DNA of 64,000 nucleotides, from NCBI GenBank assembly GCA_037042185.1, contig JAXQJY010000021.1, forward strand, positions 1-64,000, written 5' to 3'. Origin of the DNA: Sordariomycetes sp. S80-01Y (lineage: Eukaryota > Ascomycota > Sordariomycetes). The notes beneath the pieces were generated by a model. That model was given only the letters and a program-made list of their open reading frames with translations. It was not told the origin of the DNA and did not search any database. This document shows positions 1-64,000 of this stretch, one piece after another; position 1 is the first letter of the stretch; each line of letters starts with the position of its first letter. A program made the position numbers and the translations under genes.

Positions 1-114
1 GTGCCTAGTCAGCTGCTTCGTTAGTTGCATAAGGGAAACCCACACGACAACCTCATACGACGACGCCTTGTCTCAGTCACCCAGCTCGCCGTACAGCCCC
101 GTCAAGCTTCAGTC

Positions 115-1377
115 ATGGCCGAGTCGCTCAGCGAGCTGCTGGATCCCCAGCGGACCGTCAAGGACAGGACTGCTCTCGAGTATCTCGCCCACCTTGCCGA
201 TCAGCCAGCGGACGCTCTTCGCTCAGCGGAGCCTCAGCGCCTCGCTCATTCGTCTCACTCCCTGCTCCTGTCAGTCCAGGCGCTCTCGAAAAGGTCGCAT
301 AAGCCCATCGTCCACTCCGCGAGCAGCCATGCTTCTCTTCGAAGGACTCTCCCAGGTCTCGCTCGGAGCACAGCCGAGCTGGTTCAGGCGGTGCCGAAGC
401 TGGATACTCAAGCGGAGCACTTTTCCGACACCTTCAGCAAGACCGCTGAGAATCAGACGCTCGCCAAGCGCAAGCAAGCCCTCAGGCTCCTCCAGAACTC
501 GGAGCGTCTGGTTGATGTGATGGAGCTGCCGCCACTGCTGAAGTCGGCCGTCATGACAAGTCCCGTTAACTACTCGTCAACGCTCGACCTCTATGCTCAC
601 GTCCGTCGTCTCGCTTCGCTATACCCGGATTCACCAACCGTCACGTCCATCATGAAGGAGGCAGACGCGTCGGTCCGTCAGATGACAACAGACCTCATTG
701 GTACGCTCAAGACTCCGAGCCTCAAGTTGGCTGCTGCTTTGAGGACTGTGGGTTGGCTGAAGCGCATCGTACCCGACCTTGTCCCCGGTGTTATAGTGGA
801 GGATGCACTGCCGGCCATTTTTTTGGTTTGCAGGTTAGCGACTCTAATGTCCCTACTGGAGGCGCTGGAACCGCTACGAGAATTGGCCGACCAGGAAAGG
901 TCGAGGCAGGGGCGCTCGGCGCAGTCTTCATTCGGCGGCCAGCAGACGGAAAGATACCTCAAGCGATATATTGAGATCTTCCGCGAGCACAGCTTCAGCA
1001 TTGCCTCCGTGTTCAAGACTGTCAACCAAAGCTTCGCATCGACGGGCAAGAGCGACAGCTCTGACCCCCTCCGGCCTCTCCCTTCAGCCCTTTCCACACT
1101 GCCTCTGCACCTGGTCGACATTCTCCTTGAAACTTTGCGACTCTATCTTCCGACAGTCAAGGATCAGGCTGCTCGGGAGAGCATCCTGACGCAGGTGCTT
1201 TACTGCTCCGGCAGTCTTGGCAGGCTAGGCGCGGATTTCGGGATGCTTCTCGCTTCAATCGGCGTCAGTGAGTGGGTCGAACTCGTCAAGAGACATCGCC
1301 TCCTCGCTGGCCGTCTTGAGTCCGTTATTGGTGACTATAATCGCGGACACCAACAGCAGAGCGTCAGTGCGAACTGA
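115..1377 (+). CDS. COG8: Conserved oligomeric Golgi complex subunit 8 (Dor1-like)
   Basis: Single-exon gene of 420 residues. The product belongs to the Dor1/COG8 family, a lobe-B subunit of the COG complex that tethers intra-Golgi retrograde vesicles on the cytosolic face of the Golgi. Recognition rests on the all-helical layout and family-typical stretches: LYAHVRRLASLYPDSP in the first half, a conserved FLVCRLATLMSLLEAL segment, GQQTERYLKRYIEIFREHSF, and near the C-terminus LYCSGSLGRLGADFGMLL. The frame is open upstream to base 25 without an ATG, so I chose the first in-frame ATG at 115 (MAESLSELLDP), which gives a normal fungal start. HEM25 follows on the same strand 215 bp downstream. 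No truncation is seen; the family call is firm. Confidence 0.88.
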   Translation: MAESLSELLDPQRTVKDRTALEYLAHLADQPADALRSAEPQRLAHSSHSLLLSVQALSKRSHKPIVHSASSHASLRRTLPGLARSTAELVQAVPKLDTQAEHFSDTFSKTAENQTLAKRKQALRLLQNSERLVDVMELPPLLKSAVMTSPVNYSSTLDLYAHVRRLASLYPDSPTVTSIMKEADASVRQMTTDLIGTLKTPSLKLAAALRTVGWLKRIVPDLVPGVIVEDALPAIFLVCRLATLMSLLEALEPLRELADQERSRQGRSAQSSFGGQQTERYLKRYIEIFREHSFSIASVFKTVNQSFASTGKSDSSDPLRPLPSALSTLPLHLVDILLETLRLYLPTVKDQAARESILTQVLYCSGSLGRLGADFGMLLASIGVSEWVELVKRHRLLAGRLESVIGDYNRGHQQQSVSAN

Positions 1378-1592
1378 CCATGAGACGATTCATGCCGTCG
1401 GGGCTATGACATAACCGGGGATCCTCCGCTCAAAGCGGGTCGTCAGCCCAGTGCGGATGTGGCGCATGATGCCGAAGCTACTCCGGCTGGCCGGTCTCAG
1501 CATCATTCAACACTCCAAACCCACGCAAGACTCATACCGTCGACTTGCAACGACAGCAACTCAACCACAATGTGTCGCACAAATCTTTCAGA

Positions 1593-2617
1593 ATGAGTGA
1601 CAAGCAGGTGCCTGTTCGCCAAGCCAAGTCAGGTGCGCCAAACTCAAATATTGACCAACCCGGCCCGACCATTGGTCAGCGGGTAGGCTGGCTCTGTGTC
1701 GACGGCTTTCTGACTTGACTCTCTTTATAGGACGACATTTTGTGTCTGGCTTGGGCTCTGGCGTTGCTTCCGCTGTCATCTTGCAGCCCTTGGATCTCCT
1801 CAAAACCCGTGTTCAGCAGTCCGGCAACTCCACGCTGGCAGAATGCATACGCGACATGAGGAAGTCGCCGAGCTTGATCTCAAGCCTGTGGAGAGGAACA
1901 GTTCCATCCGCCCTTCGCACCGGTTTTGGCTCAGCACTTTACTTCACCTCACTCAATACCATCAGACAGCAAGTGGCTAAGACGACGTTACTGAGCCAAC
2001 GTAACGTCGGAGCCGGCTCATCCGCCTTGCCTACCATTAGCAATACCGCGAATCTCGTATCAGGAGCGGCGGCTAGGACTCTGGCAGGTTTTATTCTGAT
2101 GCCCTTGACCGTCATCAAGGTGCGCTTCGAGTCTAACCTCTATGCGTACCCTTCGGTTTGGGCAGCAGCGAAAGGCATACGAAGCACCGATGGCCTCAAA
2201 GGGTTTTTCTCGGGCTTTGGCGCCACGGCGATGCGAGATGCGCCCTACGCTGGCACCTATGTCCTAGTCTACGAAATGCTTAAGCCACGCATCGGCCGAT
2301 TGGCCTCTAGCTTGTCCTCTCCAGGGGAAGGTAAAATGCAGTCGGGCATGGCCAGTTCCGTAAATTTCGCATCAGCTTCACTTGCAGCTGTCGTCTGCTC
2401 CATCATCTCAAATCCCTTTGACGCGGTCAAGACTCGAATCCAGCTGCAGCCGCGAAAGTACAGAAACTCGGCGCAGGCCGTGGTCAAGATGGTGACTGAA
2501 GACGGACTCCGATCCTTGTGGGATGGGCTTGCGCTTCGCATGAGCCGGAAAGCTCTAAGCTCAGCATTGGCCTGGACTGTTTACGAGGAGTTGATTCGGA
2601 GGTCAGGCGTAATGTAA
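1593..2617 (+). CDS. HEM25: Mitochondrial glycine carrier, SLC25A38/Hem25 type
   Basis: Two exons, 1593-1632 and 1731-2617, giving 308 residues. The first exon encodes [14 protein letters not shown] and joins in phase 1 to [10 protein letters not shown]. The 98-bp intron has a CTGAC branch site and a TATAG acceptor but a weak donor, GTGCGC. The protein shows the three mitochondrial-carrier repeats, each with the PX[DE]XX[KR] signature: [24 protein letters not shown] and [20 protein letters not shown] before the first signature and the FWRG-like [12 protein letters not shown] segment match the SLC25A38 subgroup. Family knowledge: it imports glycine into the mitochondrial matrix for 5-aminolevulinate synthesis, the first step of haem production. 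It is convergent with the RS-rich gene on the other strand. Confidence 0.88.
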
Positions 2618-2943
2618 GACTTGCAATGTGGAGCGACCAGGGCAGCATCTCATCTCACGTTTCAGTACGGGCGGACAAGAGCATTATTTCATAGCGTTAG
2701 TATTGGTCAGTGAACACAAAACATAGAGGCAAAAAGATCAAACAAATAAACATCTCCAAACATACGCCAACCTTATTACTCCCATCCTGCCCAGCGGCGT
2801 TCGTGTCTTGTCGTTCAAAGCCTGTACTGCACGACGTGCTGAACCCACTAGCGATGCTCTGGAAGACGAGTAGCTGATGTTTTCTGGTCAACCAAGTTCT
2901 TCAGATCTGCCCTGAAGATCTTCATATAGTGATGACGCTCTGT
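2618..2943. other. Intergenic, convergent 3' ends
   Basis: A 326-bp gap between the convergent stops of HEM25 and the RS-rich gene. It must hold both 3' UTRs. An A-rich patch near 2710-2760 suits polyadenylation, but no definite site can be named. Confidence 0.6.
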
Positions 2944-4199
2944 TTAGGCAGGGCGAGCACCGGCCATCCACATGAGCAGGCCAGGAGACTTGCTGCGTTT
3001 GCGCGAGTGGCTCTTCTTACGCACCCACTCGAAGCGGGGGTCATCGTCGTAGTGGTGGTGGTGGCTCTTCTCCTCAATCAAGAGAGCCTTGCCTCGCTTC
3101 TTGCGCAGCTCACGGGTGTGCTTCCAGAGGTCGTTCTGCTCCCATTCTGGAACCCAGCGCTTGATGAGCACGTAGTCGGCGTCCTGACAGATTCGATTAG
3201 CACGCGCAGTCCAGGCAAGTGTATCACACGCTGACACGGTCTTACCTGGTCCCAATCCCATTCGATGTGGAATTGACGCAGCGTCTCAATGGAAAGATGC
3301 TTCCGAGGCATGCGGGTATACATCGGTCGGCTCAAGGTCTGTTGGTTCTGAGCCTCGGCCTCAGCGGCGCGGACCTTCTCCTTCTTCATGATTGCCGCAA
3401 TGTCCTTCTCGTCAACACCAGAGGCCACAAGCTGCTCCTGGAGACGGCGTTGGTATTCTTTGTCAGCAAGCTCCCTCTCCTCGCGCTCTTTCTTGATGCG
3501 CTCAGCCTCCTTCTGCTTGTACCGCTCGACGGCCAAGTCGGCCTCTTTTTTCCGTCTCTCTTCCTCCTCGGCAGCCTCCTGCTCCTCCTTCAAACGCTTG
3601 TGCTCCATCTCCTTCTTGATGCGCTTCTCCTCCTCAGCCTGCTTTTCGCGGCGCTTGATTTCGTCCAGCTCGCGCTTGGCCCGTTGAAGCTCGGCATCGT
3701 CAGAGTACTGCTTCGCGAGACGACGCTCGTCCTTGTCCTTGGCCTGAGACAGACGCAGTCTTTCAAGCTCCATCCTGGTGTGCTCAGCCTCCCACTCGGT
3801 CTTCGCCAGGCGAGTGCGGTCCCTTGACCGGGACCGGGAGCTGGACGGCGATCGACGTCGCCGGGTCATCTGCCGGTTGCGGTGTCGTTTGTCATAGTCA
3901 GGCTCAGAGTCAGAAGAGTAGTCGTTGTACATATTGTTGTGGATGATGACGGGCTGTGGTTGAGGAGCAGGTGGCGCCTCGGGTGGGCTGTCGCGACGGC
4001 GGTCACGGGATCGCGAGCGCGAGCGAGAGCGTACAATGACTGTATCCCGCTGCTGCTCTGGCGACAACCAGGCCGGAGCAGCTTCATAACGAGGGCGAGG
4101 GGGGCTTCTCTGAACGTAACGTACTGGCGCAGGTCGAGGTGAGTGACCGCGATGGCGGACATGGACGTTGAAGTCCTCGTCGTCATCGTAATAACTCAT
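2944..4199 (-). CDS. RS-rich coiled-coil protein with DUF8035-like C-terminal domain
   Basis: Two exons read on the minus strand, 4199-3246 and 3183-2944, giving 397 residues. The 62-bp intron (GTAAGA donor, GCTAATC branch, CTGTCAG acceptor) is phase 0. The N-terminal third is Arg/Ser- and Pro-rich, with RSRSRSRSRDRRRD and RRRRSPSSSRSRSRDR tracts. The middle, about residues 130-280, is a continuous Lys/Glu/Arg helix predicted to be a coiled coil (repeats of EEEKRIKKEM, EEEERRKKEAD, KEREEREL). The C-terminal part, from about residue 295, has SRPMYTRMPRKHLSIETLR, a DADYVLIKRWVPEWEQ block and a basic tail. I recall this arrangement from filamentous-ascomycete DUF8035 proteins. The RS tracts suggest a nuclear, RNA-linked role, but that is inference. 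The function is unknown. Confidence 0.78.
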
Positions 4200-5654
4200 T
4201 GTGAGATCCTCGGCTGGGCTTCCCGGCTGACGTGCTGTAGTAATCCTTGCGACTGACTACGGGGACTAACTGCAGGAGAAGGCGGCTTGATATCCCCACG
4301 CGACGTATAGGGCCAAACAGCACCGTGTTCAATGAGGCCACAGCACAAGACGGCAGTGCGAGGATGAATGAAGAGGGCAAACAAAAACGCAGGGAGGGGA
4401 AAATGAACTATGCAAGCGTGCTGACAAGCGAGGCAGGGGAGCGAGCTATTTCTGTAGGACAGTCATCGCGGAGGGGCTCCTCAAGGCCGGACCACCGAGG
4501 AGGAGGGGCTGGTTTCTAGCGGCCGATGCCCATGCTGCTGAGCAATGAAGACCGATAATCCATCTCAGGTGGGGAGGACCAGGGGGTGAAGCACGGCTGA
4601 CTCGGACCAATTGACGATGGTGACGATGCAGATGGAGCGGGTCGCGCAGCGCTGACCTCGTAGGGCTGGCAGTGACTGGGGGCTGGGACGTTGCATGCGC
4701 CAGCGAAACGCCGGACGACAAGCGCAAGCGGTAAGACGCTGGTTCGAACTGTTGGTTGGGCGCTCTTTGGTAACAAAGATGGAAGCAATTGCAGCCAACC
4801 GCACAAAGGAGCGCCCGACGCGGTTCAATATTGCCCCCAGGCGTCGCCGAGCTAGCTGTTGCTTCTGGTCGTGCCCTCTGCCCGTTCATTTTTGGTCACT
4901 GTAAGCCCTATCTCGGTTAGTCGGATCTGACATGTGTGGTAGCACGAGCCTGACCAAGCCGCGTGTGCGCCACATGATGTGGTCCGTGTACTCCGTACCC
5001 AATACCCAAACCCCTGTCGTCTCTGGTGAGCATGAAGCAGGAATCACAAGGCTCTGCCGAGCTGGGAGCGGGATAGCCCGCCTGGATCCATCAGACAATA
5101 GCATTGTGATTGCTGACACGATGTTGCCGTTCCTGGATCGACAACGTGTTACACATGAGTCCGATAGTGAGACCGCCATGAGCTGTTTTCATGAGCGCCA
5201 GTCTTGCGCAAAACGTGCTACTCGTCCCCGTCCCCTGTATGAGAGTATGTGCGCGGCATAGGGGCATGACTTCGGCCAAAGGTGATTTGATTGAAGACTC
5301 GAGCCTATCCCGGGCAACCTCTGTTGGTACCGAGCGAAGGGACCTCAACGCCATTGGACCTCCTCGGCGCCTAGACAATCCGTGTCGATAGGCGCCGCCT
5401 GCGGCCGACAATCTGACCCGAGGGCCACCTCATTTGGATCAGCCATCAACCGCGCGGCTGTGCCAAAACTTATTAAAAGAAACTCAATGTGGTCAGTGGC
5501 CAGATACACGGGTCCTTGCCCAATGCTTGCTTGAGGCCTCCCCACGAAGCCATGTGATGTGTCAAGGCTCGAGATCCGTGTGACAGGAACAACCCTTCCC
5601 CCAAACAACAATGACGTCTTCTTGTATCACAAAAATGATTGGATGGCGTCCCGC
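4200..5654. other. Intergenic, no gene seen
   Basis: A 1.45-kb stretch between the start of the RS-rich gene and the stop of PFD1. It contains open frames up to 147 codons on either strand (for example 4446-4889, minus), but they are low in complexity, overlap one another and have no family resemblance. It should hold the promoter of the RS-rich gene and the PFD1 3' UTR. Nothing else stands out. Confidence 0.5.
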
Positions 5655-6228
5655 TCATTTTCCCTTGAGCATCTGCTCAATGTGCTCGCGGCTATTCTTA
5701 TGTGTAGTCTCCAGATACAGCAGGCGTTTGCCAAGCTTCTCGACTTCACCTTCGAGATCCCTTGTTTGCCCATCCAGTTTCTGCCGTAGATCGTTGACGG
5801 GCAGAGAGCAAAACCTGGATAGAAGGTCAGCCGTCGCCGGGCGAACAAATTGGACTTCGACGAGGGAACCCTGTATACCGCCGTATTCCAGTCTGTGATA
5901 AACTTACATCTTTCCAACACCTTCATAGACATTGGCGTCATTTGGTAAGCTGGCCATCTCACTCAAGGTGAGCTTGACCAGACGCTGCTCCCTTTGCTTG
6001 GAAGCCATCTGAGAACGAGCCATCCCGATCTGTTGCTGCGCCTGCAAAGCCTGGGTCTCAATCTCTTGAATGAGCTACATGTGTGTTAGCATGGGCTCAT
6101 GTTGCTGATTATCGGGGGGTGGTCGAAGATGGACCATGAAGTAGGGTAGAGTGGCGATCAGGGCTTTTCATCTCGTTCGGTGGAATGGGCAGGCTGACCT
6201 TCTGCAAAGCTTCGTTAGGGATCGACAT
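5655..6228 (-). CDS. PFD1: Prefoldin subunit 1
   Basis: Three exons on the minus strand, 6228-6199, 6074-5908 and 5814-5655, giving 118 residues, close to the usual 110-125. Exon 1 encodes only MSIPNEALQK. The introns are 124 and 93 bp with GTCAGC and GTAAGT donors. The joined protein is a beta-type prefoldin: an N-terminal helix with QALQAQQQIGMARSQMASKQRE, the central LVKLTLSEM...LPNDANVYEGVGKMF segment, then a C-terminal helix (LEGEVEKLGKRLLYLETTHK). Prefoldin is a cytosolic jellyfish-shaped hexamer that hands unfolded actin and tubulin to the CCT chaperonin. The KREQRLVKLT-like and VGKMF motifs identify subunit 1. Phases agree at both junctions (0 and 2). Confidence 0.9.
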
Positions 6229-6784
6229 GCTTGCGATTGTTGAGGAGATGCCCAGAATCGGTCGGCCGAGTGGAGGAGGAGGAGGAGGGAAGATATGTAA
6301 ATGAGGTGCTTCGCCTGGGAACGGAGTGAGCTTGGAGGAGCTGTGATGCCAGTGAGGTGGAGGAGGGTCGGGTGGGGTGACGGACGGTTTGGCCCTGTGG
6401 AGTTCAACGGAAGTTGCTGCTTCTTCGCAGCAACGAGGCTATTCATCTAACGGTGCTCGGGCATAGTACAGGCGGAGTGATTTGACGGCCTTACGTAGGT
6501 CCTCCTGGAGGTTGTCAAGAGGAAAAAAATATCACAGTTGTTATTGTCCTTATCTCATGCCCATAAACGAGCGTGCCTATTCTCATCTATATTTTTCCTC
6601 CATCAACGTCGCTTTCTATATTGAGCTGTGGTAGCATCGCCAGCCTCAGTAACCTAGTTTGTCACCGCATCTTCAATGATCCCTCGACGTTCACGAACGT
6701 CACTACCGTTCGCCGAAACCATGTAGAACTATGATTAATGCCCTTGCAATCTCTCGGGTCCGGCTCGATTTCTTGTCGCCCTCT
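6229..6784. other. Intergenic: PFD1 promoter and ceramidase 3' region
   Basis: A 556-bp gap between PFD1 (its start) and the ceramidase (its stop); both genes run leftward. A G-rich/GGA-rich purine stretch lies at about 6270-6400, upstream of PFD1. No open frame here resembles a gene. Confidence 0.5.
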
Positions 6785-8186
6785 TCAGAGCGTCTTGTTC
6801 TTCGAGACCGCGTGGCCGTTCCTCTTCTTGGAAGAAGTGTCGACCTCTTTCACGTAGCGTACTTCAGGTATCGACGTGAGAATGCGAGGCCAGTACAAAG
6901 CATATTTATCCTCTTCACCCTCCAGGCACCGTCGAAGCCATATACCCCACGTGATATAACAGTAAGCTGGTAGTAGTCAGTATCAGTCAAGTGGTCAACG
7001 TTTCACTAAGCATTTGCGCGTTCCACGATGCGGCTAAGCTTACCTCCTACATTAACTGTTAGTGCCTCCTCTGCCGGTTGATGTGAACAAGGGAACTTAC
7101 CAACACCAGTCATCAAATGCCACCAACCGTGACCTTCGAGCAGAATAGCCCAGGGAAGACCGATGGCTCGTCGAAAGCGACGGATTTGAGAGCAGAAAAC
7201 ATTGTCCAGATTCCAGATCGCGAAACCGCCGATGAATAAGATCAATCCTATGCCTCGTTAACACTTTTCGCCTAGTCTATAACCCGACAGAAGCTTACCA
7301 ACGGCGACCATTCTCCATACTTTCTTCAGTAAAGACTTCGCGTTTACGCTTCCGCGAGCTTCGAGAGCAGGTCGGAGTTGGGCTTCCATCACCCACATAC
7401 TGCGGAAAACAACGGTCGCTGTTAGACCAGCGTACATGACCTGGTGGAAAACTGGGTCTTTGGTCAAGTGATACCAAAGCTGCAACTTGTCAGTCAAAGC
7501 ACTATGTCGCGGAACTCAGTGCAACAGGAAAGCTCACGGTGATGAAGCCTGCCACGCCCAGGAGGCAAAGTCCTAGCATAATGGAGAAATACCGCGATCG
7601 CGAGTAGGCGAAGCTCGCGTACATCATCAGGCAGGTTGTGTAAATCATCGACAACTCGTCGACTAATTGCATCGGGTCTGCTTGGGTCAACGCGGTCCTG
7701 TATGTCGACGCTCCAATACAGTCGATGGTGAGTGCACTTGATGCTATCAACACTTACACTTCAATGTCATGTGAAATGAGATTGAGCCAACCCCCACAAT
7801 GATGTATCCCACGAAGGCGAGTATGAAAACGGTGTCATGCCCGTAGTTGATACAGTTCCGAATCCCCTTGAAGCCCAGCCACAAGAAAAGAGCATTTGTA
7901 GCAGTCTGCGTTCTTTGTCAGTCTGCTTCGGTGACTTCCTGGGGTTCTTCATGCGGCGGGCATGCGTCTGAGTGATGCGGGCGTTATCTCACATTGACTG
8001 CTTCTGCACAGTAGAATGACAAGGCGTAATCCTAGGCAATGTCAGCGTCGTTCCAGCGACTTCCTCGGTAAGCGATTTGCTTACTTCTTCACAGAAATTG
8101 AGCGTCGATGTCTGCTTTCCCCAGAAGCCGTGCCCGTAGTCTGGATAAGGCACCCGTAGGTTGCCGAGGAACCCGAGAGAGGCCAT
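6785..8186 (-). CDS. Alkaline ceramidase (Ypc1/Ydc1/ACER family), eight exons including a 3-nt microexon
   Basis: Minus-strand exons: 8186-8085, 8031-7993, 7905-7758, 7677-7538, 7479-7299, 7247-7101, 7046-7044 and 6966-6785, giving 313 residues (yeast Ypc1 is about the same). All introns are 51-87 bp with GT..AG ends. It is a seven-helix membrane enzyme of the ER/Golgi that hydrolyses (phyto)ceramide to sphingoid base and fatty acid. The catalytic set known from ACER3 is all here with the right spacing: Ser88, His92, Asp103 (GSISFHMTLKYPMQLVDE) and His243/His247 (EGHGWWHLMTGVGAY). The N-terminal WGKQTSTLNFCEEDY segment is also typical. Codons for Gly253 and Ala254 are completed only by the three-base exon GAG at 7044-7046. 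Without it the frame survives but the conserved Gly is lost. The acceptor at 7480 could alternatively lie 6 bp upstream. Confidence 0.92.
7044..7046 (-). other. Predicted 3-nt microexon (GAG) of the ceramidase gene
   Basis: On the minus strand the three bases GAG are preceded by an intron of 54 bp (7100-7047; GTAAGT donor, CTAAC branch, TGTAG acceptor) and followed by one of 77 bp (7043-6967; GTAAGC donor, TACCAG acceptor). The upstream exon ends in phase 1 (G), the microexon adds GA|G, and the last exon starts CT. This restores Gly-Ala in the family motif TGVGAY. Reading through the microexon's donor instead reaches a stop after 13 more codons. Confidence 0.75.
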
Positions 8187-9240
8187 CGCTACGTCAGTGG
8201 TGGTATCCGATTCTCTGGACGGTTGTCAATTGATGCTGGAGAGCAATGGATGTCGGGGTCGTAAGATTTAAAGGGAGATAAAAACTTGCTGCTAACTCCG
8301 CTTCTTAATGCAGAGGAGGGAGCAGTGACGTGAGTCGCTCATCCCGTTATGGTGGTTGAGGGAGGTGTGTTGAGACTTGAGATTAGACTTTCTGTGGCGG
8401 TGCTCATACGCGGTTCTGGTGGCCGGGTCTACTCTGCCGTGTGACTCGCACTCGGAACCCGCGCATAGTCACGTCGCGCCAACATGCTTGTGATTAACTG
8501 GTATGCAATTCGACGGGTGCAAAACGACTCGATCAAATTCGCGTTCATTGTCGTGGCTTACATGGAGCCCGGAAGTCCACGACACGAAATTCAGCGCCCG
8601 AAAAGATACCAGCAGCTGGGAGGCGACGGGCTACCCTGGAGACACCCTGTCTATCCGAGGGTCTGTAGCACTGGTCCTACGACGACCTCTTCGCTGCCAC
8701 GACATAACACTTTTCCATCCGTGATGCAGAGTGCTTGGTTGCGGTGATATCCCGCTGGCACTACTGACTTTTGTTCGCGTAAATCAAAGCATCAAATGCA
8801 AGCAGACCAGTGAGTCGTGGAGGACTTGAGGTCGATGCTATTCATGCCCAGTCAATGACGCTGCCAGCATGAGAAAACACGGTTCGATCATGGAGATGCA
8901 ACTGTACCTGTCAGCTCAACTACAGCTATCATGTAGCGTGCCGGTACTTGGTCACAGTGCTTCATGGGACATGATGGGCCCTTCACTCCCGCCACCAATG
9001 GGACCGACCTCCTCCAAGAACACACGAAGCTGCGCTCCTCTCCCCAAAATGATTGCTCAGCCCAGATAGCGCCCACTAACAGTCATGACACTGTTCTCAG
9101 GACATCACTGATCATCTGACCTCCACACTGATGAACATATCTGCAGCATACTAGGGCAGTGACCATGGCAAGTCTACCCACCCAAGTAGAGCTAGCAGGC
9201 GGGTAATAGACCACACTATCTTGGTATTCCGCCGAAAAAG
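8187..9240. other. Intergenic: ceramidase promoter side
   Basis: About 1 kb of ordinary base composition between the ceramidase start and the AT-rich block. Open frames are at most 87 codons and none resembles a protein family. It is expected to hold the ceramidase promoter. Confidence 0.5.
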
Positions 9241-12200
9241 AGAATGATGTCCTTACGAGGCCTTAGAGATCAAGCAGCCTCCCGTAGTACGATACACAAC
9301 TTCAAGATGGTACGAACCACAGCTATTTCAAACTCACAAATTGGTTGATTATTTATAAATTGCAGGGGTATATACATAAGGCACAAGACACAAGATAGCA
9401 AGCACTCCAATCACATCCATCAACTCGCGAAACCAACTCCGAATTGACGCCAACTTACTTCGCTAACAAATTTGGGCAGCGTGAAGTATTCCCCGAGCAT
9501 CTTGATTTGATTCAAAATATCCAATGCGCTTAATGACCTGAAATGTGCACTGTCTTCAATAATAACAATGATTTGCAGTATACCACTAATAATTACAGAG
9601 ATTGTAAACTAGAAGACCCGATCTTTAGACATAGTCACTGCTAATCCCCTCGAGAAGAGAAACAACAAAGTACTGCTAAGTAAGAGAAATGATTCGAAAC
9701 GCTTGATACAGATATCCTGCGCCACCCAGAAAGGTCACGTAGATCAACCCGATATAGCAACGAAGCCTGCTGATATTCAAAGAGAAAAAGACATGTAGAG
9801 CAATGAGATACTCATTGATATAAGACAATCCTACCTCTAATATAGAATATGTTCTCATTAAGTGAAGGGAACAGTGTTTATTTAGGGTTATCTGGCTTGG
9901 CTCTAAGACGTGAAAGTGGTGTAAGTTCAATTGCTGCATTGGCGGGTTGTTTGATACACTTGTCATTTGGGTTGCTTCTTGGAATTATTGAAACTACTGG
10001 GCCTAATGCTTTCGGCAGAGCGGATAACCACTCAAAGCATTTGTCTGTCGAATTGCCATGTCAGATTACAGGTGTCATCCATTATGTGAATTTGGACACA
10101 GCTTTTGAACTGATGGCGTGTCAACTGTACCATATGGTGGAACTACCTGTGAAAACAATGACACTACCCACCCGCTCATGAGCATATAGTGAAGCCATTG
10201 GATCATTGAGGAGCACAAGCAGGGAGACTCCCATTTATCCTCGTCACCCTATAATTCCAAAAAAAAAAGTAACAATAATACCTCGGCAGTGGAACGCTGT
10301 AAGGAAGTCCGACTTTTTTTTTTAAAAAAAATTCATCTTGGTATACTATCACACAACCTGGTGATTCGCTGCTTGTGATCTGGTCGAGACTCACTAGCAG
10401 AAAGCTTGGACTTGAATCGGAGACGTTTGCCCGATCCATCCATCCTCGCTTGGTACAGTCTCCGGTCTCCAGACTACTTCATAACACTGTTACTGGAGAA
10501 GTGCCATCTGGTTTCCTTGGAAAAGCTCATACGAATCTGAACCTGATTTTTACCTCGCCTCATTTGCGCACCTAGCAACTGATAAATACAACCCTGAATA
10601 TGAGCTTGACTCTACTACAGAGCGCTATGGTATTTCACCATAGCTTAAACCTGGCAAAAGACTCAACATTCACTGTTAAAAAAGGACTACCTGTGAACGG
10701 ATGATGATCTATGTATAGGGGTTATCTACTCTAGAATAAAGGCGTAAGTAATAGCATTGCTACATATTTAGTCTTGATACTCTCCGAGCTATTGCTGGTG
10801 GAAGTACACAGTGTTAGGTAGTGTCTTAATATAAGTCTCAGAAAAAGTTTAGCGTCTCTATTCATTCTCCTACGTGTAGTTAATTGCTCTTACCATTTGA
10901 TGTAATGAAGTACCGATTTAGAAGCTTCCTTCCTTCATTCAACATTCTTTCCAAGTTGGAACCCCATACACACTATATAATGCAATAACCCCATTTATAC
11001 TTGGGAAAAGTGTTATGAACACACCATGATATATTATTCGGGCACTATGATAAGATTCATATTGTTATTAGATAATGAGAAGGAGTGTGATCTAAATAAA
11101 GCCAGAGGCGCGTACGTTATGCCCTTTACGATCTAGCTAAGGTTGAATCCTTAGGGGCTGAAGATATTGGAAGTAATCAATATCGAAGCATCTATGGCTG
11201 TTTGTGTCGTTTCACGAATTTGAAGTATATAGTATCACTTACAATAGTCTCTTGGCCAAATTCTCTATCTGTTCGGATCTTAACGAACTAATGGAGACCT
11301 CATGGGTATTTTATTTCACTACCGTAATTCCTAGTTTGATAAGAGCAGGCAATAGTCCTCTAAATTTTCTCAGGAGCGAGCCGGCAGGAGCTTGCTCATA
11401 AGCTGCAGTACTTCGAGAAAATTTGCCGAAAGGTTAACAGAAGGCGATACGCATCGTACTGGGCAATAACGTCGTTCTGATCCGTCGCCGAAAGGGGAGC
11501 GAAGTGTGAAATTGAGGAAGCGACTAGTATCTCTGACAGAAGAACCCGGATTGGGTTTCTTTTCTTGTGCCATGGTAAAGACTATTCAAGCATTCGGAGA
11601 TCGCTCTAGTCATTAGGCTGCTGCTCCTTAGGAGTGCTATTCGCCACGGAGCTAGTAATTCAAGTATCAGAGCCGTACTAGAGTCTCCCTCTCTACAAGG
11701 CTTCCTAGCTTATATCACCGATTTAAAGTGTCCTAACTTTCAAATTTGACTTCCACCTGGAAAGGACCTTCGGGGGATCTAAATTGCTGTAATCTGTTAC
11801 AAGCTCCCCCCCGTTCGGGACTCATCTCGTCGACGGGCGCTTTGAGGTATTAGCGGCACTAACTAAGTAAACCTCTTTCTTTACTCAGTAGAGCAAGTCA
11901 TCGAGGTCATTCACAGTAGTATAAGTAGACTTACTGGGGTAGAAATGAGAGGTAGTTTAGGGCTAACGGTCGAGTTACAAAATAAGACAAAATTATATAT
12001 TCATGCATATAGCTTAGATAGCCACCGCTTTCAATTTTTAATTACGCGAGGGTTATCTATTTTATGTGCTAAACGTGACACAGTATCGTCCTTAATCATT
12101 CTCGCTGTTCTATACATTTACATAGGAGCATAGACTAAGTCGGGAAAAGCTCTTCAAGATTTTCCACAGACCACACCCTAAGATCAGAAGACTATCACTA

Positions 12201-15200
12201 AAATCGTTCTCATATAATGATGGTATTTCTAGGCGTCCTAGCTAAAACGCTCTGAGGTATCGATATATTATGCAGAACCTGCACAGAAACCAACAATTCC
12301 AACAGATGGACATGGAGCTTTTCCAATATATACACGAGCATCGCGTATCATTTTGAATGATACCTGGGAAGCATTTTTGCCAGATTCTCAATAGTTGGCG
12401 ATATGTGTGAGTGTGTAATCGAAGGGGTGTACAACACAGCTTGACTAAAACGAAAGTCGTTTTGAGATAAGAAGTACTAACAAGGAGAAGAGATTATAAA
12501 GAACGATTATCAACTAGACAATTATAGAATAGGGACTAAGCTACGATAAGCCTTGAGGAAAAGCTAGTTGTATTACCGCCACGTTACACTTTGTGAGCTA
12601 GGAGCGCAGGGCCGGAAATCGAGGTATCGCGTATGAAGTTTTGTTCGCTACATGTCTAGCTCCTCCAATTTAAATTATCCTAGGCAAACTGGACTTTTGA
12701 ATTAGGGTCTGTACTATTCTTTCTCTTTCTCTGGGACTACAGAAAAACGCCCGTATCATCTTATTTTATGTGGGGAGCCTACTCGCTAGCTTCTTTTGGT
12801 TACATAGGTGATCGTACTTATATAATGTTCTAAACCTGGGTTGTACCAAAAATTCAGAAGTATCTGATTATCGCACATCGCCTTTTTCAGCTAGCTATGT
12901 GATCGCGGCTTGTGACTCCTAGAGGCTCCTCGTCGTTCAGCCCTCCAGAATGCTTAGTGAGGGGCGGGTTTTCTAGTTATATACTTTCAGAAATGGGAAG
13001 CTATTTTACTTTCAGTACTTATCACGATAATCGCCTACTTTTCGACTTTACAATAGTTTATGCCGTAAGACTTATCTACTAAATACTTCATGGATAATAG
13101 TATTAGTACCGGCAGAAGACATCGAAGTGTAAAGGGGTATATGTTACTTGGCGATAAAGCTGTGTACTTCGACGTCTATGAGAGGGAACACGCTGTTATT
13201 TAGCCAAATAAAAAATAAGCTAATCAAGATGAAAAGAAAATAGAGAAAAACAATTTAGAGGTAATCTTACCAGTCATACAGGAGAAACGAAAAAGAACAG
13301 AGAAGAGAGTCCATCGCAAGGATATTAAGTGATCGGTGGGAAATAAAGCAGATTTTGTTATTGGTGATATGCCCACTTTATATATAGTAAGTAGTAATGT
13401 TAGACATAAGTATAGCGTAAAGATCCAAGGTCTTATCAGCTAGTCGACGTCTCCCGGCGACTTCGAACGGAGTGCCTTGATAAGGTTCCACTGTAATCAC
13501 TTGTACGCCCATATCTCCCTAGCTTCCTTCCTATGAGTATCTGTGTGCCAAGGAACCCGTTGATCAAAGAATCGATTCTTCCAGACTTTAGTACACGTAC
13601 CGCTGATTCACTATTGGGAAAGAAAGCTTTAAGGATTAAAGCTATCAATTAGCCATGGCATAAAATCCAGTAATCAGACATATTACATTTTTAGCTCAGG
13701 AGGTTGGAGTGTAAACCTTATAGTAGGTTTCAGAGCTGGGTAGCTACCAGAATAGACAATTAACAAGCCTTTAAGATACGCCTACTTGTATAAGTTCTTT
13801 TTGATTTTATACGAAGTGTCTTATAGTAGTCTTTTATTAGCTATTTCATCGCATGTAGAACGGGACTCTATTTATAAAACTAGCATGAGCCAGGTTTTCA
13901 TATTTCTAAGCGAGATTATATAATATATATTATGCTGATGCTATCCTGTCAGGATCTGGGTTACTAAAGAGAGTAAAGGGGTGCGACTAGAGGGAGGATC
14001 GCTGCTAGATCGCAACGTTGTAGCAGCAGGATAGTAGCTAGGGGGCATCTGGTGACTGTATTAATCTCTCGAGATTCTACGTTGCTGAGGCCCGTGGGCC
14101 GTCTTCTTATACATGTGTACATATGATCCGGCCGGGGATGTCGCCGCGGGGTCATCGCCAGGTCCCTGCGAGGTTCCTGACATATCCTAAAGCTAAAGAT
14201 GGGATCTTACTGGATTTCGGATTCCACACTCTTATCCGTTAATGGCTTTGTAAATATACTTCGGCCTAGGAGCTAGATTTTAGGTCAGTGCTATAAATCC
14301 TAATGGTCATGAAGTGATTGCCGGAGAAGAACCCCGACGTCGCTAAGGTATTCTTTTCATTTATGTGTATGTAGGACACGACTCTTATGAGCCTTTTCCA
14401 TAGAATATGCCGTTTTCTTTTCATGAATTCCAATGTGTTATTGGCGTTGTTTCGTTGCCCTTCTGCTGGCTATCTGGCCAGCGTTCAAGCTTAAGATTAC
14501 CGTTCTCTATTATCTAAGTATAGACACAACTTCTGACTACCTTAAACTCGCCTATTTACCCATACTTAGATTTATATGTTATCTTTACACCAATAGTGCA
14601 CGAAACTTCCTCGAATATTCAACTGGGCAGTTGATACACAGGTTTATGTACCCGATCCTGAATCCTGCCTTTCTACTCTGGATACACACACAATGCCTCA
14701 ATAACAAAAGCACTCACGCCGACCCATGTGAATAACTACAACTAACCAAGGCATTCCTCCTTGTGTGCTTGTTTTTGCGGCTGTATTTTCTCCGTCGTCG
14801 CCTTTCTCTAACTTAATCGGCTCGCCATACTGTCTAGCTGCATCTATATAAATTGCCATAAATCTAGTCCACATAATCCCATTGATACACCCTGGCTGCA
14901 GTCTTGTTCTGCTCACTAGCAGTGTTTGAATGTCCCAACTTTAGCTAAGCTTTGGTTTTCATGGCTATATATGTCACGCTACTTTAATCTTAAATCACTC
15001 GGCGGATATTTATCTTAGTACACTATTCCTGTGAGGACCTTTGAAAGACTGTTTATTGGAATTCAAGACTCTTCAAGTTTATTTGAAGCATGAGTACTTA
15101 TAGCAATCCTCTTGAGGCTTTTATTTCGAGAGTATTTCTCTAAGTAACTACTTATGTATCCACTCCCATACAATCAATATATTTAACAAAGTCCCAGTAA

Positions 15201-18200
15201 CCAAAAGCTCTCTCGTTAGCTGGACTCAATACACTTAACATTATTAGAATTCACACTAGTAACCAGAGTGGTGCTTCTGATGTTTTTGTGAAAATGCGTA
15301 TTTAAAACTATGGCTTAACAGCATGGAGTAATTAAATATATGCTATGATTGTCGACTATAGCGCCACCAGATTTAACATGATGTGACCTTATTCCCTGAG
15401 CAATACTCCGTGTAACTGTGTATTTGCTATTCTTTGATGTCTCACTTACATGCTAGTATGTTTTCTTGCGTTGACTCTCGAGTACTGAGGAGGTGCGCAA
15501 CTGGTTATGCAGCGGGCGTAGGACGCCTTGAGAAGATATTTGCTATTGAAAATGGCACTCTTTTTGAGCCTTCATCTCTATGCTCATTAACTAGTACCCG
15601 TAGAATAAAAGATTGTCTCCCCCTGTGTATTGCTCTGTGTAGAGATATTGCTTAGTGTGAATGTAGTTTTGCTAGTTATGAGTGAATGTATCGTTTACTG
15701 TGCTTTAACCTTTGGTTTCCTATCGGAATAAGATGTCTTGAGCTTTGGCTAAACTTTTGTGTTTCGCAGTTTTATAAGCACCATGACCATCATTGCAGAA
15801 TATTGTGGAAATATTCAATATTCAATAGGTGTTAGAACATATTCCTCCCTACGATACCGGAGACCATGTAGTAATGGTGATTATTGTCATGTAACCAACC
15901 AGTAGAAGACTCGAAAAATATATCAAGCTGTTATCATGGGCGTGGCTACGAAACTTTGCTCGGCCTAGAAGCTCAAGTTTGAGAAATGCTGGTGTTATTG
16001 TCTACCAGTTTACGTCAGTATTTGTGATCATGGAGATGAAACGAGAGAAGAGCGCCGGAAGGTATCAGGTTCTCATACTGTCACATAGAGAGATGTTTTG
16101 CGCAAAATAATGGGCTTTCTCTGACGCGACCTGAGGGCCAAACTTCGTAGGGATAGATAGCTGTGAGACACAACTCTGCACTGCCTACTACTAGAAAATA
16201 TTGATCAATGCGACAATGAACACAGAATGCTCTAAGTATCATTAAGCTACATGTTCTTAGGCAACATCTCTGCAAATGAAGTATAAGGAAGTCTTTTAGA
16301 CGCTTGAATGCAGAATATATGATGATACTGGAACTCAGCTTCGCCCTTAAAGCGCAGGGAGACTTGATAATTATCTACCTACTTTAGATACTAGGACGAA
16401 GAGGGTATGAATACAACCTAGTTTCTCCACTCCCATACTACATATATTTGAGTAGGGGTTATATGTTCAGACCATATATATATATTAAGAGTTATATACC
16501 TAATCAAGAGACCTGGAGATAATTTTAAAGCATTGTCTTATTTTTTTTTCACTGTTCTTAATATACCTTCTATTAGGTATGCCATCTCCTATACGGTTAG
16601 GAACCGCGCGGTGACCTAGCCGTGGGTTCAACGCGGCCACTGGGCAAGAATTACATGGGCATACGTATAAGAGGTCTGCCAAAGAATTTGGGCAACCTAG
16701 AACCTTTAGAGAACAATATAGTCATTAGTTATACCCTAGCTGCCATCCTATTATAGCGCTGCGTCGTAGTAGCGAACTTCTATCTAGTTACACCTCTCTT
16801 TAAAAGCCTAGGTTCTGATATATGTAGAACTATTAAAGAGTGTAGTGTCCTTAAGCGAGGAAGTAATAAGTTAAAGAAAGTAATATTTAACTAGTAAGCT
16901 ATTTAGTATCCTTTAAATACGTGTTGTAAACTATATCAAGTACTATATTTAGAAATATATACTTAAAGATTTCTTTATATTTTAAGACTCTGTGGGCAAT
17001 ACGTGACTGGTAGGAATCTTGATGTACTATACTTAGGGCGAGATATCGTCTACTACAGCGAGAATGAGAGTCTCTTGGAAATTTCAAATGATCGTGCTTG
17101 CTGGCTCCCTGATTATGACCCTACTCATCTTCACATTCAAAGGTACCTAGGTATGATTTAAAGTAACAGAATGAAATCAAAGTAATAGGACGAAAGCGTT
17201 AAACCCCCTCCGTCGACTAGCTCTACGGTCTTCATGAGTACTTCTTTCGAACCTGAAGTACCATAAGTAGAAGGGATATAGGAGTCTCCCAAGGTTGTAA
17301 ATGAAATGAAAATGATATATAGAAGTGAAGACATGTTGATAGCACTAAATTATAATGTAAATGAATTAAGTTCATTCCCGTTATGAGAATATAGTCGTAT
17401 TATTAGCTAGGTCCTTCTATCTTTGTTAGAACGCACTGTTATTACCCCTGATCTCGCGATCGGCGCCATTCCGGCTCGCTGCTACGCCCATTCCTAGAAC
17501 GGGATTCTGGTATTTCCCCCAATCTTGAGTATTGCTAGTTCATCGCCACTATATATTACATAGACCTGAATACCTTAATATGGCAAGATGCGTATGAATG
17601 CAGTATCGACACCAGCAGGAAGGAAGTGTGGTGAAGGTAATCCAAAACAGGTGTACTCTGAGCCCCTATAAAGTTCTTCACCAGAACTGTTCAACCCATG
17701 GCAAATAACTAATATCTAAATGCCCCAGCCATCAAGGCTCTCAAAGCTATCCTGATATCAAGTAGTCATTCCAAGCAGAGTCTGTCCCTATGGCACAAAA
17801 AGCAGGTGTCATTAATGTACGCGAAGAATGGGGGCGCAACTGATATATTTCCAAGCTTCCTGATCGCGGTTCTACTAAATTATCACCAATACCTTCTATT
17901 ATTCTTCAATGATAAAAAGCTTTTTTTCTATTTCTTCTGGACTGGCTTGTTTGCTCCAGCAAGTAACATTATAATGAACAACATTAACCATAGCTCTCGC
18001 ATGGTAAGCCCAACGGCTATATAGCTCTATAATGGCCATGGCCATATGTCACCATTTCTTTATAGCTTTGGGCACTACACGTGACGAACCTAATTTGATC
18101 TTTTTAGTCAGTTGGCAAAGTCAATGCGATCATGATATAGGGCAGGTTTCCTAAGGGGTTTCCCATCATTCGCAATCTAACTTACGATATACGCTATTTC

Positions 18201-18905
18201 CAGCAGCTTGGCGGATATCGTGTTCGATTCATCCTAAAGCAATTACCCTCGATAATGCGTGGTCTTGGCTGATTTTTTTCGGCTGGAATACATGGGCAGA
18301 CAACAATTTGCTCAACTAGCGCTATTACTGTATATATAACTCTACCGTGTTAGCGCGACAACTATACGGTATGTATGATCCAAAGAAAGATCTATGGTTG
18401 TAGTGCCTCGGAATAGAATAGAGCTGACATGGGACGTAACCTCCAACCTGTTTGCTTAAATCGCCGTGTTATAAAGTCTCATAGGTCGGCGGTTTACCGT
18501 TATTGTTATACTCGCTATCCTTTACTTGGCTTTCAGTCCTCTACCCTGTTGCTGCTTACCGTGTGCTATCTCGGCGAATTATGCCCGTGTAGCCGGAGAT
18601 ATAGTACGGTTAGTACTCGAGCCTGGTTTGGCAGGTACCTGTGGCCAAGACTCATTTGCTATAACTTAAGTCCTCATGTTGGTCAAATACCTGCTGTTGT
18701 GTAAGCCGCGATGAGTCACAGATGTCTCGACCTGATTAACTACGTGGGATGGTAGGCTACAGCCCACTAGGGACGTCAGAAGTTGATGCAAAGTCAAGAT
18801 ACCAGGGTTCTGTACCCTCTGAATGAGGCCGCCATTGATTATGTACCTTACACCCTGGGCAGCGAGCTCTGCCTCAACTATGTCAGGTCGTGATTGGCTT
18901 GTCCC
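9241..18905. repeat. AT-rich, gene-free block with RIP-like signature (about 9.7 kb)
   Basis: From about 9.24 kb the sequence becomes rich in A and T and in TpA steps, and stays so until a G run at 18906. No open frame exceeds 110 codons (9849-10181), and none of the predicted peptides resembles a known family. Hand counts on three 60-base lines (13021, 15001, 16681) gave TpA/ApT of about 1.3, 1.2 and 1.6, and (CpA+TpG)/(ApC+GpT) of about 0.4, 0.7 and 0.7. Those are values expected after repeat-induced point mutation. Small GC-richer islands remain (about 11800-11850, 13970-14180, 17450-17520). The likely origin is old, heavily mutated repeat DNA, but the family cannot be named: no terminal repeats, coding domains or target duplications are visible. 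Both edges are approximate. Confidence 0.7.
10259..10331. repeat. A and T homopolymer tracts
   Basis: An A10 tract at 10259-10268 is followed 45 bp later by T10 directly joined to A8 (10314-10331). The second forms a perfect T/A palindrome. Such tracts may be remnants of poly-A tails of decayed elements, but no element body is recognisable. Confidence 0.5.
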
Positions 18906-18927
18906 GGGGGGGGGGGGGGGGGGGGGG
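18906..18927 (+). repeat. G22 homopolymer at the edge of the AT-rich block
   Basis: Twenty-two consecutive G, preceded by CCC and followed by CGG. It lies where AT-rich sequence gives way to ordinary composition. The run could form a G-quadruplex and is long enough that its true length may be misread in the assembly. Confidence 0.9.
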
Positions 18928-19485
18928 CGGCTTCTGGGTGCTCAGACTTAATGCCTGCTCACATTGTGAAGTCTGATTAGGGTTTTTGCTAAGCTTTGGG
19001 CGGCAAGGATGTTGTGAGTCTATCATCTCCAATAATGCATCATCGGAAACCTCCGCCGCCGGCTAATGAAGTTGGCTCACATTCAGCCTCAATTTTGACC
19101 ATGGTATTGCCCAGCATCTCCCAAGCTTCCCCGCGTGGGCACCATCCTGGTTCGTGGGAAAACATGTGCACTTTGCCCATTGAACGCTAAGACCACCAAT
19201 CTTGCCCTCGTTCGGCTGGGAATATGAATCGCCGATATGCACAGTTGGCGGTCTAGAAGCGTATGTTGGTGGCTGCGTTAATGATGGCCGGAGCATGTAG
19301 GTGCCGAGAAAGACGTATCTGGAAAGGACGCCGCGATGAGCGCCCCCCTCAATATGGTAGGAGGGAGTTGATATAAGAACACATTGATCCGTCTTTCCAG
19401 ATCTTCGAAACACATGCCTCGCGCTCCATCATAATACTTGTCTTGGATCCTGACCCTGTGGTACTTTGAGCAACACGCAATCATC
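18928..19485 (+). promoter_or_regulatory. Upstream region of the sugar permease
   Basis: About 560 bp of normal composition between the G run and the permease ATG. A CCCCGC (reverse GCGGGG) at 19129-19134 fits the SYGGRG site of the carbon-catabolite repressor CreA/Mig1. A single site is weak evidence, though the target would be sensible. No clear TATA box is seen. Confidence 0.35.
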
Positions 19486-21190
19486 ATGGCAAAGTCGGCC
19501 GAGGTACATGAGAGCCCGATCCAGGCCTCAACTACTGCTGTCGACTACGAGAAACCAGAACTCACGAACCGCTCCGGGACTAAGCAGTTGGCGGTCGAGT
19601 CTGTCGCCCTCGCAGACGCCATTGCCAAAGATGCCCCGAACTACAAGTCAGCTACGCAGATCAAGCTGTACGCGATGATGGCCTTATGCGTCCTGAACGG
19701 AATAATGAATGGCTACGACGGATCAGTCATGAGTGCCATTAATGCTATGGACCCATTCCAGGAGCGATTCAAGATTGGCATGACAGGTAACTTAAATGGT
19801 GCGGTCTTCTCAATCTACACTGCTGGTAGTATTTTGGGTAGCTTAGGTTGTGGCTATATAATGGACAGATGGGGCCGTCGCGCTGGTATGTTCTTTGGAG
19901 CTTCCTTCATCGTGCTTGGCTCTGCCCTCCAGGCGAGCAGCTACAACCTCCCTCAATTCATGATCGGGCGCTTCATCGTTGGGTTTGGGAACCCCATGTG
20001 TGCTACCACTGCAGCTGTATTCCTTGTGGAGCTGTCGTACCCTACCTGGCGCGGTTTGGCCGGTGGGTTGTATAATGTGCTTGGTTGGAACATCGGTGCC
20101 AACAGTAAGTCGGGTTTGGCATTCAGCCTATGCTTGCGCGCTAACGACGCCAACAGTTGCTTCGTGGTCTTGCTACGGTACCAACTACATCACCGATGAT
20201 TGGAGCTGGAGAATCCCGTACATTATTCAGCTGGTGTTCCCTACTGTCGTCGTTTGTCTCGTCTGGCTCGTCCTGCCCGAAAGCCCTCGCTGGCTATGGT
20301 CCCAGGGGGAAAAAGAAAGAGCCAAGGACATACTTACCAAGTACCATGGTAACAAGAATGGCGACTCGGCCCTCGTCAAGCTTGAGATACAGGAGATGCA
20401 GGAATCTCTCGAGGCGGAGCAGGAGGTGGCCAACAAGAACTGGAATTATAAGATCCTCGTGAACAACCGCCCCAATAGGCTTCGAATGTGGCTCTTGTTG
20501 CTTGTCGCAGTCTTTGCCAACTTTATTGGCGGCTCTGTCATTTCCTACTACCTCCCCGCCATGGTGCAAGGAATCGGCGTTACAGACTCGCGCCGTCAGT
20601 TGTTGCTGAACGGCATTAATACCATCATCTCCTTCGCCGCTGGCCTTTTCGGATCATTCTTCGTGGATCGCTTCGGCCGTCGCCCTCTCTTCTTGTGGGG
20701 AACGTTCCTCACGGGTCTGGTTTACATCCCAATCAACGTCCTCGCTGCCAGAGCTGAGCAATACGAGGAAGGTAGCATTCCGCGGTCCCAGGGCTACGCA
20801 TTCATTGCCATGATCTTCACGTACGGTATCTTCTGGGGTTTCTGCTGGACGCCGCTGCAAGCCTTGTACCCTGCCGAGATTCTCAACAACGAAATACGCG
20901 CTAAAGGCATGGGTGTCAAGGGGCTTCTCACAGGTCTTTCGAGTTATATCAATACCTATGGAACATCGGTTTCCCTCAACAAGATTGGCTGGAAGACGTA
21001 CACCATCTTCCTCATCCTGCATTTCATCCACAACGGACTAATGTGGCTATCTTGCGTTGAGACCAAGGGCCGCACACTGGAGGAAATCGATGAGATCTTC
21101 AATGATCCGAAGCCAGTAAAACGCTCTCTTCAAAAGACAGCCATTATCGCGGACCGGGGTGTAGGTATCCATATGAAGGACGAGGTTTAG
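19486..21190 (+). CDS. MFS sugar (hexose/lactose permease-like) transporter
   Basis: Two exons, 19486-20104 and 20157-21190, giving 550 residues. The 52-bp intron (GTAAGT, GCTAACG branch, CAACAG) is phase 1 and restores GANIASWSCYGTNYI. The product has twelve hydrophobic segments and the sugar-porter signatures: GCGYIMDRWGRRAG after helix 2, the PESPRWL motif after helix 6, DRFGRRPLF in the second half, and VETKGRTLEEIDEIF after the last helix. It is a plasma-membrane symporter of the fungal lactose-permease/hexose group; the substrate cannot be read from sequence. The start at 19486 (MAKSAEVHES) is the in-frame ATG nearest a typical hydrophilic N-tail. It is the first gene beyond the AT-rich block. 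Confidence 0.92.
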
Positions 21191-21687
21191 TCTAAAGAAG
21201 TGTATCACCAGTAGCTGCAAGAGGGACAAGCTGGTCAAGTTACTCATGTACATGCGGGAGACGGGATATGCAATTAAGCGAGCAAGCCACCGATGTCCCT
21301 GTTAGTGCTCGTGCCCTTCAGTTAGTGTGGTGCCAACGATGTGGAGTACGGAGTGCTGCTGAGCCTAAGGAACAATTAGGCAAATTGCCCCACATGCAGG
21401 TACCTGCCGCCAACCTAACGTCAGAGAGGATGCACCCTGGAATTTATTACAAGTTGTCCTCTTTGAAAGCCCACCTCCAACTCCGTCCGACTCGACACCG
21501 ACAGTTGGAGGCTGCATTGAGGCCACCTCACCCTTCAAGCGACCTTCTCCCGAGTAGACCTCATTTCTTTTCGTTTGGTGCACACGTTCGGGAAGCTCCT
21601 GTTTTATTCTCCATCCAAAACAACCTTGGTGTTCGGTTCCAGCCATCCTCGCAAACCGTAGCGCTTTCGCGCACCTCGCCATTCGAC
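21191..21687. other. Intergenic: LHS1 upstream region
   Basis: A 497-bp gap between the tandem permease and LHS1 genes. The LHS1 frame stays open upstream as far as 21268 (140 codons), but the added peptide has no chaperone character and would bury the signal peptide. It is treated as non-coding. No clear UPR element is seen. Confidence 0.5.
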
Positions 21688-24687
21688 ATGGTGTCCACAC
21701 GGAGGGTGTCGCCTCTGACAATGCTCCTTGGGGCTATCTTGTGCCTCTCGACGCATGTCTTCGCCGTATCAGCTGTGCTAGGCGTCGACCTCGGCACCGA
21801 ATACATCAAGGCAGCACTCGTAAAGCCTGGCGTCCCCCTCGACATTGTCTTGACAAAAGACTCCCGAAGAAAAGAGACAGCCGCCGTGGCGTTCAAACCT
21901 TCAAGAGGAGGTGTCCAAGAAGGTCAATATCCCGAACGACTGTATGGCTCCGATGCCATCGCTCTCGCCGCTAGATTCCCCGGCGAAGTCTACCCAAATT
22001 TGAAGCCTCTGCTCGGTCTTCCTGTCGACGACCCTGTCGTACAACAGTATGCTGCGCGGCACCCTTCGTTGCAGCTTCAGGCCCACTCCGACCGCAACAC
22101 CGCAGCATTCAAGAGCAACGCTATGTCAGAGAAGGAAGATGCCTGGTTAGTGGAGGAACTGCTGGCCATGGAACTCCAGAGCATCCAGAAGAATGCTGAG
22201 TTGGCGGCCGGCGAGGGCTCGACTGTGCGTTCCATAGTACTCACCATCCCTCCCTTCTACACGATTGAAGAGAAACGTGCGGTCCAGTCTGCCGCAGAAC
22301 TCGCTGGTCTAAGGGTTCTCAGCCTGATTAGCGACGGATTGGCGGTCGGCCTGAACTACGCCACAAGTCGGCAATTTCCAAACATCCACGAAGGTGCAAA
22401 GCCAGAATATCACATGGTTTTTGACATGGGTGCCGGCTCAACCAAGGCCTCTGTCCTGAAGTTCCAAAGTCGCAATGTCAAAGATGTTGGCAAATTCAAC
22501 AAGACTATTCAAGAGGTCCAGCTTCTCGGCAGTGGCTGGGATCGTACTCTTGGCGGTGATGCACTCAACAACTTCATTGTTGATGACATGATCAATCAAT
22601 TCGTTGAGTCCAAGGGCGCCAAGAAGGCTTCTGTCACCGCAGAGGGCGTTAGGGCACATGGTCGAGCGATGGCGAAACTTACCAAAGAGGCCGAGCGTCT
22701 TCGCCATGTACTCAGCGCCAACCAGAACACAGCCGCGAGCTTCGAGGGCCTGTACGAGGACGTAGACTTCAAGTACAAGATTGCTAGGACGGATTTCGAG
22801 GCAATGATTGGTATGCATGCTGCCAGAGTTGGTGATGCGATCAATGATGCCTTGAAGATGGCTGGTCTTGATATTGCGGACATTGACTCTATCATTCTGC
22901 ACGGCGGCGCGTCTCGTACGCCGTTCGTCCAGAAGGCTCTCGAGGCTGTTGTTGGATCTCCGGATAAGCTTCGCTCTAACGTCAACTCAGACGAAGCAGC
23001 TGTTTTTGGTGCTGGATTCCGCGCTGCTGAGCTCAGCCCTAGCTTCCGTGTCAAGGATATCCGCATCTCGGAGGGCTCTGCGTACCCTATCATCATGAGA
23101 TGGACCGGTGGTAGTGGTAAGGAGCAAACTCAGCGTCTTTGGACACCCATCTCGCCGATAGGCGGACAGGCCAAAGAGTTCACTTTCACTGAGGAGACTG
23201 ACTTTGCCACCACCTTCTACCAGCAGGTTGACAATGACTCTAAGGATTTCAAGTCTTTTGCCACCAAGAACCTCACCGCGACATTGGCTCTGTTAAGAGA
23301 GAAATACCCCTCCTGTGTCGACTCAGGCACCGTTCTCCGCGTTGGCGCTGAACTCAACAGTGAAAATGGCGAGGTCCAGATCGTTAAGGCAGCTGTAGAA
23401 TGCGAGGCTGAAGTCAAGGAAGGTCTGATGGACGGGGTCAAGAATCTTTTTGGCTTTGGGAAAAAGGATCAAGAACCCTCTGCAGAGGGTGAGAAAGGCA
23501 CAGGGACCGAGACCGTCGCTGACGAAGACAACCCTGCCAATAAAATAGGGTCGTCCTCTGCTGACGGTGAGGCGACTGGGACACCTTCTGACGATGCCAC
23601 GGATGCAGAGCTGCCTGGTTCCAGTGAGGACGTGAAGAGCGAGGCTCAGAAACTTGAGCTCGTCTCGATACCTGTTGAGTTCGCAATTGAGAACCTTGGC
23701 ACTCCTGAACTCACGAAGGGCCAACTGTCAGCCTCCAAGGATCGCCTCAAGGCCTTCGCGACCTCAGACAAAGCCCGCATTCAGAGGGAGGAAGCCCTCA
23801 ACCAGCTTGAAGCCTACACCTACAAAGTCCGTGACCTTCTTGAAGACGAGGCTTTCGTCGCCGCTTCTACAGAAGACGAGCGCGCCAAGCTCGGGGAGAA
23901 AAGTAGCGAGATCAGTGATTGGCTCTATGGGGACGGCGCTGATGCTCCCAAAGATGAGTTGAAGGCAAAGCACAAGGAGTTGACGGAGATGGCTAGCCCT
24001 ATCCAGAAGCGCGCTATTGAAGCTGAAATGAGGCCCGAGTTGCTCAACAAGCTCAAGGAGACTGTCAGCAAAACTTTTGAGTTCATCGAGCTCACCCGCA
24101 AGCATATCAATGAGTACGATGAATGGCACGCTTCTAACTCAGCTACCGCTTCCGAGGCCACAGAGACACCTTTGGATGAATCCAATGACCTTGAGGATGA
24201 GGCCTCCGAGAAAACGATGGAAGACGTCCTCGAAGAACGTGGTCCTGTGCCCCCTCTTTACAAGTACGAGGATCTCGATGAGCTCCAGAAGATTACCGCC
24301 ACTACCGACGAGTGGCTCAAGGAGATGGAGCAAGAGCAAGAAGCTTTGCCCATTACCACAGACCCCGTTCTGCTGGTCAAGGATCTCCAGTCCAAGCTTC
24401 AGAAGATCGAGATGGTCGGCAAGGACCTCAGTCTCAAGGGCGTAAAAAATTATGAGGCCAAGAACAAGAAAGCTAAAAAGGACAAGAAGAAGCCCAGTGG
24501 CAGCAAAACCGAGAGTCCTGAGCCGCCCCAACAGACAATTAAGGTCGGCGACCGATCTTTCAGCGCTGAAGAACTTGAAGACATGATTCAAGGCATGACG
24601 GAGGAGGACTGGAAGAAGGTAGAGGAGCAGGTGAGAGCCCAGGAGGCTCAAAAGGAGCAGGAGCAGCATGAGCATGATGAGCTATGA
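21688..24687 (+). CDS. LHS1: ER-lumen Hsp70-like chaperone LHS1 (GRP170/HYOU1 type)
   Basis: Single-exon gene of 999 residues. The N-terminus is a signal peptide (TMLLGAILCLSTHVFAVSA) followed at once by the Hsp70 ATPase start VLGVDLGTEYIKAAL. Further nucleotide-binding motifs are DMGAGSTKASVLKF (phosphate 2) and ILHGGASRTPFVQKAL (adenosine). Beyond about residue 590 come a beta domain with an acidic loop rich in Glu/Asp/Gly/Thr, then long charged helices, as in the large GRP170 group rather than in BiP. The C-terminus is the retention signal HDEL. Family role: nucleotide exchange on BiP/Kar2 and holding of unfolded chains during ER import and folding. I chose the ATG at 21688 because it places the hydrophobic leader at residues 12-28. 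Confidence 0.94.
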   Translation: MVSTRRVSPLTMLLGAILCLSTHVFAVSAVLGVDLGTEYIKAALVKPGVPLDIVLTKDSRRKETAAVAFKPSRGGVQEGQYPERLYGSDAIALAARFPGEVYPNLKPLLGLPVDDPVVQQYAARHPSLQLQAHSDRNTAAFKSNAMSEKEDAWLVEELLAMELQSIQKNAELAAGEGSTVRSIVLTIPPFYTIEEKRAVQSAAELAGLRVLSLISDGLAVGLNYATSRQFPNIHEGAKPEYHMVFDMGAGSTKASVLKFQSRNVKDVGKFNKTIQEVQLLGSGWDRTLGGDALNNFIVDDMINQFVESKGAKKASVTAEGVRAHGRAMAKLTKEAERLRHVLSANQNTAASFEGLYEDVDFKYKIARTDFEAMIGMHAARVGDAINDALKMAGLDIADIDSIILHGGASRTPFVQKALEAVVGSPDKLRSNVNSDEAAVFGAGFRAAELSPSFRVKDIRISEGSAYPIIMRWTGGSGKEQTQRLWTPISPIGGQAKEFTFTEETDFATTFYQQVDNDSKDFKSFATKNLTATLALLREKYPSCVDSGTVLRVGAELNSENGEVQIVKAAVECEAEVKEGLMDGVKNLFGFGKKDQEPSAEGEKGTGTETVADEDNPANKIGSSSADGEATGTPSDDATDAELPGSSEDVKSEAQKLELVSIPVEFAIENLGTPELTKGQLSASKDRLKAFATSDKARIQREEALNQLEAYTYKVRDLLEDEAFVAASTEDERAKLGEKSSEISDWLYGDGADAPKDELKAKHKELTEMASPIQKRAIEAEMRPELLNKLKETVSKTFEFIELTRKHINEYDEWHASNSATASEATETPLDESNDLEDEASEKTMEDVLEERGPVPPLYKYEDLDELQKITATTDEWLKEMEQEQEALPITTDPVLLVKDLQSKLQKIEMVGKDLSLKGVKNYEAKNKKAKKDKKKPSGSKTESPEPPQQTIKVGDRSFSAEELEDMIQGMTEEDWKKVEEQVRAQEAQKEQEQHEHDEL

Positions 24688-25819
24688 TTTGGCACTCGGC
24701 ATTAATTATGTATAGAGCAGCGTGGCGGAAAAGAACATGGCATTTGTCACATTGCAATTCCTAAAGCCTTTGTTTCCAGGGCAATAGTACATCTGGCTGC
24801 TTTGTTTGAGCCTTCGTAGCTCTCCAGATTCAGGGTTGCTAGCCCTGCTGTTGCACATTAAGCGTACCTCGTGTGACATTCGGCCTTGTACAGTTTCGTC
24901 CCATTGCAGCGGGAGTGTGAGGATGAAAACTTTGACGAGGGTCGACGGACGATTGCGAGTCACCCTTGATGTAGTTATGCTACTTGCCGTACATGTCGTT
25001 CCAATGTTTGCGTTGATCGGTCGGAGGATAACCCACTTCAAATCTGTATCGACGAGGTGATGTCTCCCCCCTGAGTCGCGCACTCCAAGAGCTATCAGCA
25101 TCACACCTTTAGCATTCATCAAGCCCTACTTCTGGTGAAATTCGTGACTCCCGGATGGATGGATTTTCTGTGGATTACTACTACTTGGCCACAATATTCA
25201 TAGAATAGATATCATTGGAAACAAAGCTAGATCCAATTTGCACATCCACTCCCCAAGGCGTTCCTTGACACCAGCATGTGCGACGGCTCGAGGACGACCG
25301 ACATTTTCTCGATGTCCAGGATGGATTACTTATGCTTGAGCCTCCGTCTGCATCGACGACATGGTAACAGAATATCCCACAAAGCGCGTCGTACGAGCAA
25401 AGGACATGGCGACTTTACTTCGACGCGCACTGCACCAAGCCACTTGTCTCCATGGATCGTACCTGTGCTGCGTCGGCATTGCCAATGTATTCAATGTATA
25501 CCCAGGGTCCCTGGTAGCTTACAGCACGTGCAGCCTCTGGAACGCTCCCTGATTTCATATCCGCTACTGCACGAACCAACTTTGAAAGCACAAGCAGTTG
25601 TAATGCCTAGGTAGCAGTGTCGACAGACGGACGCAGGGTCTACCTACCTATCTTCAGTTTGCCCCCTTCAGCTTTCCTCACTCGTCATCTTCCACGCGTT
25701 TCCTTCATCTTGTTGAAAAGCCGTCTTCTGCACTCACCACCAACTTTTTGCCTCAATCCAGCCTGTGAGAAAAGAGTCCCATAATCACCACTGCAGTCTC
25801 CCTCTCTTCAAATCTCAAG
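24688..25819. other. Intergenic, no gene seen
   Basis: A 1.13-kb gap between LHS1 and the aspartic protease. Open frames of 112-138 codons (24706-25122 minus, 25276-25614 plus) have no family character. A CT-rich stretch at about 25660-25810 lies just before the protease ATG, as is common in fungal promoters. Confidence 0.5.
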
Positions 25820-27139
25820 ATGCTAGAGACTGCAATCATGCGTGTAACTACGGCTCTTATCGTTCTCGCTGTCGCGGCCGCTGCTTCTGGTGGCTCAAGC
25901 AACAGTTTCTCACTTCCCGTTGACGAGAAACCAGGCTACACGCGCAACTACGTCCGCGCTTGGGCGGCTGCTCATCAGAAATGGGGCAGAGGCATTCCCA
26001 GCAGCGTCATCTCGACACTCTCTCTCATGGACGATGGTCTGTTACCATTCGAGTTACATTCCCTCTCCACTCCTGTACTAACCAAGTGAATAGATGGTAA
26101 GGTCGATGTTGAGCCCCTTGGCAGCGACGACCTGTACATCGCCAACGTGTACTTCGGCAACCCGCCGCAGTCACTCAGAATTGCCATCGACACCGCCTCC
26201 TCTGATTTCTGGACTCAATCGTCGGACACTCACTACTACTACAACCACGATGGCCCCTGGGCACCACAGTACAAGCCAAACAACTCTCGAACGTCGGAGC
26301 CCGTTCATGATGCCTCCTGGGAAGTGAGCTATGTGGATGGGACTTCAGCTCGGGGTGTCGTGTATCGCGATACTGTCCGCATAGGTTTGATCACTGTCGA
26401 AAATGCAACCATTCAGAGTGCCACGAGTGTCACACACCGCTTTGAGAATGAAGTCGGCCTGAGTGGCATGCTAGGCCTCGCGAAAAGCCTTCCCAGCAAT
26501 GTTGAGCCACGACACCCTTCTTTCCTGGATGTTTTGAAGCCGCATCTAGATGGGCCGTTTGTCACGGTTGACCTCAAGCGCAATGCGACCGGCACCTTTG
26601 AATTTGGTCACGTCAACACAAGTCTCGCCAGAGATGACATAACCTGGATGGACACGGATCCCAACAGCCCACACTGGGATGTCCAATTCGATCTGATCAG
26701 CTGGGAGGACGGCCGAGAGAAGGCATGGTATTCCTATCCGTTCAACGCGACCATCGACACTGGAACGACCCTGATGTTCCTCCCGGATGTGTTGGCCAAC
26801 ATGTACTGGTTCCTCATCCCTGGCATGCGAATCGACCCTCGCCTATCCAACAGCTTCACCTTCCCATGCGCGTTCGCTGAGTCCCTACCCAACCTCAAAT
26901 TTAAACTCCCCAAGACGGACCAAGTCATCACCATTCCAGGATCGTATCTCAACTACGGTCCGGTCGATTTTGAGGGCCAAGAGGGCTATTGCTGGGGTGG
27001 CATGCAGAGCTCTAGTGGCCTCAACGTGACAATCTTTGGCGACGTCATGTTGAAGGCGCTCTTTGTTGCTTTCGACCTAGATGGCGCCAAGGTTGGGTTT
27101 GCCAACAAAGAGCTTCCTGATCTCGAGGATAATCGTTAA
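25820..27139 (+). CDS. Secreted pepsin-type aspartic protease (family A1)
   Basis: Two exons, 25820-26036 and 26094-27139, giving 420 residues. The 57-bp intron (GTCTGT donor, ACTAACC branch, AATAG acceptor) is phase 1. The N-terminus has a hydrophobic secretion signal (MRVTTALIVLAVAAAASGG from the second Met) and a short propeptide. The two-lobed pepsin fold is shown by Asp105 in IAIDTASSDFW, the flap Tyr152 in SYVDGTSARG, Asp294 in ATIDTGTTLMFLP, and the C-terminal FGDVMLKALFVAFDLDGAKVGFA block. Several N-glycosylation sites (NAT, NTS, NVT) fit secretion. The first catalytic motif is Asp-Thr-Ala instead of the usual Asp-Thr-Gly, which is uncommon. No GPI-anchor tail is seen. It probably degrades protein outside the cell or in the vacuole. 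Confidence 0.9.
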
Positions 27140-27870
27140 ACGCTTACTGAGCCTTATCAGTTGAGCAGGGTTTGTATTTTCTCACATGTGGCGTAACTCG
27201 AGGCTACGGAATGAGAAGAGAAAGTGGACGTCAAGTAGTCGAAGTTGGTTCAGCTGGTGTGAATCTGTTGAACCAAATGTTCCTCAATGTGCCATGGTGT
27301 GTAAGAAATGAGTGAATTCCATCATCCCGGAGCAGCATCTATAGCAGCGAAGGAAATATATACATTTCGGAACTCACCCCCTCCGCGATCTACGCATGGC
27401 ATCATTACAGCACGGCGTGTGCTCTCCAGCTCTTCAAACCAGCCTACCGCCTCCCCACATGTTCGCCTTCTTGCATGCGGACAGAGTCGTGACCAGGCAG
27501 TGAGTGTGCAGCTTCCCGAATCCAAAGCAAGAACCGATAAACGCCAACAGCGAATGACGAGGATGATGGCTCCTTCCGGGCCCCCTTCCATGCAGCGGGA
27601 AAAAAACTACTAAAAAAAAACTATCCTCTGTAAATGTTGGTAATTGCGTGCTTCGTAGTACGCTGGCCGCTGGGTATCTTCGCGGAGGCTAGCCAGCGTA
27701 TGCCGAGATCTTTGTGTGATCTATGGCGTTGGTAAATAATGATAATGAAGCAAATACTCTGTGATGGTGGTGATCGGGCCGGCTCGCTATACCCCAATGA
27801 TGAAAGGGAAGATATTCCCACGATGCGCCATGCTCCGTCAAGTCGACGCTATTGCGGAACCCTTGTCCAA
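27140..27870. other. Intergenic, convergent 3' ends
   Basis: A 731-bp gap between the convergent stops of the protease and the small coiled-coil gene. A-rich tracts near 27595-27622 may mark 3' ends. No gene seen. Confidence 0.5.
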
Positions 27871-28542
27871 CTATTCGCGATCTCCGTCTGAGAACATGGT
27901 TAGCGTGGGTCTCAACTTCGTGATTTGCCCGGTACCTACTAACCTTCACTAGCCCCAGGAGTCGGAGGCATGTTCCCCGCGGATGGGGCCTTCTCTGCCT
28001 GCTTTGCCGTCCCTGGCCGCGAGCGAGCCTTCTCGTCGTCCTTTGATAGCGCAGGGGCAGTTCCGGTGTTCTTGTCATCGGATGTGCTAGCCCCGTGGAG
28101 GGCAGCCGTGCCAGAGATGGACATGCGAGCTTTGGATTTCTTCAGGCGGGCCTCCATCTCGGCAAGACGAGCCTCAAGAGAGGCAAGCTCATCGTTGGCA
28201 CTACCCACTGTTTGTTTCCTAGGTCTCGGTCAGACTCGATAGGTTGGAAATGGGGGGGTGCTGCTGGTCGCGTGTGGCGCTGGCGAGGCGAACGGACCTC
28301 TTGTCGACTTGGGAGTCGAGATCAGAAACGGAGTTCTCGATGCGGAAGATATCCATGAGCTCAGCGGAGAAGGAGCGAGCCATGGTGCTATATTTGAACC
28401 GTGTCAGCTGCTGCCAATGTGGAAGTTCGTGAAGATGAGTAGAGGGCGTGGTCAGGATCCAGGGGTCAGAGACGTACGATTGCGGGCGACGGCCGTTGGG
28501 CTTCCAGTTGCGGTCGAGCTCTTCGTCAGACATGTTGGACAT
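27871..28542 (-). CDS. Small conserved coiled-coil protein, function unknown
   Basis: Four minus-strand exons, 28542-28478, 28387-28298, 28218-27944 and 27887-27871, giving 148 residues. Junction phases (2, 2, 1) all agree, and the last intron has a GTTAGT donor and GCTAACC branch. The joined N-terminus reads MSNMSDEELDRNWKPNGRR, then STMARSFSAELMDIFRIENS, and a coiled coil of about 50 residues (DELASLEARLAEMEARLKK). A Ser/Ala/Pro/Lys-rich tail ends in DGDRE. The final exon holds only five codons and the stop. A second in-frame Met lies at residue 4. I cannot place the protein in a named family. The helical, acidic-basic pattern suggests a small scaffold subunit, which is a guess. Confidence 0.7.
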
Positions 28543-29509
28543 GGCGGCGGCGTTGATGGTGGGTAAGCAGCGTTATGTCGCGATTTGAGCGGCGAAAGAT
28601 GGGTGAGCGTCTAGCAACTATGAAGATGCAAGTATGTTGTTGGGAGTGGGAGAAGGTAAAGATTGGAGAGGGATGAGGAGCAGAAGACTTAGCCCAAGGT
28701 GGTCGGTGATTGATTGTGACCCTTTAGCGGAGAAGGGGAAGGGGCGGCCAAGGCACTTGCCGACCAGGGGCTCGCCCACCCTGGCCTCCCCTTCAGAGGG
28801 GCTGACAGTTCTTCCCCATCGCGTCCATATCGTGTACCTATCAAAACATCATAATACCTCCCGTTGTCGCGCTGATGAGCAGTACGCACGACGCGGTCTC
28901 AGTCATGCGCGTCGCTCATGCGTGCTTTCCAGCGTGGCTCATTGTTTCATTTTGAGACACCGTTCACGCTCCGGAGACATCCTGTAGTCGGTGTGAGAGC
29001 TCATGCGTATTCGATGGCCAGACAGAGCCGGCGGGGGACCGTTGTTCAGGGACCAACCGCCCGGAGCTAGCTTGCTAGCCCAGCTGCTCTGCAGCTTGAC
29101 TAGCGCCTCAGGTACGAACGAATATTACCAGACCTGCTGGCTGGGAATATCAAGAGCGTGATGCCTACGAAGCTACGGTGCATCGTAGTGGCCCCTGCTG
29201 GTCAGTGCTGGGTGTTGAACAGCCGTTGACATGATTTGCTGGCTGCAGACGATCATCTGGCGACGTTCCGGTGGAAATCGAATCGAAAATGAAATTGCCG
29301 TGGGACAGTCATTTGCGATAATTTGATAATTTGGCCCGCCTCGGCACTGCCTATCATTATCAGGTAGACAATCCACCCCGGATACCATGATGTCAGCTCA
29401 TTTCTTCCAAGTTCAATCACTCTCCTCATGATTTCGCTAGCTGACTTCGAAGTCCCGTATGTGAGGCCTTGTCTGTCGCCAGTGATCAACCAGACGCTCA
29501 CCGACATCT
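28543..29509. other. Intergenic, no gene seen
   Basis: A 967-bp gap between the coiled-coil gene start and the GT31 stop; both genes run leftward. No open frame over 117 codons and none with family resemblance. Confidence 0.5.
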
Positions 29510-31088
29510 TCAAGCGACCTGGGGCCAGACAACTTCCCCACAATCGTCATGCTCCCGTGCCCACGCCTCGATCCTCTCCACCTCCCACCCGCTCGTCAAT
29601 CTTTCTTGGGTCATCAGATTCCTCGGCCTCCCCATCCTAACCGTCGAACTCAGTGAGCAAACGCCGCGATAGAAGCGCCACTGCAGACACTCCACTAGAC
29701 TCTTGCACGCCAGCTGACAGGAGTCAGGGCTCAGGTGAGCTTCCTTTTGGTACTGAGGGAGGCCCGTGGGACTCCGGACCTTGGAAGAATCAAGCCACGA
29801 GAATGTCTCTGCAGGCATGGACCAGTCAATTAGATGGACCCCGTCGCTCTGATTATCCCACAACCACCTGGAGTCCACGAGGTTCGGCCGAATGAAGGCA
29901 TTGAAGACGTCCTTGATGCGCATGGGCGACGAGTAACCACGCGAACGTTCAAGGGCGTCGAACTCTGATACTTCCTGACTGCCAATGTGATGCATCGTCA
30001 CCAGGGGCTGGCACCACTGCTTGGGTCCGTATTCCAATGTTCCCGCTTTCTCGCCATTGACGGTCGGCCACTACTTGAATCAGTTTGCAATCCACCGTCT
30101 AATCGCCCTACAGCGATGGACTTACCACGTTGGTTACTTCGACGCCCGTCTCGTTCTGCACAGCGTGCGAGAACAGAGCATCGCCACAACATATCTGCGT
30201 TGCCTGGAGATCATAGCCATTCGCTACGCTAGCCCTCACTCCAAACATATCCTTCATCAGCCCGTTGCTGACCAGGTATCCACTCCCGCCGTGTGCAAAT
30301 GGTAAATCTCCAAGCATTGCCCTACTGCCAGTGTAGATCTTCCCATGTGCATCGATGCGATTCAGCCACTCTGCTATCGTTGGCCAGATCACGTACGAAT
30401 CCGCATCAACGAACAAGTACCAGTCAAAACCTGGCCTTATTGCGTACGCTTTCTCCGCCATGTGAATGTTCTTGTACTTATCAAGAGCCCATCCTTCTTC
30501 TGCAAAATTTTCTTCCTTGTTGCAGGTCGCTTGATCTATCGGACAAGACTGTTGTCGTCGGTAGAGCTCGAAGTCCGGATGGTGACCAGAAAGCTCTGGG
30601 AGGACGCTGTTTAGACTATCGTGAACAGGTACATTGTCAATGATCTGAGCCATGTCGCTGAAAATGAGGAAGTCCTCTTTGCAGCGTAGGTTGGTGTTGA
30701 GGTGGGTTGGGATCTTGTTCCAAGCTTCCGAAGCTCCAGTCTTCATGATGAGGAGAATATTACTCGTATCCGGAAATCCCTCGCAGTCTGTCTTCGCTCT
30801 CTCCCTCATGCCCTCTGCCTGAGCTTTACGAAACTTGATACGTAGCTGTTCTAAGTTCTCGCCATACTCAAACCCCTGGCAAGCCTGGGTTTCATCGTCC
30901 GGACATATTTGTCCAAGTTGGGCAGCGCCGTACAGTATCATCCCAACGATGCCACATATCAAAAGCGCCCGGAGGACCAGCCTTTTCGGCCGGAGAAAGT
31001 TGGCCATGTGGTGTCTCAATGGAAGATCGCGAACATCGGAACTCGTCAGAGTGTTTGGTGGGGATTTGGCTGGGGGGAGGAGGGACAT
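29510..31088 (-). CDS. Fringe-like glycosyltransferase, family GT31, type II membrane protein
   Basis: Two minus-strand exons, 31088-30126 and 30070-29510, giving 507 residues. The 55-bp intron is phase 0 (GTAAGT donor, CAAGTAG acceptor). A short cytosolic tail precedes one membrane anchor (LRALLICGIVGMILYGAAQL, about residues 38-57), so the protein should sit in the Golgi with its catalytic part in the lumen. The catalytic domain has the metal-binding DxD motif as Asp-Ala-Asp in DWYLFVDADSYVIWP, and the fringe-type segments GWALDKYKNIHMAEKAY, FAHGGSGYLVSNGLM and ICCGDALFSHAV. The last 100 residues carry a PAN/apple-like Cys pattern (DSCQLACKSLVECLQW, then GVCSL). Fungal GT31 proteins of this shape are common; donor and acceptor sugars are unknown. 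Confidence 0.88.
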
Positions 31089-33920
31089 CTCACCAGATGA
31101 AGTCAGACGCCGACGCGCTTGGAGAAGACGTCCGCATGCGGAGATGCATATGACTCTTGAAAATTCCCAGTTTTCGATTGATAAGAGCCAGGGTCGATGG
31201 AAGAGAAGAGGATCTCTGCCGTTTACCAGCGTAGCGGAGGGTGTAGTGCGGTAGCCTGTTGACTGGGTTTCGACAACGAAGTCTATACGCCACTATTTTT
31301 ACCTTTTAACACTTTGGAACTCTACGAACTCTCAAAATTGTAGCCTAATTCCCCGGCATCTATTTTGCTGCATGCTCAGATGGGCCTTGTGAGGAACAAA
31401 GGGGGCGAGATGACATGCTAACCTAGATGTCTGGAAAGCTATTGCGAAGTGTTGCGACTAGGATGCGTCTGGTATGCAGAATCACAACGTTCTGTACTAG
31501 CCCCGAGCTTTTCATACCCGAACATAAGTAGATGGGCAGCCGTGTCATAACGCGGGATGGCTTCTCCGGTTCACGGATTTTTGGGCGTTTCCACCAAAAG
31601 GGCTAGTTGGAATGAGTACCATACAAATGGAAAGTCGGGCACATCATGTTGATTTGATCATCAGTTAGTAGGCCCTTAAAAGGTTGCGGATGGGGTGAAA
31701 AGGCTGCTTACTACTTCAATGTAGATTAGACTCACAGTCACATATACCTGTAATGATCCTCTCGTCAAGCCTGGCGCTTTTCATTGCTCACGGATACATG
31801 TGGAACGCTAGTTAATCATGGATCCCTCTCTTTCCCCTTTGTTCCAATATATACACCCAGCCGAGTATTTTTCGTGCGTTCTCTCCCAATTCATTCAAAA
31901 CATTACGCACAATCAACTCACGCAATGCTTATCCTAGCAGAGACTTACCAAGATCATATCACCAAGCCTCAAGAACCCCATGACCATGATAATCATCATC
32001 AAAATAGTGCAAAGCATGGATCCGGAAATTATCACGCCTCTCAGTCTAAGCCAATACCACCACAGTGATGGCGATGAGAAGAGGGTTGCAGGGGCAGAGA
32101 TCCTCTGGGAGCGCTTCTGGGCTTCATATCCTGGGAGGGTGTTTATCATTGCATATTCTATGGCTTTCTAAGGCAGGGAAGTTATGTAACTGTGGTCGAT
32201 CGGGATCAGCTAGCATTGACGGAGGAGTGAGAGAGGGCTTGCCAGGACGCAGCATGAAATGGAGTCTTGGGGTAATGACACTCTACGCTTGAGCTAAGCA
32301 ATCGTGAGGAGGCTGCATGGTAGGATCTTCATGATGTTTATTTTCTTCAAGGCAATCGTAGGTGATCGAATTAGTGTGACTTGAGACTGGCCGCGTTTAC
32401 AGGAGCTTTTGGGGTGACCGAGGCAGAGCCGGTGGAAACTTGCTGATTTGAATTGCGAACCAGCGAACATACGTATGCAGCTACGAGACACTGCTGCATT
32501 AGCTCTAGACTAATTTCGAGAGTCGATGCTAGAGTCTACGGTATCTGTGCGATCGCCGCTAAATGCTACGGCGTCTCACGTTTCGACGCGGAATTACCCT
32601 TGATGAGTGCTTCCCAGGGTCGACTGGCGATTACACGTCAGCTTCACACAGTCATTGCAGCTTGATATTTCTACGGACTGCGGATAATGGGAAAATGACA
32701 CTAGCGTTGGCCAGGAAGCCAAAGAGATCGTCCGCAGTTACTCACAGCATCTTGAAGGTGTATTTGTTGGGGCAGATATGTCGACACGTGACCCGATCCA
32801 CACAGAACAACACGACACCTTCAGGTATCCAACAATGACACGGCGACCAACTACAGCAACCCTCGAGGGCGCTCTTGCCTTGTGCCCGTAAGGCAATTAT
32901 GGACACTGGCATCGCACGTGGACCTAGACGGGCGCGATATGTAGCCGCCAACGCCCCGACTGCCCGCGCCGACATGGGCAGCGGGCAGGCAGAAGCTCCA
33001 AACCAACCCGCTACAACACCAAATCTCCAGGTGCAAGCCGCGCCTCAAGCTGCAGGGCGACGAGTAACGCCTACACATCAGACTCCCGAGGACGCTGAAG
33101 AAGATAACGAGCCAGCCCGGCCGCCACCACATCCTTTCAGACTACACAGGTGTGAGTTATAATTCCTCGCATCCCTCCCGCCTCCCCCCTACCCGGCAGA
33201 ACTGGCTTTGGCCTACCAAGGTTTATTTGGGTTGGCTTAAGCAGCCTATTTCGAAAGAAGAAGAGCATTGACCACACGAACCGATCCTTTGCCACCTGCT
33301 TCAGCTTTGAGTTTGTTCCTCTCCTTCTCGAGATTAGCACCGACTCCCATTGCATCAAAACGCCCACTCTCAATTACTCCCATTGCCAGACATCACAAAG
33401 CCTTGTGGTCGCTCTGGAATTACCCCACTCAAGCAACCGGTAATTCAACCGTACACACTTCCGGTCCTTGCATGACAGCCCACACGCAAGCGCGAAATGT
33501 ACATATTCATTCAAGCGGACGCCTACGTCGTGCGTCTGGCGCTGCATTGCACCCTATGCCATGACCTTATGGCAACCCATTGGCCTTCAAGATTGGAAAG
33601 AAAGCATTTGGGCGGGTTCAAAATGAGAGGAAGCCGCAACATCCCTCACTGAAAACTCTACTGTTGCCCAGTACCAGAAGCTAGAGACGAAAATGCGATT
33701 GTCAGGTATCAGGCTAGATTGCACAACCTGGCTACCATGTCACATAGGACACTTTCCAGGAGGAAGGATTACCATAAACACTTTGGACGTTTTCGAGCTC
33801 GCCAGGTTAGACGATAGCTCGTTGTGAGGCATGGAGGATCGAGCAATCCGGCGTTATCGACACTAGCAGTTGAAGGTTGAAACTGACGAGCAAACAGTGA
33901 ACCATCATACCAGACTGAGC
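31089..33920. other. Long intergenic region, no gene seen
   Basis: A 2.8-kb gap between the divergent GT31 and APC10 genes. It holds only short open frames (at most 139 codons) without family resemblance. The part from 31300 to 31950 is richer in A and T. A Pro/Ala-rich frame at 32875-33162 was considered and not accepted. The gap is larger than two promoters usually need here, so an unrecognised gene or non-coding RNA is possible. Confidence 0.45.
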
Positions 33921-34930
33921 ATGCCTGAGCTCTCCGACGACTCGGGCTCGGAGCCTGACGCGAGTATTCTGGACAATCGAGGTGGACAAGTCGATGTGGT
34001 TCAGAGGGAGACATACAACCCCAACTCCGAAAATGTGTCTGAAGAGCATGCGGCAGCCGAGAACACAAGCATCGAGAGCGAAGACGACCATGAAGATGAC
34101 GCTGAGGATGTGGATCAACATGATCCTCATGCCGATGATGACGAGCTAGAGGTCGACGAACAGCCAGAGGATGAGCAGGTCGAAATAGGCGAGCCGCTTG
34201 CCAATCCTGCTGCTTTGGGGCTCAAGGAGATATCGAATCTCGGTCGTTTCACCGTGAGCAGTCATAAACAGGGCAACGGCGTGGAAGAACTACGAAATGA
34301 TGACCTTACTCGTTACTGGCAGTATGCGTTTTCTTATTCTGGGTTTACTGCACTCCACTAACGCTCTCCAGGTCAGATGGGCCTCAACCCCATAAGCTCA
34401 CTGTCTACTTCATCAAGCGTGTTGGCATCCGCGATCTCCGCTTCTACGTTAACTTTGCCGAGGACGAATCATACACACCCACGAGCATCGTTTTCAAGTC
34501 TGGCACCAGCGAGAACAACCTCATTCAATTCGCACATCTTACCCTCGATAGCCCGGTTGGCTGGCAGAAGGTGCCTCTAGAAGGAGCTGGCGGTGGTCCA
34601 GACGGCCATACACTCGTCTCCTACGTACTTCAGATGCAAATACTTGAGAACCACCAGAATGGAAAGGATACACATCTCCGTGGGATCAAGATATACGCAT
34701 TCGACATGGACTCTACGCAAGCCGCTGGGCGAGCGATCAATTCAGTTGACGAGATGTCCAACACCATGACGCCTGCGATCAATGGCGAAGGAGGTACTAC
34801 TGCAATAGGCGAGGAACAAGCCGAAACCCTGAGCGGGCTCATGCGGCGGCTTGCGGAAACCAAGGTTGACTCCGGCGACGACTCAGAGTTGACGGTGCCG
34901 GATTTCTTACGCGATCCAGAGCTCCGGTAG
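33921..34930 (+). CDS. APC10: Anaphase-promoting complex subunit 10 (DOC domain)
   Basis: Two exons, 33921-34321 and 34372-34930, giving 319 residues. The 50-bp intron (GTATGC, CACTAAC branch, CTCCAG) is phase 2 and rebuilds RYWQSDGPQPHKLTVYF. The DOC domain spans about residues 95-260: LGRFTVSSHKQGNGVEELR, FIKRVGIRDLRFYVNFAEDE, SYTPTSIVFKSGTSENNL and the end GIKIYAFDMDS. Apc10/Doc1 is the processivity subunit that helps the APC/C ubiquitin ligase bind D-box substrates at mitosis. The first 85 residues are a strongly acidic, Asp/Glu-rich extension absent from short animal forms. The frame upstream of 33921 has no ATG. The C-terminal tail after the DOC domain is of low complexity. Confidence 0.93.
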
Positions 34931-36655
34931 ACTGAAAATAGGTTGAAGAGCCTGGATTTCTGGGGCAAGTGGTAATTAATGGCATCGGTTGTTACTGCAT
35001 CACCGATATAGATGAGAATTTGGTTCATGAGGAATGAAGGACAGGTGCGGCAAAGGAACCAGGAAGTGGTGTAGACAAGGTCTGATTTCAGCTGCGATCA
35101 AAGCCTTGTTAATCAACTGTATCTCGAAGACCGCGGGCCTTACTCGCATGCTTCCCATGTTCAAAGAGAAGCCTTGTTGTCAGCCCAACGAGGCGTTGAA
35201 TTCAACGGGCTGCCGCGACGCTGGCTCGGTCTTAACCCCTTGTGGAGGCCCCGAGCAATCCTTTTGGTGAGGGTGAGGCAGTGCAAGCGGTTGATACTCC
35301 ACAATCTTGCGGGTCGTGATTGCCCACGTGCTCGATAATCTGTCGATCAATGAAATTGTATGACTCTTCGAGTGTTGACTGCCGCTGCCTTCCATGCTGG
35401 GGCGACCTAGTAGGGTGTTAGGCTGCCGGCCCGGTCGAGATATGAGCCTGTCTCGGCGGGGACGGAGCAAGCAGAAGTGGCTGTCAGACAGGTGATACAG
35501 GACCGATTCGAGCTCCTGCCGAAGCTGCGGCGTCGCCTTCTGATGCATAGTCGAGATGATGCCCAGATCATGAAAACCGCGGGAGCGAAGCACTTCGTAG
35601 AAATCGAAGCGTGGCTGTATGAAGAGTAAATATTCGGGTTACCACAGCTTGAAATGACTGTGCGTGCAAGCCCCGTCACATCGGAGCTACCCCTAAACCT
35701 TAATTCCCCATGCTTGAGGCTCCCAGTGGCGCCGATCTTGCCGCTGAGGTAATGGCAGGCCTGGATTATTCGGTACTTGGTACGTTATGTTCACTGTTGC
35801 GCGTATCCGAACATGCAGATGCAAGAAGGGGCGATGTCAGCCAAGAAGGGGGCTGTGCTTAGTAGGTCACATGGGGTTTGAATGGGTGAATGGTGGCATC
35901 AAAGGCAGCAAATGCATCGCCAGCACCGCCAAGCAGGATGCATCTTCTGGCCTGGGCGGTGTTGGTGATTGGCTTGAGGGGACTTGGTCGTGTCATTGAC
36001 TCTCGCTGAGCAGACGAGAGCGTTGAGAGTACCCCGTAAGGTTAAGGTGTCTTGCATTGCCTCACCGCGCGTCCCTCGTGCGCATTTGTTCAACGCTGTG
36101 GCCTTGACAGATGAGCGCGGTCGGCACACGGCAAGCGGCATGCGGCACCACGGCACCGCGGCTCAGTGGAGAGCGAAGAGGTGCGTGAGGGTGTCGGATA
36201 CGTCGTGTCAAACCAGTGACGCCCGGCTGCACTGAGATGGAAGCCAAACAGCTGGGGCCCCCGCTCGGCGCAGCTGGACTCCGAGAAGCCAAGAAGGCGC
36301 CAGATGCCCACCCTTGTCGCCTGCAAACACTGCCATTGGCCGCCTGGTGGTGGAGTGCAGCTGCCGCACACATCCATGCGCCGCTGGGCAAGAGCTTAGC
36401 ACGTTGTCGACGGGTGCTTCTGCCCCAGCCCAGCCTGAGGACGTCAGCTCTTCGTTTAGTCACGGTACTTTATTCCGAGCTGTATTCTGGTGGCTTATAA
36501 GGAAGGGCACGCTGCCACACGCCATCTCTTGTCGTCGCCATCTTCTTCCCAACGCTTTTTTTTATCAATACGAGTCGTCAGTTCCCCCACCACTCCAGTA
36601 AAGCTGTCCTACCTCGCATAGCAACCCGACCTCCCCCCACCACCCTAACTTCGAC
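34931..36655. other. Intergenic with one weak coding candidate
   Basis: A 1.7-kb gap. The minus-strand frame 35638-35180 is open for 153 codons and begins with a protein-like stretch (QPRFDFYEVLRSRGFHDLG), but it has no ATG start or supported upstream exon. The part from 36050 to 36450 is GC-rich with overlapping open frames on both strands, typical of chance. The remainder upstream of 36656 is the stomatin-type gene promoter, with a CT-rich stretch at about 36540-36655. Confidence 0.4.
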
Positions 36656-37756
36656 ATGTCGACCACAGTCAACGGCGAGGGCTCCTCTGCTGGCAAGGCC
36701 CACGACGAGACCGTCGTCGGCTTCCAGCCCACCAACAAAATGACCGTTCAGCCTCCCAAGGAGGATGATCTCCAGCGCTCCTATGCCACCACTGTCGGCT
36801 CTGAGGCCAATCCGCCCGGCTGGTATGGAAAGATGGTCAATGCCTTTGGCGCTGTTATCGGTACCATGGGAGCCATTCCCTGCTGCATCGTCTGCCCGAA
36901 CCCCTACAAGAGCGTCAACCAAGGAAACGTTGGCCTTGTCACCAAGTTCGGCCGTTTCTACCGCGCCGTTGACCCCGGTCTCATCAAGATCAACCCGCTG
37001 TCCGAGCGCCTGATCCAGGTCGATGTCAAGATCCAAATTGCCGAGGTTCCAGAGCAGGTTTGCATGACCAAAGACAACGTCACCCTCAGGTTGACCAGTG
37101 TCATTTACTACCACATCGTCGCCCCGCACAAGGCTGCCTTCGGTATTTCCAACGTCCGCCAGGCGCTTGTGGAGCGTACACAGACCACTCTTCGCCATGT
37201 GATCGGTGCCCGCATTCTCCAGGATGTGATTGAGCGCCGCGAGGAGGTTGCCCAAAGCATTGGAGAGATCATCGAGGATGTCGCCGCCGGTTGGGGCGTC
37301 CAGGTTGAGTCAATGCTCATCAAGGACATCATCTTCAGCCAGGAACTCCAGGAGTCATTGTCCATGGCCGCGCAGAGCAAGCGCATCGGAGAGTCCAAGG
37401 TCATTGCCGCCAAGGCGGAGGTAAGTCCTTTCGTTATGCGCGCTTCAAATACGATGCTAACAATTTAGGTCGAATCTGCCAAGCTCATGCGTCAAGCCGC
37501 CGACATCCTCTCATCTGCACCCGCCATGCAGATCCGTTACCTCGAAGCAATGCAGGCTATGGCCAAGTCGGCAAACTCCAAGGTCATTTTCTTGCCTGGC
37601 GCCAATCAGAATGTGAACACATCGGCTCTCAATGCTGCTACTGCCAACGAGCTGGGCAACGCTGGCGAGTCCAGCGAACGCTTCGGCGACTTTGGAGGTC
37701 AGCAGGAACCTGGCTTTCAGTCTGCCATGAACGCTCGCGTCGTGGAAAACATCTAA
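36656..37756 (+). CDS. Stomatin-type SPFH-domain membrane protein
   Basis: Two exons, 36656-37420 and 37469-37756, giving 350 residues. The 48-bp intron (GTAAGT, GCTAACA branch, TTTAG) is phase 0. A polar N-terminus of about 60 residues precedes a hydrophobic hairpin segment (FGAVIGTMGAIPCCIVCPNPY) that would dip into the membrane from the cytosol. The SPFH/band-7 domain follows: GNVGLVTKFGRFYRAVDPGL, VCMTKDNVTLRLTSVIYYHI, TQTTLRHVIGARILQDVIERRE and the coiled ESKVIAAKAEVESAKLMRQAADIL. These are stomatin rather than prohibitin features. Such proteins scaffold cholesterol- or ergosterol-rich membrane domains. The precise role in fungi is not defined. A 225-codon antisense frame over this gene is a composition shadow. 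Confidence 0.9.
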
Positions 37757-39379
37757 GATCTTTGTCAACTGTATTGGGTTGATGTGCTGACTCGAGCGTG
37801 TTGCGCCTTAGCTTGGTCTACTTGATCTCGGACACTCGATAACTTTCGCGGTCTGTCTGTCCACGTCGACAGGATTTTGTTTATGATTTTTTTCGCGACG
37901 TTCTCCGCTCCCGACACATACACACGTCTTTGGAACCCAACAGACAAACAAAATCTGAAGGGAAAAAAACACCCAAAAAAAAAAAAACTAAAGGTCGATA
38001 TCTCTGTTATGAACGGGGAAAAAGCTAATGACGGGATGCGGGGGGTTTATGTAACAGTATGTTACTCATGTGGTTTTACGGCTGATCAATGATACCCCTA
38101 CAATAACGGCACCAGGGAAGGGGCGGCATGTCCCTCCTTGTGCTTGGCTGTATGACAGGATACCCCTTCAGAGCGAGAAATGACTTCCGGCATGGATGAG
38201 TGATGTGCAAGCAATACTCGAATGTATTTTGGAACCTTAATAAAGAGTGACGCGAAATTTTCATGTTCGAAATACCAGGACAGAATCTTGTATATCTCAC
38301 GTGGAAAGACCTGGCAAGTGCTTCTGAACCGCTGCTTGACGGTGTTGGACCCGAACTTACTTATGTCTGACTGCCCTAGATACCTCTCTGATTCTTTTGA
38401 TGTTGACCGGCTTTTGTGAGTGTATCGAGCCAGTAAAGAGAAAGTTCGGAGGTGAACCTGGAGACCACGGCTTGGCTCGTAAGTTTGCTCGTATGTTTCA
38501 ATAGTCCTCTAGCAGTCGGAGTCCACTTTATGTCGCAAAGCCCTGACTCTACAGTAGATTTGAAGCATACACACTTTCGGCAGATATGTCAACCAAGGTG
38601 AATAGGGCCGGGTGTCGAAGGAATCCGATCAACACACACATATGGTCGTTTCCGCATGCTTACCGTACAAACCACTGCTCAGCGCCAGCTCCTTGCAACA
38701 ATCCAACGTTGTTATGCGCATCCTGCCATATTGATATCTAGTTAGGCGGTCCCGATGACGCAAGCGGCTTTCGTGCTCTGGCGACTCCCCTCATGACACC
38801 TGAAGTTATGCAGATGTCCAGACAGGGCCGGGACGCTCAAAGGTGAAGGAATAGAACATGGTTCGGGACACGTTGAAGGTCTTGCAGGGAAGAGGAAGAA
38901 CCTGGAACTAGCTGTGAGAATAAAGAGCCCAGAGGATAAATTGCTCCGTGAAAGGGACCGAAGCTGTTGGAGGTGCCTGCCAGGTAGAATAGAATAAACA
39001 ATCATCCCCGAGTTCCGTGCTGGGTCTCTCGGCAATGTTTTACGATCACACCAGTACTCTCTCGGGTGAGGCAAAGCGTTGGTCGTGCAACGGCTACGGA
39101 ACAAAACGTCAACTACGGATTGAGGTCAACAAGTCGTCCAGAGGAATCGAGTTATGAAAAGTATTCCAATTCGCAATGTGAAGTCTCCATCCGCGCCAGA
39201 TCCCTTCGAACCAAACCCCTTGAACGCCCGGCCAGATGTGGCCCCTAAATGTGTAGCCAGGAGCAAGCGAGCACCAATGCCCCATGCCCTCAAGGTATCC
39301 ACGAACGTACATTACAAGAAACATGCAGGGCTCAGTGTATCTTTACACATTGTTGCAGTCTCGCCTTAGTGATGTCCCT
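37757..39379. other. Intergenic, convergent 3' ends
   Basis: A 1.6-kb gap between the convergent stops of the stomatin-type gene and NOP58. There is an A-rich tract at about 37964-37989. No gene or RNA recognised. This is longer than the other convergent gaps in the window. Confidence 0.45.
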
Positions 39380-41297
39380 CTAAGACTCATTAGACTGACT
39401 CTTCTTCTTCTTCTGCTTCTTCTCCTTCTTTTGTGGTACTTCGTCGTCCTCTGAGTCATCGTGCTTACGCTTCTTCTTAGACTCAGAAGCTGCCCCGGCA
39501 GTCTTAGACGGCGTAGACTCCTCAGCCTTGCGGATCTTCTTGAGTTCCTTCTTGCTGAAAACCTTTGGTGTGCCATCCTCGTTCATTTCGACATCACCGC
39601 GCTCGTACTTGCGCTTGAATTTCTTGACTGACATTTCTGCAGCAGCAGCGAGGCGCTCGTAGTCGGCTTCAGACAGCTTGCTGGCCTTCGCGGGTGTAGC
39701 AGCCTCATCGCTCTCCTCAGCACCGTTGGCATCTTGCATGTCCTCATCAGACTCGACCACCTCGATCTTTTTCTTGTCCTTCTTCTTGTCTTTCTTAGAC
39801 TTTTTGAGCTCGTCGACACCATTAACAACCTCGGCCTCGCCATCAACACCGTCAGCATCAGTGTTGTACGTGCGAACCTCCTTGACAGAAAATTGCCCAG
39901 GGGTAATGAGATTGCCTGTGGTGTCGACGTGGGTTCCGCGGGGCAGCGGCGCCTTGCCTTCCAGCTTGCGGAGGTTGTTCTCGAGCTTGATGCGGCTGAT
40001 AAGTCCCATAGAGTTGCGCTCGTCCTCATCTTTTTCATCGAGCTCATCATCGAGGGCATCAACACGGGCACCAAGGGCGACCTTGGCGGACAGCATGCGA
40101 GCCATCTTACCCTTGCCACGGCCAGTGGCTTGTCCGACAAGGGAGGAGTGGTAGATCAGACCGTACTTAGGGGTGTCGTGCTTCGTCTTGAGTGCACGGA
40201 AAAGAGCTTTCTCGGCACCAAGGATCTGAATGGTCGAACCAGGGGCCTTGGACAGAGCGAGGAGAGACCCTTGGTGCGAGATCAGACGAGCACCTACAAG
40301 GGTGCCGACGAGGGCAGTCAGGTTGGGAGCGATGGCGCGCATGCGGTGCTCTAGATAGCTCGAAAGCTCAGCGCGGTACGTCGTGTACGACTCGACCTGC
40401 TCGGCCAGGGACTTGATGTTTGCCATGTCGGCTTCGGTGATATCAGTACCCATGGAGATATCAGCAGCGGCCTTGACAGCCTGCTCGAGTTCCTCAGGAA
40501 GAATATCGGACAAGTCAGTGTCGGGCATGTTGGTTCGGTAGCCGGCAGCGATGACGACTCGAGCATAGGCGAGGTTGTCATTGAGGGTCTTGGCGAGTTC
40601 GGGGAAGTGCCATCCGTACCACTCCTTCGTTCGCATGGCGTACACGTTGAGATCCTTGTCAATGTCGTCGAGCATCTTGACTGCCTGAATGATCATGGAG
40701 TCGACCTTGTCGGCGGAAAATTTGAGCTTCGATCGCGACATGGAGTGGGACAGACCGAGCGACATGCGATCGATATTCTCGGGCACCAGCCCAGGCACGA
40801 GCGACGATATGTGCTCACGGATTCCTCGGAATAGATCAACGGTGTCAGAGCCAGAGACGGCCGAGATCTTGAAGTTGGGGAGCTGCGAGATCGATGTACC
40901 GAGTTTCATATCCGCAACCGCGATCTGGGCCTTCTTCTCGCTTTCGAGATCTTCGAGCATGGAAGCGAGGAGTTCGGGGACTTTGCCATCCTTGAGCGAG
41001 GCGGCCTCTTCGAGCGCCATGGCGGCGCTGTCGAACTTGACAAACTTCTTCAACTTCAACCTGTTTCGCATTAGACAATAGTCCAGCTCCTAACAAGATA
41101 CGGGGGCGCTCACATATCCACCAGCTTCTCGGAATGTTCGAAGTCGGCATTGTTCTTGCCATCTTTCAGGAGTTTCTTGTCGTTCGCCTTGAACAGGGCG
41201 TAGCTAGATCAGGGTTGTCAGCACGTATTGGACCAATTGGTTGTGCTAGGATAGAAACTCACCCTGCCGGCGTCTCTCCTAGAACGAAGAGAGACAT
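39380..41297 (-). CDS. NOP58: Nucleolar protein NOP58 (box C/D snoRNP core)
   Basis: Three minus-strand exons, 41297-41263 (35 nt), 41203-41114 and 41060-39380, giving 601 residues. Junctions are both phase 2. The start reads MSLFVLGETPAGYALFKAND, the expected Nop58 N-terminus. Then come the coiled-coil region and the Nop domain (LAYARVVIAAGYRTNMPDTDL, then APNLTALVGTLVGARLISHQGSL and GAEKALFRALKTKHDTPKYG). From about residue 410 the tail is Lys/Asp/Glu-rich with KKDKKKDKKK and KKKRKHDD tracts, giving nucleolar localisation. Nop58 pairs with Nop56 on box C/D snoRNAs to hold fibrillarin for 2'-O-methylation of rRNA. It starts 516 bp from the divergent VMA6. Confidence 0.96.
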
Positions 41298-41813
41298 GGC
41301 GACCGACTTAGATTGGAAAATGTGTAGATGTAATCGGGGAATCTACGCGTGAATCACGACTTCCGTGCCTCGTGTGTGCAGAAAGAAGACGCAATTGGCG
41401 ATTGCTGAAGGTCGCACGGCGAAGTCGTCGTGATGGAAGTCAAGGTTGTGGTGGGCTGGAGATTTTTCACTTTTTTTTCTGAGCAGTCGCTCCAAAAGGT
41501 TATTGTCTCCACTTCCACAGCTTCAAGCCGCAACTTAGCCTCGCATTGTGGATTTTTTGGTGGTACCAACCTCAGTGGTGGCGGACGGGCCCGGTTCTAC
41601 TAATAATCCGAGCTGGTCATTTGTTGGCCACTCATGGACATGTCAGCCGTGGGTGTGGGTCTGCGACGACAGTCGTCACCGAAGAGCTGTGACGGTGGCA
41701 GGTGAGCCTCCGGACAACTCCCTTTGAGCCCCCAGGAGCCCATCTGCATCGGCCCTACAACCCTCTATCCTATCTTTTTGGCACTTTGTGCCGCTCTAGG
41801 TCCATCTTTCAAA
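41298..41813. promoter_or_regulatory. Divergent NOP58-VMA6 promoter region
   Basis: A 516-bp shared upstream region between two oppositely oriented housekeeping genes. There is a CT/TCC-rich patch before VMA6 (about 41740-41800). No single factor site can be assigned with confidence. Confidence 0.5.
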
Positions 41814-43058
41814 ATGGAGGGACTTTTTTTCAACGTCAACAACGGGTATGACCTCCCGCAGACCGTCATCGAGACTGAACGTTGACCATGAGGCAGCTAC
41901 GTAGAGGGTATTGTCCGAGGTTATCGTAATGGCCTTCTCACAAGCCCGGCGTACAACAACCTAACGCAATGCGAGACGATCGATGGTAAACAGTGCAAGA
42001 AAACTCATATTGTACATGCGTCTGACGCTTCCAGATCTCAAGCTCCAGCTTGGCCCGGCGTACGGAGACTTCCTGGCCTCCCTCCCCCCAAACCCATCGA
42101 CTTCTAGCCTCGCGTCAAAGACGACCGACAAGCTCATCTCGGAGTTCCGCTACGTTCGCGCCAATGCAGTTGGGTCGCTCGCCACATTTATGGACTACGT
42201 CACCTACGGTTACATGATTGACAACGTTGCCCTGCTCATCACCGGCACCCTGCACGAGCGCGACACTCGCGAGCTCCTTGAGAGATGCCACCCCCTTGGC
42301 TGGTTCGAAACAATGCCCGTTCTCTGCGTCGCCACCAACATCGAAGAGCTTTACAACAGCGTCCTCATTGAGACGCCCCTCGCCCAATACTTCAAAGGTA
42401 GCTTAAGCCACCAAGACCTTGACGAACTCAACATCGAGATTGTGCGAAACACCCTTTACAAAAACTACCTCGAAGACTTCTACAAGTTTGTCAACGAACA
42501 CCCCGACATGGCTGGCACACCGACTGCTGAGGTCATGTCTGAAATTCTCGAATTCGAAGCCGATCGCAGAGCAATCAACATCACCCTCAACTCATTCGGC
42601 ACCGAGCTGGCCAAGTCAGACCGTAAGAAGCTCTACCCCAGTTTTGGAAAACTCTATCCCGAGGGTACACTGATGCTGTCGCGAGCGGACGATGCTGAAG
42701 GCGTCCGCCTGGCTGTGGACGGCGTCCACGACTACAAGACCTTCTTCGATGCAGTTTCCATCGGCGGCGGCGCTTCTGGGCCCGGAAACATGGGCGGCGG
42801 TTCTACAGATGGCAAGTCTTTGGAGGACTTGTTCTACCAAAAGGAGATGGAGATTTCAAAGAACGCCTTCACCAGGCAATTCACGTATGCTATTGTTTAC
42901 GCGTGGGTGAAGCTGAGGGAACAGGTAAGGGACCTCGTTCTGTCCCCCAACGATATCCACACTGACTTGAACAGGAAATCCGGAATATCACGTGGATTGC
43001 TGAATGCATAGCTCAGAACCAGAAGGACCGCATCGGGAACTTCATTAGCGTGTTCTGA
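41814..43058 (+). CDS. VMA6: V-type H+-ATPase V0 subunit d
   Basis: Four exons, 41814-41845 (32 nt), 41897-41985, 42035-42924 and 42975-43058, giving 364 residues, the usual length. Introns are 49-51 bp. The joined protein starts [20 protein letters not shown] and continues [52 protein letters not shown], and ends [20 protein letters not shown] then FISVF. These are signature blocks of Vma6/ATP6V0D. The subunit sits on the cytosolic face of the V0 ring and joins the central stalk to the proteolipid rotor, for acidification of the vacuole. A Gly/Ser-rich insert ([17 protein letters not shown], about residues 275-291) is a lineage-specific loop. It is convergent with uS15m 194 bp downstream. 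Confidence 0.96.
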
Positions 43059-43252
43059 TCTGTTGACGATCTCTCCCTCCTTTTTAGCATGTCCTGTAGC
43101 TGTGTAGCATCGTTGCTCTCATTATCACCTGGAACCTTAGGCGCAATGGCGGAGATTCAATCAAGACCTTTACAAATGCAACGAGTCTTCTCGGCTGCAA
43201 TGGCTTTGTGTTATACATAAAAAGAACAAAGTATTCTACAATGATCGCTCCG

Positions 43253-44289
43253 TTATCTCCGTACATGGTACGAAGTGATCTGCCCCTTCCACATCGCCTC
43301 GGTGATGCCGAGCTTCTCCAACAGGTTTGTCCAACGCGCGCCACCTCTCTCCTTACGCTCCATGTACCTCAGCAACTTCTGCCGCCTGTGTACCAACAGC
43401 TCCAAGTTCCTCCTGTTGGCGGTATCCTTGTAGCCTCGACCAGTGCCCAAAGCCGCATTGACCTTTTGGATCTTGGCTGTGAGGATGGCGATTTGCACCT
43501 CCGAACTGCCAGTGTCGGGTCCAGAGCGGAGAGGCTTCGCAGTACCGGGGTCATTGTAAGCCAAAGGCTTCTTCTCCAGGTACTTGTCGGTCTTGTGACG
43601 GCCAAACTCGTCAACAATACGCCGGACGTTGGCGTGGTAGGTATCTCGTGCGCTTCCGTTCGCCAGGTCCGTAATCCTCCTCATAGCCTCGACGGCTCGA
43701 GCATGCTTCTCTTCATGTTCCGCTAGCTCTTTGCCCTGGTCCACGTCATAGGAAGTCTGCTCCGAGATAGGGCCCGGTCCGTAGGGCCGAGTTAACTTGT
43801 ATGCGTCCTCCATGGCACTCTCAAGCTCCTGGTCTGTCAAGAAGTGGTTGCGCAGGCCTTTACTCGTGGGAAGAGGGTGCGATTCCTTGAGGGGGTTGCC
43901 TTCGGCATCCAAGGGAACTTTGCTCTCAGACCGCTGACCCGCGAACTCGAGAGACTCGAGAAACGGCGTGACCTTGCCATTGATGGGGTCTGCACCATGT
44001 TTGATCGCACGCTCCTTCTCGAGCTCCGCCCGGCGCTTCAGATTCGCATTCTTGCGTTGCTGAGCTTGGGCCCAGGCGTAAGGATCTTGCTTGGCCCTGC
44101 GCTTCTTTTCACGAATGCTAAGGTTTGCAGTTTGCGTGATAGGAAGGAAGTTCGAGGTCGCTGGTCGTGGCGTCGGCCGCAGACACACTATCACAGATGT
44201 TAGTCTGGAATCACCAGAGCACTAAAAGTTAAGATGAACTGACAAGTTGCGCTGCTTAACCGCTGCAGTGGTTGTATTCGGGGTGGCAT
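43253..44289 (-). CDS. Mitochondrial small-subunit ribosomal protein uS15m
   Basis: Two minus-strand exons, 44289-44244 and 44187-43253, giving 326 residues. The 56-bp intron (GTCAGT donor, GACTAAC branch, GATAG acceptor) is phase 1. The N-terminus, MPPRIQPLQRLSSATLCLRPTPRP, is basic and Ser/Arg-rich, as expected of a mitochondrial presequence. The S15 domain lies at about residues 235-310: DTGSSEVQIAILTAKIQ, then KDTANRRNLELLVHRRQ and KLLRYMERKERGGARW. The roughly 200 residues before it are a mitochondria-specific extension. The yeast counterpart is MRPS28. It binds the 15S rRNA central domain. It is divergent from the cytosolic ribosomal gene RPS0. Confidence 0.93.
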
Positions 44290-44583
44290 CTCGAGGACAT
44301 AGACCGACTCAAGACTGAAGACAGTCCGCTGTTCCATAAAATTTCCCCTAACATCAAACCCGCTGCAGCCAGACGCGTCCCCCGGTCTGTACTAGCGTGA
44401 ACGTCACGTGTGAGGAAAGAGCTCCAGATGGAGGAAGTCTACTAACCCTTTTTAGTATTAGCGCGCTCAGGGCACACCCACGCACACTTTGGGCAAATTC
44501 CCAAACGGCACTTACGAACTTTTTGCGATCACCACCAACCTCACTTCTACCATCCCCTCCAATCCACCGCCTCAACCGTCAAT
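44290..44583. promoter_or_regulatory. Divergent promoter of uS15m and RPS0
   Basis: A 294-bp region between the two ATGs. It contains a CACGTG at 44405-44410 (bHLH/Cbf1-type site) and AACCCT at 44444-44449, the telomere-like box often found before ribosomal protein genes. Placement between one mitochondrial and one cytosolic ribosomal protein gene suggests shared control, which is inference. Confidence 0.5.
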
Positions 44584-45579
44584 ATGGCCCCTTCCAACCT
44601 GCCCCCGGCGTTCAACGCCACCAGCCATGACATTGAGATGCTCCTCGCTGCCCAGACGCACCTGGGTAGCAAGAACCTGCAGGTTCACATGGAGCCCTAC
44701 CTGTGGAAGACTCGCCAGGACGGCATCAACGTGATCAACATTGGCAAGACTTGGTAAATTTACCTGTCCCTGTTTAGCTTTGTGTGAATAGCCGCGCTGA
44801 CCATTTCCTCAGGGAGAAGATTGTCCTCGCTGCCCGTATCATTGTCGCCATCGAGAACCCCGCCGACGTCTGCGTTATCTCTGCCCGTCCCTACGGTCAG
44901 CGCGCCGTCCTGAAGTTCGCCGCCCACACTGGTGCCTCCGCCATCGCCGGTCGCTTCACCCCCGGTTCCTTCACCAACTACATCACCCGCTCCTTCAAGG
45001 AGCCCCGTCTGATCGTCGTCACTGACCCCCGCACCGACGCCCAGGCCATCAAGGAGGCTTCCTACGTCAACATTCCCGTCATTGCCCTCTGTGACACAGA
45101 CTCCCCCACTGAGTACGTGGACGTTGCCATCCCTACCAACAACAAGGGTCGCAACGCCATCGGTACCATCTGGTGGCTCCTTGCTCGTGAGGTCCTCCGT
45201 CTCCGTGGCACCATCTACAACCGTGAGACACCTTGGGACGTCATGCCCGATCTGTACTTCTGTAAGTTCCACAACCACCCTCAATATTGCACACTTGATA
45301 CTAACCTATCTTCCAGACCGTGACCCTGAGGCCGAGAACGAGGAGAAGGTTGAAGAGGAGAAGCTTCCTGGTGTTGAGGAGGAGGGCCCTGCCGCTATCG
45401 AGTCTGGCTTCCAGCAGGCTGGTGGTGACTGGGACGCTCCCGCTCCCGGTCTCCCCGCCCAGAGCAGCAACTGGGATGGCGCTGCCCCCAACGGCGCCAA
45501 CGCCGTTGACGACTGGGCCGCTTCCGGTGCCCCCGCTACCGAGTGGTCCAACGAGGCTGCCAAGGAGACTCAGTGGTAG
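44584..45579 (+). CDS. RPS0: 40S ribosomal protein S0 (uS2, laminin-receptor type)
   Basis: Three exons, 44584-44753, 44813-45261 and 45317-45579, giving 293 residues. Junctions are phase 2 and phase 1. The N-terminus, [20 protein letters not shown], runs into the uS2 core: [58 protein letters not shown] and [20 protein letters not shown]. Next is the [19 protein letters not shown] block, and the C-tail is Glu- and Trp-rich, ending in KETQW. uS2 is needed for 18S rRNA 3' processing and sits at the 40S mRNA exit side. Codon use is strongly biased to C-ending codons (GCC, GTC, ACC), as in highly expressed genes. Confidence 0.97.
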
Positions 45580-46667
45580 GACAACAGAGCCCCTGCACCT
45601 CAGCAACCCTCAGTCACGGTGGGTGGTGGAGATGCCGCTCTAGATGCCCCTCCTGAAAATCGCCCTCAGGAGGACGAAATTGAGTGGTAATTATACACCA
45701 AACAACCCACGGAACACTAGGTACCCTGGCGCAGTTGAAAGGTGGGAAAAGGCAACTATGGCAATGCGGTGGCGTTTGAATTTCAAACATCATGCTGTAT
45801 CATTGTTCTCAGAAGCCTGGCCGGCTTTGGAATCAGGTTGGCAGCACTAATGAGGGAAAGATACTCGTCCTTTCGCCATATCATTTTAGCTGGTAGAAAG
45901 GGTGGGGGAAAGCCCTGTGGTGTCAATGGGATGGACTTGATCGTTATCTCACCGGTTTCTTTTGAACTTTGCTTACGGATCGCTACGTACTCGGTCAACA
46001 ACGAGATATTATGCCATGCCCTCGGCCTCGAAGCCTCCTACATGATTGTGATGCTCCAGCTATGCCCACGGACAATGCCCACTTCTCGTCATTGTAAGTC
46101 ACAAGTGCATACAGTGCCAAAGTGTCGGGTGGATAGTAAATATGACTTGAGAAATTTTCGAGCTAACCTCTAATATGGTGGTCCTCCGGGGTATAGTTGT
46201 AGTCCGAGATACATCTCCGCATCTGCCAAAAGCAGTCTCAACTCCCGAAACTCCATATACATGTTGTGACCGTGGTTACCCACGAATGTCATCGAAGAAA
46301 AGAGGAAGTTGCCATTGCACGGGGTGTGCAAGGTGCGTGTATCCTTGCATGCGTACGCATTTGAGTGTAGTCCAACAACTCCCAAGAAACGAGATACAAG
46401 AAGCTTGAACAGATTAAGAATGAGCTTTGAGTATTTGTATGATAAAATCATGCGCCTCGCTGGGTCATAATTCGGAGCTGTCGTGAGATGCTGAGGCCCG
46501 TGGCCCCAACTCGGAAATTATATGGATAGACAAAGAAACATTTCGAGCGATAGTAAGAGGCTCCTGTTGAGCCTCCAATGATTGCTGGCGTCGTATCGAA
46601 AACAGAGAGTATGCGTGTGTGTGTGTTTGTGTGTGTGTTTGTGAGTTGACGCCGACTGAGGATGAGC
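45580..46667. other. Intergenic, convergent 3' ends
   Basis: A 1.09-kb gap between the stops of RPS0 and LTE1. It holds short open frames (at most 143 codons) with no family character, and a GT microsatellite near its right end. Confidence 0.5.
46615..46643 (+). repeat. (GT)n microsatellite
   Basis: An interrupted GT run of 29 bp with two TTT interruptions, lying about 25 bp beyond the LTE1 stop, in its 3' UTR. Confidence 0.85.
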
Positions 46668-49600
46668 TTACTCCAGATTGCCCGAGTGTCGACGAATCTC
46701 CTCGTCTGTCAGAGCACCCATCCAGAGACACCTCTCGGTAATGCCCTCGATAGGCTGGAAGTCATACCGGGTACTTGCCTCTAGTAGCCGAAGGAGTGTC
46801 TTGACTACTGAAGCCCCTATTCGACATCGTTCGAAATTGACGAGGGGCGGAGTTGTCGGCGAGCTAGCAATCTCTGAGGGCCGCTGAGCATTGTAAAGCA
46901 GGTCGTGCGTGTAGATACCCACAAAGGGAATACACCCAGCGTCTGGTCCTGACTCCATCTCGGCACGGAGGTTGAAGAAATTGCGCATAGGGGTAACCAG
47001 GTTCTCAAGCTCCCTGAGGGTCTTCAAGTCCCTAGATGGTACAAGCTCCCAAGTTCGGGCAAGTCGTGAAACCTCGGTACTTGATAAAGCGATTGCCAGC
47101 TGAGCCATGGTTGCAAAATTTCGATATTGGCGGCAATGAGCGGCAATGTGGATGTACTTGATCAGACATCGTGCCCTCTCCTCAATGTGTTGCGTTAAGA
47201 CAATCTCGGAAATTGCCCACTTGACGACGAGATTGAAACGAGCAATAACAACTTCGACGCCATGGGCATCTGTGTTCCGTAAGAAATCTACCCATGACCG
47301 GAAGTTGTGGTTAGTTGCGTTCTTCCAATCCATATCGACAAGCTCCTTCCAGTCAACCTCGTTCAGTGCGTCCTTTTCAATGAGGGTGAATTGCTGGGCA
47401 AGGATTTCTGACTCGAAAGCTAAGATGAAGGGCAAGTGAACAGAATATTTGCGCGAATCGTCCGTCTGCTGCGCCGCTGGCTCGAAAGGTGGCTTCGTGC
47501 TACCTATGAGGTCAAAGGGTGAGTGCGGCCCAAAGGTCATACCCGGGGTAGCTTCCGGCGTGGGCGGCAAAGGTTTAGATGTCAGATCTTCCCTCGAGAA
47601 CCTCGGACTGCGAGGACTGTTACGCGGTGTATCCGATTCAGGGTCTTGGCTGTTGGGAGGTGACGGCAGCGCAGCTCCAAGCACGGCTTTGCCGTCACCG
47701 AGGGGATGGGCTGGCATTTCTCGCTTTGTTGAAGACACACCAACCTGGTCATTAAGCTTGGTCGGGGTGTTCTCGGCAGACATCTCGGAAGAAAGATCGC
47801 TCTGGTCGCTGTCCAGGAAAGACTGCTCCTCGGCGCTCTGTGGGGCTGCTAGACCGGGAAGAACATCATCCATCGTGTGGATGAAATCGAAGGACAAATG
47901 CTGGCTATCCTTAGATTCTGCCGCGTGAAGCGGCGAGTGGTCATCATCCTCATCTTGGAGAATAGAGCGATCTGTCCAGTTCTTGCTAGCCTCGCGCCTA
48001 CTTTGGCCGTCATCGGTGAGACCGGCGTCAAGCAGCGGCGTTGAGGAATAGGACTCCCTCGAGGTATCCGACAAAAAAGATTCATGGCCAGTAGTAGACG
48101 TCCTGGATACCCCAAGAAGCTGGCCGTCGAGCGAGACATCTGCTTTTGAGTCAAGTTTCGTTTGATCGTTGAGTGTGAAGTGGCGATTGCCTCTCTTGGT
48201 CTGCTGCGATGACCGAACACTGTGGTCAACGCTTGTCGTTTCAGACTCGATCTCCTCCCTGTTCTGAAGATCCATTGAAAGCTTGGGGACCGGCTGTTTT
48301 GGCGTTTTTCCTTCCAGCTTCGCGAGCGCCGACTCCACGCCACCATCGTCCTCATCGTCGGGGATTTGGGCCAGCTTCTTAGCTTCGGCTTCAAAAGACG
48401 GGCGCATGACTGGTTTAGATGACCGTGTGCTGCACAAGGACACCTCTCGCTTCGTGGGCTTATCAGCAAGTTGGCCGACAGAAAACGCCCCAGGTCGGCC
48501 ATGGCACTCATCGCTCGCAGTCGATTGCATCCTGTCGAGAGACTCAGGTCGGTACCCAAAAGCGTGAGAGCCTCGCAAAGACTCGGAGAAAGCTGACAAC
48601 GAGCCCATGCTTTGGGACCTCCGCAGCGTTCTCGGATCCAGCTCTTCGACATTGGTGGCAGCGCGCAAATCTCCACCAGGGCGCCGTCTCAGAATCCGCA
48701 GAGGCTTTGGAACTGAAGTCTCAATGTCTTCTTCGCCTGCCGAGTAACGAGTGTACGTGGTAGCGTCAAAGCTGCGTGTGCTTGAAGGAGGAATGACATC
48801 GCTGCTGAACGACGCATTTCGCTGACGCATCATCGAGTTAAGAGACTGATGTGTCCGTGTCGACCTATTTCTTCTATGAATCCTTGAGAATCGCACACTC
48901 ACGGGGGGGTAACGCCGACTTTGCTTCGAAGAAGACATCTGGCGCCCATTCTCTGACGGAGCTGCTGATTGCGCACCGAGTGTGTCCAGATCGGGGACGA
49001 AGGGTGGCAACAACTCGGGGGACATGGCTGTCCGCACATTATCGTTTACAACATGCGATGATCGCCTTGCCATCTCGGGGTCGTGTGTCGGAGGTGTCAT
49101 AGGTGGCGTCATGTGCGCGCCGTCGGGCATCAGTCCATCCACAAATGCTTCGACGGAAGGGTTTCCTGATGGATGCGATGGAAGACCGCCATTAAGGTCT
49201 GTTGCGGAGGGAACAGTGTCGTCCACTATGACAATGGACTGGCTGCCCCCTGTTAGACCAGTGTCGCTGAAGTGCCTGCGCCTTTGATTCTGGGGCAGGG
49301 TGTCGAACGTCGTTGATTCCATATGGGCGGCGGAATACTCAATCCCGGGGCCTTCTTGCGGCGGCTCCATCGCTAAGCCAAACTGCTTTGCATCATTGGC
49401 AGCGTCCTCGCGAACGGCTCTTTTGAAGTCCTCCGCGACCTCTGCACCGAGCAGATCGATCCTGACGGGCGGGCGGGTACCATCTCTAGTTGTTGGCTGC
49501 TGAGGTACGACGGCTGTACCTGGCAGGCGGTTTGACGTGGCACTGGCGGTTGCGCCTGCTGTGACACTGCTAATGATCTGTCCTTGTGTTGGAAACATAC

Positions 49601-52078
49601 CCTGACCTCGAGTGCTTAGAGCTCTTCGCACACTACCAATGAGCCTTCTCATGCCGCGACCAGACATGGCGTCCGCTGATCCGTCAAACCGTGGAGGAGA
49701 AAGCCCCTCTTCGTTCTCAAAGATGGTTGTCTGCCGCGCTCTGCTAAAAGGCGCAATGTCCACAAAGGCCTTGCCAGGGGGCATGACATCGCCACGCACC
49801 AAACTCCCAGAGTGGGGGGTAACCGTAGCGAAATCGTGCTCCTTATGAGTCATCTTCTCTGAATCCTTCTCTCCAGGTGAACCAGGCAGGCTGTTGTTTC
49901 GCTGATGCTGCGGGTTTGGGCGCACACGCTTGCCAACTAACGCCTTCGGTGTCGTGGCGACGGGTCCTGTTTGGTTGTATACGGAACTCGACGACACGGG
50001 GTGGGCGGCCAGTGGATGTCCCATGTTTGGCTGGACGTTGCGCATCTGCTTCCCAGGGAAGGAGCAAGACACAATGTCTAAACTTGCCAAACTTGTCGGA
50101 GACCACGGCCCGAAGTCCCTGTCGCTCATCTTCCTCTGGTGGGCGTCAGGGGTTGTCGGCCGTCTCTCAACAACAACCGAATCCCCCACGTATCCAGCGC
50201 GCGAAACATCAGCGTAGAAGCTGGTGGCTGCCGCTTCCGGTACCGAGAATAGCGTGCTAAGATGCGGTGCCTCTGACTCGTCTCTGGTCCAGAAGCTGGG
50301 GTCGAGTTTCGGATCACGGTGCCCGGCTATCCCTCCAGGAGTGATCGGAGCTTCTAGTTCTGCTGCATCGTCAAACTCGACACCGTCCCAATAGTGAGCA
50401 CAAACCCTCCTCCAGCACTTCTTCAGCTCATTCAGTATCTTCAACGGGACTTTGTACTCCGAATCGTTGATGCATAGGTCTTCCACGAGCTCGTTCAGCG
50501 ATTCACAGAAGTCCTTTCGCAGGTCGTAGTCCACCACGAAGTCGTCCATGAAGTAATTCAGAATCCAGTGTCGCAAGGCGACGAAGGCTCTCACGTGAAC
50601 AATCATCCCGGTCTCATCGTTCCTGACTACTGCCCATCGCATACGAGCAATGAGCATCCGTAATAGGCTATGCGGTTCTAAGAAGGCCCTGAATGTGAGG
50701 AAGAAATCAGAGATAAGCTCGTAGTCGAGGAAGCTCGGTGAAGTGATCTCAGCAACCAGTCGTGGAGGGCTTGCCGCCGTTACAGCGCCAGTTGTTGGGG
50801 AGTACCGTACAATCGACCGGTCGTCACAGGCGGGGCGGAATGTCAGACTGTCATACATAGACGCATCGATAACAGTCCGTGTCGACATGAAAGTTGCACG
50901 GAGAGGATGCGCCGCCTTGGGAGACTTTGGTGCAGCGAGACCGGAAGACCGTATGCGCGGCGTCGAGCGCGAGAATCCTGCTTGAGGAATTTTGAGCGTA
51001 CTCGGCCTTCTAGGCCCCAACGGCGGTAAAGGAAGGGTCACGTCTCGTTGCGAGCGGTCCAAGAACGAGCCGCGGATACTTTGCATCTCATCACTTTGCG
51101 CAAATGAGGGTGCGTAGGAAGACCCCCGAATCAGCGGGGTGCCTGTGCCTGTGAACCGCGGCACGCCAATCCTCCATGATGGGATGTTAATGTCGAGGTG
51201 TGGTAGGGCATTGGCGTCCAGGTCTTCAGTGGTCTTGGGGCGCTGGTCGGCTCCGGGTTTGGATATCACAATCTTGAATGCACCTGCGTCTGAGTCGTTG
51301 CCTGGCGTGACGTCCTGAACGGTGCTATCGGATAAGGCGCGACGGTGCCTCGTAGGGGGAGGGTTCAAAGGGCGAATATTTTGATCGAGAGTCTTCCCAG
51401 GAGGCGATGGTCGCGGCGTCGGTGACCATTGGCTTTGATGCAGATCACTTTCGACCTCAAGATTGCTTCTCCCGCGGCTCAACGTAGCATCTAGACCGGA
51501 AGTCCCCGGGGGCGTAACTGGAAAGACAAAGTTGGGCTGGGGGTATCGCTGGTTTGCCGGCCGAACAGTCGGTCTGGAATGTGTCAGTATAGGCAGACTC
51601 AGTCAACCACGTGCGTTGCGCGCACGGCCATGAGACCCTCCCGCTAGCACAAGACATGGTATCCGAGACAAGAATCTTACCTCAAATATATCCGTCCGTT
51701 GTTGCCCACGTTGGCGACCGTGAATTGGCGACCTTCCCTTCCCGCGGAACCTCCATCCGGGGCTACCTCCCACCTCTCGGCCTCGGTATCCCTTTTGCCC
51801 CTGCCTATAAGCTTGTCTTCATGCGACCTACGCTCTGTCAGGGGCACGAGAGGTTTTGCAGATGTCGTGCTGCGTAGCGACTTGGAGGCTGTCCTCGTGG
51901 CAGTCGCGTCTTTCCCCGCTGCAGCGGTTGACTTGGGCGATGTTCGCTTGGATCTGGTTTCTCTAGTGGATCGCTTCGGTGATACAGGGCTTCGTCTCGG
52001 ACTCGTTCTTTGAGAGTATGTTGACGTATGCGCCGCGGCTGGCGGCAGCGTCGAGGCTGTAGTGTCCACGGCCTCCAT
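46668..52078 (-). CDS. LTE1: Ras-type guanine nucleotide exchange factor, LTE1 family
   Basis: Two minus-strand exons, 52078-51681 and 51573-46668, giving 1767 residues. The 107-bp intron is phase 2 and joins NVGNNGRIYLR to PTVRPANQRYPQPNFVFPV, a stretch I recognise as conserved in filamentous-fungal Lte1. The RasGEF N-terminal (REM) module lies at about residues 365-525 (VAEITSPSFLDYELISDFF, LRHWILNYFMDDFVVDYDLR). A 900-residue low-complexity Ser/Pro/Thr linker follows. The catalytic Cdc25 domain is at about 1490-1760 (HLPFILAFESEILAQQFTLI, HCRQYRNFATMAQLAIALS, CIPFVGIYTHDLLYN). Lte1 controls mitotic exit upstream of the Tem1 GTPase. The frame upstream of 52078 is open without an earlier ATG. 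The stop TAA sits inside a possible donor, GTAAGC, so a further 3' exon cannot be excluded. Confidence 0.9.
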
Positions 52079-54629
52079 GACCGGGTACGTCCGTCCAGAT
52101 TGTACGAAGGCAGAGCTAGTGTTGCTCGTTGAATAGACCGCGCCTGTGAATCGCGTGGCGTTAAAATTACTGCAGGACTCCAAAAGACCATGGCTAAGAT
52201 GTGGTGCAGGAAGCCGTATCCCAGTGACACGAATAGACCGCGCTGGGCACGCGAGTCAACGCTTGGGGCTCGGTGACGTTTCTTGTGCGCGGCTTGAATG
52301 GAGGTGGTTGGAGGGGGTCGTGTTAGGGGGTTCGAGGGTTGAAGGAAGACTCACGTCAAAGCGCCATTACCTAGGAGGGCGATTGCAAGAATTCCATGAA
52401 GGAGGCGCACACGGGTGAAGGAATGAGGCTGCGCCAGTCACATCATCGCGTCCTAGGCAGCAAAAGGTCGGAGGAGAGTCGAGGCTGCCGAGACTTGGCT
52501 GGTCAGTGGGGAGGGAGGTGCGAGGCCCACGCCTGGCCTCGGGTGTGCCATTGTGCACGGTGCGGCACACCGTTCGCTGACATGCGCCTTGATTCAAGCT
52601 AATACCTTAGGAAGCGACGGGGGCAGGAGTGCAGGGGCGACCCGTCAGTCCGGTCACTGCAATTAACTAAAACTCTTGTTCGATTTGAGCGAATCCCTCC
52701 CTGTCAACATCTCCAAAGGATGCTCTGGCTTTGAGCCGCTGCCAGCTATATCGCCGGGTTCCCATTGACTTCTATGGTAGCCGCAATGTCAACGACTCGT
52801 CTTGTTAGCCTGGTTCGCGTCCGTTTGCTCCCGAGGCAGCGGATGGCTTGCCAAGAACGTCTCCTTGGAAGCCTTCCCCGGGACAGGGATGTTGTCTCTC
52901 GCAAAACTTCACACAACCCGGCAAACCGGCTGTCAAACGATTTTAAATGAGGTCCATGCGCGGCCGTGGTATGGGAAACGGCTGCTGGCGGGATCAAGGT
53001 TCAAACAAACGTGATGTCCTGCTGCGAGGCATCAATTCTACTTAGTGCTAGTACTAATACCCAAGCAACATCCTTGTGGAGCAGTTATGAGAGATACCTA
53101 CCTTATGCATGTGACTGTGCTTCCGGAGAAGTGATGAGAGTGATGGGAGAAAAGTCGGTTTCAACCCCGATGCTCGATTGCGTGGGCCCGTGCCAGTGGT
53201 GGTGGCTGACTGTACGCACTGTACGACTGGCGTCAACCCGACTGGCGTCGACCACATCGGCTGCTTTGTTACCACCACAGCAATCTCTTCTCTCGACATC
53301 TCTGGGTGGGCGTTACGATGTCGCAGTACTGCTTCCTCTCTGCTCCTCAGGGCGCTGCCTGCCGTTTCCTGAATAAGTGATCTAGGGCCATGTCGCATTC
53401 ACCTTCGTAGGCGGTGCGATAGAAACGTCCTGTGCTGCCAGTGCCCCAGCACTGGGTAGTAGGCTGCAATCCGCCCCTCTTACTCCCAAGCTTGAAAGCC
53501 CCATTGGGCGCATACGCTGCATCTTGAGTCGCACTGCAGCCTCGTACGTCTTGCCCGCCACAGGACAAGCCTCGTAAGCAGCGAGCGAAGGCTGCCCCTT
53601 TTTGTCCATTGTCGATTCCGGTCCTCCTCCAGCCCTGATAAGCGTGCGACCTATGTTGTGGCTGGCGGTTTGACGCGTTGGCAATCTCTTGACCCGCAAG
53701 CGGTCCCTGTCACCGCACGTGGGACCGGCGGTCCGCTGCGAGAGCTAACAACCCTCCTCCCGCTACGGACCTCGCCGAATCTCCATCTCTGACGACGCTC
53801 GGTCTCTTATGTAGCCAGACTTCGGAGTGCAGTCGTTGCATGCATCCTAAGCTCCTCTGCATAGCGCTAATGACACAAGACGAGCCGATGACATTTTCTT
53901 GGTGCACGAGAGCCATGACTGAGCTGGACTTGTTTTTATTTCTGGGTTGCGCGAGTCAATTCGTTCGCCGTCGGTAATCGCAGGTCAGTCGTCGTGAAGC
54001 GCTCTGGTTTATCGACGTCATTGCTGTAAATGACGAACAGGGTGCAAAATCGATCAGCTTCCTAGGACATACAACGTTGTCTTTTGCAGGGGGCTGGATT
54101 AGACAGCGGTCTCGGCATTTAGCATCTGCTTCCCACTTGGTCCTCGCCCTTTGCGTGGGCGCCATCGGCATCGCTTCGGGGAGCAGCATCCGTTGGGGTG
54201 CACGAGGCCTAACGTTCATGCGAGGTCCTGCGTCCCAGAAAACGCTTGCCACGGTACCGGGAATAACCAAGCATACTCACTATACCCCAATTTCAAAAAC
54301 CGAACAAGTACCTACGAAGCGAGAATGTAAACCAAGCAAAGTCGTAGATCAGATCCATGCCTAGGGTAGCTCACTAGCCAAGGACGGCTAGGGACTAAGC
54401 AATCGACGACGACAGCTTGCGGTGCGAGGACTTTATAGGCTCTACGGGGGCGGGATTATTCCGAACAATAGCGTACAGGCAATATCGAGACGTAGCGAAC
54501 TTGCCATGCGCATGGCTGGAGTAGACCGGTGAGGCGCAAGGGGCGTCACATGGCGATTTACTGACTGTGGGTGGACAGGATAGCGCAGCACGAGGTGGGA
54601 TTGTCGCACATACACAGGTACGGTCTGCT
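52079..54629. other. Long intergenic region, no gene seen
   Basis: A 2.55-kb gap between the LTE1 start and the SEC18 stop; both genes run leftward. Open frames reach only 139 codons and show no family resemblance. Part of it must be the LTE1 promoter and long 5' leader. An uncharacterised small gene or non-coding RNA remains possible. Confidence 0.45.
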
Positions 54630-57189
54630 CTAGATGTTCTCAACCATCAAATCAGCCAATGTCTCGACGACATCAGCGCCGCCAGCCGCTGCTCTCTTCG
54701 CTTCAAACACGCAGTCCATGATCGTCCTGACACCGACATCAACCCTGTCCGAGCCAGTCCTTTGTTGGATCTGGCCGAGAGCCCCGTTGATCTCACCCGA
54801 GTTGAAGCCCATCTTCTGGAAAATATTCCCAAGCTCCTGAAGGTTCGTGACGGCGGGTACGGCTACCTTCCTGGCAAAGTCCATATCAACCTCAAGCATC
54901 TTCAGAGCAGAATAATTAGAGGTTGTGACGAAGGTAAGGAGACGATGGCCCTTAATATTGTTAGAAAATTGATGACAAGTGGCTGAGTAGACCACATACC
55001 TTTGGTGGCTTCGAAACGATGAGAGTCGTTAGGACGCTCAGCATCGTCATCGAGAAGCGAGGCCCAATAGGGTTCCATTCAATCAGACGCTCGAAATCAT
55101 CAAGAATCAGCAGACTGATTGGAGACTTGTACGCATCTGCGAAGATCTTATGGATGTACTCCTTTTTAGCAAACTCGTCTCTATAACCCGTGAGGTCAGC
55201 TGGCCTAATGATCTTGACGAAGGGAAAGTCCGAATCCATAGCAATCTGCGCAGCCAAGGCAGTCTTCCCGGATGCGCGCGGACCGTGGAAGAGAACAGAC
55301 GTGCTGAACATGTTCGGGTCGTCCTTGATCATGCCAACGACACGCGACATCTTGTCCATCGTCGACTCGATATGCGGGCTGTAGCTGATGATACCCGACT
55401 GCACAGCTTCCTCGAGCTCCGCCTCGGATACACCGTACGCTGGCCGAACCTCAGTCAGAGCCTTCATGAAGTCCTCGCGATTGACTTCGATACTGGCGAC
55501 ATCGTCCTTGACTGCCGCCATCGTGCCAACTTCGGTGTGGCGAGAGAAAGCGAAAGACCTGGCAGCGCTGACAAGACCTTTGAGCTCGGCACCTGAGTAG
55601 TTCTTTGTCGATGCTGCAAGTTCCTCCAAATTGACATCAGCATCAATCAATTTGTTTTCTCTCATCTTGGCAGTGTGAATTTTCAAAATCTCTAGACGGC
55701 CAGGCTCATCTGGCAGTGAGATCTCAACGTGAACCTCAAGACGGCCCGGTCGCAGCAATGCATCATCGATCATGTCCTTTCTGTTGGTCATACCGATGAG
55801 AAGAATGTTGTTGAGCTGGTCCACACCATCAAGCTTCGAAAGCAGCTGGTTGACTACGCTGTCTCCAACACCTGTGCCTCCGCCAGCGCCAGAGCCACGT
55901 TGTTTGCAGACAGCGTCCAATTCGTCAAAGATGATGATGTGTAGACTGCTCTCATCGCCCTTTTCCTTGTACTCCTTCTCGGCGTCGGCAAAGAGCTTTC
56001 GAATGTTCTCCTCAGACTGGCCAACGTACTTGTTTAGTACCTCAGGACCATTGATGACCTTTGGTGGTCTAGCGTTCAGCATCTTCCCGATCTGCCTAGC
56101 AATCAAGGTTTTGCCTGTTCCTGGAGGGCCATAAAGTAACATGCCCTTCACGTGGTCCATTCCCATCTTTGCAATAAGCCCTGGTGGAAAGATGCGAGAG
56201 GCGAAAGCCCGACGGAAAATGACCGAGAACTCGTTGGCCAAACCTCCGATGCCCATATCCTCGAACTTGAAGTCCGGAGCCAGGATAGCGTTCGAGTTCG
56301 GCTTGTTCATAGACGGCTTCAAGTTGAAATCGCCCTTACCGTCGCGGTGGAACTGCACTCGGGTCTGGTTTGTCAAGATACCCCTTGCGTGTGCTTCCCT
56401 TTGCATATTCTTGCCAGTATCGCCGGAGGTCATAGATAGATCAGTCAAACCGACAGTTTTGACAATAATTAGAAGAGGAATATTGCGAACGTCCATCAGA
56501 ATGCGCTGCCCAGGCGCCAGCACCTGGTTCTGAAATGTGTTGATGAATACATTGGCGAGTTCATCTTCATCGTAAGGCGTGTCGGTCTTTTTCGTTGACG
56601 AAGCAAAGCCAATTTCCACGTCCAAGGAACCTAAATATGCCTTGCCCCCTTGTGTGAATGGGTCGTATAGCTCTCCGGTGAACTGGTCCATCATGGTAAT
56701 CCCCGCCCATGATCGCTGAGGGTCCGACAAGCTGATACGGCCGGGAGGAAAGCCTTGGATCGGTTTTGCGGTCACAACGAATTCGCCCGCGGGCTGCCCA
56801 CCGCGGAGCAGGACGTAAAGATCGGAGCCATCGGCATTGGGGGGGAAGTCTTGGGGAGACACGGCACACCTGCAAAGTTGAGATCAGCTTATAGGGAGTT
56901 GAATCGAGGAAAGATAGACTCACACGTTGCCGTAGATCAAGCGCACCTGGAGCGACTTATCAGACACCTTCTCAACCTGTAGAGGCACTGGTCTGCCACG
57001 TCCCTTCTCGCTGTATCCAGGGGATCTGGGCGGCTGTCGGGGGGCCCCTCTAGGGTCACCATAGCCTTGAGGTTGCCCGTATGCCTGGGGAGCTCCGTAG
57101 CCCTGTTGCGGATGGCCTTGGGGAGGCCCCCTGTTGCCCATGCCGAAGGGCGACCTTCCCGAGGCACCTGACGGAGGGGCTCTAGACAT
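54630..57189 (-). CDS. SEC18: Vesicular-fusion ATPase SEC18 (NSF)
   Basis: Three minus-strand exons, 57189-56924, 56869-55000 and 54950-54630, giving 818 residues, near the family norm. Junctions are phase 2 and phase 0. A Gly/Pro/Gln-rich N-terminus of about 70 residues precedes the N domain (VPLQVEKVSDKSLQVRLIYG). The D1 AAA domain has Walker A GPPGTGKT at about residue 336, Walker B IIIFDELDAV, and the NRKDMIDDALLRPGR arginine-finger region. The D2 domain has HGPRASGKTALAAQIA and LLILDDFERLIEWNPIG. Sec18 with Sec17 unwinds cis-SNARE complexes after membrane fusion throughout the secretory pathway. The last intron has a GTATGT donor and an unusual AATATTAAG acceptor. It is divergent from the CIR_N gene. 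Confidence 0.97.
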
Positions 57190-57626
57190 CGGACCGGTAT
57201 GCTGTGTGACGGTGATATGAAAAATAACGCGTGACCACAAGAAGAAAGACAGACCGCAGTTGTAGAAGCACAAGTCTAAACAGGTATGGAAGCGCGTGTT
57301 GGCAATTGTGACGATGACAGATCCAAGTTGCTGTCGAGGCAGGCGAAGTTCAAGGCCCCACGTCAGCTCAGTCCCCTTCGAACAGTACCTAAACTGGAGT
57401 GGTGTCTTGAAGCCACATTCGGCCCTGGAATGCTTCCCGAATAGGAATGGCGCTACGATGGGTCAGCACCGGCCCCGCACCTTGTCGCACTAGCAATTGA
57501 TTTCGCTGCACATGAGATCCATTCTGACGTTTACTGGGAGACCTTCAGCGTAGCTGGCTCCAACCGCGGGACCGATAACACTCCAGAAATGGGTTGAGAC
57601 GAGCTAAGGCGTGTCCTGTGCCAAGT
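57190..57626. promoter_or_regulatory. Divergent SEC18 / CIR_N-gene promoter region
   Basis: A 437-bp region shared by two genes transcribed away from each other. No TATA box or named factor site stands out. Confidence 0.5.
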
Positions 57627-58660
57627 ATGCCTCTGTAAGTACAAACTTGAACAACTGCCCAGACGAAGCCTCACCAGTCCGCAGTCATCTTCTAGGCAAG
57701 AAATCATGGAATGTCTACAACGCCGACAACGTCGCACGTGTCAAGCGCGACCAGGCAGCCGCCAAAGCAGCAGAGGAAGTAGAAGAGCAGCGCATGCAAG
57801 AGGTGGATGATGAACGACGGCTGGCAATCCTGCGCGGTGACATCCCTCCACCCTTGGCACCGGCCGAAGAAACGAGCGAACCTTCAGTGGATGATGGCAG
57901 GTCACAGGGAGACGAGAAGCGAAAGAAGCGGAAAAGACCCGGTGAAGACGATACCGACTTCGAGTTGCGGATAGCGAATGGAAGCAAGGAGGCGCCGTCG
58001 GAACATATAGAACGAGCACGGAAGCCGACGAGCTCAGCTCCCATAACCGACCGTTCGGGTCATATTGACCTTCTCGGCGATCATAGCTTGCGAAGGCGGG
58101 TCGAAAGGAACGACGAGGCCGAGAAGGAATTGCGGAAAAAGAAGAAAGAGCTTGAGGACCAGTATACAATGCGATTCTCGAACGCTGGGGGACAAACTGG
58201 AACGCATGATCCGTGGTATTCAAAACGCCGGCTAGGAGCCACGGAAGAAGCTACGAAAGACGTATGGGGAAACGAAGATGCAGGGCGCAAAGACCGCGAC
58301 GTGCAGCGTATGAAGTCCAATGATCCCCTGGCATTAATGAAAAGGGGTGCGTCCCAAGTTCGCGCACTAAAAAAGGAACGCATGAGGGATTTGGAAGAGA
58401 GAGACGCTGAGCTGACGCAGCTCCGTCAAGAGCAAGGTCGTAGGGACCGCCGGAGAAGGGATGAATACAGGTCGAGACATCGAGGCCGCTCGGAAAGAGA
58501 GTCTGATGGGCGGCGCCGAAGATCTCGCGATGGCGATAGACGACGGGATGGCAGCTCACGGCATAGTACAGGTCATAGAGACCAGGATGCCGATCGAGGC
58601 CAACGACGCAAAAGTCATTCCCCAGACCACAAGCGGCACCGCCACAGACATGGAACATAA
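57627..58660 (+). CDS. CIR_N-domain protein (LENG1-like), with an 8-nt first exon
   Basis: Two exons, 57627-57634 and 57685-58660, giving 327 residues. The first exon contains only ATGCCTCT. A 50-bp intron (GTAAGTACA donor, CGCAG acceptor) joins it in phase 2 to give MPLHLLGKKSWNVYNADNVA, an intact CIR_N domain start as in CBF1-interacting co-repressor and LENG1 proteins. After the CIR_N helix (VKRDQAAAKAAEEVEEQRMQ) the chain is charged. It contains HIDLLGDHSLRRRVERNDEA and TGTHDPWYSKRRLG, which resemble LENG1 blocks, then an Arg/Asp/Ser/His-rich tail. Relatives are linked to the spliceosome or transcription co-repression, so a nuclear RNA-related role is likely but inferred. The stop lies 75 bp from the convergent neighbour. 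Confidence 0.85.
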
Positions 58661-58735
58661 CACAACACGCCCAATAAAGGATTGCATTACTTCAACTCCG
58701 CAGAAAAGACCAGCAGAAGGCGTGCAGCCGGGGTA

Positions 58736-59347
58736 TCACTTCCTTTCCGTCCACGGCAATTTGATCTCTACAGGCAGCATGTCCTTCTCAACCATGTCCC
58801 TGAGTTCTGCAGCCTCGACCTTCTTCAATGCATCCAATATCATGCCGTACGTCCCCTCGCTAAGACCTTCCCTCCGATCACAGTAAACATCAATACCCTC
58901 CTTAGTGAACACCGTCGGGGCAAACCAGGTGACGGCCCATCTCTCAGTCTCCCCATCCCCTCTCTGTGCCTCTCCCCAAGCTAGCACTTCCCAATGCGAC
59001 CCAACGAAGAATAGCCATCCCTTCCCCCTCCAGTCCCAGCCGCCATCTGCAGCTTTGGTGTCAACGCCCTCAACCGACTTCAGCACGCCGGCTTTTTTGC
59101 TGGGTTCGTATTCGACCATATCGTCGATGCGAGGACGGCCATCCGTTTTAGGGTCGAGGGTCTTGTAGCTGATGCGCACATTGCGCGAGGTACGCCACAT
59201 CGCGAGGGTCGAATGGGTGACAGTCCATGTACGCGTGAGCCAGTCGAGGGATGGCGAGGGTGAGGCGCCCCCTGGCCCGGATTTTTGTGGCTTGCTGGGG
59301 GCGTATTTCGAGGGCAGATTGATGGTGATGGGTGTTGGTTCCGCCAT
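58736..59347 (-). CDS. Conserved fungal protein, possibly lipocalin-like
   Basis: Single exon of 203 residues from the ATG at 59347 (MAEPTPITINLPSKYAPSK). A longer frame begins at 59395, but its extra residues look like leader sequence. The protein is rich in Trp and in alternating polar/hydrophobic strands: LDWLTRTWTVTHSTLAMWR, VRISYKTLDPKTDGRPRIDD, GGWDWRGKGWLFFVGSHW and ERWAVTWFAPTVFTKEGIDV. A final helix holds EGTYGMILDALKKVEAAELR. The strand pattern and the Trp near the N-terminus recall a lipocalin/calycin barrel, a fold often predicted for fungal proteins of this size. No signal peptide or membrane span is seen. The function is unknown. Confidence 0.75.
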   Translation of the reverse strand: MAEPTPITINLPSKYAPSKPQKSGPGGASPSPSLDWLTRTWTVTHSTLAMWRTSRNVRISYKTLDPKTDGRPRIDDMVEYEPSKKAGVLKSVEGVDTKAADGGWDWRGKGWLFFVGSHWEVLAWGEAQRGDGETERWAVTWFAPTVFTKEGIDVYCDRREGLSEGTYGMILDALKKVEAAELRDMVEKDMLPVEIKLPWTERK

Positions 59348-59849
59348 CGTGGGTGGTGGTATCTGTAGGAAATGGGTAAGATGCAGCGAAAGCACGTAGT
59401 TATGCGAGAGGCGCTCAAAGTAGGAAGGGAAAAGCTGAGTAATTGTGAACTAGCTGAAAGCGAGTACGACACTGACACTGGGAATTCGGTCTCATCGACG
59501 ATACCCTGATGCCGCTTTTGCAGATCCTCGGAAGTTGAAGCATCCGGTGGACTATGCGACGCTTTGGAGTGCCAATTTCCGATGCCATCCTTTACAAAGG
59601 AATGCGCAAACTAGAATGAGCTCATTTTATGCACAGCTGAAACTTCAGCGACCTTCTGCCAGTTAAAAAATCGCATTATATGCCTGCGTGTTGGTGCTCC
59701 AAATGCAAACCATATTCCAAAAGCAGCGAGCTTCTGGAATGATGTCACAGCCAATGGCGACGCGTTTTTGAACTTGTGCTCCTCAATTCTCACCTCACCT
59801 CATCTCACCAAGCTCACGACCACCCACGGGGCATCTTGCAGGACCTAAG
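59348..59849. other. Divergent intergenic region
   Basis: A 502-bp gap between two divergent conserved hypothetical genes. CT-rich sequence with CTCACC repeats (about 59780-59825) precedes the plus-strand ATG. No gene seen. Confidence 0.5.
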
Positions 59850-60377
59850 ATGGACCCGGATACCGACGAAGCGGCCATGGCCGAGATGATGGGGTTTTCC
59901 TCGTTCGGCGGCCCTGAGCGACCTCAAAAGAAACGCCGCTACAATCCGGGCGCGGACGCAGCTACCGCCACTGCTGCGCAAACAACTGGCTCCAACTCAA
60001 CGCCTCTTGGCGCGAGAAAAGAACGTGACGTTGACAACCAAGACCGCATCGATCTGGAAGACTTTGGTGACGACGCCGGCAATCATGATGATCAGATTCC
60101 GGCAGTGGTGTCACTCCTCGGGGCACCACCAGCAATCCTCCCACGGCGACCAGCCACCTCGCCATCGAAGCCAGCAAACAGCCATCAAGACATGCCTCAA
60201 GGAATGCGGACAGCACCCTGGTATGAAGGCTACCACGATACCCTGTCGAATCTCAACCCTTGGGCAAAGCTCGAAGAAAGGTTGGGTCTCGAACCGCTTG
60301 GCAACTGGCCAAAGCAACCTCACGGGCAGCCGAGGGTACAAGATCCATCGATTTTGGCCGGTAAAGAGAAAACGTGA
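59850..60377 (+). CDS. Conserved fungal protein with MGFSSFG motif, function unknown
   Basis: Single exon of 175 residues. The N-terminus, MDPDTDEAAMAEMMGFSSFG, is followed by a basic PERPQKKRRYNPG segment that could act as a nuclear signal. The middle is of low complexity and acidic (DLEDFGDDAGNHDDQ). The C-terminal third has GMRTAPWYEGYHDTLSNLNP and WAKLEERLGLEPLGNWPKQ, a conserved-looking helix. I recall similar short proteins with an N-terminal MGF-FG motif and KKR tract in ascomycetes, but cannot attach a named family. The frame is closed on both sides by stops and the ATG follows a CT-rich leader. Confidence 0.75.
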   Translation: MDPDTDEAAMAEMMGFSSFGGPERPQKKRRYNPGADAATATAAQTTGSNSTPLGARKERDVDNQDRIDLEDFGDDAGNHDDQIPAVVSLLGAPPAILPRRPATSPSKPANSHQDMPQGMRTAPWYEGYHDTLSNLNPWAKLEERLGLEPLGNWPKQPHGQPRVQDPSILAGKEKT

Positions 60378-61533
60378 GAGGCGCAAGCTACACCCAGCAC
60401 GAACGCTGTTGCTTCAAATGTTCAGTCTGGACGAGGCTTGACTGTTGCAACCGTGGATGCAGCCAGTCGATGTCCTCGCTTCAAACCTGCCTTTTTTCGC
60501 GACACATGTGCAAGCCGTCATGTCTCGAGGTGAAAAAGACAGTTTTGTACTGGTTATGGAGCGACTGGTCAAAAGGAACATAGGGAACTCATTCGACACT
60601 TTGGACATACAATGAGCTGTTCCGAGGGCTTGCGAGAAACAGCATCTCGGTCGATGAAAAGGGGTCAGCTGCTGGTCACGTGATACCCCCTGTTCTCTTC
60701 TGTCAGCTCATGGGTCAGCACACACCCACAACAGCAGTTAGCGCCATGTCATGTGATGGAATACGCTTGGACATGGTCATGCTGAGTCCGAGAAGGATGG
60801 GATGACCTTAGAGTAATGTGTGGGGGGCTGTCACATCCGAGGGGTCAAGCTGGTCCCCCGCTCTACACAGGTCTCTACAATGGTCACTCTTCGATTTGGC
60901 ACGGCAATGACATTATTGGTACCTTTATCAACGCCCATGGACACGGAGAAAAGATGTATCTCGAAGAACCGTGCGCCAGGATACCTGAAAACTGCAATAC
61001 ACCCTTCCAGAAACGGGAAAGCGCCTCATAACATATCCCAAAAATCCCACTCTTGTCCTCTCAAAACTCGCTTGCTGAGTCACAATGGGCAGACTCCTTG
61101 TCTGCAGGCTCCATCACTCAGCTCCACGCCTCTGCCTCTGTGCTTGCCGCGAAGACTACCTGCAGCAGAGCCGCCAGGGAGTGTCCCCAAATCAGACGCC
61201 CCCATCCCGCAAGAACGTACCCAATCAAGAGTCCAAGGTTCCATGCCCGTCGTGAAACAGCCGCCTCCACATCTCCGTAACCGTAAAAGCAGCAACAGAT
61301 CGTTTGCAGCTGCAAGATAGCCGCCGGATCAAGCCGTAGTGGGGGGAGGCGTGTGCAACGCACCCTGCTGGCGGATCCAGCCTGCTGGTGCTGCGGAGAA
61401 TGGGGAAGAGCCTCATTAACCTCGCGTCGTCGTACCTGCATGAAACATGGGGTATTGTTTGCATTTTTTAACCTCGTCGCATGGAATTGACATTTTTGAA
61501 ATGCAGAGTCGTAAAAAGTGCACAATGGGTGAT
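60378..61533. other. Intergenic, no gene seen
   Basis: A 1.16-kb gap between the convergent stops of the MGFSSFG gene and the KxDL gene. A Pro/Ser-rich frame at 60820-61320 (166 codons) was considered and not accepted, because overlapping frames on both strands are equally open. Confidence 0.5.
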
Positions 61534-62226
61534 TTAGCACTCAGGAGAAGGGTAGCGAGCGCGGGCCTTGGCGTACTCCTTGGGGTGTTTGCGCGAAGCT
61601 TTGCCCTGTAGCGACCTGCTCGCTGTTAGATTGATTTACTCAATGATGCCTATCGTTACTCACGAGACTTTTTTCTGCGTCCACTCTAGATCGCCACGAA
61701 CTTCGCGCGCATCGCGCATGCCATCCTGGAAACGCTCGCGGGTCCTCGCCAGACGAGCTTGCGCCTGTTGTTGGAGCTCCATGAGCTCGCGATGCTTAGC
61801 ATTCAGCTTTCCAGATCTGCCAAATCTTCTGTCAGTGACAAGACCGGCGTAACGCAAGTCAACCCGCAAATGGCTCTATGAACCACCCGCGGATTGAAAG
61901 AGAGACACTCACGTTTGGGCTTGAACGGCCATGCTGCGGTCAAGAGGAATCGGGTTGAAGGAGGTCGAGAAACGATCTTGCATATACTCCTGAAAGTCTA
62001 CACCACTGGCAGACTGAGTGCTGTCGTAATCGCTTGTCGAGCTGCCCATGTAGCCGGCCGAGGTACCGGAGTAGCCAGAGGGGACACCAGAGGCATGGCT
62101 CATGGTCTCGTCACACTCCATGGGAGAGTCATCGTATTGGCTGTAGGCAGGGTATTGATTGCCCTTGGCTGAGGACCCGGGTGGCATGTTGTAGGAGGAG
62201 TAAGCAACCGAGTATGGGGCAGACAT
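61534..62226 (-). CDS. KxDL-domain protein, BLOC-1 subunit KXD1-like
   Basis: Three minus-strand exons, 62226-61913, 61816-61664 and 61615-61534, giving 182 residues. Introns (96 and 48 bp) have GTGAGT donors. The first 80 residues are Ser/Tyr/Gly-rich and disordered. The helical domain follows: FQEYMQDRFSTSFNPIPLDR, then SGKLNAKHRELMELQQQAQA, RDAREVRGDLEWTQKKVSSL and KHPKEYAKARARYPSPEC. Fungal KXD1 proteins of the BLOC-1 complex, which acts in endosome maturation and Rab GAP recruitment, have the same order. The signature KxDL is Arg-Gly-Asp-Leu here. The last acceptor was placed at 61615 because it keeps frame and yields KVSSL. A second AG ten bases on would shift the frame. Confidence 0.82.
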
Positions 62227-64000
62227 GGTGACAGTGGCGTGTTATCCGAGGCTTAGTTGATACAGCAGACTGTTGTAAGACAACAGCTTGACTTGGTCAA
62301 GGTTGGATTGGATGAGTGAGTAAGCGGCTGAAGGCTAAGATGGGATCTTGGAGGCCAAAAGGGTTGGAGAAGATAGAAAGAAGTCTGAAGAAAAAGTGAT
62401 GGTAAAGGAAGAAGGAGAAACTCTCATCAACTTGATCGAAACGTACCCTTTTATACTTTTTCGGAACCCCCCAAGACGGCACTACTCGACTTCGAGGATA
62501 ACAGCCATGACTCTATTCGCCGGCAGGACAGAGGGAGACCCCGCTTGGAAGAGAGAGTAGGAAAATGATGGACATGGTGAGGGCCGAGAAGCGGTGATGG
62601 GGATGATCACGGCCGACGGCGTGTGTGGGGTGTAGGGAGTATGCTTGGTATGGATACCCATCCCTGAGAGAAGGAGCCATTGACACCAACGATGTGGTAA
62701 CCAACGGGAGAGATGAATTGGCAAAGATGGCAGCCTGGCAGTGGAGGACATCATGAAGCTATTGGCCGAGACCAGGGTCGCTGGGACGTACCATGGCTGG
62801 TCCAAGGGGTGTGCATTGAGAAAGGAGAGCGACGGCTGTAGAGAAAGATCCATGCGAAAGTCAAAGAAGCTCCAAGAGCCAGGACTAGTGGAGATGGTTT
62901 GGGCAACTCGACGAAAGAAACACAAGAGCGTACGTCGAGGACCGGTGAATGGTCCGAGCCAAGGAGGTTTGTCACACACGAGAACAACCAGAAAGACCCG
63001 CCAAAACGGAGCTCTCTCGGCTAGTGACATGGAAGCGTATCCTGATGCGAGATATTCCAGTAGAAAAAGCGTCGACTAATGGAGGGTGGCTGCTGCAGTA
63101 GCAAAGGCGGCCAGCGAACCAGGAGCGGCCGTGTCTAAAACGTCCCCACGGCTTCAAGAATATGTTCCGCACAGGTAACGGAGCGGGAGCCAGGGCCGGA
63201 GCCAGAAGGTTCACCAAATGAGGGCGGAGTGTCGTGATAGGATCGGGAGGGCTCGACGTGAAGGGGACTAGCTGTGTACACGCCACCGTGAAGACCAGCT
63301 CGGGGCAGACGGAGGTTGCAAGCGCGGAACAGTGACGCTAACGACTTCGCCTCGCAAAAGCAGCACTAGATCTGTGGATAGCAGTTGAGGAAGCTGCGTG
63401 TCGTCCCACACGCCCCGTCATGTCGTTGGACCGGTATGATAGAGGAAGTCAGAGCGCTTGCGTTGGGCCAGTTTCAGAGAGAAGGGGATGACGCGCGAGG
63501 GTCAGGCCAGGCTGGGGTAGGGAATACGTCGGGCAGGAGTGCAGGGCGTGCAGAAGAAATGGCCCTGGCCGGCTGCAGTTCGATATGAACAACGGTCGAA
63601 CCGTGTGCGGTGCTGCGTTGTGCTGGCGCGCCGTGTTGCGCTGTAGTGATGCGTTGTCAAGACAAGGGCCAGAGGATCATCCGAAAGGGATTCGGTTCCC
63701 CAAACCGCAGCATGGGTACCTCAGGGAGGTTTCCAGAAGAGGTCCCAGGCCATGTCGCTGGGTTGTATCGGGGCTGCGAGGGAGAGCGGAGGAGATACGA
63801 TGAGGGGACTTGGACGACGTTGACACCTGATCGGACCACCTGAGTTCTCGAGGCGCCTATTGGGCGCAAATCGGCCGTAGACAACCCAGGAATAATTTCT
63901 TGCGGCGTCCATTGGCTGAAAAGATTGAGTGCTTGATATGCCCTTGGTCAATTTGCCCCTCCCCCACTTCAGTCTTCCATCCTCGCCCACCGTTGACAGC
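62227..64000. other. Right end of window, no gene seen
   Basis: About 1.77 kb upstream of the KxDL gene. A minus-strand frame at 62482-63030 (182 codons) lacks any family resemblance and overlaps open frames on the other strand. CT/GA-rich stretches at about 62340-62430 probably belong to the KxDL promoter and leader. The window ends without another recognisable start. Confidence 0.45.

Follow-up and report, generated by a model that had tools for sequence, protein, structure and literature searches.

The closest precedent for the candidate exon described here is a 1-nt exon in the CYP621A P450 genes of Fusarium, which, according to the excerpts of the source used here, is supported by 18 SRA reads, conserved in 20 orthologs and missed by nearly all gene models (PMC12940212). 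As in the present case, the organism is a filamentous ascomycete, and the tiny exon sits between two introns and completes the glycine codon of a conserved motif. The two differ in size, ours being a 3-nt exon (GAG) of a ceramidase gene, and in the effect of omission, which shifts the frame in CYP621A but not in the ceramidase. The RNA-backed Fusarium exon, as described in those excerpts, shows that fungal spliceosomes are capable of including exons of this kind. Xlr2 of Trichoderma virens, also a filamentous ascomycete, has a microexon that annotation missed; unlike GAG, it is 20 nt long and, in the part of the report cited, regulated by glucose (PMC11121469).

Outside fungi, exons of exactly 3 nt, the size of GAG, have been known in animals since the 1980s, for instance in mouse Ncam and Drosophila TnT (PMC8042270, cited from an extract), and there is one in human RPS24 (PMC12686416, likewise). 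Those of TnT and RPS24 are alternatively spliced by tissue or cell, whereas GAG, which lies among short fungal introns, is probably constitutive. In plants, the sections cited report coding microexons of 1 to 15 nt, mostly unannotated and backed by RNA-seq and by orthologs, whereas the ceramidase GAG is predicted from the DNA sequence; for the microexon of plant VPS55, an intron-retention form is known as an alternative (PMC8831610), similar to the intron 6 retention considered below. Fungal stwintrons are excised by U2 splicing reactions that follow each other at a single site, as is probably the case at our locus; in them, however, a splice signal of one intron is interrupted by the other, and no exonic base is left in between (PMC6616335, in the passages used).

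Among the matches listed for the open-access literature, we found no fungal 3-nt exon and no 3-nt exon in a ceramidase; the matches listed by a search of the literature for the sequence motif look unrelated to ceramidases, judging by title and abstract. This kind of microexon is already known elsewhere, at least in the extracts cited above, and GAG is a further example rather than a new kind. A previous reading of this DNA, made from the sequence only, had placed a 3-nt exon near the lower size limit; this has to be withdrawn, because exons of a single nucleotide have been described both in Fusarium (PMC12940212) and in plants (PMC8831610), as far as the cited portions go.

The window, that is, the whole stretch of 64,000 bases analysed, has 52% G+C and contains no N; judging by its genes and its short introns, it looks like the DNA of a filamentous ascomycete. 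On its minus strand, at 8186-6785, lies a predicted alkaline ceramidase gene of 8 exons and 7 introns, with 313 codons plus a stop. Its exon-intron structure was set by hand, guided by the sequence of the family, and introns 1 to 7 measure 53, 87, 80, 58, 51, 54 and 77 nt, respectively. The exons, and the two introns that concern us most, are the following.

Exon 1, 8085 to 8186, minus strand: carries the start codon; the PF05875 match begins at protein residue 23.
Exon 2, 7993 to 8031, minus strand: 39 nt.
Exon 3, 7758 to 7905, minus strand: 148 nt; SFHMT metal-site region, aligned to ACER3.
Exon 4, 7538 to 7677, minus strand: 140 nt; DEL motif (Asp103).
Exon 5, 7299 to 7479, minus strand: 181 nt.
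Exon 6, 7101 to 7247, minus strand: 147 nt; HxxxH metal motif (243-247); ends with HGWWHLMTGV and base 1 of Gly253.
Intron 6, 7047 to 7100, minus strand: 54 nt; GTAAGT...CTAAC...GTAG; branch A 12 nt from the end.
Exon 7, the putative microexon GAG, 7044 to 7046, minus strand: 3 nt; last two bases of Gly253 and first base of Ala254.
Intron 7, 6967 to 7043, minus strand: 77 nt; GTAAGC...CTGAC...CCAG; branch A 10 nt from the end.
Exon 8, 6785 to 6966, minus strand: 182 nt; YCYITWGIW... through the stop codon.

In intron 3 (7757-7678, minus strand), the acceptor GCAG at 7678 is preceded by an internal TACAG; the ACER3-like spacing of KYPMQL requires the later acceptor.

The 313-aa product matches the Pfam family Ceramidase (PF05875) with 321.8 bits, for a cut-off of 32.5, and the match spans positions 1-258 of the 259 in the profile. 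It also matches human alkaline ceramidase 3 (ACER3; 6g7o), with E = 3.2e-44. The segments GSISFHMTLKYPMQLVDEL and HGWWH of the fungal protein align without a gap to GSWCFHMTLKYEMQLLDEL and HAWWH of ACER3. Ser77, His81, Asp92, His217 and His221 of ACER3 are given as active-site metal or catalytic residues in the part of the source cited (PMC9436119); placed on the alignment by hand count, they all have an equivalent in the fungal protein. The residue-by-residue comparison covered one relative, human ACER3. From these similarities, the gene product is predicted to be an alkaline ceramidase of the ACER3/Ypc1 type. A survey of fungal sphingolipid proteins from 2026 describes alkaline ceramidase as ubiquitous in fungi (PMC13161914); it has the word 'intron' once, among the references. 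No relative was found among viral contigs, genome contigs, plasmids and phages (by tblastn for plasmids and phages); five genome-contig stretches matched a pattern, and by tblastn none of the five encodes a relative.

The last base of exon 6, at 7101, is the first of codon 253, and GAG supplies the rest of Gly253. This residue and Ala254 belong to TGVGAY (consensus TG-x-G-[A/S]-Y), Gly253 being six residues past the second zinc histidine of HxxxH (243-247). The ACER3 counterpart is TGLGSY, and the alignment is ungapped through HAWWHILTGLGSY; the sequence-only reading had named a conserved Gly-Ala/Ser after the HxxxH helix of ACER/Ypc1 proteins. That reading had also described two good introns around GAG, of 54 and 77 nt, each GTAAG..AG and the first with a CTAAC branch, and here coordinates, lengths and sequences agree. 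In all seven introns of the gene, the donor is GTRAG, the branch site is YTRAC and the branch A lies 9-12 nt from the end, and on both sides of GAG donor, branch site and acceptor are complete, the structure of an internal microexon. Within 7134-6917, there are only two GTRAG donors, at 7100 and 7043. In intron 6, an AG that ends at 7056, 3 nt past the branch A, comes ahead of the GTAG that ends at 7047, and this AG is probably too near the branch A to be used. No repeat of at least 8 nt that might hint at their origin was found between or within introns 6 and 7 (6960-7110 searched). GAG is very probably a real 3-nt microexon of the ceramidase gene.

How far can other splicing schemes account for the same stretch? 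We enumerated all splice models in 7134-6917 that remove no more than two GT-AG introns, each 40-160 nt long, and found that 29 out of 534 are stop-free and in frame to CYITWGIW. Only three of the 29 open models keep the ACER3 spacing, and all three have a microexon (3, 9 and 7 nt). Among these three, the 3-nt GAG model is the only one with TGxG[A/S]Y, and also the only one with GTRAG donors. If the helix length is conserved, a microexon is therefore required, and GAG is the one with good sites. Among models with GTRAG donors, only the joint removal of introns 6 and 7 yields an ungapped protein alignment to ACER3 here.

Seven splice models were scored against PF05875. Inclusion of GAG comes first with 321.8 bits, and the nearest length-preserving rival is 3.4 bits lower (the two other length-preserving models score 318.4 and 314.2). 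Skipping of GAG gives 313.1 bits, use of the acceptor at 7056 312.6, use of the acceptor at 7071, which would require a 30-nt intron, 307.5, and retention of intron 6 304.0, with a match split in two. The earlier proposal that GAG completes the codons of Gly253 and Ala254 is thereby strengthened, since this model is the top Pfam scorer and the sole one among the 29 open models with TGxG[A/S]Y at the ACER3 spacing.

In one alternative, GAG is not used at all, and donor 7100 is joined to acceptor 6967 across a single intron, which yields TGVAY. It would use two strong splice sites and stay in frame; as had been foreseen, one residue is lost, Gly253. This loss falls where the alignment to ACER3 is ungapped. 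It costs 8.7 bits in Pfam, most of which may be the cost of the gap itself; because such penalties are partly gap cost, the Pfam differences put the models in order but say little on the degree to which Gly253 is conserved. Moreover, the resulting intron would be 134 nt long, more than any of the other five of the gene (51-87 nt), and the presence of a good acceptor and a good donor 3 nt apart would be left without a reason. We therefore consider the omission of GAG from the normal transcript as extremely improbable.

The main alternative is the retention of intron 6, a point absent from the sequence-only reading. The length of intron 6, 54 nt, is divisible by three, and the coding frame runs through it without a stop, so that exon 6 could extend to 7044, with intron 7 alone being removed. 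The protein would then have 331 aa, Val252 being separated from Gly-Ala-Tyr by the 18 additional residues GKFPCSHQPAEEALTVNV, and both ends of the motif would be intact. This model relies on the same strong donor at 7043, and is one that automatic annotation might pick. The mean codon score of intron 6 (-0.111) is also not out of reach for coding sequence: 20% of the 18-codon chunks of the gene's own exons score as low, as do 5% of chunks from five other long ORFs. However, the Pfam match drops from 321.8 to 304.0 bits and falls into two pieces. The insertion would directly follow the metal helix, at a point at which ACER3 shows no insertion, and it contains charged residues and is less hydrophobic than its surroundings (mean hydropathy -0.28, versus 0.36 for HGWWH...GIW). 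Furthermore, the retained stretch holds a full donor, branch site and acceptor, as in the other five introns. On balance, retention as the normal form is very unlikely.

We now come back to the inclusion of GAG and to how it might take place. Short fungal introns are recognised as units, a mode known as intron definition. Introns 6 and 7 would each be recognised separately in this way. With just 3 nt between the 3' site of the former and the 5' site of the latter, the two sites are probably not occupied together, and the introns would be removed in turn, either order leading to the same mRNA. Given that both introns are complete, and that GAG also constitutes positions -3 to -1 of the intron 7 donor, that is, its exonic part, exon definition should not be required. 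Inclusion of GAG would be constitutive. Splicing errors would have three different outcomes: a one-residue deletion if GAG is skipped, an 18-residue insertion if intron 6 is kept, and a premature stop if intron 7 is kept. For the last of these, the earlier statement that reading on past the intron 7 donor leads to a stop is correct: from 7043, translation ends after TGVGGKLSRIVERANA.

A stwintron reading of the intron pair was also tried. After removal of 7100-7047, the joint is GTTG-GAG-GTAAGC; we rejected this reading because intron 7 retains a whole donor and the two introns are separated by 3 exonic nt.

Alternatively, inclusion, skipping and intron 6 retention may be the branches of a regulated switch, giving different ceramidases, or a non-productive mRNA, depending on conditions. 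All three forms are in frame, and a glucose-dependent microexon, that of 20 nt in Trichoderma Xlr2, does exist according to the excerpt cited (PMC11121469). Against a switch, introns 6 and 7 are both ordinary and strong, and the residues that would be altered adjoin the metal helix, in a region ungapped relative to ACER3 and not in a loop of variable length. We regard such a switch as having hardly any likelihood, and the isoform switch at the microexon suggested by the sequence-only reading is unsupported. In its most far-reaching version, splicing at the zinc helix would be controlled between three outcomes (full enzyme, enzyme minus Gly253, enzyme plus 18 residues) so as to set ceramide turnover in the fungus, which is a very unlikely proposition.

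Could the intron pair around GAG have arisen by chance? We used a strict intron pattern (GTRAG, YTRAC, branch A 9-12 nt from the end, 45-120 nt), the limits of which follow the other five introns of the gene and were fixed with all seven already in view, and found 11 hits on the plus strand and 12 on the minus strand of the window, versus an average of 4.2 in random sequences, these being first-order Markov samples of window length and not exact shuffles. Eight of the 12 minus-strand hits are within the ceramidase gene, and seven of these are its introns. A single pair of strict hits 1-12 nt apart is present on the minus strand, the one around GAG, and there is none on the plus strand. In comparison, just one among 300 random sequences contained such a pair, and a 3-nt gap was seen in none of the 300. 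The probability that such an intron pair originates by chance is low.

With a loose pattern, hits are not enriched (80 and 85 on the two strands, versus 83 on average in random sequences), and pairs with a gap of up to 12 nt number 3 for the minus strand and none for the plus strand, versus 0.85 expected per strand. For a gap of exactly 3 nt, 0.06 pairs are expected per strand (100 random sequences). Two further loose pairs were seen on the minus strand, at 46082-45976 (6 nt apart) and 20824-20712 (4 nt apart). Both are absent under the strict pattern, the second is antisense to the plus-strand ORF 19964-21190, and they are probably due to chance.

This locus adds a probable 3-nt coding exon to those known, in a housekeeping enzyme of a fungus and in a context that closely resembles that of the 1-nt exon of Fusarium. 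If confirmed, it would support the idea that splicing of short introns by intron definition tolerates almost any exon size. It would also support the idea that fungal annotations will tend to put a false insertion or deletion in place of such exons. The locus offers a clean test, because the forms with inclusion, skipping and intron 6 retention can be told apart by length differences of exactly 3 or 54 nt, and all are in frame.

As for the rest of the window, a low-G+C tract of about 8.5 kb extends from 10001 to 18500. G+C is 0.39-0.42 per 2 kb in 10001-18000, versus 0.48-0.57 in the other 2-kb blocks, and no stop-to-stop ORF of at least 150 aa is found in 10001-18500. The TpA/ApT ratio and its companion dinucleotide index are markers of repeat-induced point mutation; in this tract they are 1.08, versus 0.62-0.76 elsewhere, and 1.04, versus 1.24-1.30, respectively. 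By its composition, the tract looks like old repeats hit by repeat-induced point mutation. Ten ORFs were scanned against Pfam. Two of them, 3078-4256 and 30108-31292, both on the minus strand, have no match at 1e-5; the eight others, within 25-2617, 19435-24687 and 36602-45323, have matches and are ordinary genes. The families matched are Dor1-like, mitochondrial carrier, sugar transporter, HSP70-type, Band 7, Nop (snoRNA-binding), ribosomal S15 and ribosomal S2.
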